Below are positions 1 to 64,000 of a stretch of DNA of 64,000 nucleotides, piece after piece. Location of the stretch: contig QCXZ01000001.1 in the NCBI GenBank assembly GCA_025024175.1, forward strand, positions 19,468,001 to 19,532,000. Reading direction: 5' to 3'. Below the pieces are notes generated by a model. That model made no database searches. It saw nothing but the letters and a program-made list of their open reading frames with translations, and was not told the DNA's origin. Numbering within the stretch: position 1 is the stretch's first letter; every line of letters begins with the position of its first letter. This DNA is from Rhyzopertha dominica (Eukaryota > Arthropoda > Insecta > Coleoptera > Bostrichidae). A program made the position numbers and the translations under genes.

Positions 1-3000
1 TAACAAGGTGTATGCTTGACGATAGGGTAGTAGCTGTGGGGGTAACTTTCTCACTCTGCGCATTCATATGCCGCGCCTCTATCAGAAAACACAGTATTTG
101 TTTACTTAACATCTGCTTTAGATACATTATTGGACAAATATGCCGGCGGTTGCTGGATGTGCGAAAACGCCAGCAACTAACCTCGTGAGCTGTACCGCGA
201 TTATCACATTTCGAAGTATTCTGCTATCAAAGTTTAAACGAGATTGCCACAGGGCGCATGGTGTAGAATATTTTTGCCAACATTTGATACCCTTTTACGT
301 ATAATGATTTAATAAATTATATAAAAGTCAAATGTAATTGCTGTGAACACTTTTATAACCATGAACGATTTGATTAGCATCACATCCCTTTTTCGTTCAT
401 TGTGATACGAGCTTTTGGTAAATTGTCAAAGCTAAGATTTTTCTTACAGTCTTTGATAAAATGTGGCAACATACATGACCATTAGTTGTGTTATCAGCTA
501 TTTGTCAGTGGGATAGGTCTTATCAAACAATCCTAATAAAGATGTCTCGCAAAAGGTACTCCCTCATTGTTGTTTAGGCATCAGGTAGAATGGAGGTGGT
601 GTAGAGATTCGCGAACAATATCTACTATTGTTCTCAGCACCATCTGCCATTAATTATATAACAATGACACACAAAAGGAGAAGAAATGCTGGAGAATATA
701 AGAGAAAGCAGTGGGATCTCTATTAACCGGATGTGATGTAATAAATGCTATTCAGCGGAGTATATACCCGCTGCTTTATTATGTTCTGTTTGCCGATAGC
801 GCTGCACTTGCTGAACAAGATATAATTTCAAATTGGAGGCATTCGAGGCTACATCTATATTCAGACAGTTTTAACGAAATATCTATTTTAAAAACTTTGC
901 TCTTCACCTTTTTTTATACATTTACTGGATTAAAATTACTAAGCATTTTTAACTAGTCATAAGTGTTTAAAAACTATTTTATTTCAGTAACAGTGAACTT
1001 TATAGCAAAGTTAGTTTAAGAAACGGTTTTTTGCTATTTTTTATTTTTAGGCAATTTTTTTGTTCAAACTTATTATTTCGGATGACGCTACATTTGCCTA
1101 AATGGATATATACCCAGACAATTGCCGACGTTCCTAGCCTAATGAAAATTCTTAATGGACGAAGGAAAAACATACACTGTATTTTCAGAAACTGAATGCA
1201 TGGGCTAGTATTATTCAGCAACACATTATAGGTCCATACTCCACAAATAGGAATGCAAAAAATGTAACATACTAATATTGGACCTAACATTGTACATTTA
1301 ATTCGCGACGAATATCGACGAACAGTGCCAAATTGTAACGGCTTTTCGCCCCATTTTGGTGTTGAGGTTTGCATGTATCTGGATAATATTTTTCCAGATT
1401 GGTGGATAGGTCATCTGGCAACCACTGGATTTTTGTACCTGGAGTCGTTTAAAAAGTCTAGTGTATGTACTAAGAAAATTCACGCAATTTGCAAGACCTA
1501 GATGTGCGAAACAAGGAAAAATGAAAAAATACTGCCTAACTGGCTGCATTAGGTCCTCATTTTGAAGATTTAGTTCGTTGTAAATATTTATTTGTATATT
1601 ATGAAATAAATAAAAGTCAGTATTAACACCTGTAGAACCGCTTTGATAACGAATTTTGTCGTTTGTTTGAAAACATCATTTTATACAATAATTATCAAAC
1701 CGTACAAAATAAAGTCCCAGCTCATTTCAACACTACAAATTCGCAAAAAAATCATTTGGTTGCCGTCAAAAACAATTTAAAAAATACACCGTCATGACAT
1801 GCAAAAAGCAAAAGCCGGATAAGAAACGAAATATAATTAGTAAAAAACTTTGGTTAAGAACATTTTGCTGTAAAGTGCAGGTCTACATAATTAAGCCCGC
1901 TATTCCATACTTCCATACCCTGTATTTGCTGTAGATAACAACACCTTACATAGATTAATGCAATGTTGATGTGCGGGTGGTTTTACCATGAACATTACAT
2001 TTTCTCAAACGTTTAGATTCATTAATTTTATTTTATCAGCCTGTTTGGCTGTGTTTTGAGGGCTTGTAGCAAGGATTTGTTATTCCTCATTTTGCTCACC
2101 TCTAGTTGTATATTAATAGTATATTAAAAGTTGTAGAGACTTCCTGCTTAGACTCATTGGTATTACATTGGTTCCCTCTTTTATTTGTGTAGGTTGGCTA
2201 GTTGAAATATTTAGTTTAGCTTATGTCAGGTTTATTTCTGTGAACTAGAAATATTAAACCTTATGTAATTTAGTAAGAAAACATAATTTTTAAATTAGAT
2301 TACTACTATTACGTTCCCAACCATTATTTATTGGTTGAATATTCGTAGTGATTTAAGTCCTAAACGTAGGTGAAATCGCAAATTTTGAAAAAGTATAATA
2401 ATCTAGTTTTTCGTTGCGTCTCGAGTCGTTATATAATTTCTGTGAATCTATAACAAATAGCTTATAGTTTCAAATACTTATTAATTTTACAAATTCACTA
2501 AAAAAAAACTCCAATTTTTTGCTGGTTTAAAGGTAGGGTCAATTGCTAGAAGGTGTATAAGAAATGTCCTTAGGAAATAAGCAATTAATGTATTTTACAA
2601 TCCCAGTGATGTTTAACCAGCTAATTTTTATTTCCTAAAATTTGTTATTACACAACTTTTAATTCGCTGCATTACTGCTGACTTACCTAAGTTATGTTTT
2701 GAATTGTACATTGTATCTAACTATAATTCCGACTTACTATTTACTAACTAAGCCAGAGAGTGTAAACTACTCAAATATATACAGCAACACTTTTCAAACT
2801 ACAATTGGGTATTTTCGCAATTTCTTAAAATAATGCGAAGGGCAAGTGTATATGGCCTTAAATTCAAGTGTTGTATTTTGTACATTTTATTTGATTAATT
2901 ACATGAATAACTAACAATACCTTCAAAACTGAAAAATTCCTGCGTTAATTAATTCTTGCGGTTGCATAGTCGTGTGACGTAATTTATCATATCTGCCAAT

Positions 3001-5716
3001 TGCAACAATGACGGTTTCAGGGTTAATACAGATTTAATCAGTCCTACCAGTTTAAAATGGAATGAACACCCAACACATTATAGAATAAATTCAAAAGGTA
3101 CAAGTCTTATGCGGCATACCCATTTTCGATACTGCTTGTTTTTGGACATATTTCAAATGAGCATTGCTTAATGAATACATAAGAACAATCAACCTCAGTG
3201 GTAGCATACTTATTTATGTATGCATTGTTTTGTTTTGTTTTGTAGTGGAAGTGATGTTTTGTATATGGCTTATTATCAGTTATGCACAGAGCACTGAGCT
3301 TCCTTATGCAATTTACGACAATTTGGTTTGTTTGAATCCTGGATTTGGACGTTGGAAAGTAGTCGACATCTATGTCCCACTAATACAGCCTATTAAGATC
3401 AGTGTCACCTATACTTACTGCGTGGTCCTTTGACTGCTTGCGAAAGAAAACGTTTTATGGTATAGAATATATTAGTTGCTAAATAGATGACGTCTGTATT
3501 GGTTATTCAGCTGAATTGCGTTTCTCATGGATTTGCTTTCGTCTTAGAACACAAGATGAAATATTGATTGAATAACCAACACAGATAGACCTTACCATAC
3601 GACTTCATGCAAGTGAGAGAGAGGCCAGATTGTTCTACTAAGATAATCTCTCACTTCACTTCATACTTAGTGCGGTGTACCTGTATGAAGTCATCAGTTG
3701 CTATTTTCATTCGACGGAATAAAAATAAAATAAAATTAATGAGTAACGGAATCTTTTTGGACCACCACAACAAATACTCACCCATTTGTCGTCTAGTAGT
3801 CGATCGGAAATACTTCTTTTAAGTGTATATTCTATTCTGAATGCATGTACCAAAATGGAAACAAGAAGCATATTAATATAGTAACTGAAAGTATCTTTGT
3901 AACGTTTATTCCTTACGACAGTGCAAAAATGTATTATATGGCGAGTGCAAAACATCTCACATTTAGCTATATATTACTGAAAACCTGTTTTTAATTCACA
4001 CTAAAAGTGGAGCTGTGTAAGCAGCAGTACGTTAATNGTATAGCATGTTGTTATAAATGCAATACCTATAAACTGTGCTTCAGGTGTGTAACGTTATGGA
4101 ATAAAATAAATACAGTTGTCACCGCANTGAATGTTCTGCTGTTACAGTGCTATACATTAAACGTATGGTAGCAGAGGGTTTCATATTTAATTTAAAGCAA
4201 ACTATGCTATGAATCCGCGCAGCTGCTATACATATGATTAGACTTAACTATGCTGATTTCTACATTGTCAACAATAACGCAAGGGTACAACATTCTCCGG
4301 ACGCCACATTTTGAAATACCCATATATGATTAAGTCACGATAAAGCTGTTTTATTTTCAGGTTAAGCATTTATTATGTACTCTTTAGGTCCGCAGTTCTT
4401 AATAAATCATGAGGGACCGTTTTATTCGCGTAATCGCGCAATATACACATTTGGTTTTACAGCTCACAATTTTGGGAATCACGCTATGCCAGCGGGTGTC
4501 GTGCACGCAACCAACGCTCAGGGTTGGCTTTCGTAGTAGTTTTTACCGTTTCGGCTAGTGCTGCGTAACTAGAACTTTGCAAGCATTTATTTATTTATAG
4601 GCTCAGCATTGACAAAGTGTGTTTGAAACGAAGTGTACGCAGTCGTAAAATTCTTGTTGCCTTAACACTCCGTTTGTTTTTTAACTTGGTGTAATGCAGA
4701 ATATTAACCTATATATTTCCTCCTAGTTAAATCTTTGACTATATAAAGCTAATATAATTATCACAGGTAATGCATATCAAAAAATAAGGCCTCATTCCAT
4801 GCATATTTTTCCTTGTAGCTGATATGTTCGGGTATCATAAGTATGCAATTTTTGAAAGAATTTGCTGCAAGCCTTATGAAGAGGCCGTCCCTGGTTGTTT
4901 CCATATACCCATTTTTATGATTTAAAGTTAATACTACCATTATACTTAAGTCGATTACGAAAGTTTGTTTAGAATAATTTGCGTGGTAAGAAGTACACAT
5001 GCACGCGATCTATAGTATTTAATTGATGTCGGAGTTTTTATAAACTCATTAGAATGGAACCTTTACCTACATAGCATATGGCTGCCACATTGCCCCAGGC
5101 CCGAGTGATCATTAATAAAACATACCGTCAAGACAAATTATGCACGCCCGAAGGCATGGTTGGAACCTGTTTTTATTGCGATATTGGTAGTTTTTTTAAT
5201 TATAACAATGGATTTGTTTCCTCCCATTTATTAGTGGTTTGATATGACCCGCATTCTAAATACTGAAAGTGTCCTAATTAAATGTTCACAGAATTTTAAA
5301 GTTACGTCATCAATGACGTATTTCCATTACCATCATAAGATTCTCGTTACCACAACGCAGAAAGAATAACAGAACTGGTTGAAGTTTTGCCTTGGTGCAC
5401 AATGTTGTCAAATACATTTCATTCATAGCATATTGTTCCTTTGATAGTGTCACTTGATATTTACAATGGACACTTTGCTTTTCGCTGTCAGTGAGTATAT
5501 TTGTAAGCTTCTGGTATAATGTACAACATGACACAACTGAACTGAATACTTGTGACTATATTATAACGCATTACAATTATTACCTGGTATTACTTGTGCA
5601 TTATTACATGTCAATCTGTCTGTGTCCATTCTGAGGCTAAATTTAGTGATTTCATACTAACTCATAACGTACCTATTTTTAACGAATTATGTTATCCTCA
5701 TGTAACCTGAAAAGTC
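1..5716. other. AT-rich intergenic DNA, no gene seen
   Basis: All open frames here are short and have no recognisable domain or consistent codon pattern on either strand. A small hairpin is visible at about 3489-3592, where GTCTGTATTGGTTATTCA is approximately repeated in inverted orientation. No RNA gene or complete transposon is recognised. Confidence 0.6.
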
Positions 5717-5719
5717 TTA

Positions 5720-5875
5720 GGGTCGGTTGCACAAACGCGGATCAATTTGATCGCGGTGTTAACCTCGGATCAAACCATGGCAAAACCAATAAGAACGCTT
5801 AAAATTCTTAGTTACCATGGTTTGATTCTAGGTTAACACCGCGATCAAATTGATTCGCGTTTGTGCAACCGGCCC
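5720..5875. mobile_element. PIF/Harbinger-type MITE
   Basis: This 156-bp element is almost a complete palindrome. The left arm starts GGGTCGGTTGCACAAACG and the right arm ends with its complement, beginning GGGCCGGTTGCACAAACG. The arms pair over about 64 bp with about five mismatches. It is flanked by the trinucleotide TTA at 5717-5719 and 5876-5878. A 3-bp TWA target duplication with G-rich termini is typical of PIF/Harbinger elements. It has no coding capacity. Confidence 0.85.
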
Positions 5876-6588
5876 TTAGTATCTCAGTTGTCTTCCTGTA
5901 ATTACCTATATAGATTTTATGCTAAGCAACAATAGCAGTCAGGTCACATAGTTTTAAATGATGGGGGTATGTCAGGTGCCGTCATTTATCATTTGCCATT
6001 CAACGCTGAATCGAAATATTTTATTTTTTGATCACTTATTTGAAATTTGTATACCCCCTTCAATTAATACACTCATCATGTGTAATGTAACTAGTTGGTA
6101 AACTTCAGTGGCGAGTTCTTGGTCTTGACAAAGGGATAAAAAGAACAAATATCTAGAAGTATAGGTGGTTCTTGTTTATTACAAAAAAGACATCGATGAG
6201 ATAGGAATTTACACATTTTTTGTCTAATACAGCTAAAATAATTGTAATGTGTAATTTATAGTAAATAATAAATCATGTGAGCTGTTAGAGTCTTGAAAAA
6301 TGTTGGTTGTGTTCCAAAAGACCCTAATGTTTTAAGGAAATAGTCCACTGTCATTAAACCTGATTGTCTGAAACTACATTGCACTAATTTTTGTAAAGAG
6401 AACTCAAATTTCAATTTTCCAGCATTTGTTTGTCACTTTGGAGTCACCCGAAAGACAGAACATATATGATGTTGACGTAACCGTACGTTATACGAGCAGT
6501 ATGGAGCGATTTGCTATCATTAATTAAAAAACGAGTGCGCCTTCGAAAAGATTCATTTTATTCAAAATAAACAAAGTAATAAGTAATA

Positions 6589-6741
6589 TTATTTCTTTTG
6601 AACATAAATTACGGCATCCCATATATTTAAATAAGTGTCAGCTGCAGGTTTAGGACCACCATAAACAAGTTTTTTTGCCTGACCTTTATACCTATCTCTT
6701 CGATGGGTTTCGTCTAGCATTAATACTTTTGCAGGACGATC
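6589..6741 (-). CDS. Possible terminal exon or retro-pseudogene fragment, unknown protein
   Basis: On the minus strand, 50 codons stay open from a TAAG|AT boundary at about 6742 to a TAA stop at 6589-6591. The product is basic and has a coding-like composition, including LMLDETHRRDRYKGQAKK and ending WDAVIYVQKK. A perfect AATAAA lies about 27 nt beyond the stop (reverse complement at 6557-6562), as expected for a last exon or a retrocopy. The in-frame TAA just upstream ends in AG, so it could be a splice acceptor, although no convincing polypyrimidine tract precedes it. The protein is not recognised. It could be a host gene's last exon, a transposon remnant or chance. Confidence 0.3.
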   Translation of the reverse strand, partial: DRPAKVLMLDETHRRDRYKGQAKKLVYGGPKPAADTYLNIWDAVIYVQKK

Positions 6742-7178
6742 TTAGCATTTTATATTATTAGCATTCCTGTTCGTACAAATTTCGATAAATCTCCAATTTT
6801 GGCAACAAAACGCAACCTGATGTATTTTGACGTCACAGCCTGTTGAAACAGCCAAATTTAGTCCCTAATCGTTATCGTACTGTAATTTGAAAACTACTAT
6901 ATCACTATTTCAGAACATAATTAGGAGGTATTATTGTTTGTGCTTCATAACAGATTTACGCAATAAAAATATGAAAATTCTCTATTATGCCAAAGTTGGA
7001 CCTAACCTGACCTGAGGTGACTAACAATATTTAAAAAGTGATAATTAAACTGAGCTCTCTGTCTTTGGTTTGAAACAAAAAAGAATAGTATTATCAAAAT
7101 CTACTAATAGCTAAGCAAATTAATTAAAAAAATCAATATAATGTCCATGCTATAGGTACTGCCTGCACCGGAATTTTT

Positions 7179-7227
7179 TAGAAGTAGTACCCATTAAGGC
7201 AGCTAGGCGGCTTTGCCATCGTGTCAG
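7179..7227. repeat. Dispersed repeat, copy 1 of 3
   Basis: This segment (GAAGTAGTACCC followed by GGCAGCTAGG and GGCTTTG) recurs at 15604-15651 and, more diverged, at 35419-35466 inside the Polinton. The family is not recognised. Confidence 0.65.
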
Positions 7228-8305
7228 TTCATTTCTGGCTGATAACGTTTACAACTGTTTTTCTACAAACATCCAAAGTGTTAATTAAAAATAATTTTGA
7301 TAGTTTGTAAAAAACAGAGAATTTACATTTGATTGAATTCTGGGCTTGTAAATAAAATTTTGTAAGAGTTATGAGGACCCCGCTTACCTGGCGTCCGATA
7401 TCAGACGTTCCTTTTAAGAGTATTTCTCTTTTTAAGTTAAACGTCCGCAACAATAATTTTTCTTTGTCCGCTTACGTTTAGAATTACCTTTTACTTTGAA
7501 CATCCTACGGAAACTTTCGTTGCTCTCTCAAGGCTGCATAAGTTTTATACATGCAGCGAGCATTGCTTCCATTTCATTACCCACTGTCGAGTTTAAATTT
7601 GTTTTACGACCCTAGTGGGCATGAGGAATTTGCTTTATAAGGCCTGGCATTTTTTATCCAGCCCGGCCCCTTCTAGGGCGAGTTGACCCACTCAGTTTGT
7701 TCTCTAGCTCGCACTCAAGACGCGGATGAGGGCAAAATGTTTGTAATACTAGGATGAAAGGATAACAGGATGGAATGACCTTTTCGTTCTGAGCATTTAA
7801 TCCTGCGGCATTACAATTTCAAATTTTCTTTCTTTACAGCGTTCCATTTCAGCATTCTTTTGATGTTTGCGGGAGCGCGATGTCCGCAAAGTTTCCTCCT
7901 TGTTATTGAGATGATTTATTTTGTTAACATATATTTCATCCTCGAAAAGGCCCGAGAGGAGATAAAACCGTTTATCTAACTGAGGTTATTATACTTTTGC
8001 TAATGTTTCCTTTTTTCTGAGAATCATGTATATCGTGCGCTTCTGTAGATACAAAACTATAAAGGGTGTAAATCCACCGCGGGCATTGAACTCTGAAGAC
8101 AACATTTTGTGCTGTCAGGAGACTTCTTTGAATGGCGGTTTAAATTAAAACAAAAACAAAATGGATGCAATTAGCTTGCTGATTGGCTTTCCTGATACGT
8201 ACAAGCTGTAACTTAACAACTCTCTACAGTAAATTATTGGTAATGATACTTAATAACATGCGTTGAAAACTGATCCATGTTACTCTACTTGGATTTCTCG
8301 AATGT

Positions 8306-8833
8306 ATTCTTGTTAAATAACCCTGGCCAAGTTTAATCCACAATAGTTTATTAACACATAAACCGCTTATCGTCAATACCGAATTACAAAAGAAAATATT
8401 ATGACGTCAGATTAATAAAATTAATCTAAAAATGTAAGCAATCAATCTTGACTAAAAATGGAAAGCAAATTTCAAACCAGAAACATAAAAATTAGCGTTC
8501 AATTAAAAATATTAGAAAGGGACAACTGTTATATTGTACAAACGGGAAGATCCTTTCTTATTAAAAAAACTATTTAAAAATTTTAGAAATACGCAAAATT
8601 TTAAATGGCAAAAATTGGACAACTGTTAATAATTTTTGCAATTTCAGTTAAGTTGCATTACATTTTTAGTCAAATTTATTGTTTACATTTTTGGATTGAT
8701 TTTATTATAATAATTTGACGTCATAATATTTTCGTTTGTAATTTGGTACTGATGATGGCTTATTAGCCGACAGCGTTTTGCCTGTTAATAAAATATCGTT
8801 GATTAAACCTGGCGAGGCTTATTTAACAAGAAT
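8306..8833. mobile_element. Foldback element, non-autonomous, about 528 bp
   Basis: The left side, from ATTCTTGTTAAATAA, and the right side, ending with its complement TTATTTAACAAGAAT or near it, pair over roughly 110 bp. Both arms contain ATATTATGACGTCA. The inner part continues a weaker palindrome, with GACAACTGTTA on both sides. No open frame survives. The superfamily is unclear because no unambiguous target-site duplication is visible. Confidence 0.7.
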
Positions 8834-10885
8834 GAATAATGTGCGTTGTACCTATTTCTAAAAGAAGAAAGCGTGTACTGTAAACTTTTCAACGCTCGAT
8901 GAACAAGTTTTTTATAGGTGATGTGTATTTCTTAAAGTGCAAGATGGCGCCACAGTCGCTATCAACTCAAAAAATTTAAATAATAAACGTTACTTTCAAA
9001 TCAGTGGTATTCCGACAAAAGCTAACGTATTGCAATGTGTGGAATGTGGTTATTGGTACAGATTTTTTAACACAGCGGGAACTTTTTCATCGTAATTGCT
9101 TGTGTATAATAGGGTTATTGTATTTGCTATAGTATGGGGCGTATGTGTTGCGAGTTTGTCGTAATTGTAGCGGATTGACGAACACCATTGGACAATATTT
9201 TCCAAATGTTCAGAACCATATAGTCAGCCCCGAAGAAAAATTAAATAAATGTCCGAAAGCTGAGCAGTACTGTTAAGGTTAATTCCTGAATTACTTTATT
9301 TATTTATTTAACTGCGTACCCTAAATATACAATCACCCGCAAACTAATTATGAGTCAAGAAATAATTTTACTTTATACTTTTAATTATTATAATATGTGA
9401 AATAAAATTATATAACGCGTACCATCTCGGGTAATCTTTTGTTATTTTCGGCCTCTGAAAGAATTCATTATACAGTGTGTCCCAAGAAGTTTTAACAAAT
9501 GGAGAAAAAGTCACAAAAAATGTTTTTGATGAAAAACTCTACATGACTGGTAGGTCCATAATTAAGTATAAAAATTTTTAAAACATCGGCTGGAATACAC
9601 GGAAAATCTAAATTATGATTTGGAGTGTACCTTGAAACTGTAGTGAAGAGCAAAATGTTCATTGAAATTGTTATTAAGTAGCAAACAATTAGTTATCAGT
9701 GAGTTTTCCAGATAAATAGTTCAAGATATTGTTAATTAAAAGAAATATGACATCTTAAATTACTTAAATGCTACGGAACTTTGAAACGCTTCGCGTTTGT
9801 TGCAGTGATTTTTAAAATTATATAGGTACGTTTTGGTACTGTAAGAGTCTCATTCTACGCCTTTTTTTGTTGCCAAAATTGATTATTGGTTAATAAACCC
9901 GTTCGAGGGAATTAAGTGTAGAGGCTCCTGTTGGCACCAAGAATTAATGATTTGGTTTAGTTTTGGCACGTTACTCTAGAAAGAGGATTTAGTTGATTTT
10001 AACTCACACTACCTATTAGTCGACCTACGCATATAAAAGGATAAATTGATCGTCGCCTGCATGAAATAAATCAGAACAATTTGCGGGATCGACGCCAGTA
10101 CGTCAGCGGAACGAGTAAGAAGACAGTTGCATTCAAGAATACAGCAGAGTTTTACCACAGACCCCTGATGAGTTGAGAACCACTAACTATGGTAGTACGT
10201 CTGACACTCGTATCTCGAACAAGGAGAAAAAATTCCGAATATTTCTGGTACGTTGATATGGTGCTCAATCGAGTTGGTACCATATTTTTGTGGTATTTCA
10301 TCCAGAAAGTCAGGCATCCGGTTAAAAAATTGTAGGTATCTTCCTCCATTCATATTATTTCGCAAAAGAATGGTCCAACAATTCTGCCTTTGTAAACGTC
10401 ACGTCATACATTATTTTTAAATTAATATTGATCTCTGGTTTGGACATGAAAATTGGGATTAACATCGTTCTACTATGGACAATTTTGCAAAGTTACTCTA
10501 TATTGGACGTAATCGTTGCTTCGTCAAAGAAAAGTACTTGTCGTGTCAATTCTGCTTAGATCCGAGCACAAAATTCAAGAGTTTGTATGGTCTAAATGTA
10601 TTTGACTTTAGAATTCGTGCAACTATAGTTTTACTTATATCCAATAAATTGGATCGTTTTCGAANTGAATATTTTTCACGACCAACAGTATCAGTTTCAA
10701 TATCTCCATTTCNAAGCCATACACGATGTTTCTTGCTATATTTATTTGTAGAACTCTTGAATTTATATATTACATACCNGNCAATTGTGAAGTACATTGT
10801 TTTATCAGGGTAGCTATTATTAAAAATTATTATTAAAGAGGATCAACCTTCCATTATGCTACATCTTTAATTTTATTCATCCAAC
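8834..10885. other. Intergenic DNA, no gene seen
   Basis: Only short unsupported open frames are present. ACAGTGTGTCCC near 9473 resembles the end of a TA-inserting DNA transposon, but no matching second terminus was found nearby. Confidence 0.5.
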
Positions 10886-10890
10886 CATCG

Positions 10891-12711
10891 CACAGAGGAG
10901 TATTTGTATTGAAAAACTGGTCATAAGTTAGTAACTAAAAATTTCAAATACGGAAATAAAACTTGTTAATTCTGAAACAATAATAAATACATATAGGTGA
11001 GGGCCGTGAATATTTTGTATGTTTTTGGTAGTAGGTGGCGGTGCAACTTGTCAGAAGTTGACAGTTGCGCGCGGCAAGTTTATTCGTTGTTATCGTTTCG
11101 TATCAAGTTATACTTCAACAAGTGAATTAGTGAATGTGTAATGAACTTTGTTAAATTTCGTAAAATGGATTGTTCTGCCGCAGATATGTATAACATAATT
11201 TAATAATCTTTATTGTCAGTTTATTTCTTCTCATACAGAAATGAAATTTTTTTAAAAGTCACAAAATTTTCGGTAACGTGTTGTTGCCAGATTTGTAAAT
11301 TACTTTTTTATTATACTTCTGATCTCTATTGGACAGTAATTTTTGTATTAGAAAACAGAGAAAAGATCGTAGTTTCAAACTTAAAATGCGTTAGCTGCGA
11401 ATATTTGCGAATTTGAATTTTGGAAGTATTTACATACATTTACCGATTTCTAAAATAAGTACATGGTTAATACAAAGTTCAGGAACAGTTCAAAAACTCC
11501 ACTATATGAAAATAAATTATTTGGAAATTTTGGATGGATATGAAGTGGAAAGCAAAGAATAAATTTTTGAATTTTTTGACACTTGTTTAACCGGAAATAT
11601 GCCCCTACTTCATTTTTTAAGTTAATACTTCTTTTGGCGCCCTTGGTAACTATTGAATTGAACGAATGGGTCCCTTAACTACCTTAGTACGTCATACAAC
11701 GCTGAATACAGTATTACCAATTTTAGGCTAGATTTAGCGGAATTCGGGTTTTTTAAGCTGGCAAAATGACAAATTGTGGACAGCGGATTTTGGGACTTTT
11801 ACAAATGACCATATTTTTGTGAACAATGCTTTGTTGTTTTAACAAAAAATTTGTTAATTTTTGCGTTTCTTTTAATATAGATTGCAACAGTACATCCAAA
11901 AATTAAAGGTTATTTGTTTTGATCGTAAGAAAGCAATTCTCAATATTTTTATATGGTGACAATCTGNGCGGTTCTATTTTCTTAAATTTTGTATATAAAT
12001 GTTGTTTTTAAGTAGGTAATTATTTCATATCCTTTATTTTAATTTGCCTTCTAGATACAATAGTGATAATTATAAAATAATAATGCAAAACAAACTCAAG
12101 AATGTAAGCTTTAACATTTTATATTACTGGAAAATTTTCTCTTCTGAACATTTTTGTTCATAACATTTTATCGTGCTTAAAAATAAACGGAATTTGGATA
12201 TGTAAAGACGCAATATGGCGATCATACAAAAAATGAAAACAAAAGTGTGTGTCAATGTCTCAAAAACAGTTTATAGAAAAAAACTGAAAACTGCATTACT
12301 TGAAATATTCAATAAAATATTAACAAAAATTAACATCAAATTTGTTCAATATTTCCATACAAACAGACTAAATATATAGCAGTTAATAAAAAAATATAGC
12401 AAATAATAAAAAAATATTTTTTTAAACAAATGCCGAACGATTCGTAATCGATTCGTTTTTTATTGCATATTAAATAAGCCATTAGGCTACATAACTATAC
12501 CTATTTAATCAGGTTTTGCGTCTTACAGTTTTCGATATTCCAATGGTGAGGCTTCTAAATTTAACACCCTGTATATTTTTATAAAACTTTTTTGCATCCC
12601 AACCCATAAAATGTCTTTTAAACGTAACGTATTAAAAGGTTATATCGTTTAAAGAACCATTCAATCAACAAATGTTTTTGGCCGGTTTCTGCGTGCAAAT
12701 ACTCCTCTGTG
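10891..12711. mobile_element. Non-autonomous TIR DNA transposon, about 1.8 kb
   Basis: CACAGAGGAGTATTTG at 10891-10906 is exactly inverted at 12696-12711. The pentamer CATCG flanks both ends (10886-10890 and 12712-12716). A 16-bp perfect TIR with a direct duplication strongly indicates transposition. The interior is AT-rich with no transposase-like frame, so it is a deletion derivative or a MITE-like element. Termini starting CAC recall CMC/Chapaev-type elements, and an internal CAGAG start would recall hAT, but the 5-bp duplication fits neither cleanly. The superfamily is left open. Confidence 0.75.
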
Positions 12712-14785
12712 CATCGTTTACTTATACGTAAAATGCAGTTGGCTATGTCGTTCCAAAATTCGTTTTTTTTTGTTTTTTTGTCAGAATTCTATATCTCATT
12801 TCTTAAACAGTACGTTCCAACTTTTTGCCCACCTTATACAAGCGCCAGTAGTTAATTATATCGGCAAAGATTGCGAACATCTCGCGTTTTATAGTCGCCG
12901 GAGCGTGGATCCGGGTTGTTTACCGCTGTGTTTCGTGCTTTTCTAGATTTTAATCCGGGCAGAAACGAGCCCGATCAAATCATCATAAAACCCTAATAAA
13001 ACCGAGCTAGTGCTTTATTTTTCGTCTCATTTTATATTACGCGGGACAGAACGGGGGTGATATCAGTATTAGCCTAGTTCGCAATCACCGCGATATATTA
13101 TACTCGTGTCCACTTTTCTTATGGTAATAAATTACGGCAACAGAAAAGGAAAACATGACGTCAGCCCTATTGTAATGAAGTGTTTCCTATTATCTCGCGG
13201 ATAATATTCCGGCGAATACGTTCGCCAGGAGGATTTGTTGTTGTTGGGCGCTTTCGNGGTGGTTTATGAACCTACAGTAAAGCTTTGCATATGATAGNAA
13301 TATATAAAAGGAAGTTAATGTGAATTAGTGCAATCAGATGTTTTGCTTTATGGATAGTTATTTAGTTCTTAATGTCCGCAATATCGTTTAGCAACTTATC
13401 GTTGTCTATAGGATCTCGGTGCAAGAATAATTATAAAAAGCATGTAAAAAGAAATTTAATCGATTTCCGACTACTAGCTCGTGATAGTATTCACTTTACC
13501 GTTTCAAAAAACTTAAGTCTAACTGACTTCAGCTTCTTTAACAGGCTTAGCATTACCTATACATCTCCTGTTGAAAGAGGATCGTAAGAAAAAGTGACAT
13601 TAAACAGTTTGACCGCTTCTAAACTATTTCATTTAACATTACTGAAAAATTTTCTAAACCTGTAGAATATCGTTAGTATTAGTTGTTTTTCTTTATGCGT
13701 AAGTAGATAAACAGGTCAGATGTCATTTTGAAAAACCTGAGTAAAAAATTGGAAATTACCTATGGTTAATGGAAAAAGTGACGGTTACTACTACTATCTA
13801 AAACAGGTATTCGCTATTCCTTTTGAATTGTATGTGGGGAGCCTATAGTAACTTAGAATTTTTAAGTTTATTAAAATGTTGCAGATCATATAATCTTAAT
13901 TATCATCCTTTCGGTTATTAATACACACGAACTGTTTATCTAAAGCAGTGTTAACTAAATAGCATCATAGAGTATACGCACAATGATTTCAATGACCGTG
14001 CTCATTTTTTATTGTGTTATTTTATATCATTTTTATACTAGATATGCATAATGTCCAGCCGTTTGTCAAAAGGGGCGCAATTATTGCGGGCTGTTTGTCC
14101 ATGAATTCGCTCCACGGAAATTTGTTGTTCGCGTTTTAGCGTGCGAGCCTGAAATTTACGTCTTTAATACGAATTTAGTAAATGTGTTTTTTATGCAAAT
14201 GTTTGTATTTCGCGGTTAAACAGTACCGCAATTTAGGGGCACCCTTCTCGCACATACGGGCATCGTTTCATTTTAATCTCATCGCTTGTTAAGTCTCGCA
14301 AATGACACTCCATCTTTGTCCTGTCCGGTCGCTCGTCGTGACGCTGATACCTAAACAATAAATTGTTGCGACGTAGCGTATGCATATTATTATTATAAGC
14401 GAACGGTGTAAATGCGCGTGAAACTAATGCTAATGTCGTACATTTCCCGCGGCCGGTATAATAATATTAATACGTCCAGCTGCTATATTTTACAATTAAA
14501 GCTACATTTTATCCGACCCCAGTCGTATTTCATGTTTATTATTAGTAGCGAGTGCACTTGTATGGCCAGCATTCATCACTCTGTACGCCGTTGCCCGTGA
14601 AAACTGCACTTGTCATAGATCGTTACTGAATTAGCAGTGTTTCTGACGAATTACACATGAAAACGTCTTCAGCAGCACATAAATAAATATTTGTATTAAG
14701 GTATTATAATATTGACAACTTTTTTGCCATCCTAAATTCTTACTTTCATCATACCATTGCTTTGGTATATAAGCAAAACCAGTTC

Positions 14786-14887
14786 TATGCCGTGTTGTCT
14801 ACACTAGACCTAAACTGTACTGATGAGCTGTAATGACAGCGAAATAGTACTANCTGCAGTTGGTTGAGGTGTAGACAGCACAGCATA
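14786..14887. repeat. Short palindromic MITE-like remnant
   Basis: TATGCCGTGTTGTCTACA at the left end is inverted, with two differences, as TGTAGACAGCACAGCATA at the right end. A related arm (ATACCGTGCTGTCTGCACTA) occurs inside the Polinton at about 35487. The length is 102 bp and there is no coding capacity. Confidence 0.6.
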
Positions 14888-15603
14888 GACATGCATTTTA
14901 AATAAAAATGTATTGCGACAGAAGTATGCAATGGAAAGATGGCATTCTCAAAAGCATCGGTTTCCACTGTAAAAGCAACTTCAGGTTCAACTAATGTCAG
15001 CATTTTCGTAGTTTCTAACTTAAAATTTTTAAGCGTGCCCAGAGCTCTAGATTGAGAGGGAAAGGGTGTAATTATACTTATATTATAAATAATTTTGTAC
15101 GAAAAATTTGATATGTTTTGGAGTAATAAAAAAGATGCTCATAATGTGTATCTTGAGTTTGTTAAATTATCTGGTGCCTTTGATCTAACTTTATCGTCTT
15201 GCAATTATTAGACCTGCGTAGAAACGTACATTTCTTGTAGTTGTATTGTAGTAAGGTATCTTCGTATCCTGCTTAATGCTTTTGACGAACGACGTCTTCC
15301 GAAGACAAAAAAAGCCAGTGGTTACCTATGTACGTAATCTGCTACTCGAGGGCCATACTGAACACACATTCCTGAGGCCATTATGGATCAAGAAATCCTA
15401 ATTGATGTTGTACATATATCCTAAAATTAACCTTTTAGTAGATATGGATAAGTTAATTATCTACTGGAATTGTTACAGCTAATAAGCTGCATTTTAATGT
15501 ATGTCGGTTCTTGCCCGCTTGCAAAAAGTGCCGTGGGGGCCTGCTATCAAATTGAAGTATGCAGGTGCATGCCAATTTTTTAGGCTGGAGGTCACTTCCT
15601 TTT

Positions 15604-15651
15604 GGAAGTAGTACCCGTTAAGGCAGCTAGGTGGCTTTGTCATAATGTCAG
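15604..15651. repeat. Dispersed repeat, copy 2 of 3
   Basis: This is the closest match to the 7179-7227 copy. It has GGAAGTAGTACCCGTTAAGG, then the shared GGCAGCTAGG and GGCTTTG, and it ends in GTCAG. Confidence 0.65.
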
Positions 15652-18118
15652 TGTAATGCATGAAATGTTTATTCCGTAGTACAAATCAGGGAAGAATTAA
15701 TCGAAATGTTATTGGAAGTCGTAAATGAAATCAAAAATATCAAATAAGAGAATGAGAGATTCCTGTCTTTAGTATAATAAAAAAAATGTGGAGTTAGACA
15801 TTGCTGTTGCTCTTATTTCGTTCGAACATATTCCACTTCGAGACGATGGATCTGTACTTATTTCTGAAATTATGAATGACCTCATGCGTTCCGTGTTTTC
15901 CATTATTCAAAGGTCTCAGCTTTGTATCACTCGAGTATAGATGTTTTAAGCCATTTTTACACGTAATTTGGTATATATATTTTAATTTGGATAATAATAA
16001 AGTTTGATGTTTGTGTAATAAGTCTAATATTAAATGCTGCAGTATAATCACTTGAAATTTTAATATAGCCGTTTGTTGGCACTTTGTGATTAATAATAAC
16101 CTCAGGACTACGTACATTCACTTTGGCTCTCGAGTTACAAACAGTTTGTATTTTCAGAGAGAATTATAAAATAATCAAAATATATTTCCTTATCCACTTT
16201 TGTAGTGTGTGTGTGGTTTCCTATTGAAGCGACCAAAGTTTGAGCTCTCGATGGAGATAGACTAGGTTCAAATACGTGTACTTTAAGGTAAGGTAAGTTT
16301 AAGGTCATTGCTAGCTAAACCACTTGCTCTCAATGTACTCTTTTGTCTTCCAAATGCCAATTCTCCATTTAAGCGTTCACGAAGAACTGTTTAATACATA
16401 TAACTTGGTGCTATTATAGGGAGACCTTTGAACACTCTCGTCTTAGCTCAGCCGGCCATAAATACACCTTGCCCGATAAAGTTCAATTACATAGGAGTAG
16501 CAAAAAAATTGATATTGCATATTACTAACTTAAACTAGTTGTTCAGTGGCTGCTGTTTCTAACAGACAGATGATAACAAAATAGCGTTTTTGCAAGATTA
16601 CGTGAAATACTACACCAGAAGTTTTAAATTATTGTTTCAAAACCAGGAAAGGTCAATGAACAATGCCGTGTGTACATAATACAAGGTTAAAAGCGCGTCA
16701 TGAGCTGGCCTGAGATGAAAATTTGTTCTGCAAATATGTTCTTTAATCATACAGTTGTTTAGCTCATCTCTAATAAAGTCAAAGGGACTAGTACCTTAAA
16801 GTGCCGCTTCATGGACGCTAATTGCCCTCGATAATTGAATGTTAAAGGTTAGGTCTAACATAAGACATATAATGCACATTAATCACTTGTAACAAGCTAC
16901 GCAAAAAATGAAATAGAAAGCTTCAAGTGTAATAGACGAAAATCTTTTTTTATCATTTGCAGCATTTATTGCCAAATATATAAAATCAAAAAAATAAAAA
17001 TTTTATTTACTCTGCTAAAATGTAGGTACTTCGCAACTGATTTTAACAAATGATATCCCCAATATAGGAACAAGTAAAGCGCAAAACTACCAGCTAGCAA
17101 TCGTGTCAGTTTTTTCTTCTTTTATATTTATAATTCAATATGTTAACGTGATTTTTTCCTTACAATTCTTGCAAGCGTAATTTTCTAAGCAATTTGACTA
17201 ATAAAGTCGTTCTAAGACGTCAGCAATCAAGATTGCCTAAAAGCGAAGCACAGAAACAGTAAAGGTGAGCTACTCCAGAAAACTTTCTAAATAAGCGTAT
17301 CAGAAACTAAGCCGAAGTTAACGAACTTTGTCTAAAGTTTGCTGTTGATTCGTGTGTCCACTAATTGTGACCCTAGTTTTATAGTATAAGGCAGGACATC
17401 AAGCAACACAAAGTAATTTCCTCTCTAGTAGATATCTTTTGAAATAGAAACTAGAAACCATGTTTATGTCGATAAATATTTATTATTCACTTGTTACGTA
17501 TAAGTTTTGCTAAAATGCAAAGCAGATAGATTTTTTCTTTCCATTAATTTACTGCTGGCCTTGTCCGATATTTGTCAAGAATTTTTACTCCACATACCTA
17601 GCACTAAAAGTATGCTTAGCTTTGTTGTGCCAAAAACAAATATGGTACGTAGCCCTCCTCACTTAGCATGAACGATTTCTTAGCTTATTCAAACTGTATC
17701 GAGATTATCATGCTTTTCGAATACACTTGTAATATTTGTCAAAGGAACAAATCTCCAAAAAAGGTCTGACACAAGTTCAAACAAAATTTTGTTCTGAAGA
17801 AGAGGTCAGATTAAAATATGTGCTGATTTTAAGGTAACGTTTAATTCTCAATTTTGCAAAGTATGATAATCAATACCAGAACACAAAATATAAATAGCAA
17901 CTCTCTTTAGGCGCCCTAGCGATCCAGACGTTTCGTTTGGTTGCGTTCATCGAGTTGTCGGTTGAAGTCGCTTCCTGAGACAGTTTGGTTCTGCATGCTA
18001 ACACAAGATATGTCGATAGCCTGCAAGAATCTGTGAATTTGAAATGGGGCCCAAAAACTGGTAGACCTACTACATTGTAAGGCTTAATTAACTAAATACC
18101 GGCCACTACGTCACATAG

Positions 18119-19260
18119 CTCTTCGAGTCATTGCTGTTGGGCCGAATACAGTACGTTGAATGCTTGAACGTTCGTTCATTTACCTGTAACACGACCTCAA
18201 GCATAATGCAGGGTTCCAATCTTGGCCCCGTCCTGTTTTTGACTTATTCCAACGATGTTTTTGCTAAATTTGACTGTTCTGTGTACGCCTATGCGGATGA
18301 TTTAAACATTGCTGGGTATATAAGGATTGAAAGGGATTGCTATATGTGGCAGAATGATCTGGAGTTGTTCAGTGATTGGAGCACCTCTAACCTTTTATCG
18401 CTAAATATCAGTAAATGCAAGCTCTTGAGGTTCTCCAGAAAGACTACTAATGTTGAATTCGGTTACATTATTAATGGTGTAACTATCGTTGAAGTTGATC
18501 AGATTAATGATCTTGGGGTAGATTCTCGTTTGTCGTTTGTGCCACATGTTAATCATATATGTTCCCAAGCAGCAAGGATGCTGGGATTTATTTTGCAGAA
18601 CACAAGAGGTTTTCGTTCCACTGAACCGCTCTACATCCTTTATTATGTATTTGTGTAATTTAAACTAGAGTACTGTTCGGTGGTATGGAACCCCTACTAT
18701 CAGTGTCATATAAATTTATTAGATCGTATACAACGCAAATTTTGTAAATATTTGTACTTTGTCAAACATGGACGGTATACCGATAGGCAAACTCCAACAA
18801 CTGACTTGTTCACCGAATTTAATTTAATGTCTCTACAAAAAAGGAGATTGGTTGCCTCTGTATTATTTTTACATAAGTTACTACATGGACAGTTTGTAAA
18901 CTCTAGGTTAATAAGCCAAATTTTATTTCATATGCCGCGTTTACGAAGTCGTAACCCACTTACTTTTCATCTACCTACTAGTAGAACTAACCAGCATCAG
19001 TTTTTGCCACTAAACTATATTTCCTCCACATATAACTCAATAACAGGAGAAGCTGATATATTTGATCAGATAATATCTTCATTTGTTAACGAATGTGTAC
19101 GCGCATTGAATCGATGAACTAGTGGACCCAGTATTGTCTATTGTTTGTAATGGGTACAACTGTTATATGTAAATTGTAATTATGTTATTATTTCTTTTTT
19201 AACATGTATCGTATATGTATCCTATTGGGCCTAATGGTCTGTTGGAGTTAAATATATTAT
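18119..19260 (+). pseudogene. Non-LTR retrotransposon reverse transcriptase, 5'-truncated, one in-frame stop
   Basis: The frame opens at 18119 and runs to 19117, interrupted only by a TAA at 18656-18658. It encodes the C-terminal half of a non-LTR reverse transcriptase: QGSNLGPVLF (RT block 4), the YADD catalytic box at about 18289-18300, and the thumb-like segment LEYCSVVWNPYY, followed by the conserved RIQRKF region just after the stop. The endonuclease and the first RT blocks are missing, as expected for 5' truncation during target-primed reverse transcription. The architecture fits the Jockey/CR1 group, but the exact clade cannot be fixed by eye. The 3' UTR ends with AAATATATTATTAT at 19250-19263. 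The rest of an (ATT)n tail appears at 24241-24279, beyond the DIRS insertion. The copy is dead. Confidence 0.88.
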
Positions 19261-19401
19261 TATACTTCGCCTCGCCCTCAAGATCACTAAAACCGTAGTA
19301 CCCTCTCTAGGGTTGTAGGTGTCACACTAATTTAAAGACAGAAACAAAATCTGTCGGTAAGGTAGGTATCTACTCCAAGCCCCTTCCCCAAACCTTCATT
19401 C
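19261..19401 (+). repeat. DIRS left inverted terminal repeat
   Basis: This matches the reverse complement of 24060-24201 almost perfectly over about 115 bp, up to AACCTTCATTC. The outermost 25 bp differ between ends (ACTTCGCCTCGCCCTCAAG on the left, versus a complement of the right end reading ACGAAGCCTCGCCTGAAAAG). Each variant is separately copied in the internal complementary region. Confidence 0.92.
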
Positions 19402-19479
19402 TTCGCTAGTGTGTGTAAGGTGTGTACACGTTTAGTTCATCATCGCGTTTATTTTACGGTTTATCGATATATTTGCAAG

Positions 19480-20910
19480 ATGGGTAAGCATAAGAGGAAA
19501 AGAGATCGTTCCGAGTCTCCAGTTCATCGGAATGATAACTTTCGGCACGTTCGTCATAAGCTAGATGAGCTTATCAATCTCTTGCAAGTTCCCAAACGCC
19601 GCCGAGTTTTTGCTGAGTCATCGTCATCTTGCGACTTGGCAGGGGACGTTCCTACTGCATTGGAAGGCTCGCAACTACCGCAACCAGCCGAACGGAGTTG
19701 TGAAGCGGGTTGCAGCTCGGCAGCAGAGGTAAAGGAGCTAGGGATTCCAGGATCGCCATCTGTAGGCGGCTACATATCAGACTTGGATGAGGATGTCTGT
19801 TTGGAAGAGGTGGTGCCCCTTTCCGCCTCAATATTTTCTGAATCTGCGGATCTGCTGGCTACAGGTAAATTTTTTATCTTTTGATCATGCTGGTACACCA
19901 GCTATAGCACCAAGTCTATCTGGAAAGTCTGTTGACAGACCTAAGACAGTTTACTGTCTTTCTTGCTGGCTTTAAAGTTGGGATTTTCCCTGCATAAGAG
20001 GTTAACCTCTTGTTTAACAGACACTCCGTTTTACGGAGGAGAAATGGTTTCTCTATTTCTCATTTGGCTCTTTAGTTGCAATGCAGGTTATCTTGCAGTA
20101 ACTTTTGTTTTCTTAAAAGGTACTGATCCGGTGGCTCAGCTGGACGCCGATACCTTGCGCCTTTTGGGCAATGAAGGAGGTGAGTTGCCAGCAACGTCCC
20201 CTCCAATTCATAAAGACTTGGTTCCCATCTGGTCAAGCATCTTAAAGAATGGATTGAAAGAAGACACACGAGATTCTCTCGTTGCAAAATATCCAAGGCC
20301 TGAAAATTGTCTCCTAGTAGCTCCACCGAAGATCAACCCAGAAGTAAAGGCAGCGGTCAACGAAGTGGCATCAAAAAGGGATGCACGTTATGAGAGTCTA
20401 CAGGCTATGTTGGGTGCTAGCTTATCAGCTCTGGGACAAGCTGTAACTCTTATTTTAAGCAGCTCTTCTGTGGATGAATGCAAAAGTCGTTTATTATCTT
20501 CTTTAGGAGATGCAGCGAGATTAGTAGCTGGTGTCCATCAGCAGCAATCACAGGCAAGACGACTTACATTGAAATCTCAGCTAAATGTTTCCTTAGCTGC
20601 TACACTATCAGAAACACCAAGTGATGACAGCTGGCTTTTTGGGGAGAATCTTTCTCAAAGGATTCAATCGGCAAAAGTCTTGCACAAAATGACAGCTGAG
20701 CTAAGGAAGCCTAAGGAACCTGTAAAACCCCCTTTAGCCAACCGTCTTGTCAGATCAAAAATTCCTCCGGGAAACTTCAACGGTCCTCCCAGGCCACAAC
20801 ATCGGTCACTGCGACGGGGGGGACCAAGGACAGCAGCAGCAGTGACAAGGAATCAGCAAAAACCGCAGCTACCATCCTCCAGGGGGATGGAATACAGACG
20901 CAGGCATTAA
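19480..20910 (+). CDS. DIRS Gag-like protein, spliced (two exons)
   Basis: The first ATG of a basic N-terminus (MGKHKRKRDRSESP) lies at 19480. Exon 1 runs to 19864 and stops soon afterwards unless an intron is removed. A GT donor (ACAG|GTAAAT) at 19865 and an AG acceptor (TCTTAAAAG|G) at 20119 bound a 255-bp intron whose removal keeps frame, giving 391 aa. The second exon carries a conserved-looking helical core (SSILKNGLKEDTRDSLVAKY; LPAT..PPIHKDLVPIW) and a basic, proline- and arginine-rich tail. This is the nucleic-acid-binding structural protein position of DIRS elements. The last 196 nt overlap the pol frame. An unspliced alternative would give two separate short proteins, but the clean splice signals and frame make splicing the better reading. 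Confidence 0.78.
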
Positions 20911-22811
20911 ATGTAAGATATGCTGGTAGGCTTTGCCATTTTGAGTCAGAATGGAAGCAAATTACTTCCGNTTCTTTCGTGCTCTCTTGTATTGGGGGTT
21001 TAAAACTGCCTTTTTCTCGCAAAGTGGTACAACATCGGTTACCTGATGAACCCAACTGGTCTAATAGAGAAATTGAGAGTTTAAAGAATTCTATCAATGA
21101 ATTATTGTCCATAGGCGCTATCTCTGAATGTGATTCTTGTGATGGGCAATTTGTCTCAAAAATTTTTTTGGTTCCAAAGCCTGATGGAAGTATGCGCTTA
21201 ATTCTTAACTTAAAACAATTGAATACTTTTATTGAGGCTACTCATTTCAAGCTTGAGGATAAATCCACTGTAATGCGGTTACTACAAAAAGGCTACTTCA
21301 TGACAAAATTGGATTTAAAAAATGCCTATTACTTGGTTCCTATTCATGAATCTCACAGAAAGTTTTTGCGCTTTCAATTTTTAGGAAAACTTTTCCAATT
21401 TAATTGCCTTTGTTTCGGCCTTAATATTGCCCCTTTTGTTTTTACGAAGATTATAAAACCTATTGTTACCCTTTTGAGATCGAAAGGTTTTCTTCTTGTA
21501 GCTTATCTGGATGACTTCTTACTCTTGGGTAAGAGTAAAAAACAATGTTGGGATAATGTATGCTCTACAATATCTCTTATGGAGAGGCTAGGTTTTGTTA
21601 TCAACTACAGGAAAAGCTGTCTTTTCCCCTCAACGAAAATTGAATACTTAGGGCTTATTTTCGACTCTGAGACTCTTACAGTGGGAGTTCCTCTTAGTAA
21701 GCAGGATCGCATTGATACACTATTATCAGCTTTTCTGCACAGGTCTTCATCTTCTATTAGATTTTTCGCACATCTAATTGGTGTATTAGTGTCGGTCTGT
21801 CCAGCAACACCATATGGATTAAGTCATACCAAACTTCTAGAAAGAATCAAGTACCTTGCTCTTCTTAAATCTGGGGGTAACTTTGATTCTCAAATGTACA
21901 TTCCTCACTCAGTGAAAAATGATTTATTGTGGTGGAGAAAAAATATTAAAAATTCCAGGGCTCCGATTAGAAATTACTCTTTTGTTAGAACAATTTTTAC
22001 GGATGCTTCCCTATCAGGTTGGGGTGCAGTCTGCGGTATGCAAAAAACTAGTGGTAACTGGAATCCGTTTGAAAAGGGTCTACACATAAATGAACTCGAA
22101 TTACTAGCAGTGTTATTCGGTCTAAAATGTTTTACAAAGGATTTGTCAGATTGTGAGATTTTATTGAGGGTAGACAATACCACTGCGATTGCCTACATAA
22201 ATCGAATGGGTGGAATTCAGTTTCCAAAATTAAATGCTATAGCTCAAAAAATTTGGGGTTGGTGCGAGAAACAAAAGATTTGGGTTTATGCATCCTACAT
22301 AAAGTCGTCTGATAATATCCTGGCAGATAGGGAATCAAGAAAACTTCCATGTGAAACAGAGTGGTCCCTTTCTGCTAATGCCTTTAGTATTATAAAATCG
22401 ACATTTGGCACTCCGGACATAGACCTTTTTGCAAATCGCTGTAACAAGAAATGTAAAAATTTTATTTCTTGGCTGCCAGATCCAGATGCGGTAACAGTCG
22501 ATGCATTTACCTTAAGCTGGAAACCTTTTTTCTTTTATGCCTTTCCACCATTTATTCTCATACTTAAGGTTATTCGTAAGATAATTACTGATGAGGCTGA
22601 AGGAATTTTGGTAGTTCCTTTCTGGCCTTCCCAACCCTGGTACCCTTTGTTTTCAAACCTTCTTGTGACTGAGCCAGTGGTACTACAGCCTGATATTAAT
22701 TTGTTGTCTCTGCCTAACAGGTCACATCCTTTGTGGCGGACTCTTTCCCTGGTGGCAGGGCGCTTGTCCGGGAAGCCTTCGAGGCAAAAGGGATACCGTC
22801 CAACTCTATAG
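20715..22811 (+). CDS. DIRS reverse transcriptase / RNase H polyprotein
   Basis: The frame is open from just after a TAA at 20712-20714 and contains no ATG before the RT core, so it probably starts by -1 frameshifting from gag (or by splicing). Domains in order are: the fingers segment VPKPDGSMRLILNLKQLN; the LDLKNAYYLVPI block with the first catalytic Asp; the YLDD active site at about 21506-21517; a DIRS-type RNase H with Asp in FTDASLSGWGA, Glu in NELELLAVL, Asp in RVDNTTAIAYIN and Asp in LADRESR; and a C-terminal DIRS region (PDIDLFANRCN, YAFPPFILI, VPFWPSQPWYPL) in the position where many family members carry a Dam-like methyltransferase domain. I see no clear DPPY-type methyltransferase motif. 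The end overlaps the recombinase frame by 94 nt. One N lies at 20971. Confidence 0.93.
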   Translation, partial: GTCKTPFSQPSCQIKNSSGKLQRSSQATTSVTATGGTKDSSSSDKESAKTAATILQGDGIQTQALNVRYAGRLCHFESEWKQITSXSFVLSCIGGLKLPFSRKVVQHRLPDEPNWSNREIESLKNSINELLSIGAISECDSCDGQFVSKIFLVPKPDGSMRLILNLKQLNTFIEATHFKLEDKSTVMRLLQKGYFMTKLDLKNAYYLVPIHESHRKFLRFQFLGKLFQFNCLCFGLNIAPFVFTKIIKPIVTLLRSKGFLLVAYLDDFLLLGKSKKQCWDNVCSTISLMERLGFVINYRKSCLFPSTKIEYLGLIFDSETLTVGVPLSKQDRIDTLLSAFLHRSSSSIRFFAHLIGVLVSVCPATPYGLSHTKLLERIKYLALLKSGGNFDSQMYIPHSVKNDLLWWRKNIKNSRAPIRNYSFVRTIFTDASLSGWGAVCGMQKTSGNWNPFEKGLHINELELLAVLFGLKCFTKDLSDCEILLRVDNTTAIAYINRMGGIQFPKLNAIAQKIWGWCEKQKIWVYASYIKSSDNILADRESRKLPCETEWSLSANAFSIIKSTFGTPDIDLFANRCNKKCKNFISWLPDPDAVTVDAFTLSWKPFFFYAFPPFILILKVIRKIITDEAEGILVVPFWPSQPWYPLFSNLLVTEPVVLQPDINLLSLPNRSHPLWRTLSLVAGRLSGKPSRQKGYRPTL

Positions 22812-23728
22812 GTATTTTACTAGCCTCGATAACAGATTCTACATGGCGTCAGTATGAAAGTCCTCTAAGAAAATGGTGGGAATTTTGCAAGAATGAAAAT
22901 CGTAGTCCAAGCACTGTCTCAATCCCTTCAGTTTTACACTTTCTTACATCATGGTTTGAAAAAGGAGCTCTTTATGGTACACTCAACAGTGCCAGATCTG
23001 CCATTGCTTTGTTAGCACCAGCTGGGTTTGCTGATGATCTTAGGATGCGAAGATTCTTTAAAGGAATTTTTAAACTTAGGCCTGTTACACCAAAATATGA
23101 CTATATGTGGGACCCTAAAATTGTTTTGGATCATATGCATTCCCTGGGGGATAATGACACTCTCACACTAGGACAACTGGCTTCAAAATTAGCCACACTT
23201 TTGATTTTAACAACAACACAACGTATACAGACTTTATCCTTAATTCAAATTCAAAACATTGAAGAAGAAAAAGAGGGATTAATTATTAAGATTCCACTGC
23301 CTACTAAAACTTCCAGAAAAGGGGCAACCCAACCATCCATGTTCTTGCCTTATTTTACTGAAGATGTACATATTTGTGTGGCCTCGACATTGAAACACTA
23401 TTTAGCGAAAACAGAAAACTTGAGACCGTCATCAACAGACAGACTTTTCATATGCAATAGGCAACCTTATCACCAAGTCACTACACAGACTTTAAGTCGT
23501 TGGATTCAAATGCTTCTTAGGGATAGTGGTTTGGACACTTCCAAATTCTCTGCATACAGTACACGTCATGCTGCGGTGTCTAAAGCTTACAAAAGGGGTG
23601 TGTCTATAGATGTGATACGAAAAGCTGCAGGTTGGTCTAATACTTCACAAACATTTGCTCGTTTCTATAATCGACCTTGTGTAACTGTTAATCGAGACCA
23701 TTTGGCTCGCACTATTGTAAGTCAGTGA
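22718..23728 (+). CDS. DIRS tyrosine recombinase
   Basis: The frame opens after a TAA at 22715-22717 and overlaps pol in the -1 frame. No ATG precedes the N-terminal core-binding domain (STWRQYESPLRKWWEFC), so it is probably also expressed by frameshifting. The catalytic part shows the first Arg in TTTQRIQTL, a Lys-containing beta-hairpin region, the HxxR box as YSTRHA, the AAGWSN box, and the nucleophilic Tyr in FARFYNR. The enzyme inserts the circular DNA intermediate without target duplication. The first residue of the HxxR box is Tyr instead of the usual His. This may be a lineage feature or a weakening change. The length is normal for the family. Confidence 0.92.
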   Translation, partial: QVTSFVADSFPGGRALVREAFEAKGIPSNSIGILLASITDSTWRQYESPLRKWWEFCKNENRSPSTVSIPSVLHFLTSWFEKGALYGTLNSARSAIALLAPAGFADDLRMRRFFKGIFKLRPVTPKYDYMWDPKIVLDHMHSLGDNDTLTLGQLASKLATLLILTTTQRIQTLSLIQIQNIEEEKEGLIIKIPLPTKTSRKGATQPSMFLPYFTEDVHICVASTLKHYLAKTENLRPSSTDRLFICNRQPYHQVTTQTLSRWIQMLLRDSGLDTSKFSAYSTRHAAVSKAYKRGVSIDVIRKAAGWSNTSQTFARFYNRPCVTVNRDHLARTIVSQ

Positions 23729-23883
23729 TTAACAATTATTTTAATTGTGATACATTATTTTCTGTTTGGTTTTCGTAAGGATATATTCGAGATTTTATTT
23801 GTTAATGCATTAATCTTTGGTGTGTTATCCTGTATTTACCCTGAATAAAGTGTTCTCCTAATGTCGCAACTTGCTTTAAACAT

Positions 23884-23996
23884 CTACGGTTTTAGTGATC
23901 TTGAGGGCGAGGCGAAGTATAATTAATAGATCAAACGAACTTACCTGAAGTGAAGTTCGATCTTAATTATACGAAGCCTCGCCTGAAAAGATCACT
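23884..23996 (+). repeat. DIRS internal complementary region
   Basis: The first part (about 23884-23922) is the reverse complement of the left end (19261-19299). The remainder (about 23922-23996) is the reverse complement of the right end (24176-24241), including the right-end extension that the left end lacks. This junction-like arrangement of both termini is the template used to circularise DIRS cDNA. Confidence 0.92.
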
Positions 23997-24059
23997 CCCA
24001 CCCTTTCCCATGAGCTTTCAGCTTGCTCCCAATTAAGTTGCGACATATTTTCTTTAAAC

Positions 24060-24241
24060 GAATGAAGGTTTGGGGAAGGGGCTTGGAGTAGATACCTACC
24101 TTACCGACAGATTTTGTTTCTGTCTTTAAATTAGTGTGACACCTACAACCCTAGAGAGGGTACTACGGTTTTAGTGATCTTTTCAGGCGAGGCTTCGTAT
24201 AATTAAGATCGAACTTCACTTCAGGTAAGTTCGTTTGATCT
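24060..24241 (-). repeat. DIRS right inverted terminal repeat with extension
   Basis: Positions 24060-24201 are inverted relative to the left terminal repeat. Positions 24202-24241 (AAGATCGAACTTCACTTCAG and onward) form a right-only extension that is matched in the internal complementary region. Confidence 0.9.
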
Positions 24242-27200
24242 ATTAATTATTATTATTATCATTATTATTATAATAACCGATTTGTAATTTGTTTATAGGT
24301 ATGTATATTGTTCTATCTTGTCTTGTTATTGAACTGAAGCTTAAATATTTTGCAACCATTTCTTCAGTTTCAGTGCCTCCTAGAGTCATAGTTTTACGGA
24401 ATTTTCTTATAGAAAAATTATGTGACAATGGTACTTGGATTCGCAGGAGCGAACACTATACAAAATTAAACAACTTTGAGGAAACGATATAGCCATCGAA
24501 ACACGAAAGCTCCTGAATATACCGTGTGGTAACTGAGTGAACCAGGCCAGGTATAAGAAAGAATGGCGAGAAAATTTACACTACAGTGTGGGTATATGAC
24601 GACGAAGTCTTTTCATAACGCATCTTGGTGTAATAACGTACCTCCCCAAAATCCAACAAATGCAGATTTATTCTCTTCCAGTCCTTTATTTATTGTAATT
24701 TTTTCAGTTACAATACAATACAAACATAGTTTCTGGGTATACAGGGTCCACCTCCTAAAACTCTGCAGGGTCGCATTTTCTCTAATTCTTTAGGTGCAGC
24801 CTTAACTGATATGTCAAAAAATAGGGAATATACAAGCCTGGGGAGTTTTTAGTGGCAGACCCTGTATACACAGTGCTTCATGGAATTATTAGTGTCTAAC
24901 AAGTTTTTAGCAGGAAGTAGATGATTGATTCAGTAAATACATATGGTAAAGAATTGATAGTAAGATGTTTTTAGCTTACGATAGAGAAGAACCACATATT
25001 TACGAATCTATGCGTTACTGAGAATATGAGTAACATAAGCTAGCGTATGTTTTCCTTTTTTTTTTGAAGATTGCAGTCAACTTGCAAACTTTTAATAACC
25101 AAAATGCTTTAATATTTCTAGTGGCTTTTTGCGTTCGGAATTTTATCAGTTTTAACAGTAAAGTTATTAATTCAGTTCTGAAAATACCCTCAAGTGTTCA
25201 TGACACTGCAATATCTGGCTATTTATGCTGATTACTCGATGGCTATCTGAACCCCCGGCGGCCACAAAAAGGCGGAAGTCATAAAGCAAGTCATTATTAT
25301 TTTTCCAAGTTCCACTGCGGAGTGCGACGGCTTGATAAATGATATATATGCTAATGATATTCGTATAATTAACAAAACTCGACGTCGCCGATTCAGAATA
25401 GATCGATCGCACTTCTTCGTCTGGCAGATCTCGATTCATAGCTGGCAGTGTCTGGAGACGGACCCCTGGCAGCTTGAAAGCAACATAATGGACTCATTGT
25501 GACCCGACAGGTTTTGGGTTCTTAATCGATAAAAGGTCCAAAGCTTAGCATTTAAAGCATTACTCACGGTGTGTTGCATTAAGTAGCATTTATTTTGCTA
25601 AAACCTTAATTGGATTAGGCGTACTAATTCGATAATTCTGATTAATACCAGTGGAAGTGCTTCGTACGATATTATTGCGGCATTTCAGAATAATACAAAG
25701 TTACTGAAAAAGCTTGTATGCAGAGAATGGCTGCCCAATCATTGTTTTCATCATAATGAAAGTGTAACATTTGAACTTGGTTTACCTCTAGTTTGAAGTA
25801 TATTCCTAGGTTGGAAATAAATAAATTCCCACTACAAGCACAATGTAAACAACTTGTATGATTTGAATTACAATAAAATTATCAGTTTTCAACTATGTTG
25901 AATGGGACTGTATATACATTCATTTTCTCAAAATGTGATCAGTGAACCCGCTTGCAGGTTTTTTTGCCGTGGGCACGTCTCGTCCATTGTTTTGGGATAC
26001 TTTTCGTGCATTCATCTCTACAGGTATAGAAGTATAGAAGTTTTAATAGGGCGAGACCATTTAGCGATAGAAACAAAACTCTGCGCAGGCAGAGGCTTAG
26101 TAGAAGTGTTATCTGAATGTTACAAGAAAGTCCCCGTGCAGAGCTGGCTGGTGTGTTTTAAATGTCAAATTGTCAAAGAGTAATTTATCTGTTATAAGCA
26201 TATATTTACAGCTTCCTGTAATTTGCCAACATTGCAGCTGAATTGTGTGCGAGTCTGGCCCGATGCTTTTGCTCACAAGGTCACATCTCACATAAATTAT
26301 ATCACGCAAGCACCGGCTTTTAATTCATAAGATTCGAATTGTTAGCGAGACCAAAGATATCGAAACAGAAACAGGCATGACGTAAAAGCAAGTGCTTAAA
26401 CAAACCTTCGACATGCAAATAAGCATTTGATATTTGCAATGATGGTTCAAAGAACTATAATCTACGGAAATTAGAATCGAATGGTTTACATTAATTAACT
26501 GAACTATTACCAAGTAGCGTTATTTGGTCCATATTCCTTACGCAAAATGGGTAGTTTTAACAATGCTTGATTGAAATATTCAGACAACGCTGGACAACAG
26601 TAGAGCATACCTATAGATGTAGGTACTTCTGCAAGGGAGAATGCACGGAATGTATGTAAGTCATTATATTTTGACATTAAATTAATAGTAATCCAATAAA
26701 AGTGCGAAATGGGAGGTTGTATTAAGGAAACAGTTTACACTGCTTTTCAAGTGCTAAAAGATTAAAAAAACTCGTGAATATCGGATATAAAGCAATTTCT
26801 CATGCATATCCTAACCTCGTAATGTAAGAAACATAAAGAAAGAACAGATGTAATTGCGTTTCATGATATAAAGGACTGAACTGGTAAAATTATTCAAAGA
26901 TTGAATGTAGTGCGATTTTATAATTAAAAAACCATTTTTCTACAGGGCATCAGACCTGCCCACATTAAAATTTGGGTAGATCTAAGACACGGGCCACCCA
27001 TAATTTTTTAACCAAATCATTGGATGTATTCTTAAAAATCTTACGTGCGCACGAAACAAAAAGATCCAATTTACGCTAGAGAAAGAAATAGGTGGATTTC
27101 GTAATTGGACATATCTATTTCAGTAAAGGACAAATAAGATTGACTATGAAATTTATAGAAAACCTATTGTTTGGATATTTCTTTATTGCCTGTCAAACTT

Positions 27201-27458
27201 GGCAATACCGTACTGTTCATTGCTTCGCTCTAAATAAAATGAGATGTAAATAAATAGTTGAGTAGTAATTTTGATACCATTAATATGGACGGAATACCTA
27301 GCATACAAAAAATGCTATACAGTGCTAACGTAAATGATAAAAAAAAACATATTTTTGAGGTTAAGGTTTTACTGTTTGCTTTAAAAATAGGTTCATTAGA
27401 TTCGGAATAAAATCAATAGAAGTAAATAAGTGTAATTTGAGGGCTTTTCTATTTAACA
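24242..27458. other. Intergenic DNA with one MITE and a conserved-looking motif
   Basis: No gene is supported. Positions 24242-24279 are the (ATT)n tail that belongs to the split non-LTR element. The block 25483-25530 is similar to 28165-28212 (see findings). Other open frames are short and unsupported. Confidence 0.5.
24742..24864. mobile_element. Short TA-inserted MITE (mariner-like ends)
   Basis: The ends CAGGGTC and GACCCTG are inverted and flanked by TATA on both sides (24738-24741 and 24865-24868). The inverted similarity continues inward for about 35 bp. A 123-bp element with TA target duplication and CAGGG termini fits a Tc1/mariner-type MITE. Confidence 0.7.
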
Positions 27459-27751
27459 ATAAGCCACAAATAAATAAATGCGGTATTTACCAATCAAAAT
27501 GCATGCGGTTTGATATACTATACATAGGGAAATCAGGTAGACCCATTAAAGATAGGACTAAAGAACATATTGCAAATATAAACTCAAACAAACAATAAAC
27601 AACAGGTTTTGCTGACCATTCTATCAAAAATAATTATTGCTTAAATAAAAAAGCACCATTGACTTATATTGCAAAAGAAAAAGTGAAAACTAAACGTTTT
27701 GGAACATTTGCAAAGGCTAAAAGCACAACATTGCCTTTCATATTACTGAAA
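27459..27751 (+). pseudogene. Penelope-like element GIY-YIG endonuclease remnant
   Basis: The plus frame around 27459-27597 reads NKCGIYQSKC, then LYIGKSGRPIKDRTKEHI. This gives GIY at 27482-27490, YIG at 27521-27529, the conserved Arg, and the EH pair, which is the GIY-YIG endonuclease pattern at the C-terminus of Penelope-like retroelements. A TAA at 27596-27598 interrupts the frame, but similarity continues in phase afterwards (GFADHSIKNNYC, then LTYIAKEK), as in intact elements where FAEH-type and later blocks follow. The reverse transcriptase domain is not found upstream, so this is a decayed 3' fragment. Confidence 0.75.
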
Positions 27752-27759
27752 TTATAAAA

Positions 27760-28963
27760 TCGGCCTTCTGATAAATGTTGTAAAACAAAGCACATTTCAA
27801 AGCATTCAGCTTATTGTTTCGCAATTACTCAGAATAACTCAGAATGTTTTACAGTAATTGTCCCTTTGAACCCTTTCAACTGATTTGTTTTTTTGTAAAT
27901 ATGCACCAATCCCAATATAATTTAAAGTGCTAGATTTTGTTTTTATTTCTTTATTTTAAATCATTACTTGTCTTTGCGGCTGGTACCACTAACATGCTAA
28001 TGACGTCAAAGTTTGTTTATGCGTCTAACCATTGCACGCTCCAAAATGGGTGCTTGAGGTAACCCGACGTTCGTACCCAGCGTATAGTTCCGCACCGAAC
28101 CTTCTATTCTCTCAGCATTCTATGTGGACAAGTTTTCGGTCTTACTTGCGAGCCGCCGAAAGCTCCATAATAGGGCCATTGTGTCCCGGCAGGTTTTAGG
28201 TTTATAATTACGGATCGACGACGCTTCGTCGATTTCGCTTTTGCTAGGCAACACGCAGCTCGCGATTCTCTAGTTCCATTGTTGAAGGTGAAACGCTATT
28301 AGCGGGGGCGGCCGGCTAATTAATATTGAGGGAGTCGAAATAGGAAAATCAGGATTCGGCATCGACCCTCGCCCCCCCTTCCCCTGTTCAATTTTCCTAA
28401 CGCCGTTGGAACGGTCCTGTCCCGCTTTCAATTCCGGGTTATTGTTGATAGGATCGGTTCGGGATGAGAAAAATGGGTTTCTCGGCCGCCTTCTGAGAAT
28501 TGCAGGTATATGCAGTATTTTGTCCGAGATGTCTTCATTTGCACTTTCTCATGCATCCGCCCGAAACTGAACGGGAATACCACCCGTAAGTCGTAACTTC
28601 TGAACGTGCTGCTAAGGTCGCTGAATACGTGTTACACCTTCCTGTGCTGACAATACCATCAATGATCAGTTGTGGGAAGTGTCTTGTTTTCGGTCCGCGT
28701 ATAAAATTAATAGGCGAATATTCCAGGTATTCGTCTATTAATAAAAAACGGTCAAGTTTTCTATGCAAGTTGGAAATCACGTCCTGGTTCATATGTAAAT
28801 GCCTAAAACAAATAACCTTTTTATATTGTTAAATGTTATGATAATAGTAGCAGATATAATAACTTTAGTGAGTATAGTTGCTTTGCAAAGTTCTAGCGCA
28901 GTTACCTCTTACCGCCGCTTATTAGTCGTTTGCGTATAACTGGTAGGCTGTTATATACAATAA
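27760..28963. other. Intergenic DNA with a GC-rich non-coding island
   Basis: About 28050-28520 is clearly GC- and CpG-richer than its surroundings and has no long open frame. It includes the motif block shared with 25483-25530. It may be regulatory DNA. No gene is supported. Confidence 0.4.
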
Positions 28964-28969
28964 GCGATT
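28964..28969. repeat. Polinton target-site duplication, left
   Basis: GCGATT directly precedes the left terminus and is repeated exactly at 52376-52381. Six base pairs is the characteristic Polinton target-site duplication length. Confidence 0.95.
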
Positions 28970-29295
28970 AGTAGACCTCTGATGGGGGATCTGTATCAAT
29001 CATTTGCATATTAGCCTGTGTGAGCATGTGTAATTCGCTATCGCGATCAAAATTTTTTAATTTTTCGATTTTTTTATGTGACGTGATGAGAAATATGATT
29101 TGAATTTGCATGTTGATAAATAGTAACTTATTGTTTAAAAAATGATTTGAATTTGCATGTTGATAAAGTATCTTATTAGATGCATTCATTTTCCCCGGAT
29201 TTTTATTACTAATATTAGAATAAAATAACGCCATTATTCTTATAATTTTCTTTATTGATTTCTTCTTCTACAATATGTAACGTAAATTATAGCAT
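28970..29295 (+). repeat. Polinton left terminal inverted repeat
   Basis: This pairs with 52050-52375 at equal length, with only one obvious difference (ATCAATC here, ATCACTC in the complement of the right end). It contains two 26-bp direct copies of ATGATTTGAATTTGCATG.. at 29095-29120 and 29142-29167. An 88-codon frame reading outward from the AT-rich inner part is present in both TIRs. With no domain and a repeat-derived sequence, it is not called as a gene. Confidence 0.97.
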
Positions 29296-29473
29296 TATGA
29301 TCGATCAGTGGCATATACACACTTGAAAACAAAAAAACTCACTTTACACATCACTTTTTTCGATCTGGAATGGTAGGACAACAGCGAAAGACATACATGT
29401 AGACTAGGAATATTTTTTTTATTTTACTTACTATTACAAAACAATTATATATATATATATACATATTTAAATA

Positions 29474-31710
29474 CTAAAAGAAAGGATATGGAGGATAAGG
29501 AGGAGGAGGAGGAGGAGGAGAAATCCTGGCATAGGGATGCGGATGATAGCACTCAGGTTCTGCAACAAAAAGGAAAAAAAACATGGTATAAGTATTAACA
29601 AAAATTAAATAGAAGAAAAACTTTCACCTCTATGGCAATGCTGTCTCCCTAGCCGCATTGGCCCTACATGCGGCAGTTGCTGATACTCCTGCTGAGACGC
29701 CAAATGTTGTATCGCCATGTTGTAAAAGCTATCTAATGAGAAAAAAGCATGGGATTAGGTTTTTTCTCTAAATTAAGAAAGACTGATTTACCTCTAAAAG
29801 GATAGCTCCCTACCATGGGCTGCCACCGATGCTCATGTATCTGATGTGGAATGGTTGCATCTAATGAGAGAAAAAAATGGAATTATATATGTCTAATAAT
29901 TCTCTAACGACTTACGGTGGAGCAGCCCAACATTTGGCGAGGGCTGGTGATATCCAGCGGGCGTCTCGTAAAAACCATCTAATGAGAAAAAAGTATGAGA
30001 CTAGGGTTTTTTCCAAATTAAGAAAATTCTGACTTACCGTTAGCAGGAGGGTTCCCTGCTATTGGCGATGATAGCGGTGACAGCACATGCCGCATTGGAA
30101 TACTCGCATCTAATGAGAGGGGAAAAAACATGAAATTATGTTTTCTCTAATAATTCTCTAACGACTTACTGTGCATATCCCAGTGTTCATGTATTGGAGA
30201 CGGTCGATATAACACAGGCTCCAGCGGGTTTCTATAACCCTCATCTGCATCTATTGATCAAAAAAGAAACAAAATTAAGTTACTAAAATTAAAAGGAAAA
30301 AACTGTAAATTTAATAACTTACTGAAAAATGGCAGCGGCTGTAGCATTTGCCTGTGGTTAGCAAGAACGATCGCCTCCACATCAGGGTGTTCTGCAATTG
30401 TAAAGAATGGAAATTGTAAAAATAAAACGATCCTTTAAGAATAATAAAAAAACAGGCAGTATTAATTAATTATATTTCTATGTAAAAAAGATTACCTACC
30501 ATTGCGGTTATCCCATTCCCTCAGCGGATGCGCATCATCTGATACCTCGGAGGTGGGCATATCGTCTATAGCTATACATATTGGAAAAAAATTTTTCTTA
30601 AGAAATTGAACACTTAAAAATCAATTTAAATAATATTACCCATTTGAGGATGCTGGCTATTGACCCACTCTCGGACACGAAGTTCCCTGGCGGCCGCAAA
30701 TTCAGCATAATCTGTGAAAACCATAACAATTCTTTAAGGATAAAGAAAAAACTAAAACTGCTTATAGCTACTATCAAATTGTACAAGTTACCAACCGTTA
30801 TAGAGCTCTTGCGATGCTTGCTGCTGCGGCTCGCCAACTTCGAATGACTCTGTTTCATCTTCATCACTGGAACCATATACGGCTAACGAAAAAGAAATAA
30901 ATTAATAAAAATAAATAATAAACATTGGATAACTCACTGTACACCCGTGGATCAATATTTAAATCCAGTGTTTCAGAATCGAAAACAGAATCGTGGTCAT
31001 CGTCACCAGCATCTGTAAAACATGAAAAGAATATAAAAATTGTATTTCTTTCAAATGAGAAACAAACAGAATGCACTCACCCATTTCCCGAGGTAGATGC
31101 ATTGGGAGGTCCATGTTGTTGACACCAGAGATGCCAGCCAGCTGATCTAAAAAAAATTGACGATAAAAACAATGTAAACTAGAAAACAGTTGTAAATAGC
31201 TCATACCCGAAGTTGCCGTGTTGTCATCCGGCAAGCTGAAAATATATGACCGACTTGATGACGATCCTGATGCCATGAATTCGTTCAGCGGTCTTATTTC
31301 CATTTTGTTAGGGTCAGCGTTCAGTCCCGCTGGAAAGAAGACCTCACAAATGTTTTCAACGAAATTGTTGAAACGATCCAGCGGAACCCTTTCGACCCTA
31401 CAAGTCGGACAGCTAATCGTCGTCGAATTCGGTGGCTCTCTCAGAATTTTTTGCGAATACGCACACGTATTGCACACGTTGTGCGCTCTGGGGCAGTAGA
31501 ATATCCGCTTTGGCGGTGCAAATGGTTGGAAACACACCGGACATTTCAGCGACCTCCCAACGGCATGCACTAGCATTACATACCTTACAATTCTGCAAAT
31601 TAAAAATAATTATAATAATAAAAATATTATCGACTTTTTAAATATATGTGTACTTACATGTCGTAAGCGGTGAGAGCATAGCTCCTCAGTCTTCTATTAG
31701 CGTGCTCCAT
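29474..31710 (-). CDS. RING-finger micro-exon gene in the Polinton (14 exons)
   Basis: Read on the minus strand, ATG at 31708-31710 starts exon 1 (31658-31710). It is followed by exons at 31207-31592, 31081-31146, 30938-31012, 30796-30882, 30640-30711, 30500-30571, 30323-30391, 30170-30250, 30038-30109, 29916-29978, 29792-29860, 29628-29732 and 29474-29559, ending in TAG. Nearly all junctions have GT..AG with good donors (GTAAGT, GTGAGT). The summed length is 1,356 nt, an exact multiple of three (451 aa). Exon 2 encodes a C3HC4 RING with Cys35/38, Cys51, His55, Cys58/61 and Cys79/82, suggesting E3 ubiquitin ligase activity. The remaining 12 exons are short; introns 2 to 13 are phase 1 and exons 3 to 13 are multiples of three. 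They encode an acidic, then Pro/His/Gln-rich, chain ending in a polyproline-tyrosine tail. The family is not recognised. The donor of exon 5 (GTTGGT) is weak, and exon 7 has two possible acceptors 6 nt apart. Confidence 0.85.
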
Positions 31711-31739
31711 AATAATAAGAAAAATCGTGTGTATCTCAA

Positions 31740-33180
31740 GGAAACGAACGATATATTCTAAGTTTCATTTTTTGGTTAAATTTATAACATCGCACACCCC
31801 CTCTAGACAAAAAACATCTTCTAAAGAGGGGCGTCAACGAAAAATTTGATAGGCTGTCTACATTTGAGAGGGTGTATTCAGATAAGCGAAAAGTTGCCTT
31901 AAATAAGAAACACCTGCACTTTCAATAATTCAAAAGAAAATTATAAAAAAGCCAGATGACTATCTCACACGTCGAAAAAAGATAATATCACTCTGATTTA
32001 ACAAGACCACCCCATTGCTAAAAAAAACTCCTGTGTCACATAATTCCGAGGGTGAGTCGTAAAAAAAAGTATCATCTCGAGCATTGGAATTTTATCTATT
32101 GTCAAGCCCCCCGCTATTCATATATCTAATTCCAAGCCGTCGCGTCTATGCGATATCTCAAAGGTAGGTCGTTTGTTATTTTTATACCTGGCTGCGGACA
32201 GCGGTCACCCCCATAAACCGACTGATTAAATGCTGACCATAGAAAATCAGACGAATATTCAAGCATGTATAACAAAAGAGATCAAAATCTTTTCTGAATA
32301 ATGAAACTGCTCATCATTAAATCGTATCCCGTCTAAAACGCGATTAGAGAGAATTATACTTAACATTTGCAGAGCGGGGGGTCAGTTCTATAATCATACA
32401 TGTTTGAATTCTAACATTAATGAGATGCCCTTTGTATTGTTAAAAATATATATACCCTGACATCTCATAACTTTAAAATTCCAGTGGAAAGATACAATCT
32501 TTTCACCTCTAAATACTTTATTCATTGTGACGCAGATAAAATTTACATTAGGCAATATCAACAATGAAATCAGGATACATTTCGGAGAAAACACCTGCGT
32601 TTTCAATGGTTAATTTTCAAATAAGGTAATACCATACGTCAAAAAAAGATAATGGAATGAGTTTCTCCTAATGTACAGCTTTGAATTCCGGCAAAAAGAT
32701 ACGATCTACATTTTTTACCCTATAAAACACCACCCATTGCAAAGCAACTAAAATTCATATTGGATGGTATCAATATGGCAATCAGGGTGAATCGGTATGT
32801 TAAGACATGTTTGAAGCTCCTTTTATTATTTAATGAATGCCCTTCGAAGAAACGTGTAACATTTTAGAAAATGCAATCTAATACGTCAGAAAGATAATGG
32901 AACTAGTTAAGCTGATAGTATCACATCGTGAAAAAAATATAAAAAATACTGTAGGTAATAAATTCCAATTGTCAGACTTTTTTTATCAGAATATACTTAC
33001 ATGTCATATATATCTGTCAGGTATCACCTGCTCTTAGACAAGTTCTAACAAGTTAGAAGTTTTTTTCTTCTCATGAATGCTTCCCAGCAAAGCAGCTGGT
33101 TTTTATCGCCATAATACCTGTCATGTATGATATAACATGAATCCCACATTAAGATCTTTATCGAATTAATTTAAAAGCAG
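31740..33180. repeat. Non-coding Polinton segment with degenerate tandem repeats
   Basis: No gene is seen between the RING gene and the promoter at 33190. Several diverged repeat copies are visible. ACGTC followed by an A-rich run and AGATAAT recurs at about 31969, 32637 and 32882. ACACCTGC(A/G) followed by TTTTCAAT-type text recurs at about 31911 and 32591. AAAGATAC(A/G)ATCT recurs near 32487 and 32695. The repeats are too decayed to define a unit length confidently. Confidence 0.5.
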
Positions 33181-33189
33181 CTTATTTCT

Positions 33190-33232
33190 GTATATAAAGA
33201 CGGAAGGCAGCGACGTTATCCTCAGTTAAGTT
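33190..33232 (+). promoter_or_regulatory. Core promoter (TATA plus TCAGT initiator)
   Basis: TATATAAAG at 33191-33199 is followed about 31 nt later by CTCAGTTAAG, with an arthropod-type TCAGT initiator near 33222. This spacing is right for a TATA-Inr core promoter driving the small gene that starts at 33495. Confidence 0.65.
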
Positions 33233-33494
33233 TTTAGTGCGTGTATGTATGTGTTAGTGGCCAACATACGAGCGTAGTCTATGAAAGTGCTTCGCGTTTT
33301 TTCTTTCCATAATTTCAATCTTAATACTGCTAATTTAAAAGTATTATTATTTAGTATAAATTCGGTATAGTTTGATATCTTTTTTTAGAATATTACTTAT
33401 AGTGTTTAATAAGTGAGTTCAATCGGGTTTCTACAGAACGCAGTTTGTGCTTCATACATTTTATTTTACGGGCAAAGGTAAATTTAAATCAATA

Positions 33495-33836
33495 ATGGAT
33501 TCTTTAAATCAAATATCTTCAGCAATGCCGCAGTTTGAGAATGAACGGATTAGAGCTGAAGAATTGGAAATTGGAAGAGCTTATAATGTAATGAAAATTA
33601 AGCAGACACAGACGAGATTCGGTAAATGTACTTACGCGATTATTAGAGTTGCCGATACCGAGGGAACCGTTAATCGCGTTATTTTTTTACCGAACCGTCT
33701 TAATCAGGCGTTTACAGATTCAGTCTTGGAAACATTTAACGCTGTTCCTGATGCCAAATATCTTAAATATCTTGGCTCTAAAAAAATGTATGAAGGTGCT
33801 CGGCCTACCCACCTTTTCGAATTTGGAGACTTATAA
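33495..33836 (+). CDS. Uncharacterised small Polinton protein, possible OB-fold-like
   Basis: ATG at 33495 is preferred over the upstream frame start at 33447 because it opens a coherent protein of 113 aa (MDSLNQISSAMPQFE). It contains KIKQTQTRFGKCTYAIIRV, then VIFLPNRLNQAF, YLKYLGSKKMYEG and a terminal FEFGDL. Small proteins of this pattern, a TRFG.C beta segment followed by a FLP(N/R)R motif, are common in arthropod mobile elements and DNA viruses. Their role is not established to my knowledge. The beta-rich pattern would fit a single-stranded-DNA-binding fold, which is inference only. A TATA/Inr promoter lies about 270 bp upstream. Two decayed partial copies follow at 34335 and 34462. Confidence 0.75.
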   Translation: MDSLNQISSAMPQFENERIRAEELEIGRAYNVMKIKQTQTRFGKCTYAIIRVADTEGTVNRVIFLPNRLNQAFTDSVLETFNAVPDAKYLKYLGSKKMYEGARPTHLFEFGDL

Positions 33837-34334
33837 TTAATTAGATAATTATGAGTCTCACAAATATTATAGGTATAAGGCTTATTATTCTAAATATTTG
33901 TTTAGTTTTAACTATAATTCTACAGCATAGTTTGACATCTATAAGAATAAGGATTATTTTTAAAAATATATTTTTAGTTTAATTATAATTTACTATATGC
34001 GCACTTCCCAAGCACGCTCGTATGACTTAGGCAACTTTTTTATTAACATACACGCATAAAGTTTCAACTAGACCATCAATTCCATTAAGGTAAGCGCTTT
34101 TTTTTATAAGCCAGCATAATTTTCCAATATATACACATATAATATTTACTAGTGGGTATAGGGAGCATTACTTATTCAAAAAAAAAGGAAAAAACCGCAT
34201 ATCCACAAATTTCTAAGCTATAATAATATCTAATAATAATATTACAGTAACTGAGCAAGTCTTAGTTAAAATTCCACATGAAGAAATGTATTTAATGTAG
34301 AAATAACAGCATCGCATCGCCTCGCCATTTTTTC

Positions 34335-34403
34335 GATTTAGGTTCTAAAAAAATGTATGACAATGCCAAACCGACGCAGTTGTTCCAATTTGGAGATTTA
34401 TAA
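34335..34403 (+). pseudogene. 3' fragment of a paralogue of the 33495 gene
   Basis: This short fragment encodes LGSKKMYDNAKPT followed by QLFQFGDL and TAA, closely matching the C-terminus of the 33495 protein. The following 60 bp of 3' UTR-like sequence is repeated after the second fragment, so the two fragments arose by local duplication. Confidence 0.75.
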
Positions 34404-34461
34404 ATATGTCTTTAGTATATGTACTGTTTTTGTCAATATTAGATATACCTATATGTCGTAG

Positions 34462-34611
34462 CTCCCGGTCAGGCTAAATAAAGGGTTCTCTGAGGATATA
34501 ATTAAACTTTTTAATGCCAAGCCCGAATCGAAATTTCTAAAATATTTAGGTTCTAAAAAAATGTATGACAATGCCAAACCGACTTAATTGTTCCAATTTG
34601 GAAATTTATAA
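34462..34611 (+). pseudogene. Second paralogue fragment with premature stop
   Basis: The frame reads RLNKGFSEDIIKLFNAKPES, then the LGSKKMYDNAKPT block, and is interrupted by TAA at 34585-34587 where the sister fragment has a Gln codon. It covers about the last 45 residues of the 33495-type protein. Its amino-acid divergence from that protein is much larger than the divergence between the two fragments. Confidence 0.75.
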
Positions 34612-34619
34612 ATATGTCT

Positions 34620-35890
34620 TTAGTATATGTACCGTTTTTGTCAATATTAGATATACCTATATGTCGTAGTAATATTAATTAGTAGTACTTTTTATATATT
34701 TTTTTCATTTATAGCCTTATAACCGCTCCTACCCACAAATAAATTCTAGACGAAAAGACTGAACTAAAGGAATACTTATAAAAACGCACACAAGTGAAAA
34801 TCATAAAAAGGGACCCAATTAAAGAAATAGTTCTGTTTTAATGGTAAGTACAGCTTGCATATTATTATATCTTTATAAAAAGCGTAGAATACTAACATGA
34901 TAATCGCTATTTTTACTATCATGCGCTAATACCGTCAATCAGTCAGAAAATAGTCTTTGATTTCTGGAAAGGGTCATTGACAACGGTCGGTCATAAGCCA
35001 GTAAAAACGACTATCCGCCATCGGAGGTGGGTCCGTGGTATCCAATTGAAAGAAAGCAATGTCAGGTAACTTGACGTCCATTATGGGGTGGGCCTGTTAA
35101 ACCAGCGCTTAACGCTCGACCAGTGATAGCCGCCGTTCATTATGCATGGTGTGGATCCGATTACAGCGGATTTCGCTCAACGCTGCCAAGCATCTCATAT
35201 TTGTCCGGCAAAAAGGAATTTTTTCAAAGTCGTCGGCAATGTAAAGTACCACATAGCTGTTTGCGTTGTTTGACCTCTAGCATGATTTCTTTCATAATAT
35301 TCAGCTGTTTTTATGACTTATTACTTAGATAAGGGACGCTTACATGAATACATAGTTAAAGCAATGACAAGATTTTGCGATAAATGCCTTTCCACAGGCT
35401 ACGGATGGCTTCTTTTTAGGAAGTGATACGCATTGTGGCAGCTAGGTGGCTTTGTCATTATGCCAGACAGATGGCATTGCCATCTAAATTATACCGTGCT
35501 GTCTGCACTAGACCTAATGTTGGTTGCATTTTAAACATAGTTGTCTTCGACATTTTCAGCTGTTTTGATGACTTATCACTTAAATAAGGAATGCCTACAC
35601 GATTTTGCGATAAAATACCTTTCCACAGAACTCATTATTTTAAACATAGTTATCTTCGAGATTTAGCCCCATCCTTATGTTGCCAAGCGTATTCATGTCT
35701 TCCCGACAATTTTCAAAGAAATATTAAATTATACCGTGCTGTCTGCCATATCAATCAACCTGATGTTTATTAAGACGTCTCCCCCCCCCCCTCCCTTTTC
35801 TCTAAATTAAGTTGAAAAATATATATGAAGAAAAAATAAAACAACTTGCTATTTGTACAAGTATTTATTAAAGGTATAAAATATTTTTCG
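34620..35890. repeat. Non-coding Polinton segment with local duplications
   Basis: Direct repeats are visible. The block 35302-35342 (TTCAGCTGTTTTTATGACTT) recurs at 35557-35599. TTTTGCGATAAA..CCTTTCCACAG recurs at about 35373 and 35608. AAATTATACCGTGCTGTCTG recurs at 35482-35501 and 35726-35745. A copy of the genome-dispersed repeat sits in the middle (35419-35466). Open frames at 35123 and 35591 have no recognisable domain. Confidence 0.55.
35419..35466. repeat. Dispersed repeat, copy 3 of 3 (inside Polinton)
   Basis: AGGAAGTGATACGCATTG, then GGCAGCTAGGTGGCTTTGTC, matches the copies at 7179 and 15604 outside the element. This suggests that a smaller transposon or its remnant lies inside the Polinton. 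Confidence 0.6.
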
Positions 35891-35897
35891 ATACTAA

Positions 35898-36098
35898 TTA
35901 CAGCTTTAAGACTTTGAGTTTTCTATCAATATCATACATTGATAAGTCAGCCTTGAGCTTGCTGATATTCTTAATTAAACGCTCCAACCTCATACCAATA
36001 TTGATGCTATGGCGTTGTAAAGGAATTCTATGCATATTGGAGGCTCGTGGAAGTCGTGTAGTATATCTTCCGTCACTTGTCACTTGTTTTGGATACAT
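35898..36098 (-). CDS. Small basic hypothetical protein
   Basis: The 66-codon frame encodes a basic protein with an amphipathic, probably helical C-terminal half (MRLERLIKNISKLKADLSMY). It starts immediately beside the trinucleotide repeat at 36109, with the repeat lying upstream. It has no recognised domain. Codon composition is plausible, but the short length keeps confidence low. It could also be the last exon of a spliced minus-strand gene. Confidence 0.3.
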   Translation of the reverse strand: MYPKQVTSDGRYTTRLPRASNMHRIPLQRHSINIGMRLERLIKNISKLKADLSMYDIDRKLKVLKL

Positions 36099-36108
36099 CT
36101 AGTGGAGC

Positions 36109-36264
<156 letters not shown>

Positions 36265-36443
36265 TAAAAAGTAGACTGGCTTACCGCTTTCGATGTGGAG
36301 AGCGTCTGTTTCTTACAAGAGAACGATTGCCAAGACTGATTTATCGCAAACGTGATGCTCTGTATTTCTATTCACACATCCTACCCCCACTCTTCTTTCT
36401 TTCTATGTAAATATAGTTTATATTTTGAATTTCTTTCAGTACA

Positions 36444-39400
36444 ATGGCAAGCTCTAGTACTAAGCAAATGGAACAAGATCTTCCACCATCCAACAATGTC
36501 AAATTTTGTGCAAGTTGCAACCTGCATATCGAGCGTCGTAAATTTCCAGCACATACTAGAACAAACCAACACAAGAACAACAGCGCTCGAGAGATTTCCG
36601 ATGGCGTTCAAATAATAGATAGCGCTTTCAATAGCAGTTTATGTATCTATAGAATACTAAAGCCGGCTCAATTTGGAAATGAGAATTGCATCGACTATCA
36701 AGAATTCTTTCTTCATCTTAAGGACAAAACATTATCCATCATAACAGAAAAATTGAAAGATGATCCATCACTGAAAATTAATTTTGAACTATTCTGCCTG
36801 TTTGAGCTGAAGAAAGGCTATCAGGCAGACATAGAGAATCCCCAAATTAACAATGAAGACGTAACTTTTGATATCAAAAGTTTTAAAAGTGGACCGTATA
36901 CTCTGGTGACAACCACAACTGACTTGCAGCAACTATACCAAGGATCAGCAGAGAGAATTACTACAAGAGCTCTTGAATTCCAGGTATGTATATGCGATAC
37001 TCTAATACAAAATATCTTCAAGAGAATTTTTTTAATTAAAAAATTTTTTTTTTATTTTTTTTCAATTACTTCTCTTTTTTGCAGGAATTACAGAGCGGCT
37101 GGAGCTTAACGGACATCTTGTTTTTGGAAATGTCTACTGCACTGCACACACCATTGGCTGGATCTTCATATATACCCTTGCCTAAATGCGTCCAAGCCAC
37201 TAAATCTATAATTAATGTTCAAAATACCGATCATTATTGCTTTGTTTGGGCAATATTGAGCGCTCTTTATCCGCAGAAAACCAATGCTAATCGTGCTTCA
37301 AGGTATTTTCAATATTTTAACACCCTTGACTGCAGCGGTATGACATTTCCAATGCAGATAAGAGATATCCCGAAATTTGAAAAAAGGAACAACCTATCTA
37401 TCAATGTGTTTGGCTTAAGCTGTCGGGAAGATGCGAAAAAACAGGACATTGCTGAGGCCGAGACTGATGTGACTTCCACCGCAGATAACGTTTCACGCAA
37501 GAAGGAACGAAGAGACTTTCGAATAACTGGCCCGTTGCATCACTGCGTTACACGTAAGAGTAAACACGTTAATTTACTGTATATAGAAGATGGTTCTAAA
37601 GGTCATTACTGTTACATTAGAGATCTAGCGAAGTTGTTAGTCGGACAGCTAACCAGCCATCGTTGTAAGCTTTATATATGTGATGGATGTTTATGTAGAT
37701 TTCAATCCTCCGAAAAACTCAAAGAGCATTTAGACTTGCAAGATTGCTCCAAATATGTTACCTTATTGCCCGAACCTGGTAAAAATGATGTAATTCAATT
37801 TTCCAATACTCATAAGTCCGTTAAGTTGGAGTTTGCAATATACGCGGATTTCGAAACCATTTTAACCCCTTTTGATACGGTGCAGTGCAATGCTGAAAGT
37901 AAATTCGTAATGAATACAGCAGTCCATTTTGCCCACAGTTTTGCATATCAAATAAAATGCAGCTACGACGAGTCGCTTTCAACTCTTAGAATATATCGCG
38001 GTGAAAACTGTGCTCTAACGTTTATAAAAATGCTAATCGATGACGTGAGAGGTATCTTCACAAAACATCTCTTTAAGAATGAGCCAATGACACCGCTTAC
38101 ACAGGAAGAGATTTCGAAGATTAGGGATACCACTCGATGTTACATGTGTAATGGTGATTTTCCATCAGATAATGGAGATATATCTCTAAGGCCCGTGAAG
38201 GATCACAGCCATGCAAGCTCTTTATTCAGAGGTGTCGCTCATTCAAAATGTAATTTAGCTAGCAGGACGCCAAAAATGATACCGGTTATAATACACAATC
38301 TATCCGCATATGACTGTCATCTGTTTGTAAAGGAATTAGCTCTTTCGCCCCTAATCGAAAAAATCAAAGTTATAGGGCTAACGAAGGAAAAATATATAGC
38401 TGTGGATGTAAAAATAGCGGTAATGGGAAATAAGACGGATGCGAAAGAAAACAAAAAGTACAGCCCACATGTAAGTTATGTAACAATACGCTTCTTGGAC
38501 AGCTATAGATTTATGGCGAGCAGTTTGGCTGAGTTGGTTAGCTATTTGGATGATGATCAGTTCACAGAGACACGTAGATACTTCGATTCGGAGGACAAGT
38601 TTCAGCTCATGAAGCGAAAAGGTATTTTTTGTTACGAATATGTTGACTCGCTTGAGAAATTGAGTACAACCAAAAGTCTGCCACCACGAGAGAAGTTCTA
38701 CAGTAGCCTAACGCAAGAAACCGTATCAGAGGAGGATTATTTACACGCGCAAAAGGTTTGGAAGGCATTTGATTGCCGAGATTTGGGGGGCTACTCCGAT
38801 CTGTATCTAAAATCCGATGTTCTGTTGCTGACTGATGTATTTGAGGCTTTCAGAACGAAATGTCTCGACGAATTTGGTCTCGATCCTGCCATGTACCTCA
38901 CATCTCCAGCTCTCAGCTGGGATGCAATGCTCAAATTTACGAAAATTAAACTACAACTTTTAACGGAAGTCGATATGCTCCATTTTATAAGAAAATCCAT
39001 AAGAGGTGGTATCTCAATGGTTTCGCATAGACACGCTGTGGCCAACAATAAATATACAGTAAGCGAGGAAAAAGAAAGAAAACCTTCTAACATGATGACT
39101 GATGATGACATCAATTTTACGACTGAATCGAATTCTTGTACAGAATCAAACTATCTAATGTACTGGGATGCAAACAATCTATACGGACTTGCCTTAAGCA
39201 ATCCATTACCACATGGAGACTTTAGATGGCTTGACAGTGCCGAAATTAAAAATTTTGATGTTATGAGTATTTGCGGGACAGATGGAGATACAGGATTCAT
39301 TATAGAATGTGATTTGGCCTATCCCAGCCATCTGCACGATAAACACAACGATTTGCCAATGTGTGTGGAAAATATTACTTCGCCTACGGGCAATATAAAA

Positions 39401-40429
39401 AAATTAATTCCAAATTTATTCGACAAGGAGAGATATGTTATACATTACAAGAATCTATATCAAGCGCTAAAACATGGTCTCATCCTCAAGAAAATACACC
39501 GAATATTGTCATTTAAACAGTCACGTTGGCTTGAACCCTACATACAACTTAATACAGTTCGACGCCAGCAATCCAAGAATAACTTTGAGAAGAACTTCTA
39601 TAAACTAATGAATAATTGCATTTTTGGAAAATCAATGGAAGCCGTAGAAAAGAGGAGAGAAATACGGCTGCTGACAAGATGGGAAAGTGATGGGAATAGA
39701 AAAGGTGCCTCCCATTTTATATCCAACCCCCGCTTTAAGAACTTCAGCATCTTTGATGAAAATCTTATAGGCGTCGAAATGCAGAAGGAACACATTTTAT
39801 ACGACAAGCCGATATTTATAGGCTTTTGCGTTTTAGATATCGCCAAGTATGTAATGTATGATTTCCATTACGACTTCATCAAAAAAAAGTATGACGACAG
39901 GGCGAAATTGTTATATACTGATACGGACTCCCTAATATACCAGATTCAAACAGACGACGTCTATGCGGATATTAAAGCAAACATCGATAAATTTGATACC
40001 TCCAATTATCAGGAGGACAACGTGTATGGCATTCCAAGGTGTAATAAAGCTGTTTTAGGCTTATTTAAGGATGAAACAGAGGGGAAACCGATGCTAGAAT
40101 TTGTGGGCCTGAGGGCAAAACTATACGATTATGTCTATAATAAGAACGTTGTCGTGAAAAAGGCAAAAGGGGTTAAAAGGTGCGTCGTAAAGAGGCTGAA
40201 ACACGATGATTATAAAAAGTGTTTGTTTGAGAAAAAAAATCTTTTAAGGAGCCAGTCGCTGTTTAGATCCATTAAGCATGTAATACATACACAACTTGTA
40301 AATAAACTTTGCTTATCATATAACGATGATAAGAGGTATATCTTGGAGGATGGTATTAGTACACTTGCCTGGGGCCATTATAAAATTAATAATATTAATA
40401 GCGATAGGAGTAAGATAGATAGTATGTAA
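36444..40429 (+). CDS. PolB: Protein-primed DNA polymerase B, two exons
   Basis: Exon 1 (36444-36983) joins in frame to exon 2 (37085-40429) across a 101-bp intron with donor CAG|GTATGT and acceptor TTTTTTGCAG. The product is 1,294 aa. It opens with a CxxC..H..H finger (Cys22, Cys25, His37, His43) and has a second zinc-binding segment (CDGCLCRF). The 3'-5' exonuclease shows DFE in YADFETIL (about residue 433), NLSAYD (about 584) and YSDLYLKSD (about 750). A Cys/His insertion (CYMCNGDF, then VKDHSH..RGVAHSKCNL) resembles an endonuclease VII-like zinc motif. Polymerase motifs are DANNLYGLAL (A), NNCIFGKSM (B) and YTDTDSL (C, about 1124). The enzyme copies the linear transposon from a terminal protein. 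All catalytic motifs are present. TTTCTTTCAG just before the ATG may be an acceptor for a 5' UTR intron. Confidence 0.95.
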
Positions 40430-40540
40430 GAAAGAAAAAAGTGTGTAGCCTGTTTAGATAAGTTTATTTGTTAAGTCATACATTTGTAATAACATTACAT
40501 TATGTGTAGTATATAAAATTAATAAATGTCTAAAATTTTC

Positions 40541-41479
40541 TTAAACTATATCGTTTTCATGTATCCAAGAGTTGTGCCCATCATCAAAACCCAACCATTT
40601 CACATAGACTTTATTATCCTTGGTCCTTCTTCGCAGCACCTTTTCCACTAGGTACACATTTGGATGAACCGTCTTCTGCAGCTCTTGCTCATAGAAGCAG
40701 CCCTTAATCGGAGTTCCATTCATGTCTTGCAGTAAGTATGTAGGAGGATCGGTTTTTTGTCGTCTGTAAACTTTAAAGTGCTCTGTCGACCAATTTGCAG
40801 TGTAAGATTTATCAAACGCCTGCTTGTGACGGCTAATACGTACAATATCATCCACATTAAATTTAAAAGATACTCTTTTCTTTGCAGGCTTTACCGTTGA
40901 AAGCGGCGTAATGAATTTAAGCTTAGTCGAATGCGTAACTTGATTGGGTTTCATTTTTATCGTACTATGCCAAGTGTCATTGTATTTATCGGTTATCTCT
41001 TGAAGAATCTGTTGCCATCGGTAGCTACCCTGGAGTGAGAATTGCTTATACAATTTACTTTTCAACGTTCTTATAACACGTTCTACTATGGCCGCCTTCT
41101 TTGAACTGTATGTGGAATAATGTAAAATATTAAGCCTTTCCAACAGTGCAGATACGCGCTGATTGTAGAATTCCCGTCCTTGATCAGTTTGTAGTAAACG
41201 AGGTGTATATCCGGCTCTTTTAAATATCCTCTCCAAGGCTTTGACTATACACTCGGCCGTCTTACTTTTAACGCCTTCCGTCCAAAGGAATTTGCTGTAG
41301 CAGTCTATTACGACTAATATGTATCGATATCCTTGGTTTTGCTTTGCATATGCTTGCATATCAGCTAGATCGGCTTGAAACAAATCTGCGAATCCTTTAA
41401 TGATTGTTCGTCGTCGCGGGAAATTCCTTCGTGCCGGCTTGTGCAACTCATCAACTAACTGCTTTTTTATTTCGCTCAT
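40541..41479 (-). CDS. INT: Polinton integrase with chromodomain
   Basis: The 312-aa protein has a retroviral-type DDE core: Asp37 in FQADLADM, Asp99 in LLQTDQGREF and Glu133 in AAIVERVIR. The last two are separated by 33 residues. A beta-rich segment follows (VSFKFNVDDIVRISRHK). The C-terminus from about residue 274 is a chromodomain (YLVEKVLRRR, then VYVKWLGFDD and SWIHENDIV), which could direct insertion to modified chromatin. There is no N-terminal HHCC finger, which is common in Polinton integrases starting with this NFPRRR region. It inserts the linear copy and creates the 6-bp target duplication. This copy is intact; the copy on the far side of the gap is frameshifted. Confidence 0.95.
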   Translation of the reverse strand: MSEIKKQLVDELHKPARRNFPRRRTIIKGFADLFQADLADMQAYAKQNQGYRYILVVIDCYSKFLWTEGVKSKTAECIVKALERIFKRAGYTPRLLQTDQGREFYNQRVSALLERLNILHYSTYSSKKAAIVERVIRTLKSKLYKQFSLQGSYRWQQILQEITDKYNDTWHSTIKMKPNQVTHSTKLKFITPLSTVKPAKKRVSFKFNVDDIVRISRHKQAFDKSYTANWSTEHFKVYRRQKTDPPTYLLQDMNGTPIKGCFYEQELQKTVHPNVYLVEKVLRRRTKDNKVYVKWLGFDDGHNSWIHENDIV

Positions 41480-41581
41480 CGCAAATTATCAGTCTCGCTG
41501 TTGTATAGATATGTTTTTGCCCTCATCCGTCAAAAAATACTATTTCACAACTGTTTATGAATGTCCTTATATATCTCAATA

Positions 41582-42112
41582 TTAAAATAGAACATAATCT
41601 GGTGTTTCAATTTGGAATTTATGGCCTCTGTCGATGAACGGTGATGTGTCCTTATCCCCATCAATCAAAATATTATACTCCGCTATCAATGTGAAACTGA
41701 TTTTAGGAGTTAAAGGGTACTTTTGGAATTGCAAAGCATCTCCCTTTTTCAATGGAAATCCTTCAAACAGTAAATGTCTATCCTGCTCTTTTATTTCACG
41801 ACCATTTACGTATACTCTTATATCCCTATGCACCGTTAGACGTCTCACAATCATATCCATCACGATAGGAATATAAGGAATGTCATTTATGAAGTAAAAT
41901 CGCTTGTTGGTCCTTTCTACGCCTTCGAAATTTTCAATGTAGACAGCACGTAGACGCTTCTTATCGATGATCTCGGCCTCCATAACCTGTTTTATTTCAG
42001 ATCTCCTTGAAAAGGTAATATCGTCAAACGTTGAAGCACATGATGATGAAGAGGAATTTTCATTGAATTTCCTCTTACGTCCAAATTTGTCTATTGTGTT
42101 AACACCACTCAT
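41582..42112 (-). CDS. Uncharacterised Polinton protein, 176 aa
   Basis: The protein starts MSGVNTIDKFGRKRKF, has a serine-rich stretch, then a beta-rich domain (FYFINDIPYIPIVMDMIVRR; IRVYVNGREIK; PLKKGDALQF) and an acidic end. It lies between the integrase and the proline-rich gene, all on the minus strand, as one of the unassigned genes of the capsid/packaging cluster. No function is recognised; a structural or DNA-binding role in virion assembly would be a guess. The equivalent in the second copy is frameshifted near 45290 and 45427, by one-base differences in short homopolymers. Confidence 0.8.
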   Translation of the reverse strand: MSGVNTIDKFGRKRKFNENSSSSSCASTFDDITFSRRSEIKQVMEAEIIDKKRLRAVYIENFEGVERTNKRFYFINDIPYIPIVMDMIVRRLTVHRDIRVYVNGREIKEQDRHLLFEGFPLKKGDALQFQKYPLTPKISFTLIAEYNILIDGDKDTSPFIDRGHKFQIETPDYVLF

Positions 42113-42150
42113 CTTTAAGTTTAACTGGTATAATATGAACGATATGCTGA

Positions 42151-42902
42151 TTAATATATGATACCACTTTCATACAATTCCTCTATTATTGACAAAATCT
42201 CATTATCATGACCCTTGTGACCTGCATTTTTGGAGCTATATAATAATCGTAGTCGATCAATTAATTCACTTGGATGATTCCAGTAAATATAATCTTTATT
42301 ATGTCCACGATGATATAATTTTAACGCTGAAAAGCGTCTCTTGCCATTAAGCATTATTTTTTTGCTGCTGTTCAGACTGCCACCTTTTTTCTTCCATTGA
42401 GGTGGTTGTTTTGGCGTTTTGGTTTTCTTTTTAAACGTTAGTGGTTGTGGTGGTAGCCTTCTAACCGACGAAGTTGTCGCGGTGGTCGATCTAGTTGAAT
42501 ATACCTTTTGTTGTTGTTGTTGATCTTTTTTTTCCGTTTCCGTGGTCGCATCATCTTCTGGCTCACTCGTTTCGCTCGTTGTAGTATCCGCTCTTGAAAC
42601 TATAGATCTAGATGGAGTTTCAATCGGCGATACTCTTCTCGGTAATTTAGACCTTGATGTGGTGGGAGTGTGTCTCGATGTGATTAAATATGGTGTTGCC
42701 GGTGTTGGCAGCGGCGGCGGTGGTGGGGTGTTATTATTTCAGCTTTCTTAGGTATTTTTAGCTGTTTTGTTATTGGTTCATATATTTTTTCTAATACCCG
42801 CTTGTCGGCAAACTGTCTCTGTTTAAAGATATTAAATTTTTTACGCACAGCTTCCGTTGCATCTATTAGTTCACGTTGTAACTTAAGTTCCGAATTCGAC
42901 AT
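42151..42902 (-). pseudogene. Proline/Ser/Thr-rich coiled-coil protein, copy A, frame broken
   Basis: The N-terminus (MSNSELKLQRELIDATEAVR, a probable coiled coil) begins at 42902. The C-terminus (WNHPSELIDRLRLLYSS, then IIEELYESGIIY) ends at 42151, but the two are in different frames. Breaks relative to copy B occur in the polyproline stretch (about 42718-42730) and in homopolymers near 42355 and 42430. The C-terminal motif, SELIDRLRLL..GH..EI.SIIEEL, is shared by many Polinton proteins of unknown function. The frame breaks differ between the two copies, so sequencing or assembly error is likelier than gene decay. Confidence 0.75.
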
Positions 42903-42977
42903 TTTATTTTTCAATCGTTATCGATGTGTTCAGTTTGTTGTCCAGCAGTCAAGTGATATATTCAACGATGTCATTTA

Positions 42978-43473
42978 AGGATATATAAACTTATCGAATC
43001 CCTTTCTATATCTACCATTTATCTATCGGGCTATCCTTACATATCACCAAAAACCCATGATCATCCTTCCAACATTCAGCACACATTTTCTGAAACTGTT
43101 CATACGTTACATCTGGTGAGACATGATCGTTAAAAATGTGACGCAAATTTAAGGAATCCACCCTAAAGCAAATCAAAGTGTTTAAATTATCCCTAATTAA
43201 TTGTTTCGGAACTTTTGAATATGTTTGGCATAAATAAAAACAGTCGATACGCTTATGCCGACCATAACTGAAGTATGACTGGATTATAGACTGCTTTTCA
43301 CACATAATGTCGTCGAATATGAAGACAGAGTCCGGTTCGGCGTTTGACGGTTCCACAATATCTTCGGCATTGCTGAACGTATATACCCCTAAGCCTTCGA
43401 TAGGTTCTAAAATTTTTTGCAGGTATTGATATTTGGGCTGGTATAATGACTTTGAATAAATATAGACGTTGGA
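42978..43473 (-). CDS. Packaging ATPase C-terminal part, copy A, cut by gap
   Basis: This copy encodes the region from before the Walker B box (SVFIFDDIM) to the C-terminus (FQKMCAECWKDDHGFLVI). It is truncated upstream by the Ns, so Walker A is absent. A one-base difference at about 43018 relative to copy B ends the frame early at 43012, instead of the counterpart of copy B's end. Conversely, copy A reads through the CQTYSKVPKQ region that is frameshifted in copy B. Confidence 0.85.
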
Positions 43474-43573
43474 NNNNNNNNNNNNNNNNNNNNNNNNNNN
43501 NNNNNNNNNNNNNNNNNNNNNNNNNNNNNNNNNNNNNNNNNNNNNNNNNNNNNNNNNNNNNNNNNNNNNNNNN
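43474..43573. other. Assembly gap, exactly 100 Ns
   Basis: A run of exactly 100 N is the conventional placeholder for a gap of unknown size. The same 3.3 kb ends on its left edge and restarts on its right edge. Confidence 0.99.
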
Positions 43574-43940
43574 TAAAAGGTGCGTCGTAAAGAGGCTGAA
43601 ACACGATGATTATAAAAAGTGTTTGTTTGAGAAAAAAAATCTTTTAAGGAGCCAGTCGCTGTTTAGATCCATTAAGCATGTAATACATACACAACTTGTA
43701 AATAAACTTTGCTTATCATATAACGATGATAAGAGGTATATCTTGGAGGATGGTATTAGTACACTTGCCTGGGGCCATTATAAAATTAATAATGTTAATA
43801 GCGATAGGAGTAAGATAGATAGTATGTAAGACAGAAAAAAGTGTGTAGCCTGTTTAGATAAGTTTATTTGTTAAGTCATACATTTGTAATAACATTACAT
43901 TATGTGTAGTATATAAAATTAATAAATGTCTAAAATTTTC

Positions 43941-44879
43941 TTAAACTATATCGTTTTCATGTATCCAAGAGTTGTGCCCATTATCAAAACCCAACCATTT
44001 CACATAGACTTTATTATCCTTGGTCCTTCTTCGCAGCACCTTTTCCACTAGGTACACATTTGGATGAACCGTCTTCTGCAGCTCTTGCTCATAGAAGCAG
44101 CCCTTAATCGGAGTTCCATTCATGTCTTGCAGTAAGTATGTAGGAGGATCGGTTTTTTGTCGTCTGTAAACTTTAAAGTGCTCTGTCGACCAATTTGCAG
44201 TGTAAGATTTATCAAACGCCTGCTTGTGACGGCTAATACGTACAATATCATCCACATTAAATTTAAAAGATACTCTTTTCTTTGCAGGCTTTACCGTTGA
44301 AAGCGGCGTAATGAATTTAAGCTTAGTCGAATGCGTAACTTGATTGGGTTTCATTTTTATCGTACTATGCCAAGTGTCATTGTATTTATCGGTTATCTCT
44401 TGAAGAATCTGTTGCCATCGGTAGCTACCCTGGAGTGGAGAATTGCTTATACAATTTACTTTTCAACGTTCTTATAACACGTTCTACTATGGCCGCCTTC
44501 TTTGAACTGTATGTGGAATAATGTAAAATATTAAGCCTTTCCAACAGTGCAGATACGCGCTGATTGTAGAATTCCCGTCCTTGATCAGTTTGTAGTAAAC
44601 GAGGTGTATATCCGGCTCTTTTAAATATCCTCTCCAAGGCTTTGACTATACACTCGGCCGTCTTACTTTTAACGCCTTCCGTCCAAAGGAATTTGCTGTA
44701 GCAGTCTATTACGACTAATATGTATCGATATCCTTGGTTTTGCTTTGCATATGCTTGCATATCAGCTAGATCGGCTTGAAACAAATCTGCGAATCCTTTA
44801 ATGATTGTTCGTCGTCGCGGAAAATTCCTTTCGTGCCGGCTTGTGCAACTCATCAACTAACTGCTTTTTTATTTCGCTC
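43941..44879 (-). pseudogene. INT: Integrase, copy B, frameshifted
   Basis: Relative to copy A (40541-41479), this version is split into a C-terminal frame with the chromodomain (43941-44354) and an N-terminal frame with the DDE core (44425-44856). An extra base at about 44436 (CTGGAGTGGAGAAT instead of CTGGAGTGAGAAT) and differences near 44820 break the frame. They are probably base-calling errors in an unmerged contig end. Confidence 0.85.
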
Positions 44880-44981
44880 ATCGCAAATTATCAGTCTCGC
44901 TGTTGTATAGATATGTTTTGCCCTCATCCGTCAAAAAATACTATTTCACAACTGTTTATGAATGTCCTTATATATCTCAAT

Positions 44982-45513
44982 ATTAAAATAGAACATAATC
45001 TGGTGTTTCAATTGGAATTTATGGCCTCTGTCGATGAACGGTGATGTGTCCTTATCCCCATCAATCAAAATATTATACTCCGCTATCAATGTGAAACTGA
45101 TTTTAGGAGTTAAAGGGTACTTTTGGAATTGCAAAGCATCTCCCTTTTTCAATGGAAATCCTTCAAACAGTAAATGTCTATCCTGCTCTTTTATTTCACG
45201 ACCATTTACGTATACTCTTATATCCCTATGCACCGTTAGACGTCTCACAATCATATCCATCACGATAGGAATATAAGGAATGTCATTTATTGAAGTAAAA
45301 TCGCTTGTTGGTCCTTTCTACGCCTTCGAAATTTTCAATGTAGACAGCACGTAGACGCTTCTTATCGATGATCTCGGCCTCCATAACCTGTTTTATTTCA
45401 GATCTCCTTGAAAAGGTAATATCGTCAACGTTGAAGCACATGATGATGAAGAGGAATTTTCATTGAATTTCCTCTTACGTCCAAATTTGTCTATTGTGTT
45501 AACACCACTCATC
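44982..45513 (-). pseudogene. 176-aa uncharacterised protein, copy B, frameshifted
   Basis: This is collinear with 41582-42112, with one-base length differences near 45012 (TTTCAATTGG versus TTTCAATTTGG), 45290 and 45427 that break the frame. The middle of the protein (IVRRLTVHRDIRVYVNGREI) is intact. Confidence 0.8.
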
Positions 45514-45551
45514 TTTAAGTTTAACTGGTATATATATGAACGATATGCTGA

Positions 45552-46305
45552 TTAATATATGATACCACTTTCATACAATTCCTCTATTATTGACAAAATC
45601 TCATTATCATGACCCTTGTGACCTGCATTTTTGGAGCTATATAATAATCGTAGTCGATCAATTAATTCACTTGGATGATTCCAGTAAATATAATCTTTAT
45701 TATGTCCACGATGATATAATTTTAACGCTGAAAAGCGTCTCTTGCCATTAAGCATTATTTTTTGCTGCTGTTCAGACTGCCACCTTTTTTCTTCCATTGA
45801 GGTGGTTGTTTTGGCGTTTTGGTTTTCCTTTTTAAACGTTGGTGGTTGTGGTGGTAGCCTTCTAACCGACGAAGTTGTCGCGGTGGTCGATCTAGTTGAA
45901 TATACCTTTTGTTGTTGTTGTTGATCTTTTTTTTTCCGTTTCCGTGGTCGCATCATTTTCTGGCTCACTCGTTTCGCTCGTTGTAGTATCCGCTCTTGAA
46001 ACTATAGATCTAGATGGAGTTTCAATCGGCGATACTCTTCTCGGTAATTTAGACCTTGATGTGGTGGGAGTGTGTCTCGATGTGATTAAATATGGTGTTG
46101 CCGGTGTTGGCAGCGGCGGCGGTGGTGGCGGTGTTATTATTTCAGCTTTCTTAGGTATTTTTAGCTGTTTTGTTATTGGTTCATATATTTTTTCTAATAC
46201 CCGCTTGTCGGCAAACTGTCTCTGTTTAAAGATATTAAATTTTTTACGCACAGCTTCCGTTGCATCTATTAGTTCACGTTGTAACTTAAGTTCCGAATTC
46301 GACAT
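45552..46305 (-). CDS. Proline/Ser/Thr-rich coiled-coil Polinton protein, copy B
   Basis: This is the better copy of the gene. It starts with ATG at 46305 (MSNSELKLQRELIDATEAVR), followed by a predicted coiled coil to about residue 60, a run of Pro residues, a long Ser/Thr/Pro/Arg-rich linker, a Lys/Arg then Gln-rich patch, and the conserved C-terminal domain (YIYWNHPSELIDRLRLLYSS; GHDNEILSIIEELYESGIIY). One break remains, in a T homopolymer at about 45927-45936, where the overlapping frames 45552-45968 and 45892-46317 meet. The order and domain layout resemble unassigned virion-associated proteins of Polintons. No enzyme motif is seen. Confidence 0.75.
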
Positions 46306-46377
46306 TTTATTTTTCAATCGTTATCGATGTGTTCAGTTTGTTGTCCAGCAGTCAAGTGATATATTCAACGATGTCAT

Positions 46378-47078
46378 TTAAGGATATATAAACTTATCGA
46401 ATCCCTTTCTATATCTACCATTATCTATCGGGCTATCCTTACATATCACCAAAAACCCATGATCATCCTTCCAACATTCAGCACACATTTTCTGAAACTG
46501 TTCATACGTTACATCTGGTGAGACATGATCGTTAAAAATGTGACGCAAATTTAAGGAATCCACCCTAAAGCAAATCAAAGTGTTTAAATTATCCCTAATT
46601 AATTGTTTCGGAACTTTGAATATGTTTGGCATAAATAAAAACAGTCGATACGCTTATGCCGACCATAACTGAAGTATGACTGGATTATAGACTGCTTTTC
46701 ACACATAATGTCGTCGAATATGAACACAGAGTCCGGTTCGGCGTTTGACGGTTCCACAATATCTTCGGCATTGCTGAACGTATACACCCCTAAGCCTTCG
46801 ATAGGTTCTAAAATTTTTTGCAGGTATTGATATTTGGGCTGGTATAATGACTTTGAATAAATATAGACGTTGGAAAAGTACAAACCCTGAGGGTCTAAAA
46901 TTAAACTAATAACCACATTCGTCTTTCCGGCATTCGATGGGGCAACAATAATGGCACGAATCGTAGAAGGTAGCAGCGGTCCATGACGTTGCGCCTGCTC
47001 TTGACACGTATTCACCACATTTACCTTATTATCCAGGTTTTCGACCTGTAGTCGATGATTCTGCTGTTCGATGCGCAT
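46378..47078 (-). CDS. ATPase: Genome-packaging ATPase (FtsK/HerA type), one frameshift
   Basis: The protein starts MRIEQQNHRLQVENLDNKVN at 47078. Walker A is APSNAGKT (residues 46-53) and Walker B is SVFIFDDIM (FDD at 121-123), followed by a sensor-like FYLCQTYSK segment and the C-terminal half. This size and layout match the A32-like packaging ATPases of Polintons, which drive genome DNA into the capsid. The frame breaks at a T run near 46614-46616, where copy A carries one more T and reads through, so the gene is probably intact in the organism. The start lies only 55 bp from the divergent plus-strand gene at 47134. Confidence 0.9.
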
Positions 47079-47133
47079 CTCACCACGGTCTGAATATATA
47101 TAAATAGATAGCTAAGAGACGAATGTTATTTAA
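47079..47133. promoter_or_regulatory. Divergent promoter between ATPase and PLA2-domain genes
   Basis: The 55-bp spacer separates the two start codons and contains TATATATAAATAG at about 47095-47107, a TATA-like element. It is the switch point between the minus-strand packaging genes and the plus-strand virion genes. Confidence 0.5.
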
Positions 47134-48141
47134 ATGCTAACCTTCGGCCGAGAAGAACGGTCAGGTGGTAAACTGATCAATTCGCTAATAGATAATTTAC
47201 CAGTGGAACTTCACCTTCCTGGAGGATACCAGTGGTGTGGCCCGGGTACCCGGATAGATAAACGCTTATCCAGAGGAGATCCTGGTATCAACCAGCTTGA
47301 TAAAGCTTGTAAAGAGCACGATATTGCGTACAGGGATAACAGCGGTTTATCGAANCGTNACGAGGCCGATCGTATTCTCGAACACAGGGCTTGGGAAAGA
47401 GTTGTTTCCAAGGACGCTGGATTTAAGGAAAAAGCCGCATCTTATTTAGTTACAAACGTAATGAAGTTGAAGCGGCGTTTAGGTTTGGGTTGTAGAAGCA
47501 ATGTTGTTGCTGTTAACAACAGCTCTCAACCTGCAAGAAAAAAAACAAGGAAAACGCGGGCGAAGAAAAGGAACCGTACAGGTCTGGGATGTGCACAATA
47601 TCCGAAAAAAAACAAGAGAGGAAATGTTCGAAGGAAGAAGAAAACTAAACTGAGCAGAAAGACTGGCGGTAAATTATCTTTCCAGTCTAGTTTTATACAA
47701 AAGATACGTAATGCCTTGAGGAAGGGAATCCGCTCAAAATCTAACATCAGCGGTGGTGGGGGTGATGCACAACAGGCGGTAAAAATTGCTCTGCGGGCAG
47801 CACGTCGAGCGCTAAAGGCTATGGGTGGGAGGCAGCGCGTTCAAATTCCACGAGTGATACCTGTCCCAAAAACCGGCGGTGTTTTGCCTCTAATACCGAT
47901 ATTTGCCGGACTCTCAGCGCTAGGATCTCTGGCCGGATCGGTTTCTGGTATAGCTAAAGCCGTACATGATGCTAGAATAGCACGATCGCAGTTGGAGGAA
48001 GCGAAACGTCATAATGCAGCTATGGAAAGTAATTCTGCTGCGGTATCTGTCCCTGTTAGTGGTAATGGATTGCACTTGAAACCATATCGAAAAGGCTTTG
48101 GTTTATATCTGACCAACTATAAGAACTTGTCAAAAAACTAA
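47134..48141 (+). CDS. Virion protein with phospholipase A2 domain
   Basis: The 335-aa protein opens with a PLA2-like domain: the calcium-loop pattern GGYQWCGPGT (residues 30-39) and the catalytic helix LDKACKEHDIAY with the His62-Asp63 pair. This is the arrangement of parvovirus-type VP1 phospholipases used to breach endosomal membranes. A strongly basic middle (KKTRKTRAKKRNR, KKNKRGNVRRKKK) looks DNA-binding, like an adenovirus core protein. A C-terminal hydrophobic stretch (VLPLIPIFAGLSALGSLAGS) is followed by a helix and the GLYL-type tail (KPYRKGFGLYL). Related proteins occur in Polintons and adintoviruses. Two Ns at 47355 and 47359 leave two residues unknown. Confidence 0.88.
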   Translation: MLTFGREERSGGKLINSLIDNLPVELHLPGGYQWCGPGTRIDKRLSRGDPGINQLDKACKEHDIAYRDNSGLSXRXEADRILEHRAWERVVSKDAGFKEKAASYLVTNVMKLKRRLGLGCRSNVVAVNNSSQPARKKTRKTRAKKRNRTGLGCAQYPKKNKRGNVRRKKKTKLSRKTGGKLSFQSSFIQKIRNALRKGIRSKSNISGGGGDAQQAVKIALRAARRALKAMGGRQRVQIPRVIPVPKTGGVLPLIPIFAGLSALGSLAGSVSGIAKAVHDARIARSQLEEAKRHNAAMESNSAAVSVPVSGNGLHLKPYRKGFGLYLTNYKNLSKN

Positions 48142-48143
48142 TT

Positions 48144-48556
48144 TCGCTGCCTCGAAGACCCCTTACAAACTATGACATTGAATATTTTGCCAGAGACGTT
48201 TTACACATACCACATTTTAGAGGTGGTATTTATGCGTGAAGCATTGCCACAGAAAGGACCCCGTGAAAATGAATCCTTCGTTATAAATCTGGATGATTTA
48301 CATGCTCCAGGTTCTCACTGGTGTGCCGTACAAAAGAAAGGTTCTACAGTGAATTACTATGATAGCTTTGGAGATCTGGAACCCCCACCTGAATTGATAG
48401 CATACCTACAGCGGCAGACATCCCCTCCAGTTAGAATTTTCTATAATTACGAGCAGCAGCAAGACTTTGATACAGTGTGGTGCGGTCACTTGTGTTTGGC
48501 GTTTCTATCATCGTCTTCGTTTCGCTTACGCTAACCGATCGCAATACGATGGATAG
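48144..48556 (+). CDS. PRO: Adenovirus-type cysteine protease, frame disturbed at both ends
   Basis: The central frame carries the adenain/Ulp1-type triad region: His in GSHWCAV, the acidic residue in YYDSFGD, and Cys in VWCGHLCLAFL, with Gln in NYEQQQDF before it. It would cleave capsid precursors during maturation. The expected N-terminal segment (TNYDIEYFAR, then HFRGG) is in another frame up to about 48230, and the residues after the Cys box change frame near 48500 and then run to TAG at 48554-48556. So the open frame at 48172-48534 alone is not the natural protein. No start ATG is obvious upstream. The cause may be indel errors or real inactivation. Confidence 0.82.
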
Positions 48557-48995
48557 GGAATCCATTAAAAGGATGAGCAAATCTCTCAAGGCATACTCCA
48601 AACACAAAAGATTAGGCAGGATGAGCGTTGAAGAATTGAAAAATCTACCCAAGGAGGTTATTATTGCGTGCGCTGCAGATCAAATCGCTCAAGTGTGGCA
48701 GAAACTACCAGAACATCTACGAAATGATAAGGATATATGGCAGTATTCGTATTGTACCGAGCATTTTGCTAATAATAAAACAAACGAAGATGAGTTTGAC
48801 GGTCCACCACCGAAGAGGTTATTCTGCTGCTATTGCAATATGTCAGATGTGAACATTGATGTTGGAAAGTCGAATCACGATGGAAGCAATCAAACTGTAT
48901 ACAATGTTAATAATAATCATAATAATGATGATGATGATGATGATAACTCCAAATGTTATAAATTGTTATTTAATTGTTGTTGTAATCAACAGTAA
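48549..48995 (+). CDS. Uncharacterised Polinton protein with acidic Asn/Asp-rich tail
   Basis: ATG at 48549 (MDRESIKRMSKSLKAYSKHK) is chosen over the longer upstream frame because it follows the protease end directly, overlapping its TAG, and opens the conserved-looking part. The body is helical and basic, then LPEHLRNDKDIWQYSYCTEHF. It is followed by a Cys-rich patch (FCCYCNMSD) and a low-complexity Asn/His/Asp run coded by repeated AAT/GAT. The overlap with the next frame (from 48856) suggests compact gene packing. The function is unknown. Confidence 0.65.
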   Translation: MDRESIKRMSKSLKAYSKHKRLGRMSVEELKNLPKEVIIACAADQIAQVWQKLPEHLRNDKDIWQYSYCTEHFANNKTNEDEFDGPPPKRLFCCYCNMSDVNIDVGKSNHDGSNQTVYNVNNNHNNDDDDDDNSKCYKLLFNCCCNQQ

Positions 48996-49059
48996 TAAAA
49001 GATCTCAATATGATATGATAGTAGTCAGTTCTTTAATACCTATCATCCTAAGCGGAAGT

Positions 49060-49809
49060 ATGTCGCGAACTTTTACGCTCATTAGCGATACAAGTGTTTT
49101 AAGCTCTAACTTTTACCCGCCTATTGAACTGGAACAATCTAAATCTTATGGCTTGGGTTTAATAGGATTTTACTCTTATAACTCTATTTTCAACATTGAT
49201 GAAACAAATAACAGGGTGGGATTTGTTAGCAAAAGTTCAAAAGCTCAGACCGCGATAATTTCCCGCTATGTCGTAAAGATTCCCCCGGGAGCCTATGAAA
49301 TCAGCGAGATAAATATGGCTATTAAACGAGGTTTAGCGAAAATTATCGATGACAACAATGATCAGTTGTTTAATCTACAAGCTAACAATAATACGCTTAA
49401 ATGTGAAGTTATGTCGTCAACATTTGACATCGATTTTGGTCTTCGTCATTCAGTGGGTCCTGTGTTAGGGTTTGAAACAAAGAAGCCATTAGCGGCTAAT
49501 ACAAAACATGAATCTAATTCACCGGTTAATATTACGAAGGTTAGGCTTATACGTATAGACTGTAATATAGTTACCGGGGCATATTTGAATGAGGATGAAC
49601 AGCATACACTCTTCGAGTTTGATATAGACGTTGAAGCCGGATATAAACTTACCAAGGAGCCAACTAACATTATATATATGCCAGTTCACCCGAGCGGTCG
49701 TCAGTTTATCGATAACATTACAATACGTATCTTAGATGACAACGGACATCTAATCAATTTCCGCGGGGAGAAAGTTATTGTAAAGGTTGAACTGAAGAAA
49801 TTGTCATAA
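49060..49809 (+). CDS. mCP: Penton-like minor capsid protein (single jelly-roll)
   Basis: The ATG at 49060 begins MSRTFTLISDTSVLSSNFYP. The frame is open further upstream, but that part is low-complexity and shadows the previous gene. The 249-aa product has the order seen in Polinton minor capsid proteins: GLGLIGFYSYNSIFNID, PGAYEISEINMAIKRG, LRHSVGPVLGF, and a beta-rich C-terminus (IYMPVHPSGRQFIDNITIRI). It would form the pentameric vertices. It lies just upstream of a small linker gene and the major capsid gene, the usual Polinton pairing. Confidence 0.88.
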   Translation: MSRTFTLISDTSVLSSNFYPPIELEQSKSYGLGLIGFYSYNSIFNIDETNNRVGFVSKSSKAQTAIISRYVVKIPPGAYEISEINMAIKRGLAKIIDDNNDQLFNLQANNNTLKCEVMSSTFDIDFGLRHSVGPVLGFETKKPLAANTKHESNSPVNITKVRLIRIDCNIVTGAYLNEDEQHTLFEFDIDVEAGYKLTKEPTNIIYMPVHPSGRQFIDNITIRILDDNGHLINFRGEKVIVKVELKKLS

Positions 49810-49811
49810 TA

Positions 49812-50090
49812 ATGGGTTTCGTTTATAAAAAAAATAATGTTTCAATGGTTATAAGCCGAAGGGGAGATGACAGTGGTAAATCTAAAAAAAAATCAAACAA
49901 TAAAAGGAGGCGATCTATGATCCATGCGCCCAGTATTGTACTGAACGCACAGCAGTTACAACGAGCGCAGCAGCCACAGAACAACGACAGCAGCAGCAGC
50001 AGCAGTTTCGATCTAGAGCTGCCGTATAAAATTTCAAAGCGAGATATTGAATTTCTAAAATCCATAGGATTGCGACCTCGACAACCATGA
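49812..50090 (+). CDS. Small basic protein between the two capsid genes
   Basis: This 92-aa protein begins 2 bp after the penton stop and ends in an ATGA overlap with the major capsid start at 50087, so it is tightly packed between the two capsid genes. It has a Lys/Arg-rich stretch (SKKKSNNKRRRS), a Gln/Ser-rich linker and the C-terminus LPYKISKRDIEFLKSIGLRP. Position and overlap support a real gene, possibly a capsid-associated or cement-type peptide. That role is inference. Confidence 0.65.
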   Translation: MGFVYKKNNVSMVISRRGDDSGKSKKKSNNKRRRSMIHAPSIVLNAQQLQRAQQPQNNDSSSSSSFDLELPYKISKRDIEFLKSIGLRPRQP

Positions 50091-51328
50091 CATTCAACAG
50101 CAATTTCACCAATAGCGAGAAACTTGAAGTATTCGAAGAGCCAGTCTTTGATGATTCACTCGTTAGCCTGCATGAACATACATACAAGCCTTATGGATCG
50201 CCGCAATTCAACAATTCCGATGAGGTGCGAATCGCCGTCAACTTTCAAGATCTGATACTTGACATTTCCAACAGCTATCTGTACATTGAGGGTACGTTTA
50301 CACCCAGTGAAGCCAACAGAATTTGCTACCTTGCAAATAACACCTTTGCGTTTCTATTCGATGAGATTCGCTATGAGCTAGGCGGTGAACAGGTTGCTCT
50401 AGTACGAAAACCGGGTATTACGACGGCACTAAAAACAATGGTGTCATTTGACAAATCATATGCTCAAGCTCTTATTACAAGCGGTTGGGGTTTGAAGGTG
50501 GACAACCAATGTCTGCTGGATGAGACCAGTCATACGTTCAGCGGTAAATTACCCCTGAGCTACTTGATGGGTTTTGCTGAGGACTACAACAAAGGCATCG
50601 TAAACGTCAAACACGAGCTCATCCTCATCATTGCACGCAGTTTCAAAAATAGTTACTTTGGAGAAGTTGATGCTGAGGTTAAAATCAACAAGATTGAATG
50701 GAAGATTCGACATGTGATACCGGAGGATCGTTATAAGCTAAAACTTTTAACGCGTATGAAGAAAAATGCCATTGTAAAGGTGCCTTATCGCATGTGGGAT
50801 TTATATGAACTCCCTGCATTGCGTCAGACCTCCTCCGATGTGTGGTCCTTGAAAACGAGCACTAATCTTGAAAAACCCCGTTATGTAGTTATAGCATTCC
50901 AAAATGCTAACAATTATGACAATCGACAGGCAGATGCCACCAAGTTTCTACATGTCAATGTTAGCGATATTCGTCTCTTTCTAAATTCTAGCGTATATCC
51001 ATACGAGCGATGGAATTTAAATTTCAGCAAGAAACTCTATGCTCCAGCTTATTATGCATATGAGCAATTCCAAAGTAGCTATTACAACCGGTCAACATCT
51101 GATTCGCTCATGGATTATGGTGAATTTCTCTTAAATCCTGTATTTGTAATTGATTGCTCTCATCAAGCTGATGCTTTAAAATCGTCAACTGTTGATATCA
51201 AGATTGAATTTGAAACACGCGAGCAAGCCTTTCCAGCCAACACCAAGGTATATGCTATTGTTTTTCACGATGCCTTTCTAACATACAACTCTCTAGATGG
51301 CATTGTTAGCAGAATGACCTCACTGTAA
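50087..51328 (+). CDS. MCP: Major capsid protein (double jelly-roll)
   Basis: The 413-aa protein starts MTFNSNFTNSEKLEVFEEPV. Key Polinton capsid features are the N-terminal YKPYGSPQFNNSDEVRIAV, then SYLYIEGTFTP, FDEIRYELGG and the conserved DRYKLKLLTRMKK region. It is followed by the second beta-rich half with YPYERWNLNF and YAYEQFQSSYY, and a late segment (KIEFETREQAFPANTKVYAI). Such double jelly-roll proteins build the icosahedral shell of Polinton/adintovirus particles. It is intact, without ambiguous bases. Confidence 0.92.
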   Translation: MTFNSNFTNSEKLEVFEEPVFDDSLVSLHEHTYKPYGSPQFNNSDEVRIAVNFQDLILDISNSYLYIEGTFTPSEANRICYLANNTFAFLFDEIRYELGGEQVALVRKPGITTALKTMVSFDKSYAQALITSGWGLKVDNQCLLDETSHTFSGKLPLSYLMGFAEDYNKGIVNVKHELILIIARSFKNSYFGEVDAEVKINKIEWKIRHVIPEDRYKLKLLTRMKKNAIVKVPYRMWDLYELPALRQTSSDVWSLKTSTNLEKPRYVVIAFQNANNYDNRQADATKFLHVNVSDIRLFLNSSVYPYERWNLNFSKKLYAPAYYAYEQFQSSYYNRSTSDSLMDYGEFLLNPVFVIDCSHQADALKSSTVDIKIEFETREQAFPANTKVYAIVFHDAFLTYNSLDGIVSRMTSL

Positions 51329-51468
51329 ATATTTTACATACCCCCTCTCCTCTACTTATCCCCTCCACGCTTCAATTCAAATATGTTTCTATACATACAC
51401 CTTATTTCTCTCAGTTGAATTTGAGGTGTATGTTGTTGTTGTTGTTGTACTGATTGCTCCACGATAAA
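51329..51468. other. Short intergenic spacer with (TTG)n
   Basis: A C-rich stretch at 51340-51370 and a (TTG)n run at 51431-51448 precede the next gene. No promoter element is clear. Confidence 0.6.
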
Positions 51469-52077
51469 ATGTATTCAGCACCGTCATATTTAGTAGTAGA
51501 TATTCAAGGATTTCAATATGGAAGAGGTGGTAACTTTATAGTCAAAGAACTTGCAGCTGTGTGTTTGCAGAGCAGAAGGTATATGCATGTTCTGTTTAAA
51601 CCACCCAAACCTTTTAAGAAGTTATCTAAGCGAGAGCAATCTCAATATCGTTGGTTAGAAGGGAACTATTTGGGCGGTATAAGATGGTCGGATGGATATG
51701 CTGATCTAAACATGCTACCATCTTTATTGCGTAAAATGCTTACATCATGCACCGCAAATAAGAAGAGGAAGAATTCAACAGATATGGACACGCAACCCAT
51801 CGACGATGTGTATATACTATGCAAGGGAAGTGAGAAGAAAACCATTCTACAATCCTATATCGATCATAACGATATGGGTATTGCTGCCTCAGTTGTTGAT
51901 TTGGATGATTATCGAGCGTACTTCCCCGATATTGGAAGTTTACATAGAGCACAATCATCGGACATACCAACATGTCTCTTCCACAACTGTCGAAAGGAAT
52001 GTACACATTGCGCATTAAAAAATGTATGGTACATATGTAATATTCTGTCATGCTATAATTTACGTTACATATTGTAG
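51469..52077 (+). CDS. Uncharacterised arthropod mobile-element protein, possible RNase H-fold/DEDD-like
   Basis: ATG at 51469 gives 202 aa. The protein shows the pattern VVDIQGFQYG..FIVKELA at the N-terminus, HVLFKPPKPFKKL, QYRWLEGNYLGGIRW, then DDVYILCKGSEKKTIL, VVDLDDYRAYFPDIG and a Cys/His end (CLFHNCRKECTHCALKNVWY). Proteins with this DxQGF / KG.EK / DLDD / CALKNV layout are abundant in arthropod genomes next to mobile DNA. The spaced acidic residues suggest a DEDD-type exonuclease-like fold, which is inference. The last nine codons and the stop lie inside the right terminal inverted repeat, so the TIR supplies the C-terminus and the 3' end. Confidence 0.75.
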   Translation: MYSAPSYLVVDIQGFQYGRGGNFIVKELAAVCLQSRRYMHVLFKPPKPFKKLSKREQSQYRWLEGNYLGGIRWSDGYADLNMLPSLLRKMLTSCTANKKRKNSTDMDTQPIDDVYILCKGSEKKTILQSYIDHNDMGIAASVVDLDDYRAYFPDIGSLHRAQSSDIPTCLFHNCRKECTHCALKNVWYICNILSCYNLRYIL

Positions 52078-52375
52078 AAGAAGAAATCAATAAAGAAAAT
52101 TATAAGAATAATGGCGTTATTTTATTCTAATATTAGTAATAAAAATCCGGGGAAAATGAATGCATCTAATAAGATACTTTATCAACATGCAAATTCAAAT
52201 CATTTTTTAAACAATAAGTTACTATTTATCAACATGCAAATTCAAATCATATTTCTCATCACGTCACATAAAAAAATCGAAAAATTAAAAAATTTTGATC
52301 GCGATAGCGAATTACACATGCTCACACAGGCTAATATGCAAATGAGTGATACAGATCCCCCATCAGAGGTCTACT
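52050..52375 (-). repeat. Polinton right terminal inverted repeat
   Basis: This is the reverse complement of 28970-29295 over its full 326 bp, with one clear difference. AATAAAG near 52090 may serve as the polyadenylation signal of the plus-strand gene that enters the TIR. Confidence 0.97.
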
Positions 52376-52381
52376 GCGATT
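52376..52381. repeat. Polinton target-site duplication, right
   Basis: GCGATT is identical to 28964-28969. Confidence 0.95.
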
Positions 52382-55300
52382 ATGCCATTTCAAATCGGTT
52401 TATGTAAGCTACTCTTCTTGTAGCGGCATACTTCTTCATATTTAGAAAAATGCAATAACGACTATTATAGTACATACTATAGCAAATCGTCCTGCAAATA
52501 ATAATAATAACGTTATCAATAATAATTATCTATTATTTATGTATACCAAGAAACTATAACAATATAACAATTCTAAATTTTTAATGAGTATTAGTATTTT
52601 AAACAACTTTATGATTCGTCCTACGTATTTTATATGCCGATTTTAACACAGCTTAGTTTATCTATATTTCTCTGGGTATATAATCTATATCATNTTGCNT
52701 GTTGTATATTTCACTCTCCAAGATAAGAAGAATATTCGTTTTTAAGACGACTTGTCTGTGTGCGTGCCTGCGTCCGTCTGCGTAGCGTAGGTGCAGGGAC
52801 CTAACTAATTACTAACCTAACCGACCGTAACACTTCCTAGTCAGCACTAGATGACGCCCTCCAATATTCATTTTTAGTTCCGGACTATAAGAAGTACGGA
52901 GACTATTGGCGGATTGTCCGGTCTTTGTATGAGTAGTAAAAGTGTAAAAAATTTATATAGGAGAGAAAATATGATAGTAATTGACAAAGAATATTGCAAT
53001 CCCTTGCTTTGCTTATGACTAAAAACATAAAAAAATATTTTTGAAAGGAATGTTTTTATGGTGGCGTCCTAAAAAGTAGTAGGTAGTACCAGAAAATTAG
53101 TAAATTAAGATATTTTTTTGTTATGTATTATATATGGTGTCTCTAAATTCGATAGCATAATTTCTAATGCGTGTTCTTGACGTGAAATTATGACGAAAAG
53201 TCTATATACACGTGTGTTCGAAAATGCCTCATTTTTAATAGTGTTGAAAAAATTTTAATTTTTTTTATTTTTTAGAGAACTGTTTTTTTGAAACTGCGAA
53301 TTTTGACAGAATGTTATAATCGATCACGGCTAATAATCTGGCATAAAGCATTTCATACCTGTAACAAAGGCGGCGTAGGAGGGCAGAGGGTTTTTCTGTT
53401 TAAAAAGAAGTTGTGTGTGAAGATTATTAGCCGTGATTTTTTATACCATTCTGCCAAATATCATAGTTTCAAAAAACCATTCACTAAAATATTAACAAAA
53501 TCAATTTTTTTAACACTTTCGGACACATATGTCATAATTTCACGTCAGGAATACGCACTAGAAATTATGACATCAAATTCAGAGACACCCTGTATATTTA
53601 CATTTTAGTAGGCCATCACAAAAGCATTCTTTTTATAAAATATATTTTTATATTATTATCTGTAATAATGGCACTGTTACACGGTACATTAACATATGTA
53701 GGTATGCTATTAACGAAACCGAATCCTTTCCCGCCTTATTAAATGTATCTTTATAGTTATTTTAAGCTGCTCTTTGCAGATGTTACGTGCAGCTCCAATT
53801 GTTCACAATTTAACAAATAACTAGGCTTTCGCAGTATTTTTTAATTAATTTTTAGCACTTTAATTAAGTTTTACTGATAACATGTAATTTATAGATGTTT
53901 TCTAATTTTATGTTCTGTTCCAGGTATGTCATCTAAATGATGTAACACATTTCGCCTTTTCGGTGAGTATGATGTCTACATTATGCGCTACCCTTTCCAA
54001 GGATCCAGTGAGTTGTTATATGTTCTAGTACGCGTTCATGCAAGCTCCTATGAGTCTCAGAGAACTCAAATTGGGATTTGAAAACATCGCATTGGATATA
54101 TGAATTTACAACTTAACCTGAAATTTATGTGGCGTACTTTGAAATTTTTATTGGATGTGATTACGTCAAAAAAATTTCAAGTGCCTGAAGCAACTTGCGA
54201 CCTCAGTGTCTATTCGTACATATATATTTCAACGCTAGTGTTTTGTATATTAACAAGCATTATAATCAGCTCTTGTACGTGTAGAAATGGAATCAGCATT
54301 CTATACTTCGTCGTTAAATAAATACAAGAGACCCAGTATATCACATCCGAAATAATGTCAAACAATATTCCTTTCGATAGTATGACCGTTTCAAATAATT
54401 TACTTTCTGAAAATGTACGTAAGTATCATTCATCAAAGTCAAAGTATTGTTATATCTACATTTTAGTATATGATTTGCTTTGTCTAGTATTGCAGTGAAG
54501 ATATTTTTTATGCATACAAACTCCTAATTGGCGCGATACCAAAACATTTAGTATGTTAACATCAGATTTGCCCTCCTTATGATCTTTAAATACTTTTAGT
54601 TCAAGAAATAAATCTGCATTCACACAAGAAACTTAAGTGAAATCAATTAGTATATTGTTGTGATGTCAGAAACCAGCACCTGCTGATTAGACATCCAACT
54701 AGCACCTAAACTTCGAGCATTTACCAGAAGATTCCTTGTTGCATGTTCAAAAAAGTACCAAACTAGGCAGAGAGATAAAACCGAATGTTCGGGAACGTGT
54801 TTAAATGTTTTTAAGTTTAAGTTTTTTTATTTATAAATAAAATGTTTAAATCATACATTGAAAAATTACATAACCCTATTCCGGACCAATTGTATGGATC
54901 CGTACATATTTCAATACTTTGACGTTTTGACTGCGGATCAAAATTATTGATCTAAGTTTCGTCTACTGCAATAAATTTTCTTATAAATGCTTCAAGATTT
55001 CTGTTAAAATCGTCAAATTCGTCTGCACTGTAGTACTTGATCGACGGGCGTCTGATATGCTAGTATTTTTTGGGACACAACTCCTTGTAGATTTTTTTTC
55101 AACACTTCCATTAGAACTTGACTGTAATTATCACACCATTCAACACCACGGGATGGACTAAGGTGCTATTTCCTTTGGTGACTACATTTTTGCGGCTTGT
55201 GCATCAGGTGCTTGTTTGCAGGATGTTTTACAGAAGTACCTAAAAAATCTAAACTTTTATAGGTATTACGACCTCTATAAGTAATTTTGAAGTCTGTATT

Positions 55301-58300
55301 ATTTTGAGAAATCTTTATAAATATTGATATAGTCAAGTTAGTAGTTTTTGTTTTTTCTTGGCTTCAGCCTTGACTGTTTTGATTCGTTACCTACTACACT
55401 TAATTGTTTCGTTCACGTTGAGATTGTTCTACCTTGCTCTCATAGTTCTCTCATAGTATGCATAGGTACTCATAAATGTAATCTTATAATATTTATTCCA
55501 TAGCGCTTAATTAATAACTACANTAATAAATACATATTATTGTAACTATAAGAACACACTATGAAGAAATTCTGCAAGTTCGTATAAATATACCCCTCAG
55601 AGCTAGTTAATATGTTTGTCTTCTTATAATACCGCTTAATATTTTTGTCTTCTCTCATTTTTTATCATTAAACGTAATATCCAGCAGCACTATTGATTTT
55701 GTTGATGCCAAACGTAAAACAGAAAATCCCAAAAAAGCACACTCGGGTCCAATCCGGAAGTCGCAGTAATAAATCGAGCGATGGCAAATTACCGACACAG
55801 GCCAGGTCGTTTAAGGGTCAGTGTGTCAGTGTGACGGCACAACGGGGCGAGAGACGGTGACGTGGCATCCGTCGAGGGTCCCGAGTACGATGGGGCCCGC
55901 GCCAGGAAGCGTGGCGTGCTCAGGGGCCCCCGTCCATGCGCTACTTTCAGGATTCGCGCCACACCTTTTCACCAGTAGCTGCACGCCAATATAATTCAGG
56001 CCGGACGTCAACACGAATCAACCTGGAAAATTACACCGAAATGCCAACCGGCGCACCAACCCATAAAACAGTCGATATTGTAAGGCAAATGGATCGGCCC
56101 CTGGTGTGCTCATGAAGCCGTAAAGGTTAGCATCCCTTTCTAGCGTCGGTCGTGCGCTTATGCCGATTTGCATTAAATTTAATGTATGAGAAATAATGCT
56201 CTCTTACTTCAATTTTGTCAAAAAGATAATGGGTACTTTTTGAAAAATCTGTTAACATTCTTATTCTTCTTCTCGCATTTATTTACCATTTATCTTGCTT
56301 GTTTCAAACGATCTAATAAAGTACAGGTGTTTTCCAATTTTTCGAAATCGTTAAATATGCAGCTGCGTTGTAGAAATTGTTCAAAAAACTTCTTGTCGTT
56401 TTTGTTTTATAGAGCATATCTCAGATATGACAATCAATCCCAAATTCTTGAGCGACCAGAATAATACTCATATTTTTTTTGCTAATAACTGTTGTATTTG
56501 AAAGAAGTCTCCCCTCATTTATACTCGAATTTTAATAAATGACATACATAATTAACTGAATAAAAATATTATTAAAATATTTAAAAAAATCTTTATTACC
56601 TAAAATATAATTACCANAAACAATAATATAATCAAAATATATTTACAATACTTCACTAAATTATTTTATAATTTGTATAAAAGAGGAAAGTATTACGAAA
56701 TGAGTAGGTGTTTAATTTATTTATAAATAATATATTAAATATTTAACTAATTTTTAAGTTTTAAAATCATCTTATGAAATAGGATTTATGATGATTAACT
56801 TTGCGCTATGTCATCTATGCTGAGCGCTCCATATTCTTCTTTGAAAAACGATTGAATGTGTAAAAAAAACTGCTTCAGATAAATTTATAGAAAATTTAAT
56901 GGTCTACAACTTCTTTAATAAATGCAAATACGATTTAAAGAATAGGAGCCGAGATATTTACAAAAAAATAATTTTTGCGACCTTTCGGCCTTACATACCT
57001 TAAGACGCGCATACTATATTTTTTGCGACTTCTGAGCCAACATCTAAGATGTTAAAATAAAAGTTTATACAAAATAACTTTTATCATTCCGAGATTGACC
57101 CCTGAGGAGCCGGAGTTAACGTAGCGGTTGCAAACTGACAATCCAGAACCCAGCAACAGGAATCAAGTTTTTCGGTTCGGATGTTTGTAATACATTTGCC
57201 TTAGCTGCAGTTTTGCTCATTTGGTTTATTTATTCAATTCAGCTTGCTGGTACCAAACGACGATTGTCATTTCAGTAAATCACAATTTCCCCCCTAAACT
57301 ATATTTTCCAATATAATATTTTGCGATCTAAAAGTTACTGATGGCATAAGTGAATTACTAAAAAATGGTTTACCACGATAATTGAGCCAAAAAGGCACAA
57401 AACATGTTGCTGTTAGAAGCGATGTGAACTAGCATATATTAAAACCAGTCCATAATGTACCAAATTAAATTTTTTTGATACTATGAAACTGTTTTTGCTG
57501 TTCACTAAGAAAGGTATNTAATTTGGTGGAAAATACTTTATAGGATTTTCACCGGTCTTTAATTGTACGTAAATGTCTAAGAGACAGTCTCAATTAATGG
57601 GTTTTCTATGTTATTCGAGATCTTTCAAATGGTTTGGGGCACAAGGTACCTGTACCATTAATAATTATTTTTTTGTGTAATTTCTTACTGCATAACACGC
57701 ATTGGTTACTAACTTCAGTTAAATAGAACCAAATAATTTTATGACAAAAGCAGTGCCTTTTTGATATCATATTTGATACGATCTTCCGGTTAGCAAGACT
57801 ATATCGTCAGACATAAAATACTGATATCCTGTAATACATCAGACTATATGGTTTTAAAGTTTGTTGTTTCGTCATAATTAATTGTACAAAATGAAAACTG
57901 TAATACGAAATTAAGAAACTGCGTAATTATAATCTAGGGGGTAGCGCTATCAACCGCAACCGCTTTTGATGTGAAACTTATCAAAATAAAGGATAGTAAG
58001 TAAGCATGTCACAACATTGATAAAAATCCTTTTGTATTCTTTTTTGTAACTTTGGGTAGTGGGTTAGAATCGGAAGCAAGATTTATTAAATGCTTATAAC
58101 TATTTAAATGATATTGTGTCTAAGATTGGCTAAAATTGTCATGTGTAAACTACGTTATTCAGAATTTTCAAAATGTCCATAGTTAGAAAATGGTTTTTTT
58201 TTCAAATGATATTGCTAGATGTAATTAATTACAAAAATAATTTAAAGCATTGCAGTATAAGCCTGTGGAAAACCTCAAACAAGCCTTGATTGAAAGTTAA

Positions 58301-60819
58301 GCGACACTGTATTCGTTTCATTAACCAATGATCAGGAACTTTGCGCTTATTACCCAATAAAATTGACACTGACTCTGGTCTTAAAAGCATTTTTTTCTGT
58401 ACCAAAGATGTATACTTTTGGAGGCGTAAGAAAGCTCAGGGAAACAAAGCTCTTCTTAGATTTTATACCCAGCGTTTGTTAAATCAATAGGCGCACTTCT
58501 GGTATACCCATTTGTTAGTGTTATTTTTATATATGCTACAAATTATTTAGTAGTTTTGATAAGTATAAGCAACGAAGCTGAGGGTAAAACGTATATCGGT
58601 GTACTTATCGTAAAGAGTTAATGCAAAAAAGGTATTGACGTTAATATCATACCCACTATGATCGTATCAAATCAAGAAGTTTCGAGATTTTTGTCTCGTA
58701 TTTCGATAATTATTGTATCCGTCTCTTTGAGTGAGCTCCGTAATTGTCTACTTTATTATTTGGGTACTGTTTAAAAAATTAGACACAACATAATCTATAC
58801 CATCTTGCTTGCGTGTTTAACAATGAGTGCGCTTTCCAAACGTTATGTTTGTAGAGGTTACTCAATAAATTGTTAGATGTTGTTGATCATACCATATACC
58901 AGTAACTTAAGGTACGAAGAAACTAATGACTGAACAGTATATCATCAAAATGTCGGTATACAACCAGATAAAAGACTACTAAAGTCTTAATTCCACTGAT
59001 TTTATTGTGAAATGTAAATGCAGAGCGCTTTCCGTCGTTCAGAAATTAAACTAGTAGCATTAGACTTTTCTGTTCTCTACTTTGAGCATCATGTGTAAAT
59101 GGCAGGTATATACGGTTTAGCAAGAATCATCTTCATGGTTATGGTGTTTGTACTTCTTACCAAATGTCACTTCTGCCTAAATAAATGCAAATAGGTACAA
59201 TAAAAAGGTTGGTCATAATACGTAATATATTATATTGCTTGTCATGAAAATTTTAGCAATCTATTGCAGCACTTCTGTCTTTTCTTTCTTCCTTATTGGT
59301 GCAAATCTCACCATATAAAATCTAACATTCGGCGCACCAATGTATTTGGTATCTACTTTGTAAACACCGCCCCTATCACTGTCATGTGCTCAAGCAGCGC
59401 AGCGCTTCTTCATAAAGTTGCTGAATTTCCACTACTTACGTATTTTAGAGTGTACGATCTTTAAAGTTGTACATGCAGCTAATTTGTCCGAATTCCGAGC
59501 AGGCCATTTCCAAGGACTCTTAAGGGCTGGCAGTGCTACATCTCCCCGCATCTAAATTTACTGCATTGCGGACCTCCGTCCGTACTCCGGAAGCTGATGT
59601 TGCTGCTCTTTTTTGCCACCCTTTTCGTACGGTTGCACTTGCACGTGCGGTCTCAGACGAACACCCGTTCCCTTGCAGATGAAATTTTCACAACAAAAAC
59701 TTTAGCGATCCCTAGAATATTAGTGGAATTCGTGGACTAGGATTGATCACATATCAGCTGGAACCATGTGGTTTTTGTGTATCCTTTTTATATCAGTCAA
59801 TTTCGTTGACTAAAGTCCCATTCGGATTACATCATCAATGGCAATTTACTTTTCAGTAAACTTCTTAATTACAGCAAAAATATATTGAGGGATATAAACA
59901 TGTGTATTATTACTTATTGCGATTGTGAATGATCGACGTATCAAAATGTATTTTTTCGTTGTTATAACTATTTTATACTGTGGCTAGATGTTGGCCGCCG
60001 GTATCAACTAATGCAGGAATGAAAATAAGCCGTGCGCCGAAATTCAGGAAAGGAAATCAGGATTCATAAATATACCCAAAACTGCTAGAAAAAGATGATA
60101 ATATATCATGCAAAAAAGATTAGGCTGAAAAGAAAAACGTTCAGGTTGGAGGTGGGAAGATAATGGAACGCACTTGATGTTTAAATAATTTTTGTTCATT
60201 TAACCACTCAGCAGATAATTAAATGTACAAGTTGAACCATCATTAACGGGTGTAGCTTTCAGTTGTTCGTGTCTAGTAGGGCTACACTTTTCCAGTATGG
60301 ATAAACCGATATATCAAATAGCATCAGCTTCACGATATATCGAAGTATGGTTAAGCATGTCTGTTTTATAGAGGGTGCCGCATTTTTGTTGTAATTGCAA
60401 GGTATCTCGGTAACTATTTATGCTACAGAGTTGCAGTTTGCACATTACTGTCTTACATTTTTGTTGCGAGTTTAACTGAACCATAATATTGTCATTATTG
60501 TATCGTCTATTGTTTTGCATCTATAGCCAACTTTTGAATAATATAACATTTATTCCGTTCTCAATATCTCGCTTGGGTAAGTAGATACAAAAAAAACTGT
60601 TGAGACACATTTACAGCTATTTTTATTTTGAATAAAAAATATTCCTTGTTTTATGTTCCTACGGTGGAGCTAACACGATTCTAAACATAAGCACACGTAT
60701 TTGCCACAAACCCTGTTATGCAGGGTATCTGTATGTACCTCCTATATTGTTCACTATACGAAAAATTGTTCTAGACAAAACTTATTTATTTTTATTACTA
60801 GCGCTGCACATTTTAAAAT
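52382..60819. other. Intergenic DNA, no gene seen, one MITE and one GC-rich island
   Basis: Apart from the palindromic element at 53133-53592, nothing complete is recognised. Positions 55740-56170 are GC-rich, with a 62-codon minus-strand frame lacking any known domain. Positions 59460-59690 are moderately GC-rich. All other open frames are short. Confidence 0.45.
53133..53592. mobile_element. Palindromic MITE, about 460 bp
   Basis: The left arm (GGTGTCTCTAAATTCGAT, CATAATTTCTAATGCGTG, GACGTGAAATTATGAC) pairs with the right arm, which ends ACAGAGACACCCTGTATAT-like, over some 200 bp. CACGGCTAATAATCT occurs inverted on both sides of the centre. TATA-like flanks and CAGGGTGTC ends suggest a Tc1/mariner-related family. 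It has no coding capacity. Confidence 0.75.
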
Positions 60820-60821
60820 TA

Positions 60822-62183
60822 CAGTAATGTCCACTTATAACGGTTCGCTTGCAATAAACGATAAATGCTAATATCACAACAATATCTAAACGCGTCAAAA
60901 ATCGCTTGGTTAAAGAAAGATATTAAATCTGCCCAAAAAACACTCGCGTAGGACGACCGGACATTAAGGAGTATAAACACTATGCAGCTTAAGGAAAAAC
61001 ACTCCGCCTCGTAATGTAGTTTCCAATTAAAACGCGTATTCCTCAAGAACCAGACGCGACAACAAGAAATGAATTTCAAATTCGTGTTTTGGAGGTACGC
61101 AAAATTTCATCTCGATAGGCTATAGGGACGCTATAGTAAATAATTATTATTTCATTAAAATAAAAGTTTTATAAGAAATTGTGTTCTCTGCTTCAGCGCG
61201 TAGATGTTGTACCTAAAGATTGAGCTCTATCTTAAGTTGTAAAAGTCTTTAAGGGATGTTGAACGCAGTTTCATTCTCAGTTCTCAAATGTATACGGTAA
61301 ATGGTCTCGCGCANACAGTGCAGCACCATGCATTGAAAGATCAAGACTTGTCTTTTTGAGAAAATATAGAAATTATTGACTTTTAATAATACACTTGCTA
61401 TTTTAGTCCCACCACTGAAATGCACCCGTTTCGACGCAAATATTTTTTGCACGCAGCTTCCTGTAAATACTCACATTTGGTGCAGTTATACCACATACAT
61501 CTTATGCTTTATAAATAGATGAGCCATGTTTGAAATAATGTATGAGATAAATTGAAATTACGCGCGGGGTATTTGGACTTGCGCATAAGGGAATTTCAGA
61601 AATGAAACACATGCACAGGGTTGTCAGAAGCGACTGGATAATCGGTCGGCTATAGATAACGTTGCCGCAATAGTCGAAATTGTTGTCGCTTACCAACACG
61701 ATTTCGTCAGTAATATATTCATAAAAGTTAAATAGAAAAGCAATGTACTCATTCCGTCGCCCGTAGCCACTTGCAAAAATGTTATCGCAAATTAGTGTCA
61801 AAGTCGACCCAATTTGCGATATGTCGTCCAATCTAGTAACGTTGCCTTGAGCGCAGTTTTAGTCCCTCTATTGACTGGTTCGTCAACTGAAATTTCGTCT
61901 AATGCGCGAGTCCAAAAACCCCTCAAGTGATTCACCGTGGATCCCGTATGTTTTGCTCGCCTGTGAGTTATAAACGCACATTGGCAACCTTGGTAACTAA
62001 TCACACACAGCGCCCGCGACAGCTCGTGCTCAACCTGACATGACGTATGTTTCTGCAAATTTCGGGGACTTTCTTGCTTGCTAGTTAAAATTCCGTCATA
62101 AGTTCGCTATAACCGAAAACTTTCGCGGTTCGTTTTATCAGAAAGTTCGTTATAAACGGGTTCGTTATAAGTAGACATTACTG
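60822..62183. mobile_element. Pogo/Tigger-like DNA transposon, non-autonomous
   Basis: The ends CAGTAATGTC(C/T)ACTTATAACG are inverted at 60822-60843 and about 62162-62183 and flanked by TA on both sides. CAGT..ACTTATAACGAA-type termini with TA target duplication are typical of pogo/Tigger elements. The right end also carries repeated TTCGTTATAA words. The interior (1.36 kb) has short minus-strand frames (61502-61831, 61798-62058) with no recognisable DDE or CENP-B-like domain, so it is probably a decayed or non-autonomous copy. Confidence 0.8.
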
Positions 62184-62185
62184 TA

Positions 62186-64000
62186 TTTTCATATATGGCG
62201 GACATCAGGTTTTGTCGGAAATGCATACCAACTTTGTTATTTTAAATGTAATTATTATTAAATTTTCCAATTCCTTATTGAATTCTAATGTCATGTTTTT
62301 AACTATATACCCGTGGTATATCTTAGGCCGTTTTAGCGTTATCTGCCAACAACAATAAAAGGAACAAAAAAACCGATACCAACAAAGAAAATCGATTTAT
62401 GAAATTGTCCTTGTTTAGAAACTATTGAAAGCCATTAATCCTGGAAAATATCTACGTGTTGTAGATTGCAGATGGGAGGTATAATACAATACGATGTGGT
62501 TTACTTGTGCATCGCTAGCTGGCCAAATGAATCAGGGTGTTTTAATTAAATAGCTTTAATTATTATTCAGAGCATTAGTCGTTAATTGGGATTTTAGTGT
62601 TGAACCAATTAACAGTTAAATAAGACGATATCCGAGGGGAATTACCGTAGCGAATCGATCGAGGATTTTAGGATATACCCAATAACCGTATGTCAGTTTA
62701 TCCTAAATAACGAGCGCCCCTGTCCCCCAATCCAATCGAATACGGCCTAGCGAGATAACACAATGGCGAATCTTAAAATATTCCTGTTCAGGTTAGTAGC
62801 GTGGGCTGAATGTTTGATGGTTCCATTTTCGTTTCCATTACAAAAACAATACTCTGGAAAGCGATAAGAAAAGCCAAAGGACGCGCTGTTTGCACGTGTG
62901 TTTGTATGACCTTATCTTTTCTAATCCATTCGTTGCACTTACAAATTGCATAATAGATGTTTGAAGATATTCAAGCTCCTCAAAAAGTCATTATTAAATG
63001 ATTTCAGACTTGCGCAATACTTATTATTAACGGATACTGACTACACTTTTGAAAAGCACTGACACGAAATTGTTAACCATTTTGTATTACTTTCCAAACT
63101 CTTTGCATACAAATATTGTGTGACACACGACAAACAACCCTTTAGAAATAATATACCTACGCATTGACCCATTTACCAGAGTCTGTTGCAGTATGTAATA
63201 TAGATTTACTAATCAGTTATCACATTTTTCGCTATGTAGTTATGTCTTTTCAAATTTTGCTATTTTAACCATACTGGTGATTCTGATTTTCTGTTTATTA
63301 AAATTTAAATACTTAAAAAAGTTACGTCAAACCTGATGCGTTTTCTTCTTCAAAATGTATAGTAGTCAACTTCCTTTTTTTGCTTTAAACATGGTTAATT
63401 TCTAATGTAGAGATGGATCTTAGCTAGTTGAAGATTAAGCGAATTTATACTAATGTAAATACCGCGTTCCCAAATAGAGTCGGTTTCATTTTGAAAACAG
63501 GAATTCCGGGGTCTAATAACATTATTTATTACCAGCTAGCTGACCCGACAGACGTTGTGCNGTCCAAATTTCAATAAATTTGTTTCTGATTGTGAAAAAA
63601 CTGTTAGAAATGTGTATTAACGATCGCGACCATGGATATTCAATTGTTCGAGTATTTGATCGAAGATTGGTACATTTAGAAGTATGCCGTTTGGAAATTT
63701 GAAATTTTACATGACAAAATGGTAGTACACCGCTGGGATGTGATTGACTTGGAACCATGTTACAAAATTTAATTCGCACTTTAATTATTTCCTTCCACAT
63801 TACAATGAAACTCAAGGTATTTTATTTACATTTGGATTTCTATTGCAATCAACTAAATAGTGATGTCATATGTACAATGAAAATGGACGAATGATTTACA
63901 TTGTTGTTACTATATAACCATTTGGCACTTCGTTACTCACTCGTTTTCGTGGATAAATCTGTACATTTATTGGAGATAAATCGGCACCATTAACTTACTT
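62186..64000. other. Intergenic DNA, no gene seen
   Basis: No domain-bearing frame is present. Around 62600-62800 the sequence is GC-richer with TAAT/ATTA words, possibly regulatory. The 97-codon minus-strand frame at 63522-63815 is not supported by any motif. Confidence 0.45.

Follow-up and report, generated by a model that had tools for sequence, protein, structure and literature searches.

Among viral RING proteins, herpesvirus ICP0 and baculovirus IE2 and PE38 carry the RING near the N-terminus followed by a long tail, and the ICP0 gene is spliced, its second exon encoding the RING. RING domains also occur in retroelements, namely in Isis-like Gag (PMC3630058) and in Burro1, a giant planarian Gypsy-like retroelement which carries RING, BIR and TRAF-C motifs (PMC6431247). 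The genes of intact vertebrate Mavericks are described as intron-free, and accessory regions with diverse open reading frames flank the core modules in most of these elements (PMC8097293). Genes composed of many small exons were described in other systems. Bicycle genes of aphids have many small exons, nearly all of which start at codon position 2 (PMC9168663); grape phylloxera has RING effectors (SPRINGs), which by definition possess a signal peptide (PMC6892190), as well as clades of effectors in which genes have at least 10 exons and exons were duplicated (PMC6892190, PMC7376646). Schistosome micro-exon genes contain exons of 3–81 nt among long introns (PMC10526429), and the usual limit for a microexon is 30–51 nt.

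In the literature search no Polinton gene with the layout reported below was found, which is not a proof of its absence from print. None appears in the available portions of PMC3630058, PMC6431247, PMC2646287, PMC8097293, PMC12567637 and PMC11071308, and neither a RING gene nor splicing in an adintovirus was seen in those of PMC11071296.

The window, i.e. the whole stretch of 64,000 nucleotides that was analysed, contains a Polinton (28970–52375), a virus-like, self-synthesising transposon, which is complete at both termini. Its inverted repeats of 326 nt differ by a single mismatch (at 28999), and the 6-bp target site duplication GCGATT flanks the element on both sides. Its termini and genes, except the gene under study, are as follows.

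28964..28969, no strand: left 6-bp target site duplication GCGATT
28970..29295, plus strand: left terminal inverted repeat (TIR), 326 nt, starting AGTAGACC, one mismatch at 28999
36984..37084, plus strand: phase-0 GT-AG intron of 101 nt which separates the two frames of the PolB-like gene
40541..41485, minus strand: integrase with rve domain and chromodomain (Pfam)
46599..47111, minus strand: packaging ATPase, Pox_A32-like, 21.8 bits against a Pfam cut-off of 22.8
47134..48141, plus strand: phospholipase A2-domain protein (Pfam)
50051..51328, plus strand: major capsid protein of the double jelly-roll type, E 2e-83
52050..52375, minus strand: right TIR
52376..52381, no strand: right 6-bp target site duplication GCGATT

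The hallmarks of a Polinton, an rve integrase, a packaging ATPase (scoring just under its cut-off) and a double jelly-roll capsid protein, are thus present. A further long open reading frame, a candidate for the protein-primed PolB by motifs recognised by eye, had no match in NCBIfam or PDB, and in Pfam it matched only Endonuclease_7 (E 0.017, below cut-off). This PolB-like gene appears to be interrupted by the 101-nt intron, in contrast to the intron-free genes of vertebrate Mavericks; introns are therefore not foreign to this Polinton. The terminus begins with AGTAG, resembling the (AGT)2 ends of Mavericks (PMC8097293). The 6-bp target site duplication and an extra gene located outside the core beside the TIR likewise agree with what is described for vertebrate Mavericks and their accessory genes.

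Two features concern the assembly and the small reading frames of the element. Around a gap of 100 N (43474–43573), about 3.4 kb reaching from the end of PolB to the ATPase is present on both sides with 97–100% identity (span 40174–46874); this duplication is probably an assembly artefact which inflates the length of the Polinton. Part of a small open reading frame (33417–33836) recurs twice downstream (33735–34669), with identities of 61% and 70% across 105 nt, and the two downstream copies are 96% alike over 126 nt.

The extra gene is the leftmost gene found in the Polinton, lying between the left TIR and the core genes and transcribed outward. The initial annotation had described it as a gene of 14 exons on the minus strand which encodes a RING protein of 451 amino acids and is carried by a Polinton, and all of this was confirmed: the gene has 13 GT-AG introns, its exons were recovered exactly de novo, and the TIRs together with the target site duplications enclose it.

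29418..29423, minus strand: AATAAA polyadenylation-like signal, 51 nt beyond the stop codon and close to the TIR
29474..31710, minus strand: RING gene, 14 exons, 451 codons
31658..31710, minus strand: exon 1, 53 nt, with ATG
31207..31592, minus strand: exon 2, 386 nt, RING-HC with the spacing Cx2Cx12Cx3Hx2Cx2Cx17Cx2C, followed by a weakly TRIM-like stretch
31081..31146, minus strand: exon 3, 66 nt
30938..31012, minus strand: exon 4, 75 nt, acidic
30796..30882, minus strand: exon 5, 87 nt, acidic
30640..30711, minus strand: exon 6, 72 nt
30500..30571, minus strand: exon 7, 72 nt
30323..30391, minus strand: exon 8, 69 nt
30170..30250, minus strand: exon 9, 81 nt
30038..30109, minus strand: exon 10, 72 nt, paralogue of exon 12
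29916..29978, minus strand: exon 11, 63 nt, by position paralogous to exon 13
29792..29860, minus strand: exon 12, 69 nt
29628..29732, minus strand: exon 13, 105 nt
29474..29559, minus strand: exon 14, 86 nt including the stop, proline-rich, one PPxY motif
31781..31786, minus strand: TATAAA, 76 nt 5' of the ATG

The exons, read from 31710 to 29474, add up to 1356 nt, i.e. 451 codons and a TAG stop, and the frame is open across all of them. Intron lengths of 55–108 nt agree with the range of mostly 55–110 bp given before. The symmetrical phase-1 exons claimed in the initial annotation were found for the tail exons 3–13, all eleven of which are divisible by three and have their first base at codon position 2; the description does not extend to the ends of the gene, as intron 1 is in phase 2 (the remaining 12 of 13 are in phase 1), exon 2 with its 386 nt is not symmetric, and exon 14 is terminal with 86 nt including the stop. 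The structure and the place of the gene are settled by the sequence, and its transcript is presumably spliced in the cell along these junctions. The gene sits leftmost in the Polinton, with the TATAAA in front of it and an AATAAA in the short space between its stop codon and the TIR; such a compact fit speaks for its being part of the element, although either signal may be due to chance in such A+T-rich DNA.

That Polinton genes usually have few or no introns, as had been stated before, agrees with the intron-free genes of intact vertebrate Mavericks in the available text (PMC8097293). A 14-exon RING gene is therefore unusual for such an element, and its 13 introns and modular exons set it apart from the Maverick genes described there. 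The introns by themselves do not demonstrate a function. A likeness to schistosome micro-exon genes, which the initial annotation had drawn, did not hold, because exons of 53–386 nt and introns of 55–108 nt stand here against exons of 3–81 nt among long introns; in addition, exons of 63–105 nt exceed the usual microexon limit of 30–51 nt.

The exon structure was recovered by an exon-chain search using dynamic programming with a generic splice model (approximate frequencies) and the codon usage of the other Polinton genes, with no homology input; five intron penalties were tried. At three of the five penalties (−3, −4 and −5) exactly the 14 exons were returned, with scores of 59.2, 46.2 and 33.2 as compared to maxima of 10.7, 5.6 and 5.3 among 100 dinucleotide shuffles at each of these penalties, and the chains in shuffled sequences had at most 3 exons. 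This exact recovery shows that the 14-exon structure exceeds chance. Stricter penalties led to shorter chains, namely 11 exons at −6, of which 10 coincide with those of the model, and 5 exons at −7, of which 4 do (score 14.1, shuffle maximum 5.0). As a control for other parts of the DNA, 50 strand segments of the same length over 1–62525 were used, of which 32 were usable as 9 of 25 segments with N were dropped; the longest chain elsewhere in these segments had 3 exons (36468–37109) and belongs to the PolB-like gene. The opposite strand of the RING gene yielded only a one-exon open reading frame of 111 nt, whose score of 13.0 was above that of every shuffle. This plus-strand frame (29488–29598) scores as coding-like and faces the proline run of exon 14, of which it is probably the mirror.

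Exon 2 encodes the eight metal ligands of a RING-HC (C3HC4) domain in canonical spacing, and the pattern occurs a single time in the six frames of the whole window. The RING seen in exon 2 by the initial annotation is hence borne out by its ligands; profile searches agreed in part, with matches to Sina_RING (E 2.3e-5; 24.9 bits, cut-off 29.3), zf-RING_5 (19.3 bits, cut-off 27.9) and zf-RING_2 (17.8 bits, cut-off 27.3), none of which scored above the curated Pfam cut-off. Comparison with PDB gave 21 weak matches at E up to 1, including 15 TRIM proteins (best E 0.0043), and the two best of these, both TRIM proteins, run on beyond the RING. A scan of exon 2 revealed no B-box and no SINA substrate domain at E 0.01, and the exon-2 query had no match in PHROGs or NCBIfam. 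Immediately after the last RING cysteine lies an arginine, in the place taken by the E2 linchpin of active RING ligases. A single-sequence structure prediction was poor (mean pLDDT 45.6), so that the RING fold is not confirmed by the model. Taken from its sequence features, the product of the gene is a probable RING-type ubiquitin ligase.

The gene thus resembles TRIM- and SINA-type RING ligases in its RING-HC spacing and its weak PDB and Pfam matches, but differs from them by its tail of small exons and by an exon 2 with neither of their companion domains at the threshold used. With ICP0, IE2 and PE38 it shares the RING near the N-terminus and the long tail, although the viral genes have far fewer exons and the likeness is one of arrangement rather than of demonstrated sequence kinship. 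Similar to Burro1, the Polinton is a large transposon with a domain of the ubiquitin or apoptosis type that has no evident role in transposition, but Burro1 is a retroelement and such an exon layout is unmentioned in the available text (PMC6431247).

The part of the protein encoded downstream of exon 2 comprises 293 residues, counting whole codons only, and is rich in proline (13.7%). It closes with a proline run that carries the PPxY motif of exon 14, and it is probably disordered. Within this tail we identified a tandem duplication of two exons with their preceding introns.

29916..30169, minus strand: block A, comprising intron 9, exon 10, intron 10 and exon 11
29628..29915, minus strand: block B, the duplicate of block A, comprising intron 11, exon 12, intron 12 and exon 13

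Global alignment of the two blocks revealed matches in 101 of 121 intron columns and in 92 of 184 exon columns, a contrast with a Fisher p value of 1.6e-9 if gaps are counted and of 1.3e-3 if only aligned columns are used. Under three further scoring schemes the p values ranged from 8e-10 to 9e-9 when gaps were counted and from 1.5e-4 to 1.8e-3 when they were not. Identity over aligned columns only discriminates poorly in this case, since free gapping brings other exon pairs to a mean of 0.78 as well. The block introns have 0.83 and 0.84 matches per column as compared to a maximum of 0.66 among 76 other intron pairs. Exons 10 and 12 with 0.61 matches per column lie slightly above other tail-exon pairs, and exons 11 and 13 with 0.43 do not stand out from 64 other such pairs, whose mean is 0.41 and whose maximum is 0.53. 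As neutral drift would treat exons and introns alike, the exons have probably diverged under selection for change. The stronger divergence of exons than of introns in this one block suggests diversifying selection; alternatively, splice constraint or gene conversion could have kept the introns alike, or exons could have been replaced. The duplicated two-exon block with its fast exon divergence is new in this analysis. It supports the interchangeable tail envisaged by the initial annotation; ligase activity, exon skipping and the targeting of the host keep the status of predictions.

With moderate confidence we propose that the gene is a Polinton accessory gene for an E3 ligase whose modular and fast-changing tail chooses targets among host defence proteins. 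The RING of exon 2 would dock a charged E2, and exons 3–14 would provide a proline-rich, probably disordered tail in which modules of about 20–35 residues pick the substrates for ubiquitination. Likely targets would be factors by which the host restricts or silences the Polinton. Since each inner tail exon is symmetric, a module could be added through tandem duplication, or left out by skipping, with the frame kept. After the duplication of the block its coding parts have outpaced the introns in divergence, which would fit a contest in which the targets keep changing. One can speculate further, and only tentatively, that the ligase is combinatorial, a fixed RING exon joined to eleven skippable, duplicating and fast-diverging tail exons giving rise to many target-binding isoforms which are renewed by exon duplication. 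An exon-level arms-race device of this kind was not found described for Polintons in the sources covered by the literature search. As the gene lies in an insect element with both termini complete, Polintons seem able to carry elaborate spliced genes. The gene is also a test case for the encounter of a virus-like transposon with host defence, and owing to the duplicated exon block, diversifying selection can be tested directly by comparison of copies.

Instead of serving the element, the gene could be a passenger, i.e. a beetle RING gene captured with its introns at the DNA level and carried without benefit to the Polinton, an explanation which we consider unlikely. Thirteen introns look cellular and are foreign to the intron-free genes of vertebrate Mavericks in the available description (PMC8097293), but the PolB-like gene of the same Polinton has an intron as well. 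A search for relatives of 220–700 amino acids found none at E 0.01 among 533 length-matched candidates from a database which holds proteins of several beetles; as this word-based search needs shared words, it may miss distant relatives. The frame open through 14 exons, the TATA-like signal and the poly(A)-like signal pressed close to the TIR also speak against a passenger. With exon 2 as query, one relative (P0002) was identified among 4 candidates. It is 94–95% identical, apparently read through introns, and could itself lie outside a Polinton. All its RING ligands are unchanged. At the protein level it differs in 7 of 146 exon columns and, with the introns translated in frame, in 5 of 40 intron codons (Fisher p 0.14), so this pair shows neither significant constraint nor significant acceleration of the coding part. 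Pattern matches for the RING protein in viral contigs (17) and in prokaryote genome contigs (25) yielded no confirmed relative.

The capsid protein of the same Polinton, in contrast, has 657 relatives at E 1e-5, and a RING gene with a single copy of 94–95% identity fits fast evolution or a recent origin. Among the best 120 of these 657 relatives, all those named to species are from beetles except one labelled as an archaeal MAG; those listed include Exocentrus, Phaedon, Leptinotarsa, Anoplophora and Sitophilus. A comparison with aphids therefore concerns another insect order. No capsid relative was confirmed in viral contigs, neither among 2 pattern matches with the single sequence nor among 37 with an alignment of 23 rows, and none was matched among phages. 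The 23-row alignment had 18 pattern matches in genome contigs, one of which (L001, 279–1505 of a 4.1-kb contig filed under a Balneolales MAG) is a distant Polinton capsid with 31% identity. Another capsid relative (P0071) is labelled Nitrosopumilaceae, and both are probably eukaryotic contamination.

A ligase that defends element and host together, attacking competing viruses or other Polintons (superinfection exclusion) by means of a tail that diversifies against viral proteins, seems quite unlikely to us. Many TRIM proteins are antiviral with fast-evolving target-binding parts, and the 15 TRIM proteins among the 21 PDB matches agree with such a role. Fast tail exons would fit any arms race, but nothing in the sequence favours viral over host targets, and the search of 533 candidates at E 0.01 found no host relative.

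PPxY is a known late-domain motif, and the protein could thus serve in structure or assembly, the RING acting as a scaffold or zinc-binding fold and the PPxY tail recruiting ligases of the NEDD4 type for particle assembly or release. The RING domains of Isis-like Gag (PMC3630058) and the one motif in exon 14 are consistent with this. However, a poly-proline run beside a tyrosine yields PPxY easily, capsid and ATPase genes are already present in the Polinton, and the exon modules are left unexplained, which makes this role very unlikely in our judgement.

The symmetric phase-1 exons recall bicycle genes (PMC9168663), and grape phylloxera has both RING effectors and the many-exon effector clades mentioned above (PMC6892190, PMC7376646), so a secreted insect effector of either type carried by the Polinton was also considered. 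For 11 of 12 inner exons the RING gene shows the bicycle trait of starting at codon position 2 (exons 3–13; exon 2 differs). Nevertheless, the published coefficients of the gene-structure classifier for bicycle genes (threshold 0.72) gave p = 1.5e-7, exons 2–14 lack a CYC motif and exon 1 lacks cysteine; the gene possesses a RING instead and appears to stem from a beetle rather than an aphid, so that the bicycle likeness drawn by the initial annotation does not extend to kinship. Kinship with the phylloxera effectors was rejected too, as those are secreted insect proteins, whereas no signal peptide was evident by eye at the N-terminus of the RING protein and the capsid relatives point to a beetle host; the available text of PMC7376646 does not mention a Polinton or Maverick. 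An effector origin appears remote.

An artefact of the gene model is barely credible, since the chain search drops exons at the penalties −6 and −7 but recovers them exactly at three others against shuffles, and the RING motif is single in the window.

Outside the Polinton, the window contains a DIRS-like retroelement (19259–24250) with reverse transcriptase, tyrosine recombinase and split inverted repeats, in which matches to RNase H and a Dam-type methyltransferase lay below cut-off. A reverse transcriptase fragment at 18119–19117 presumably derives from a non-LTR element.
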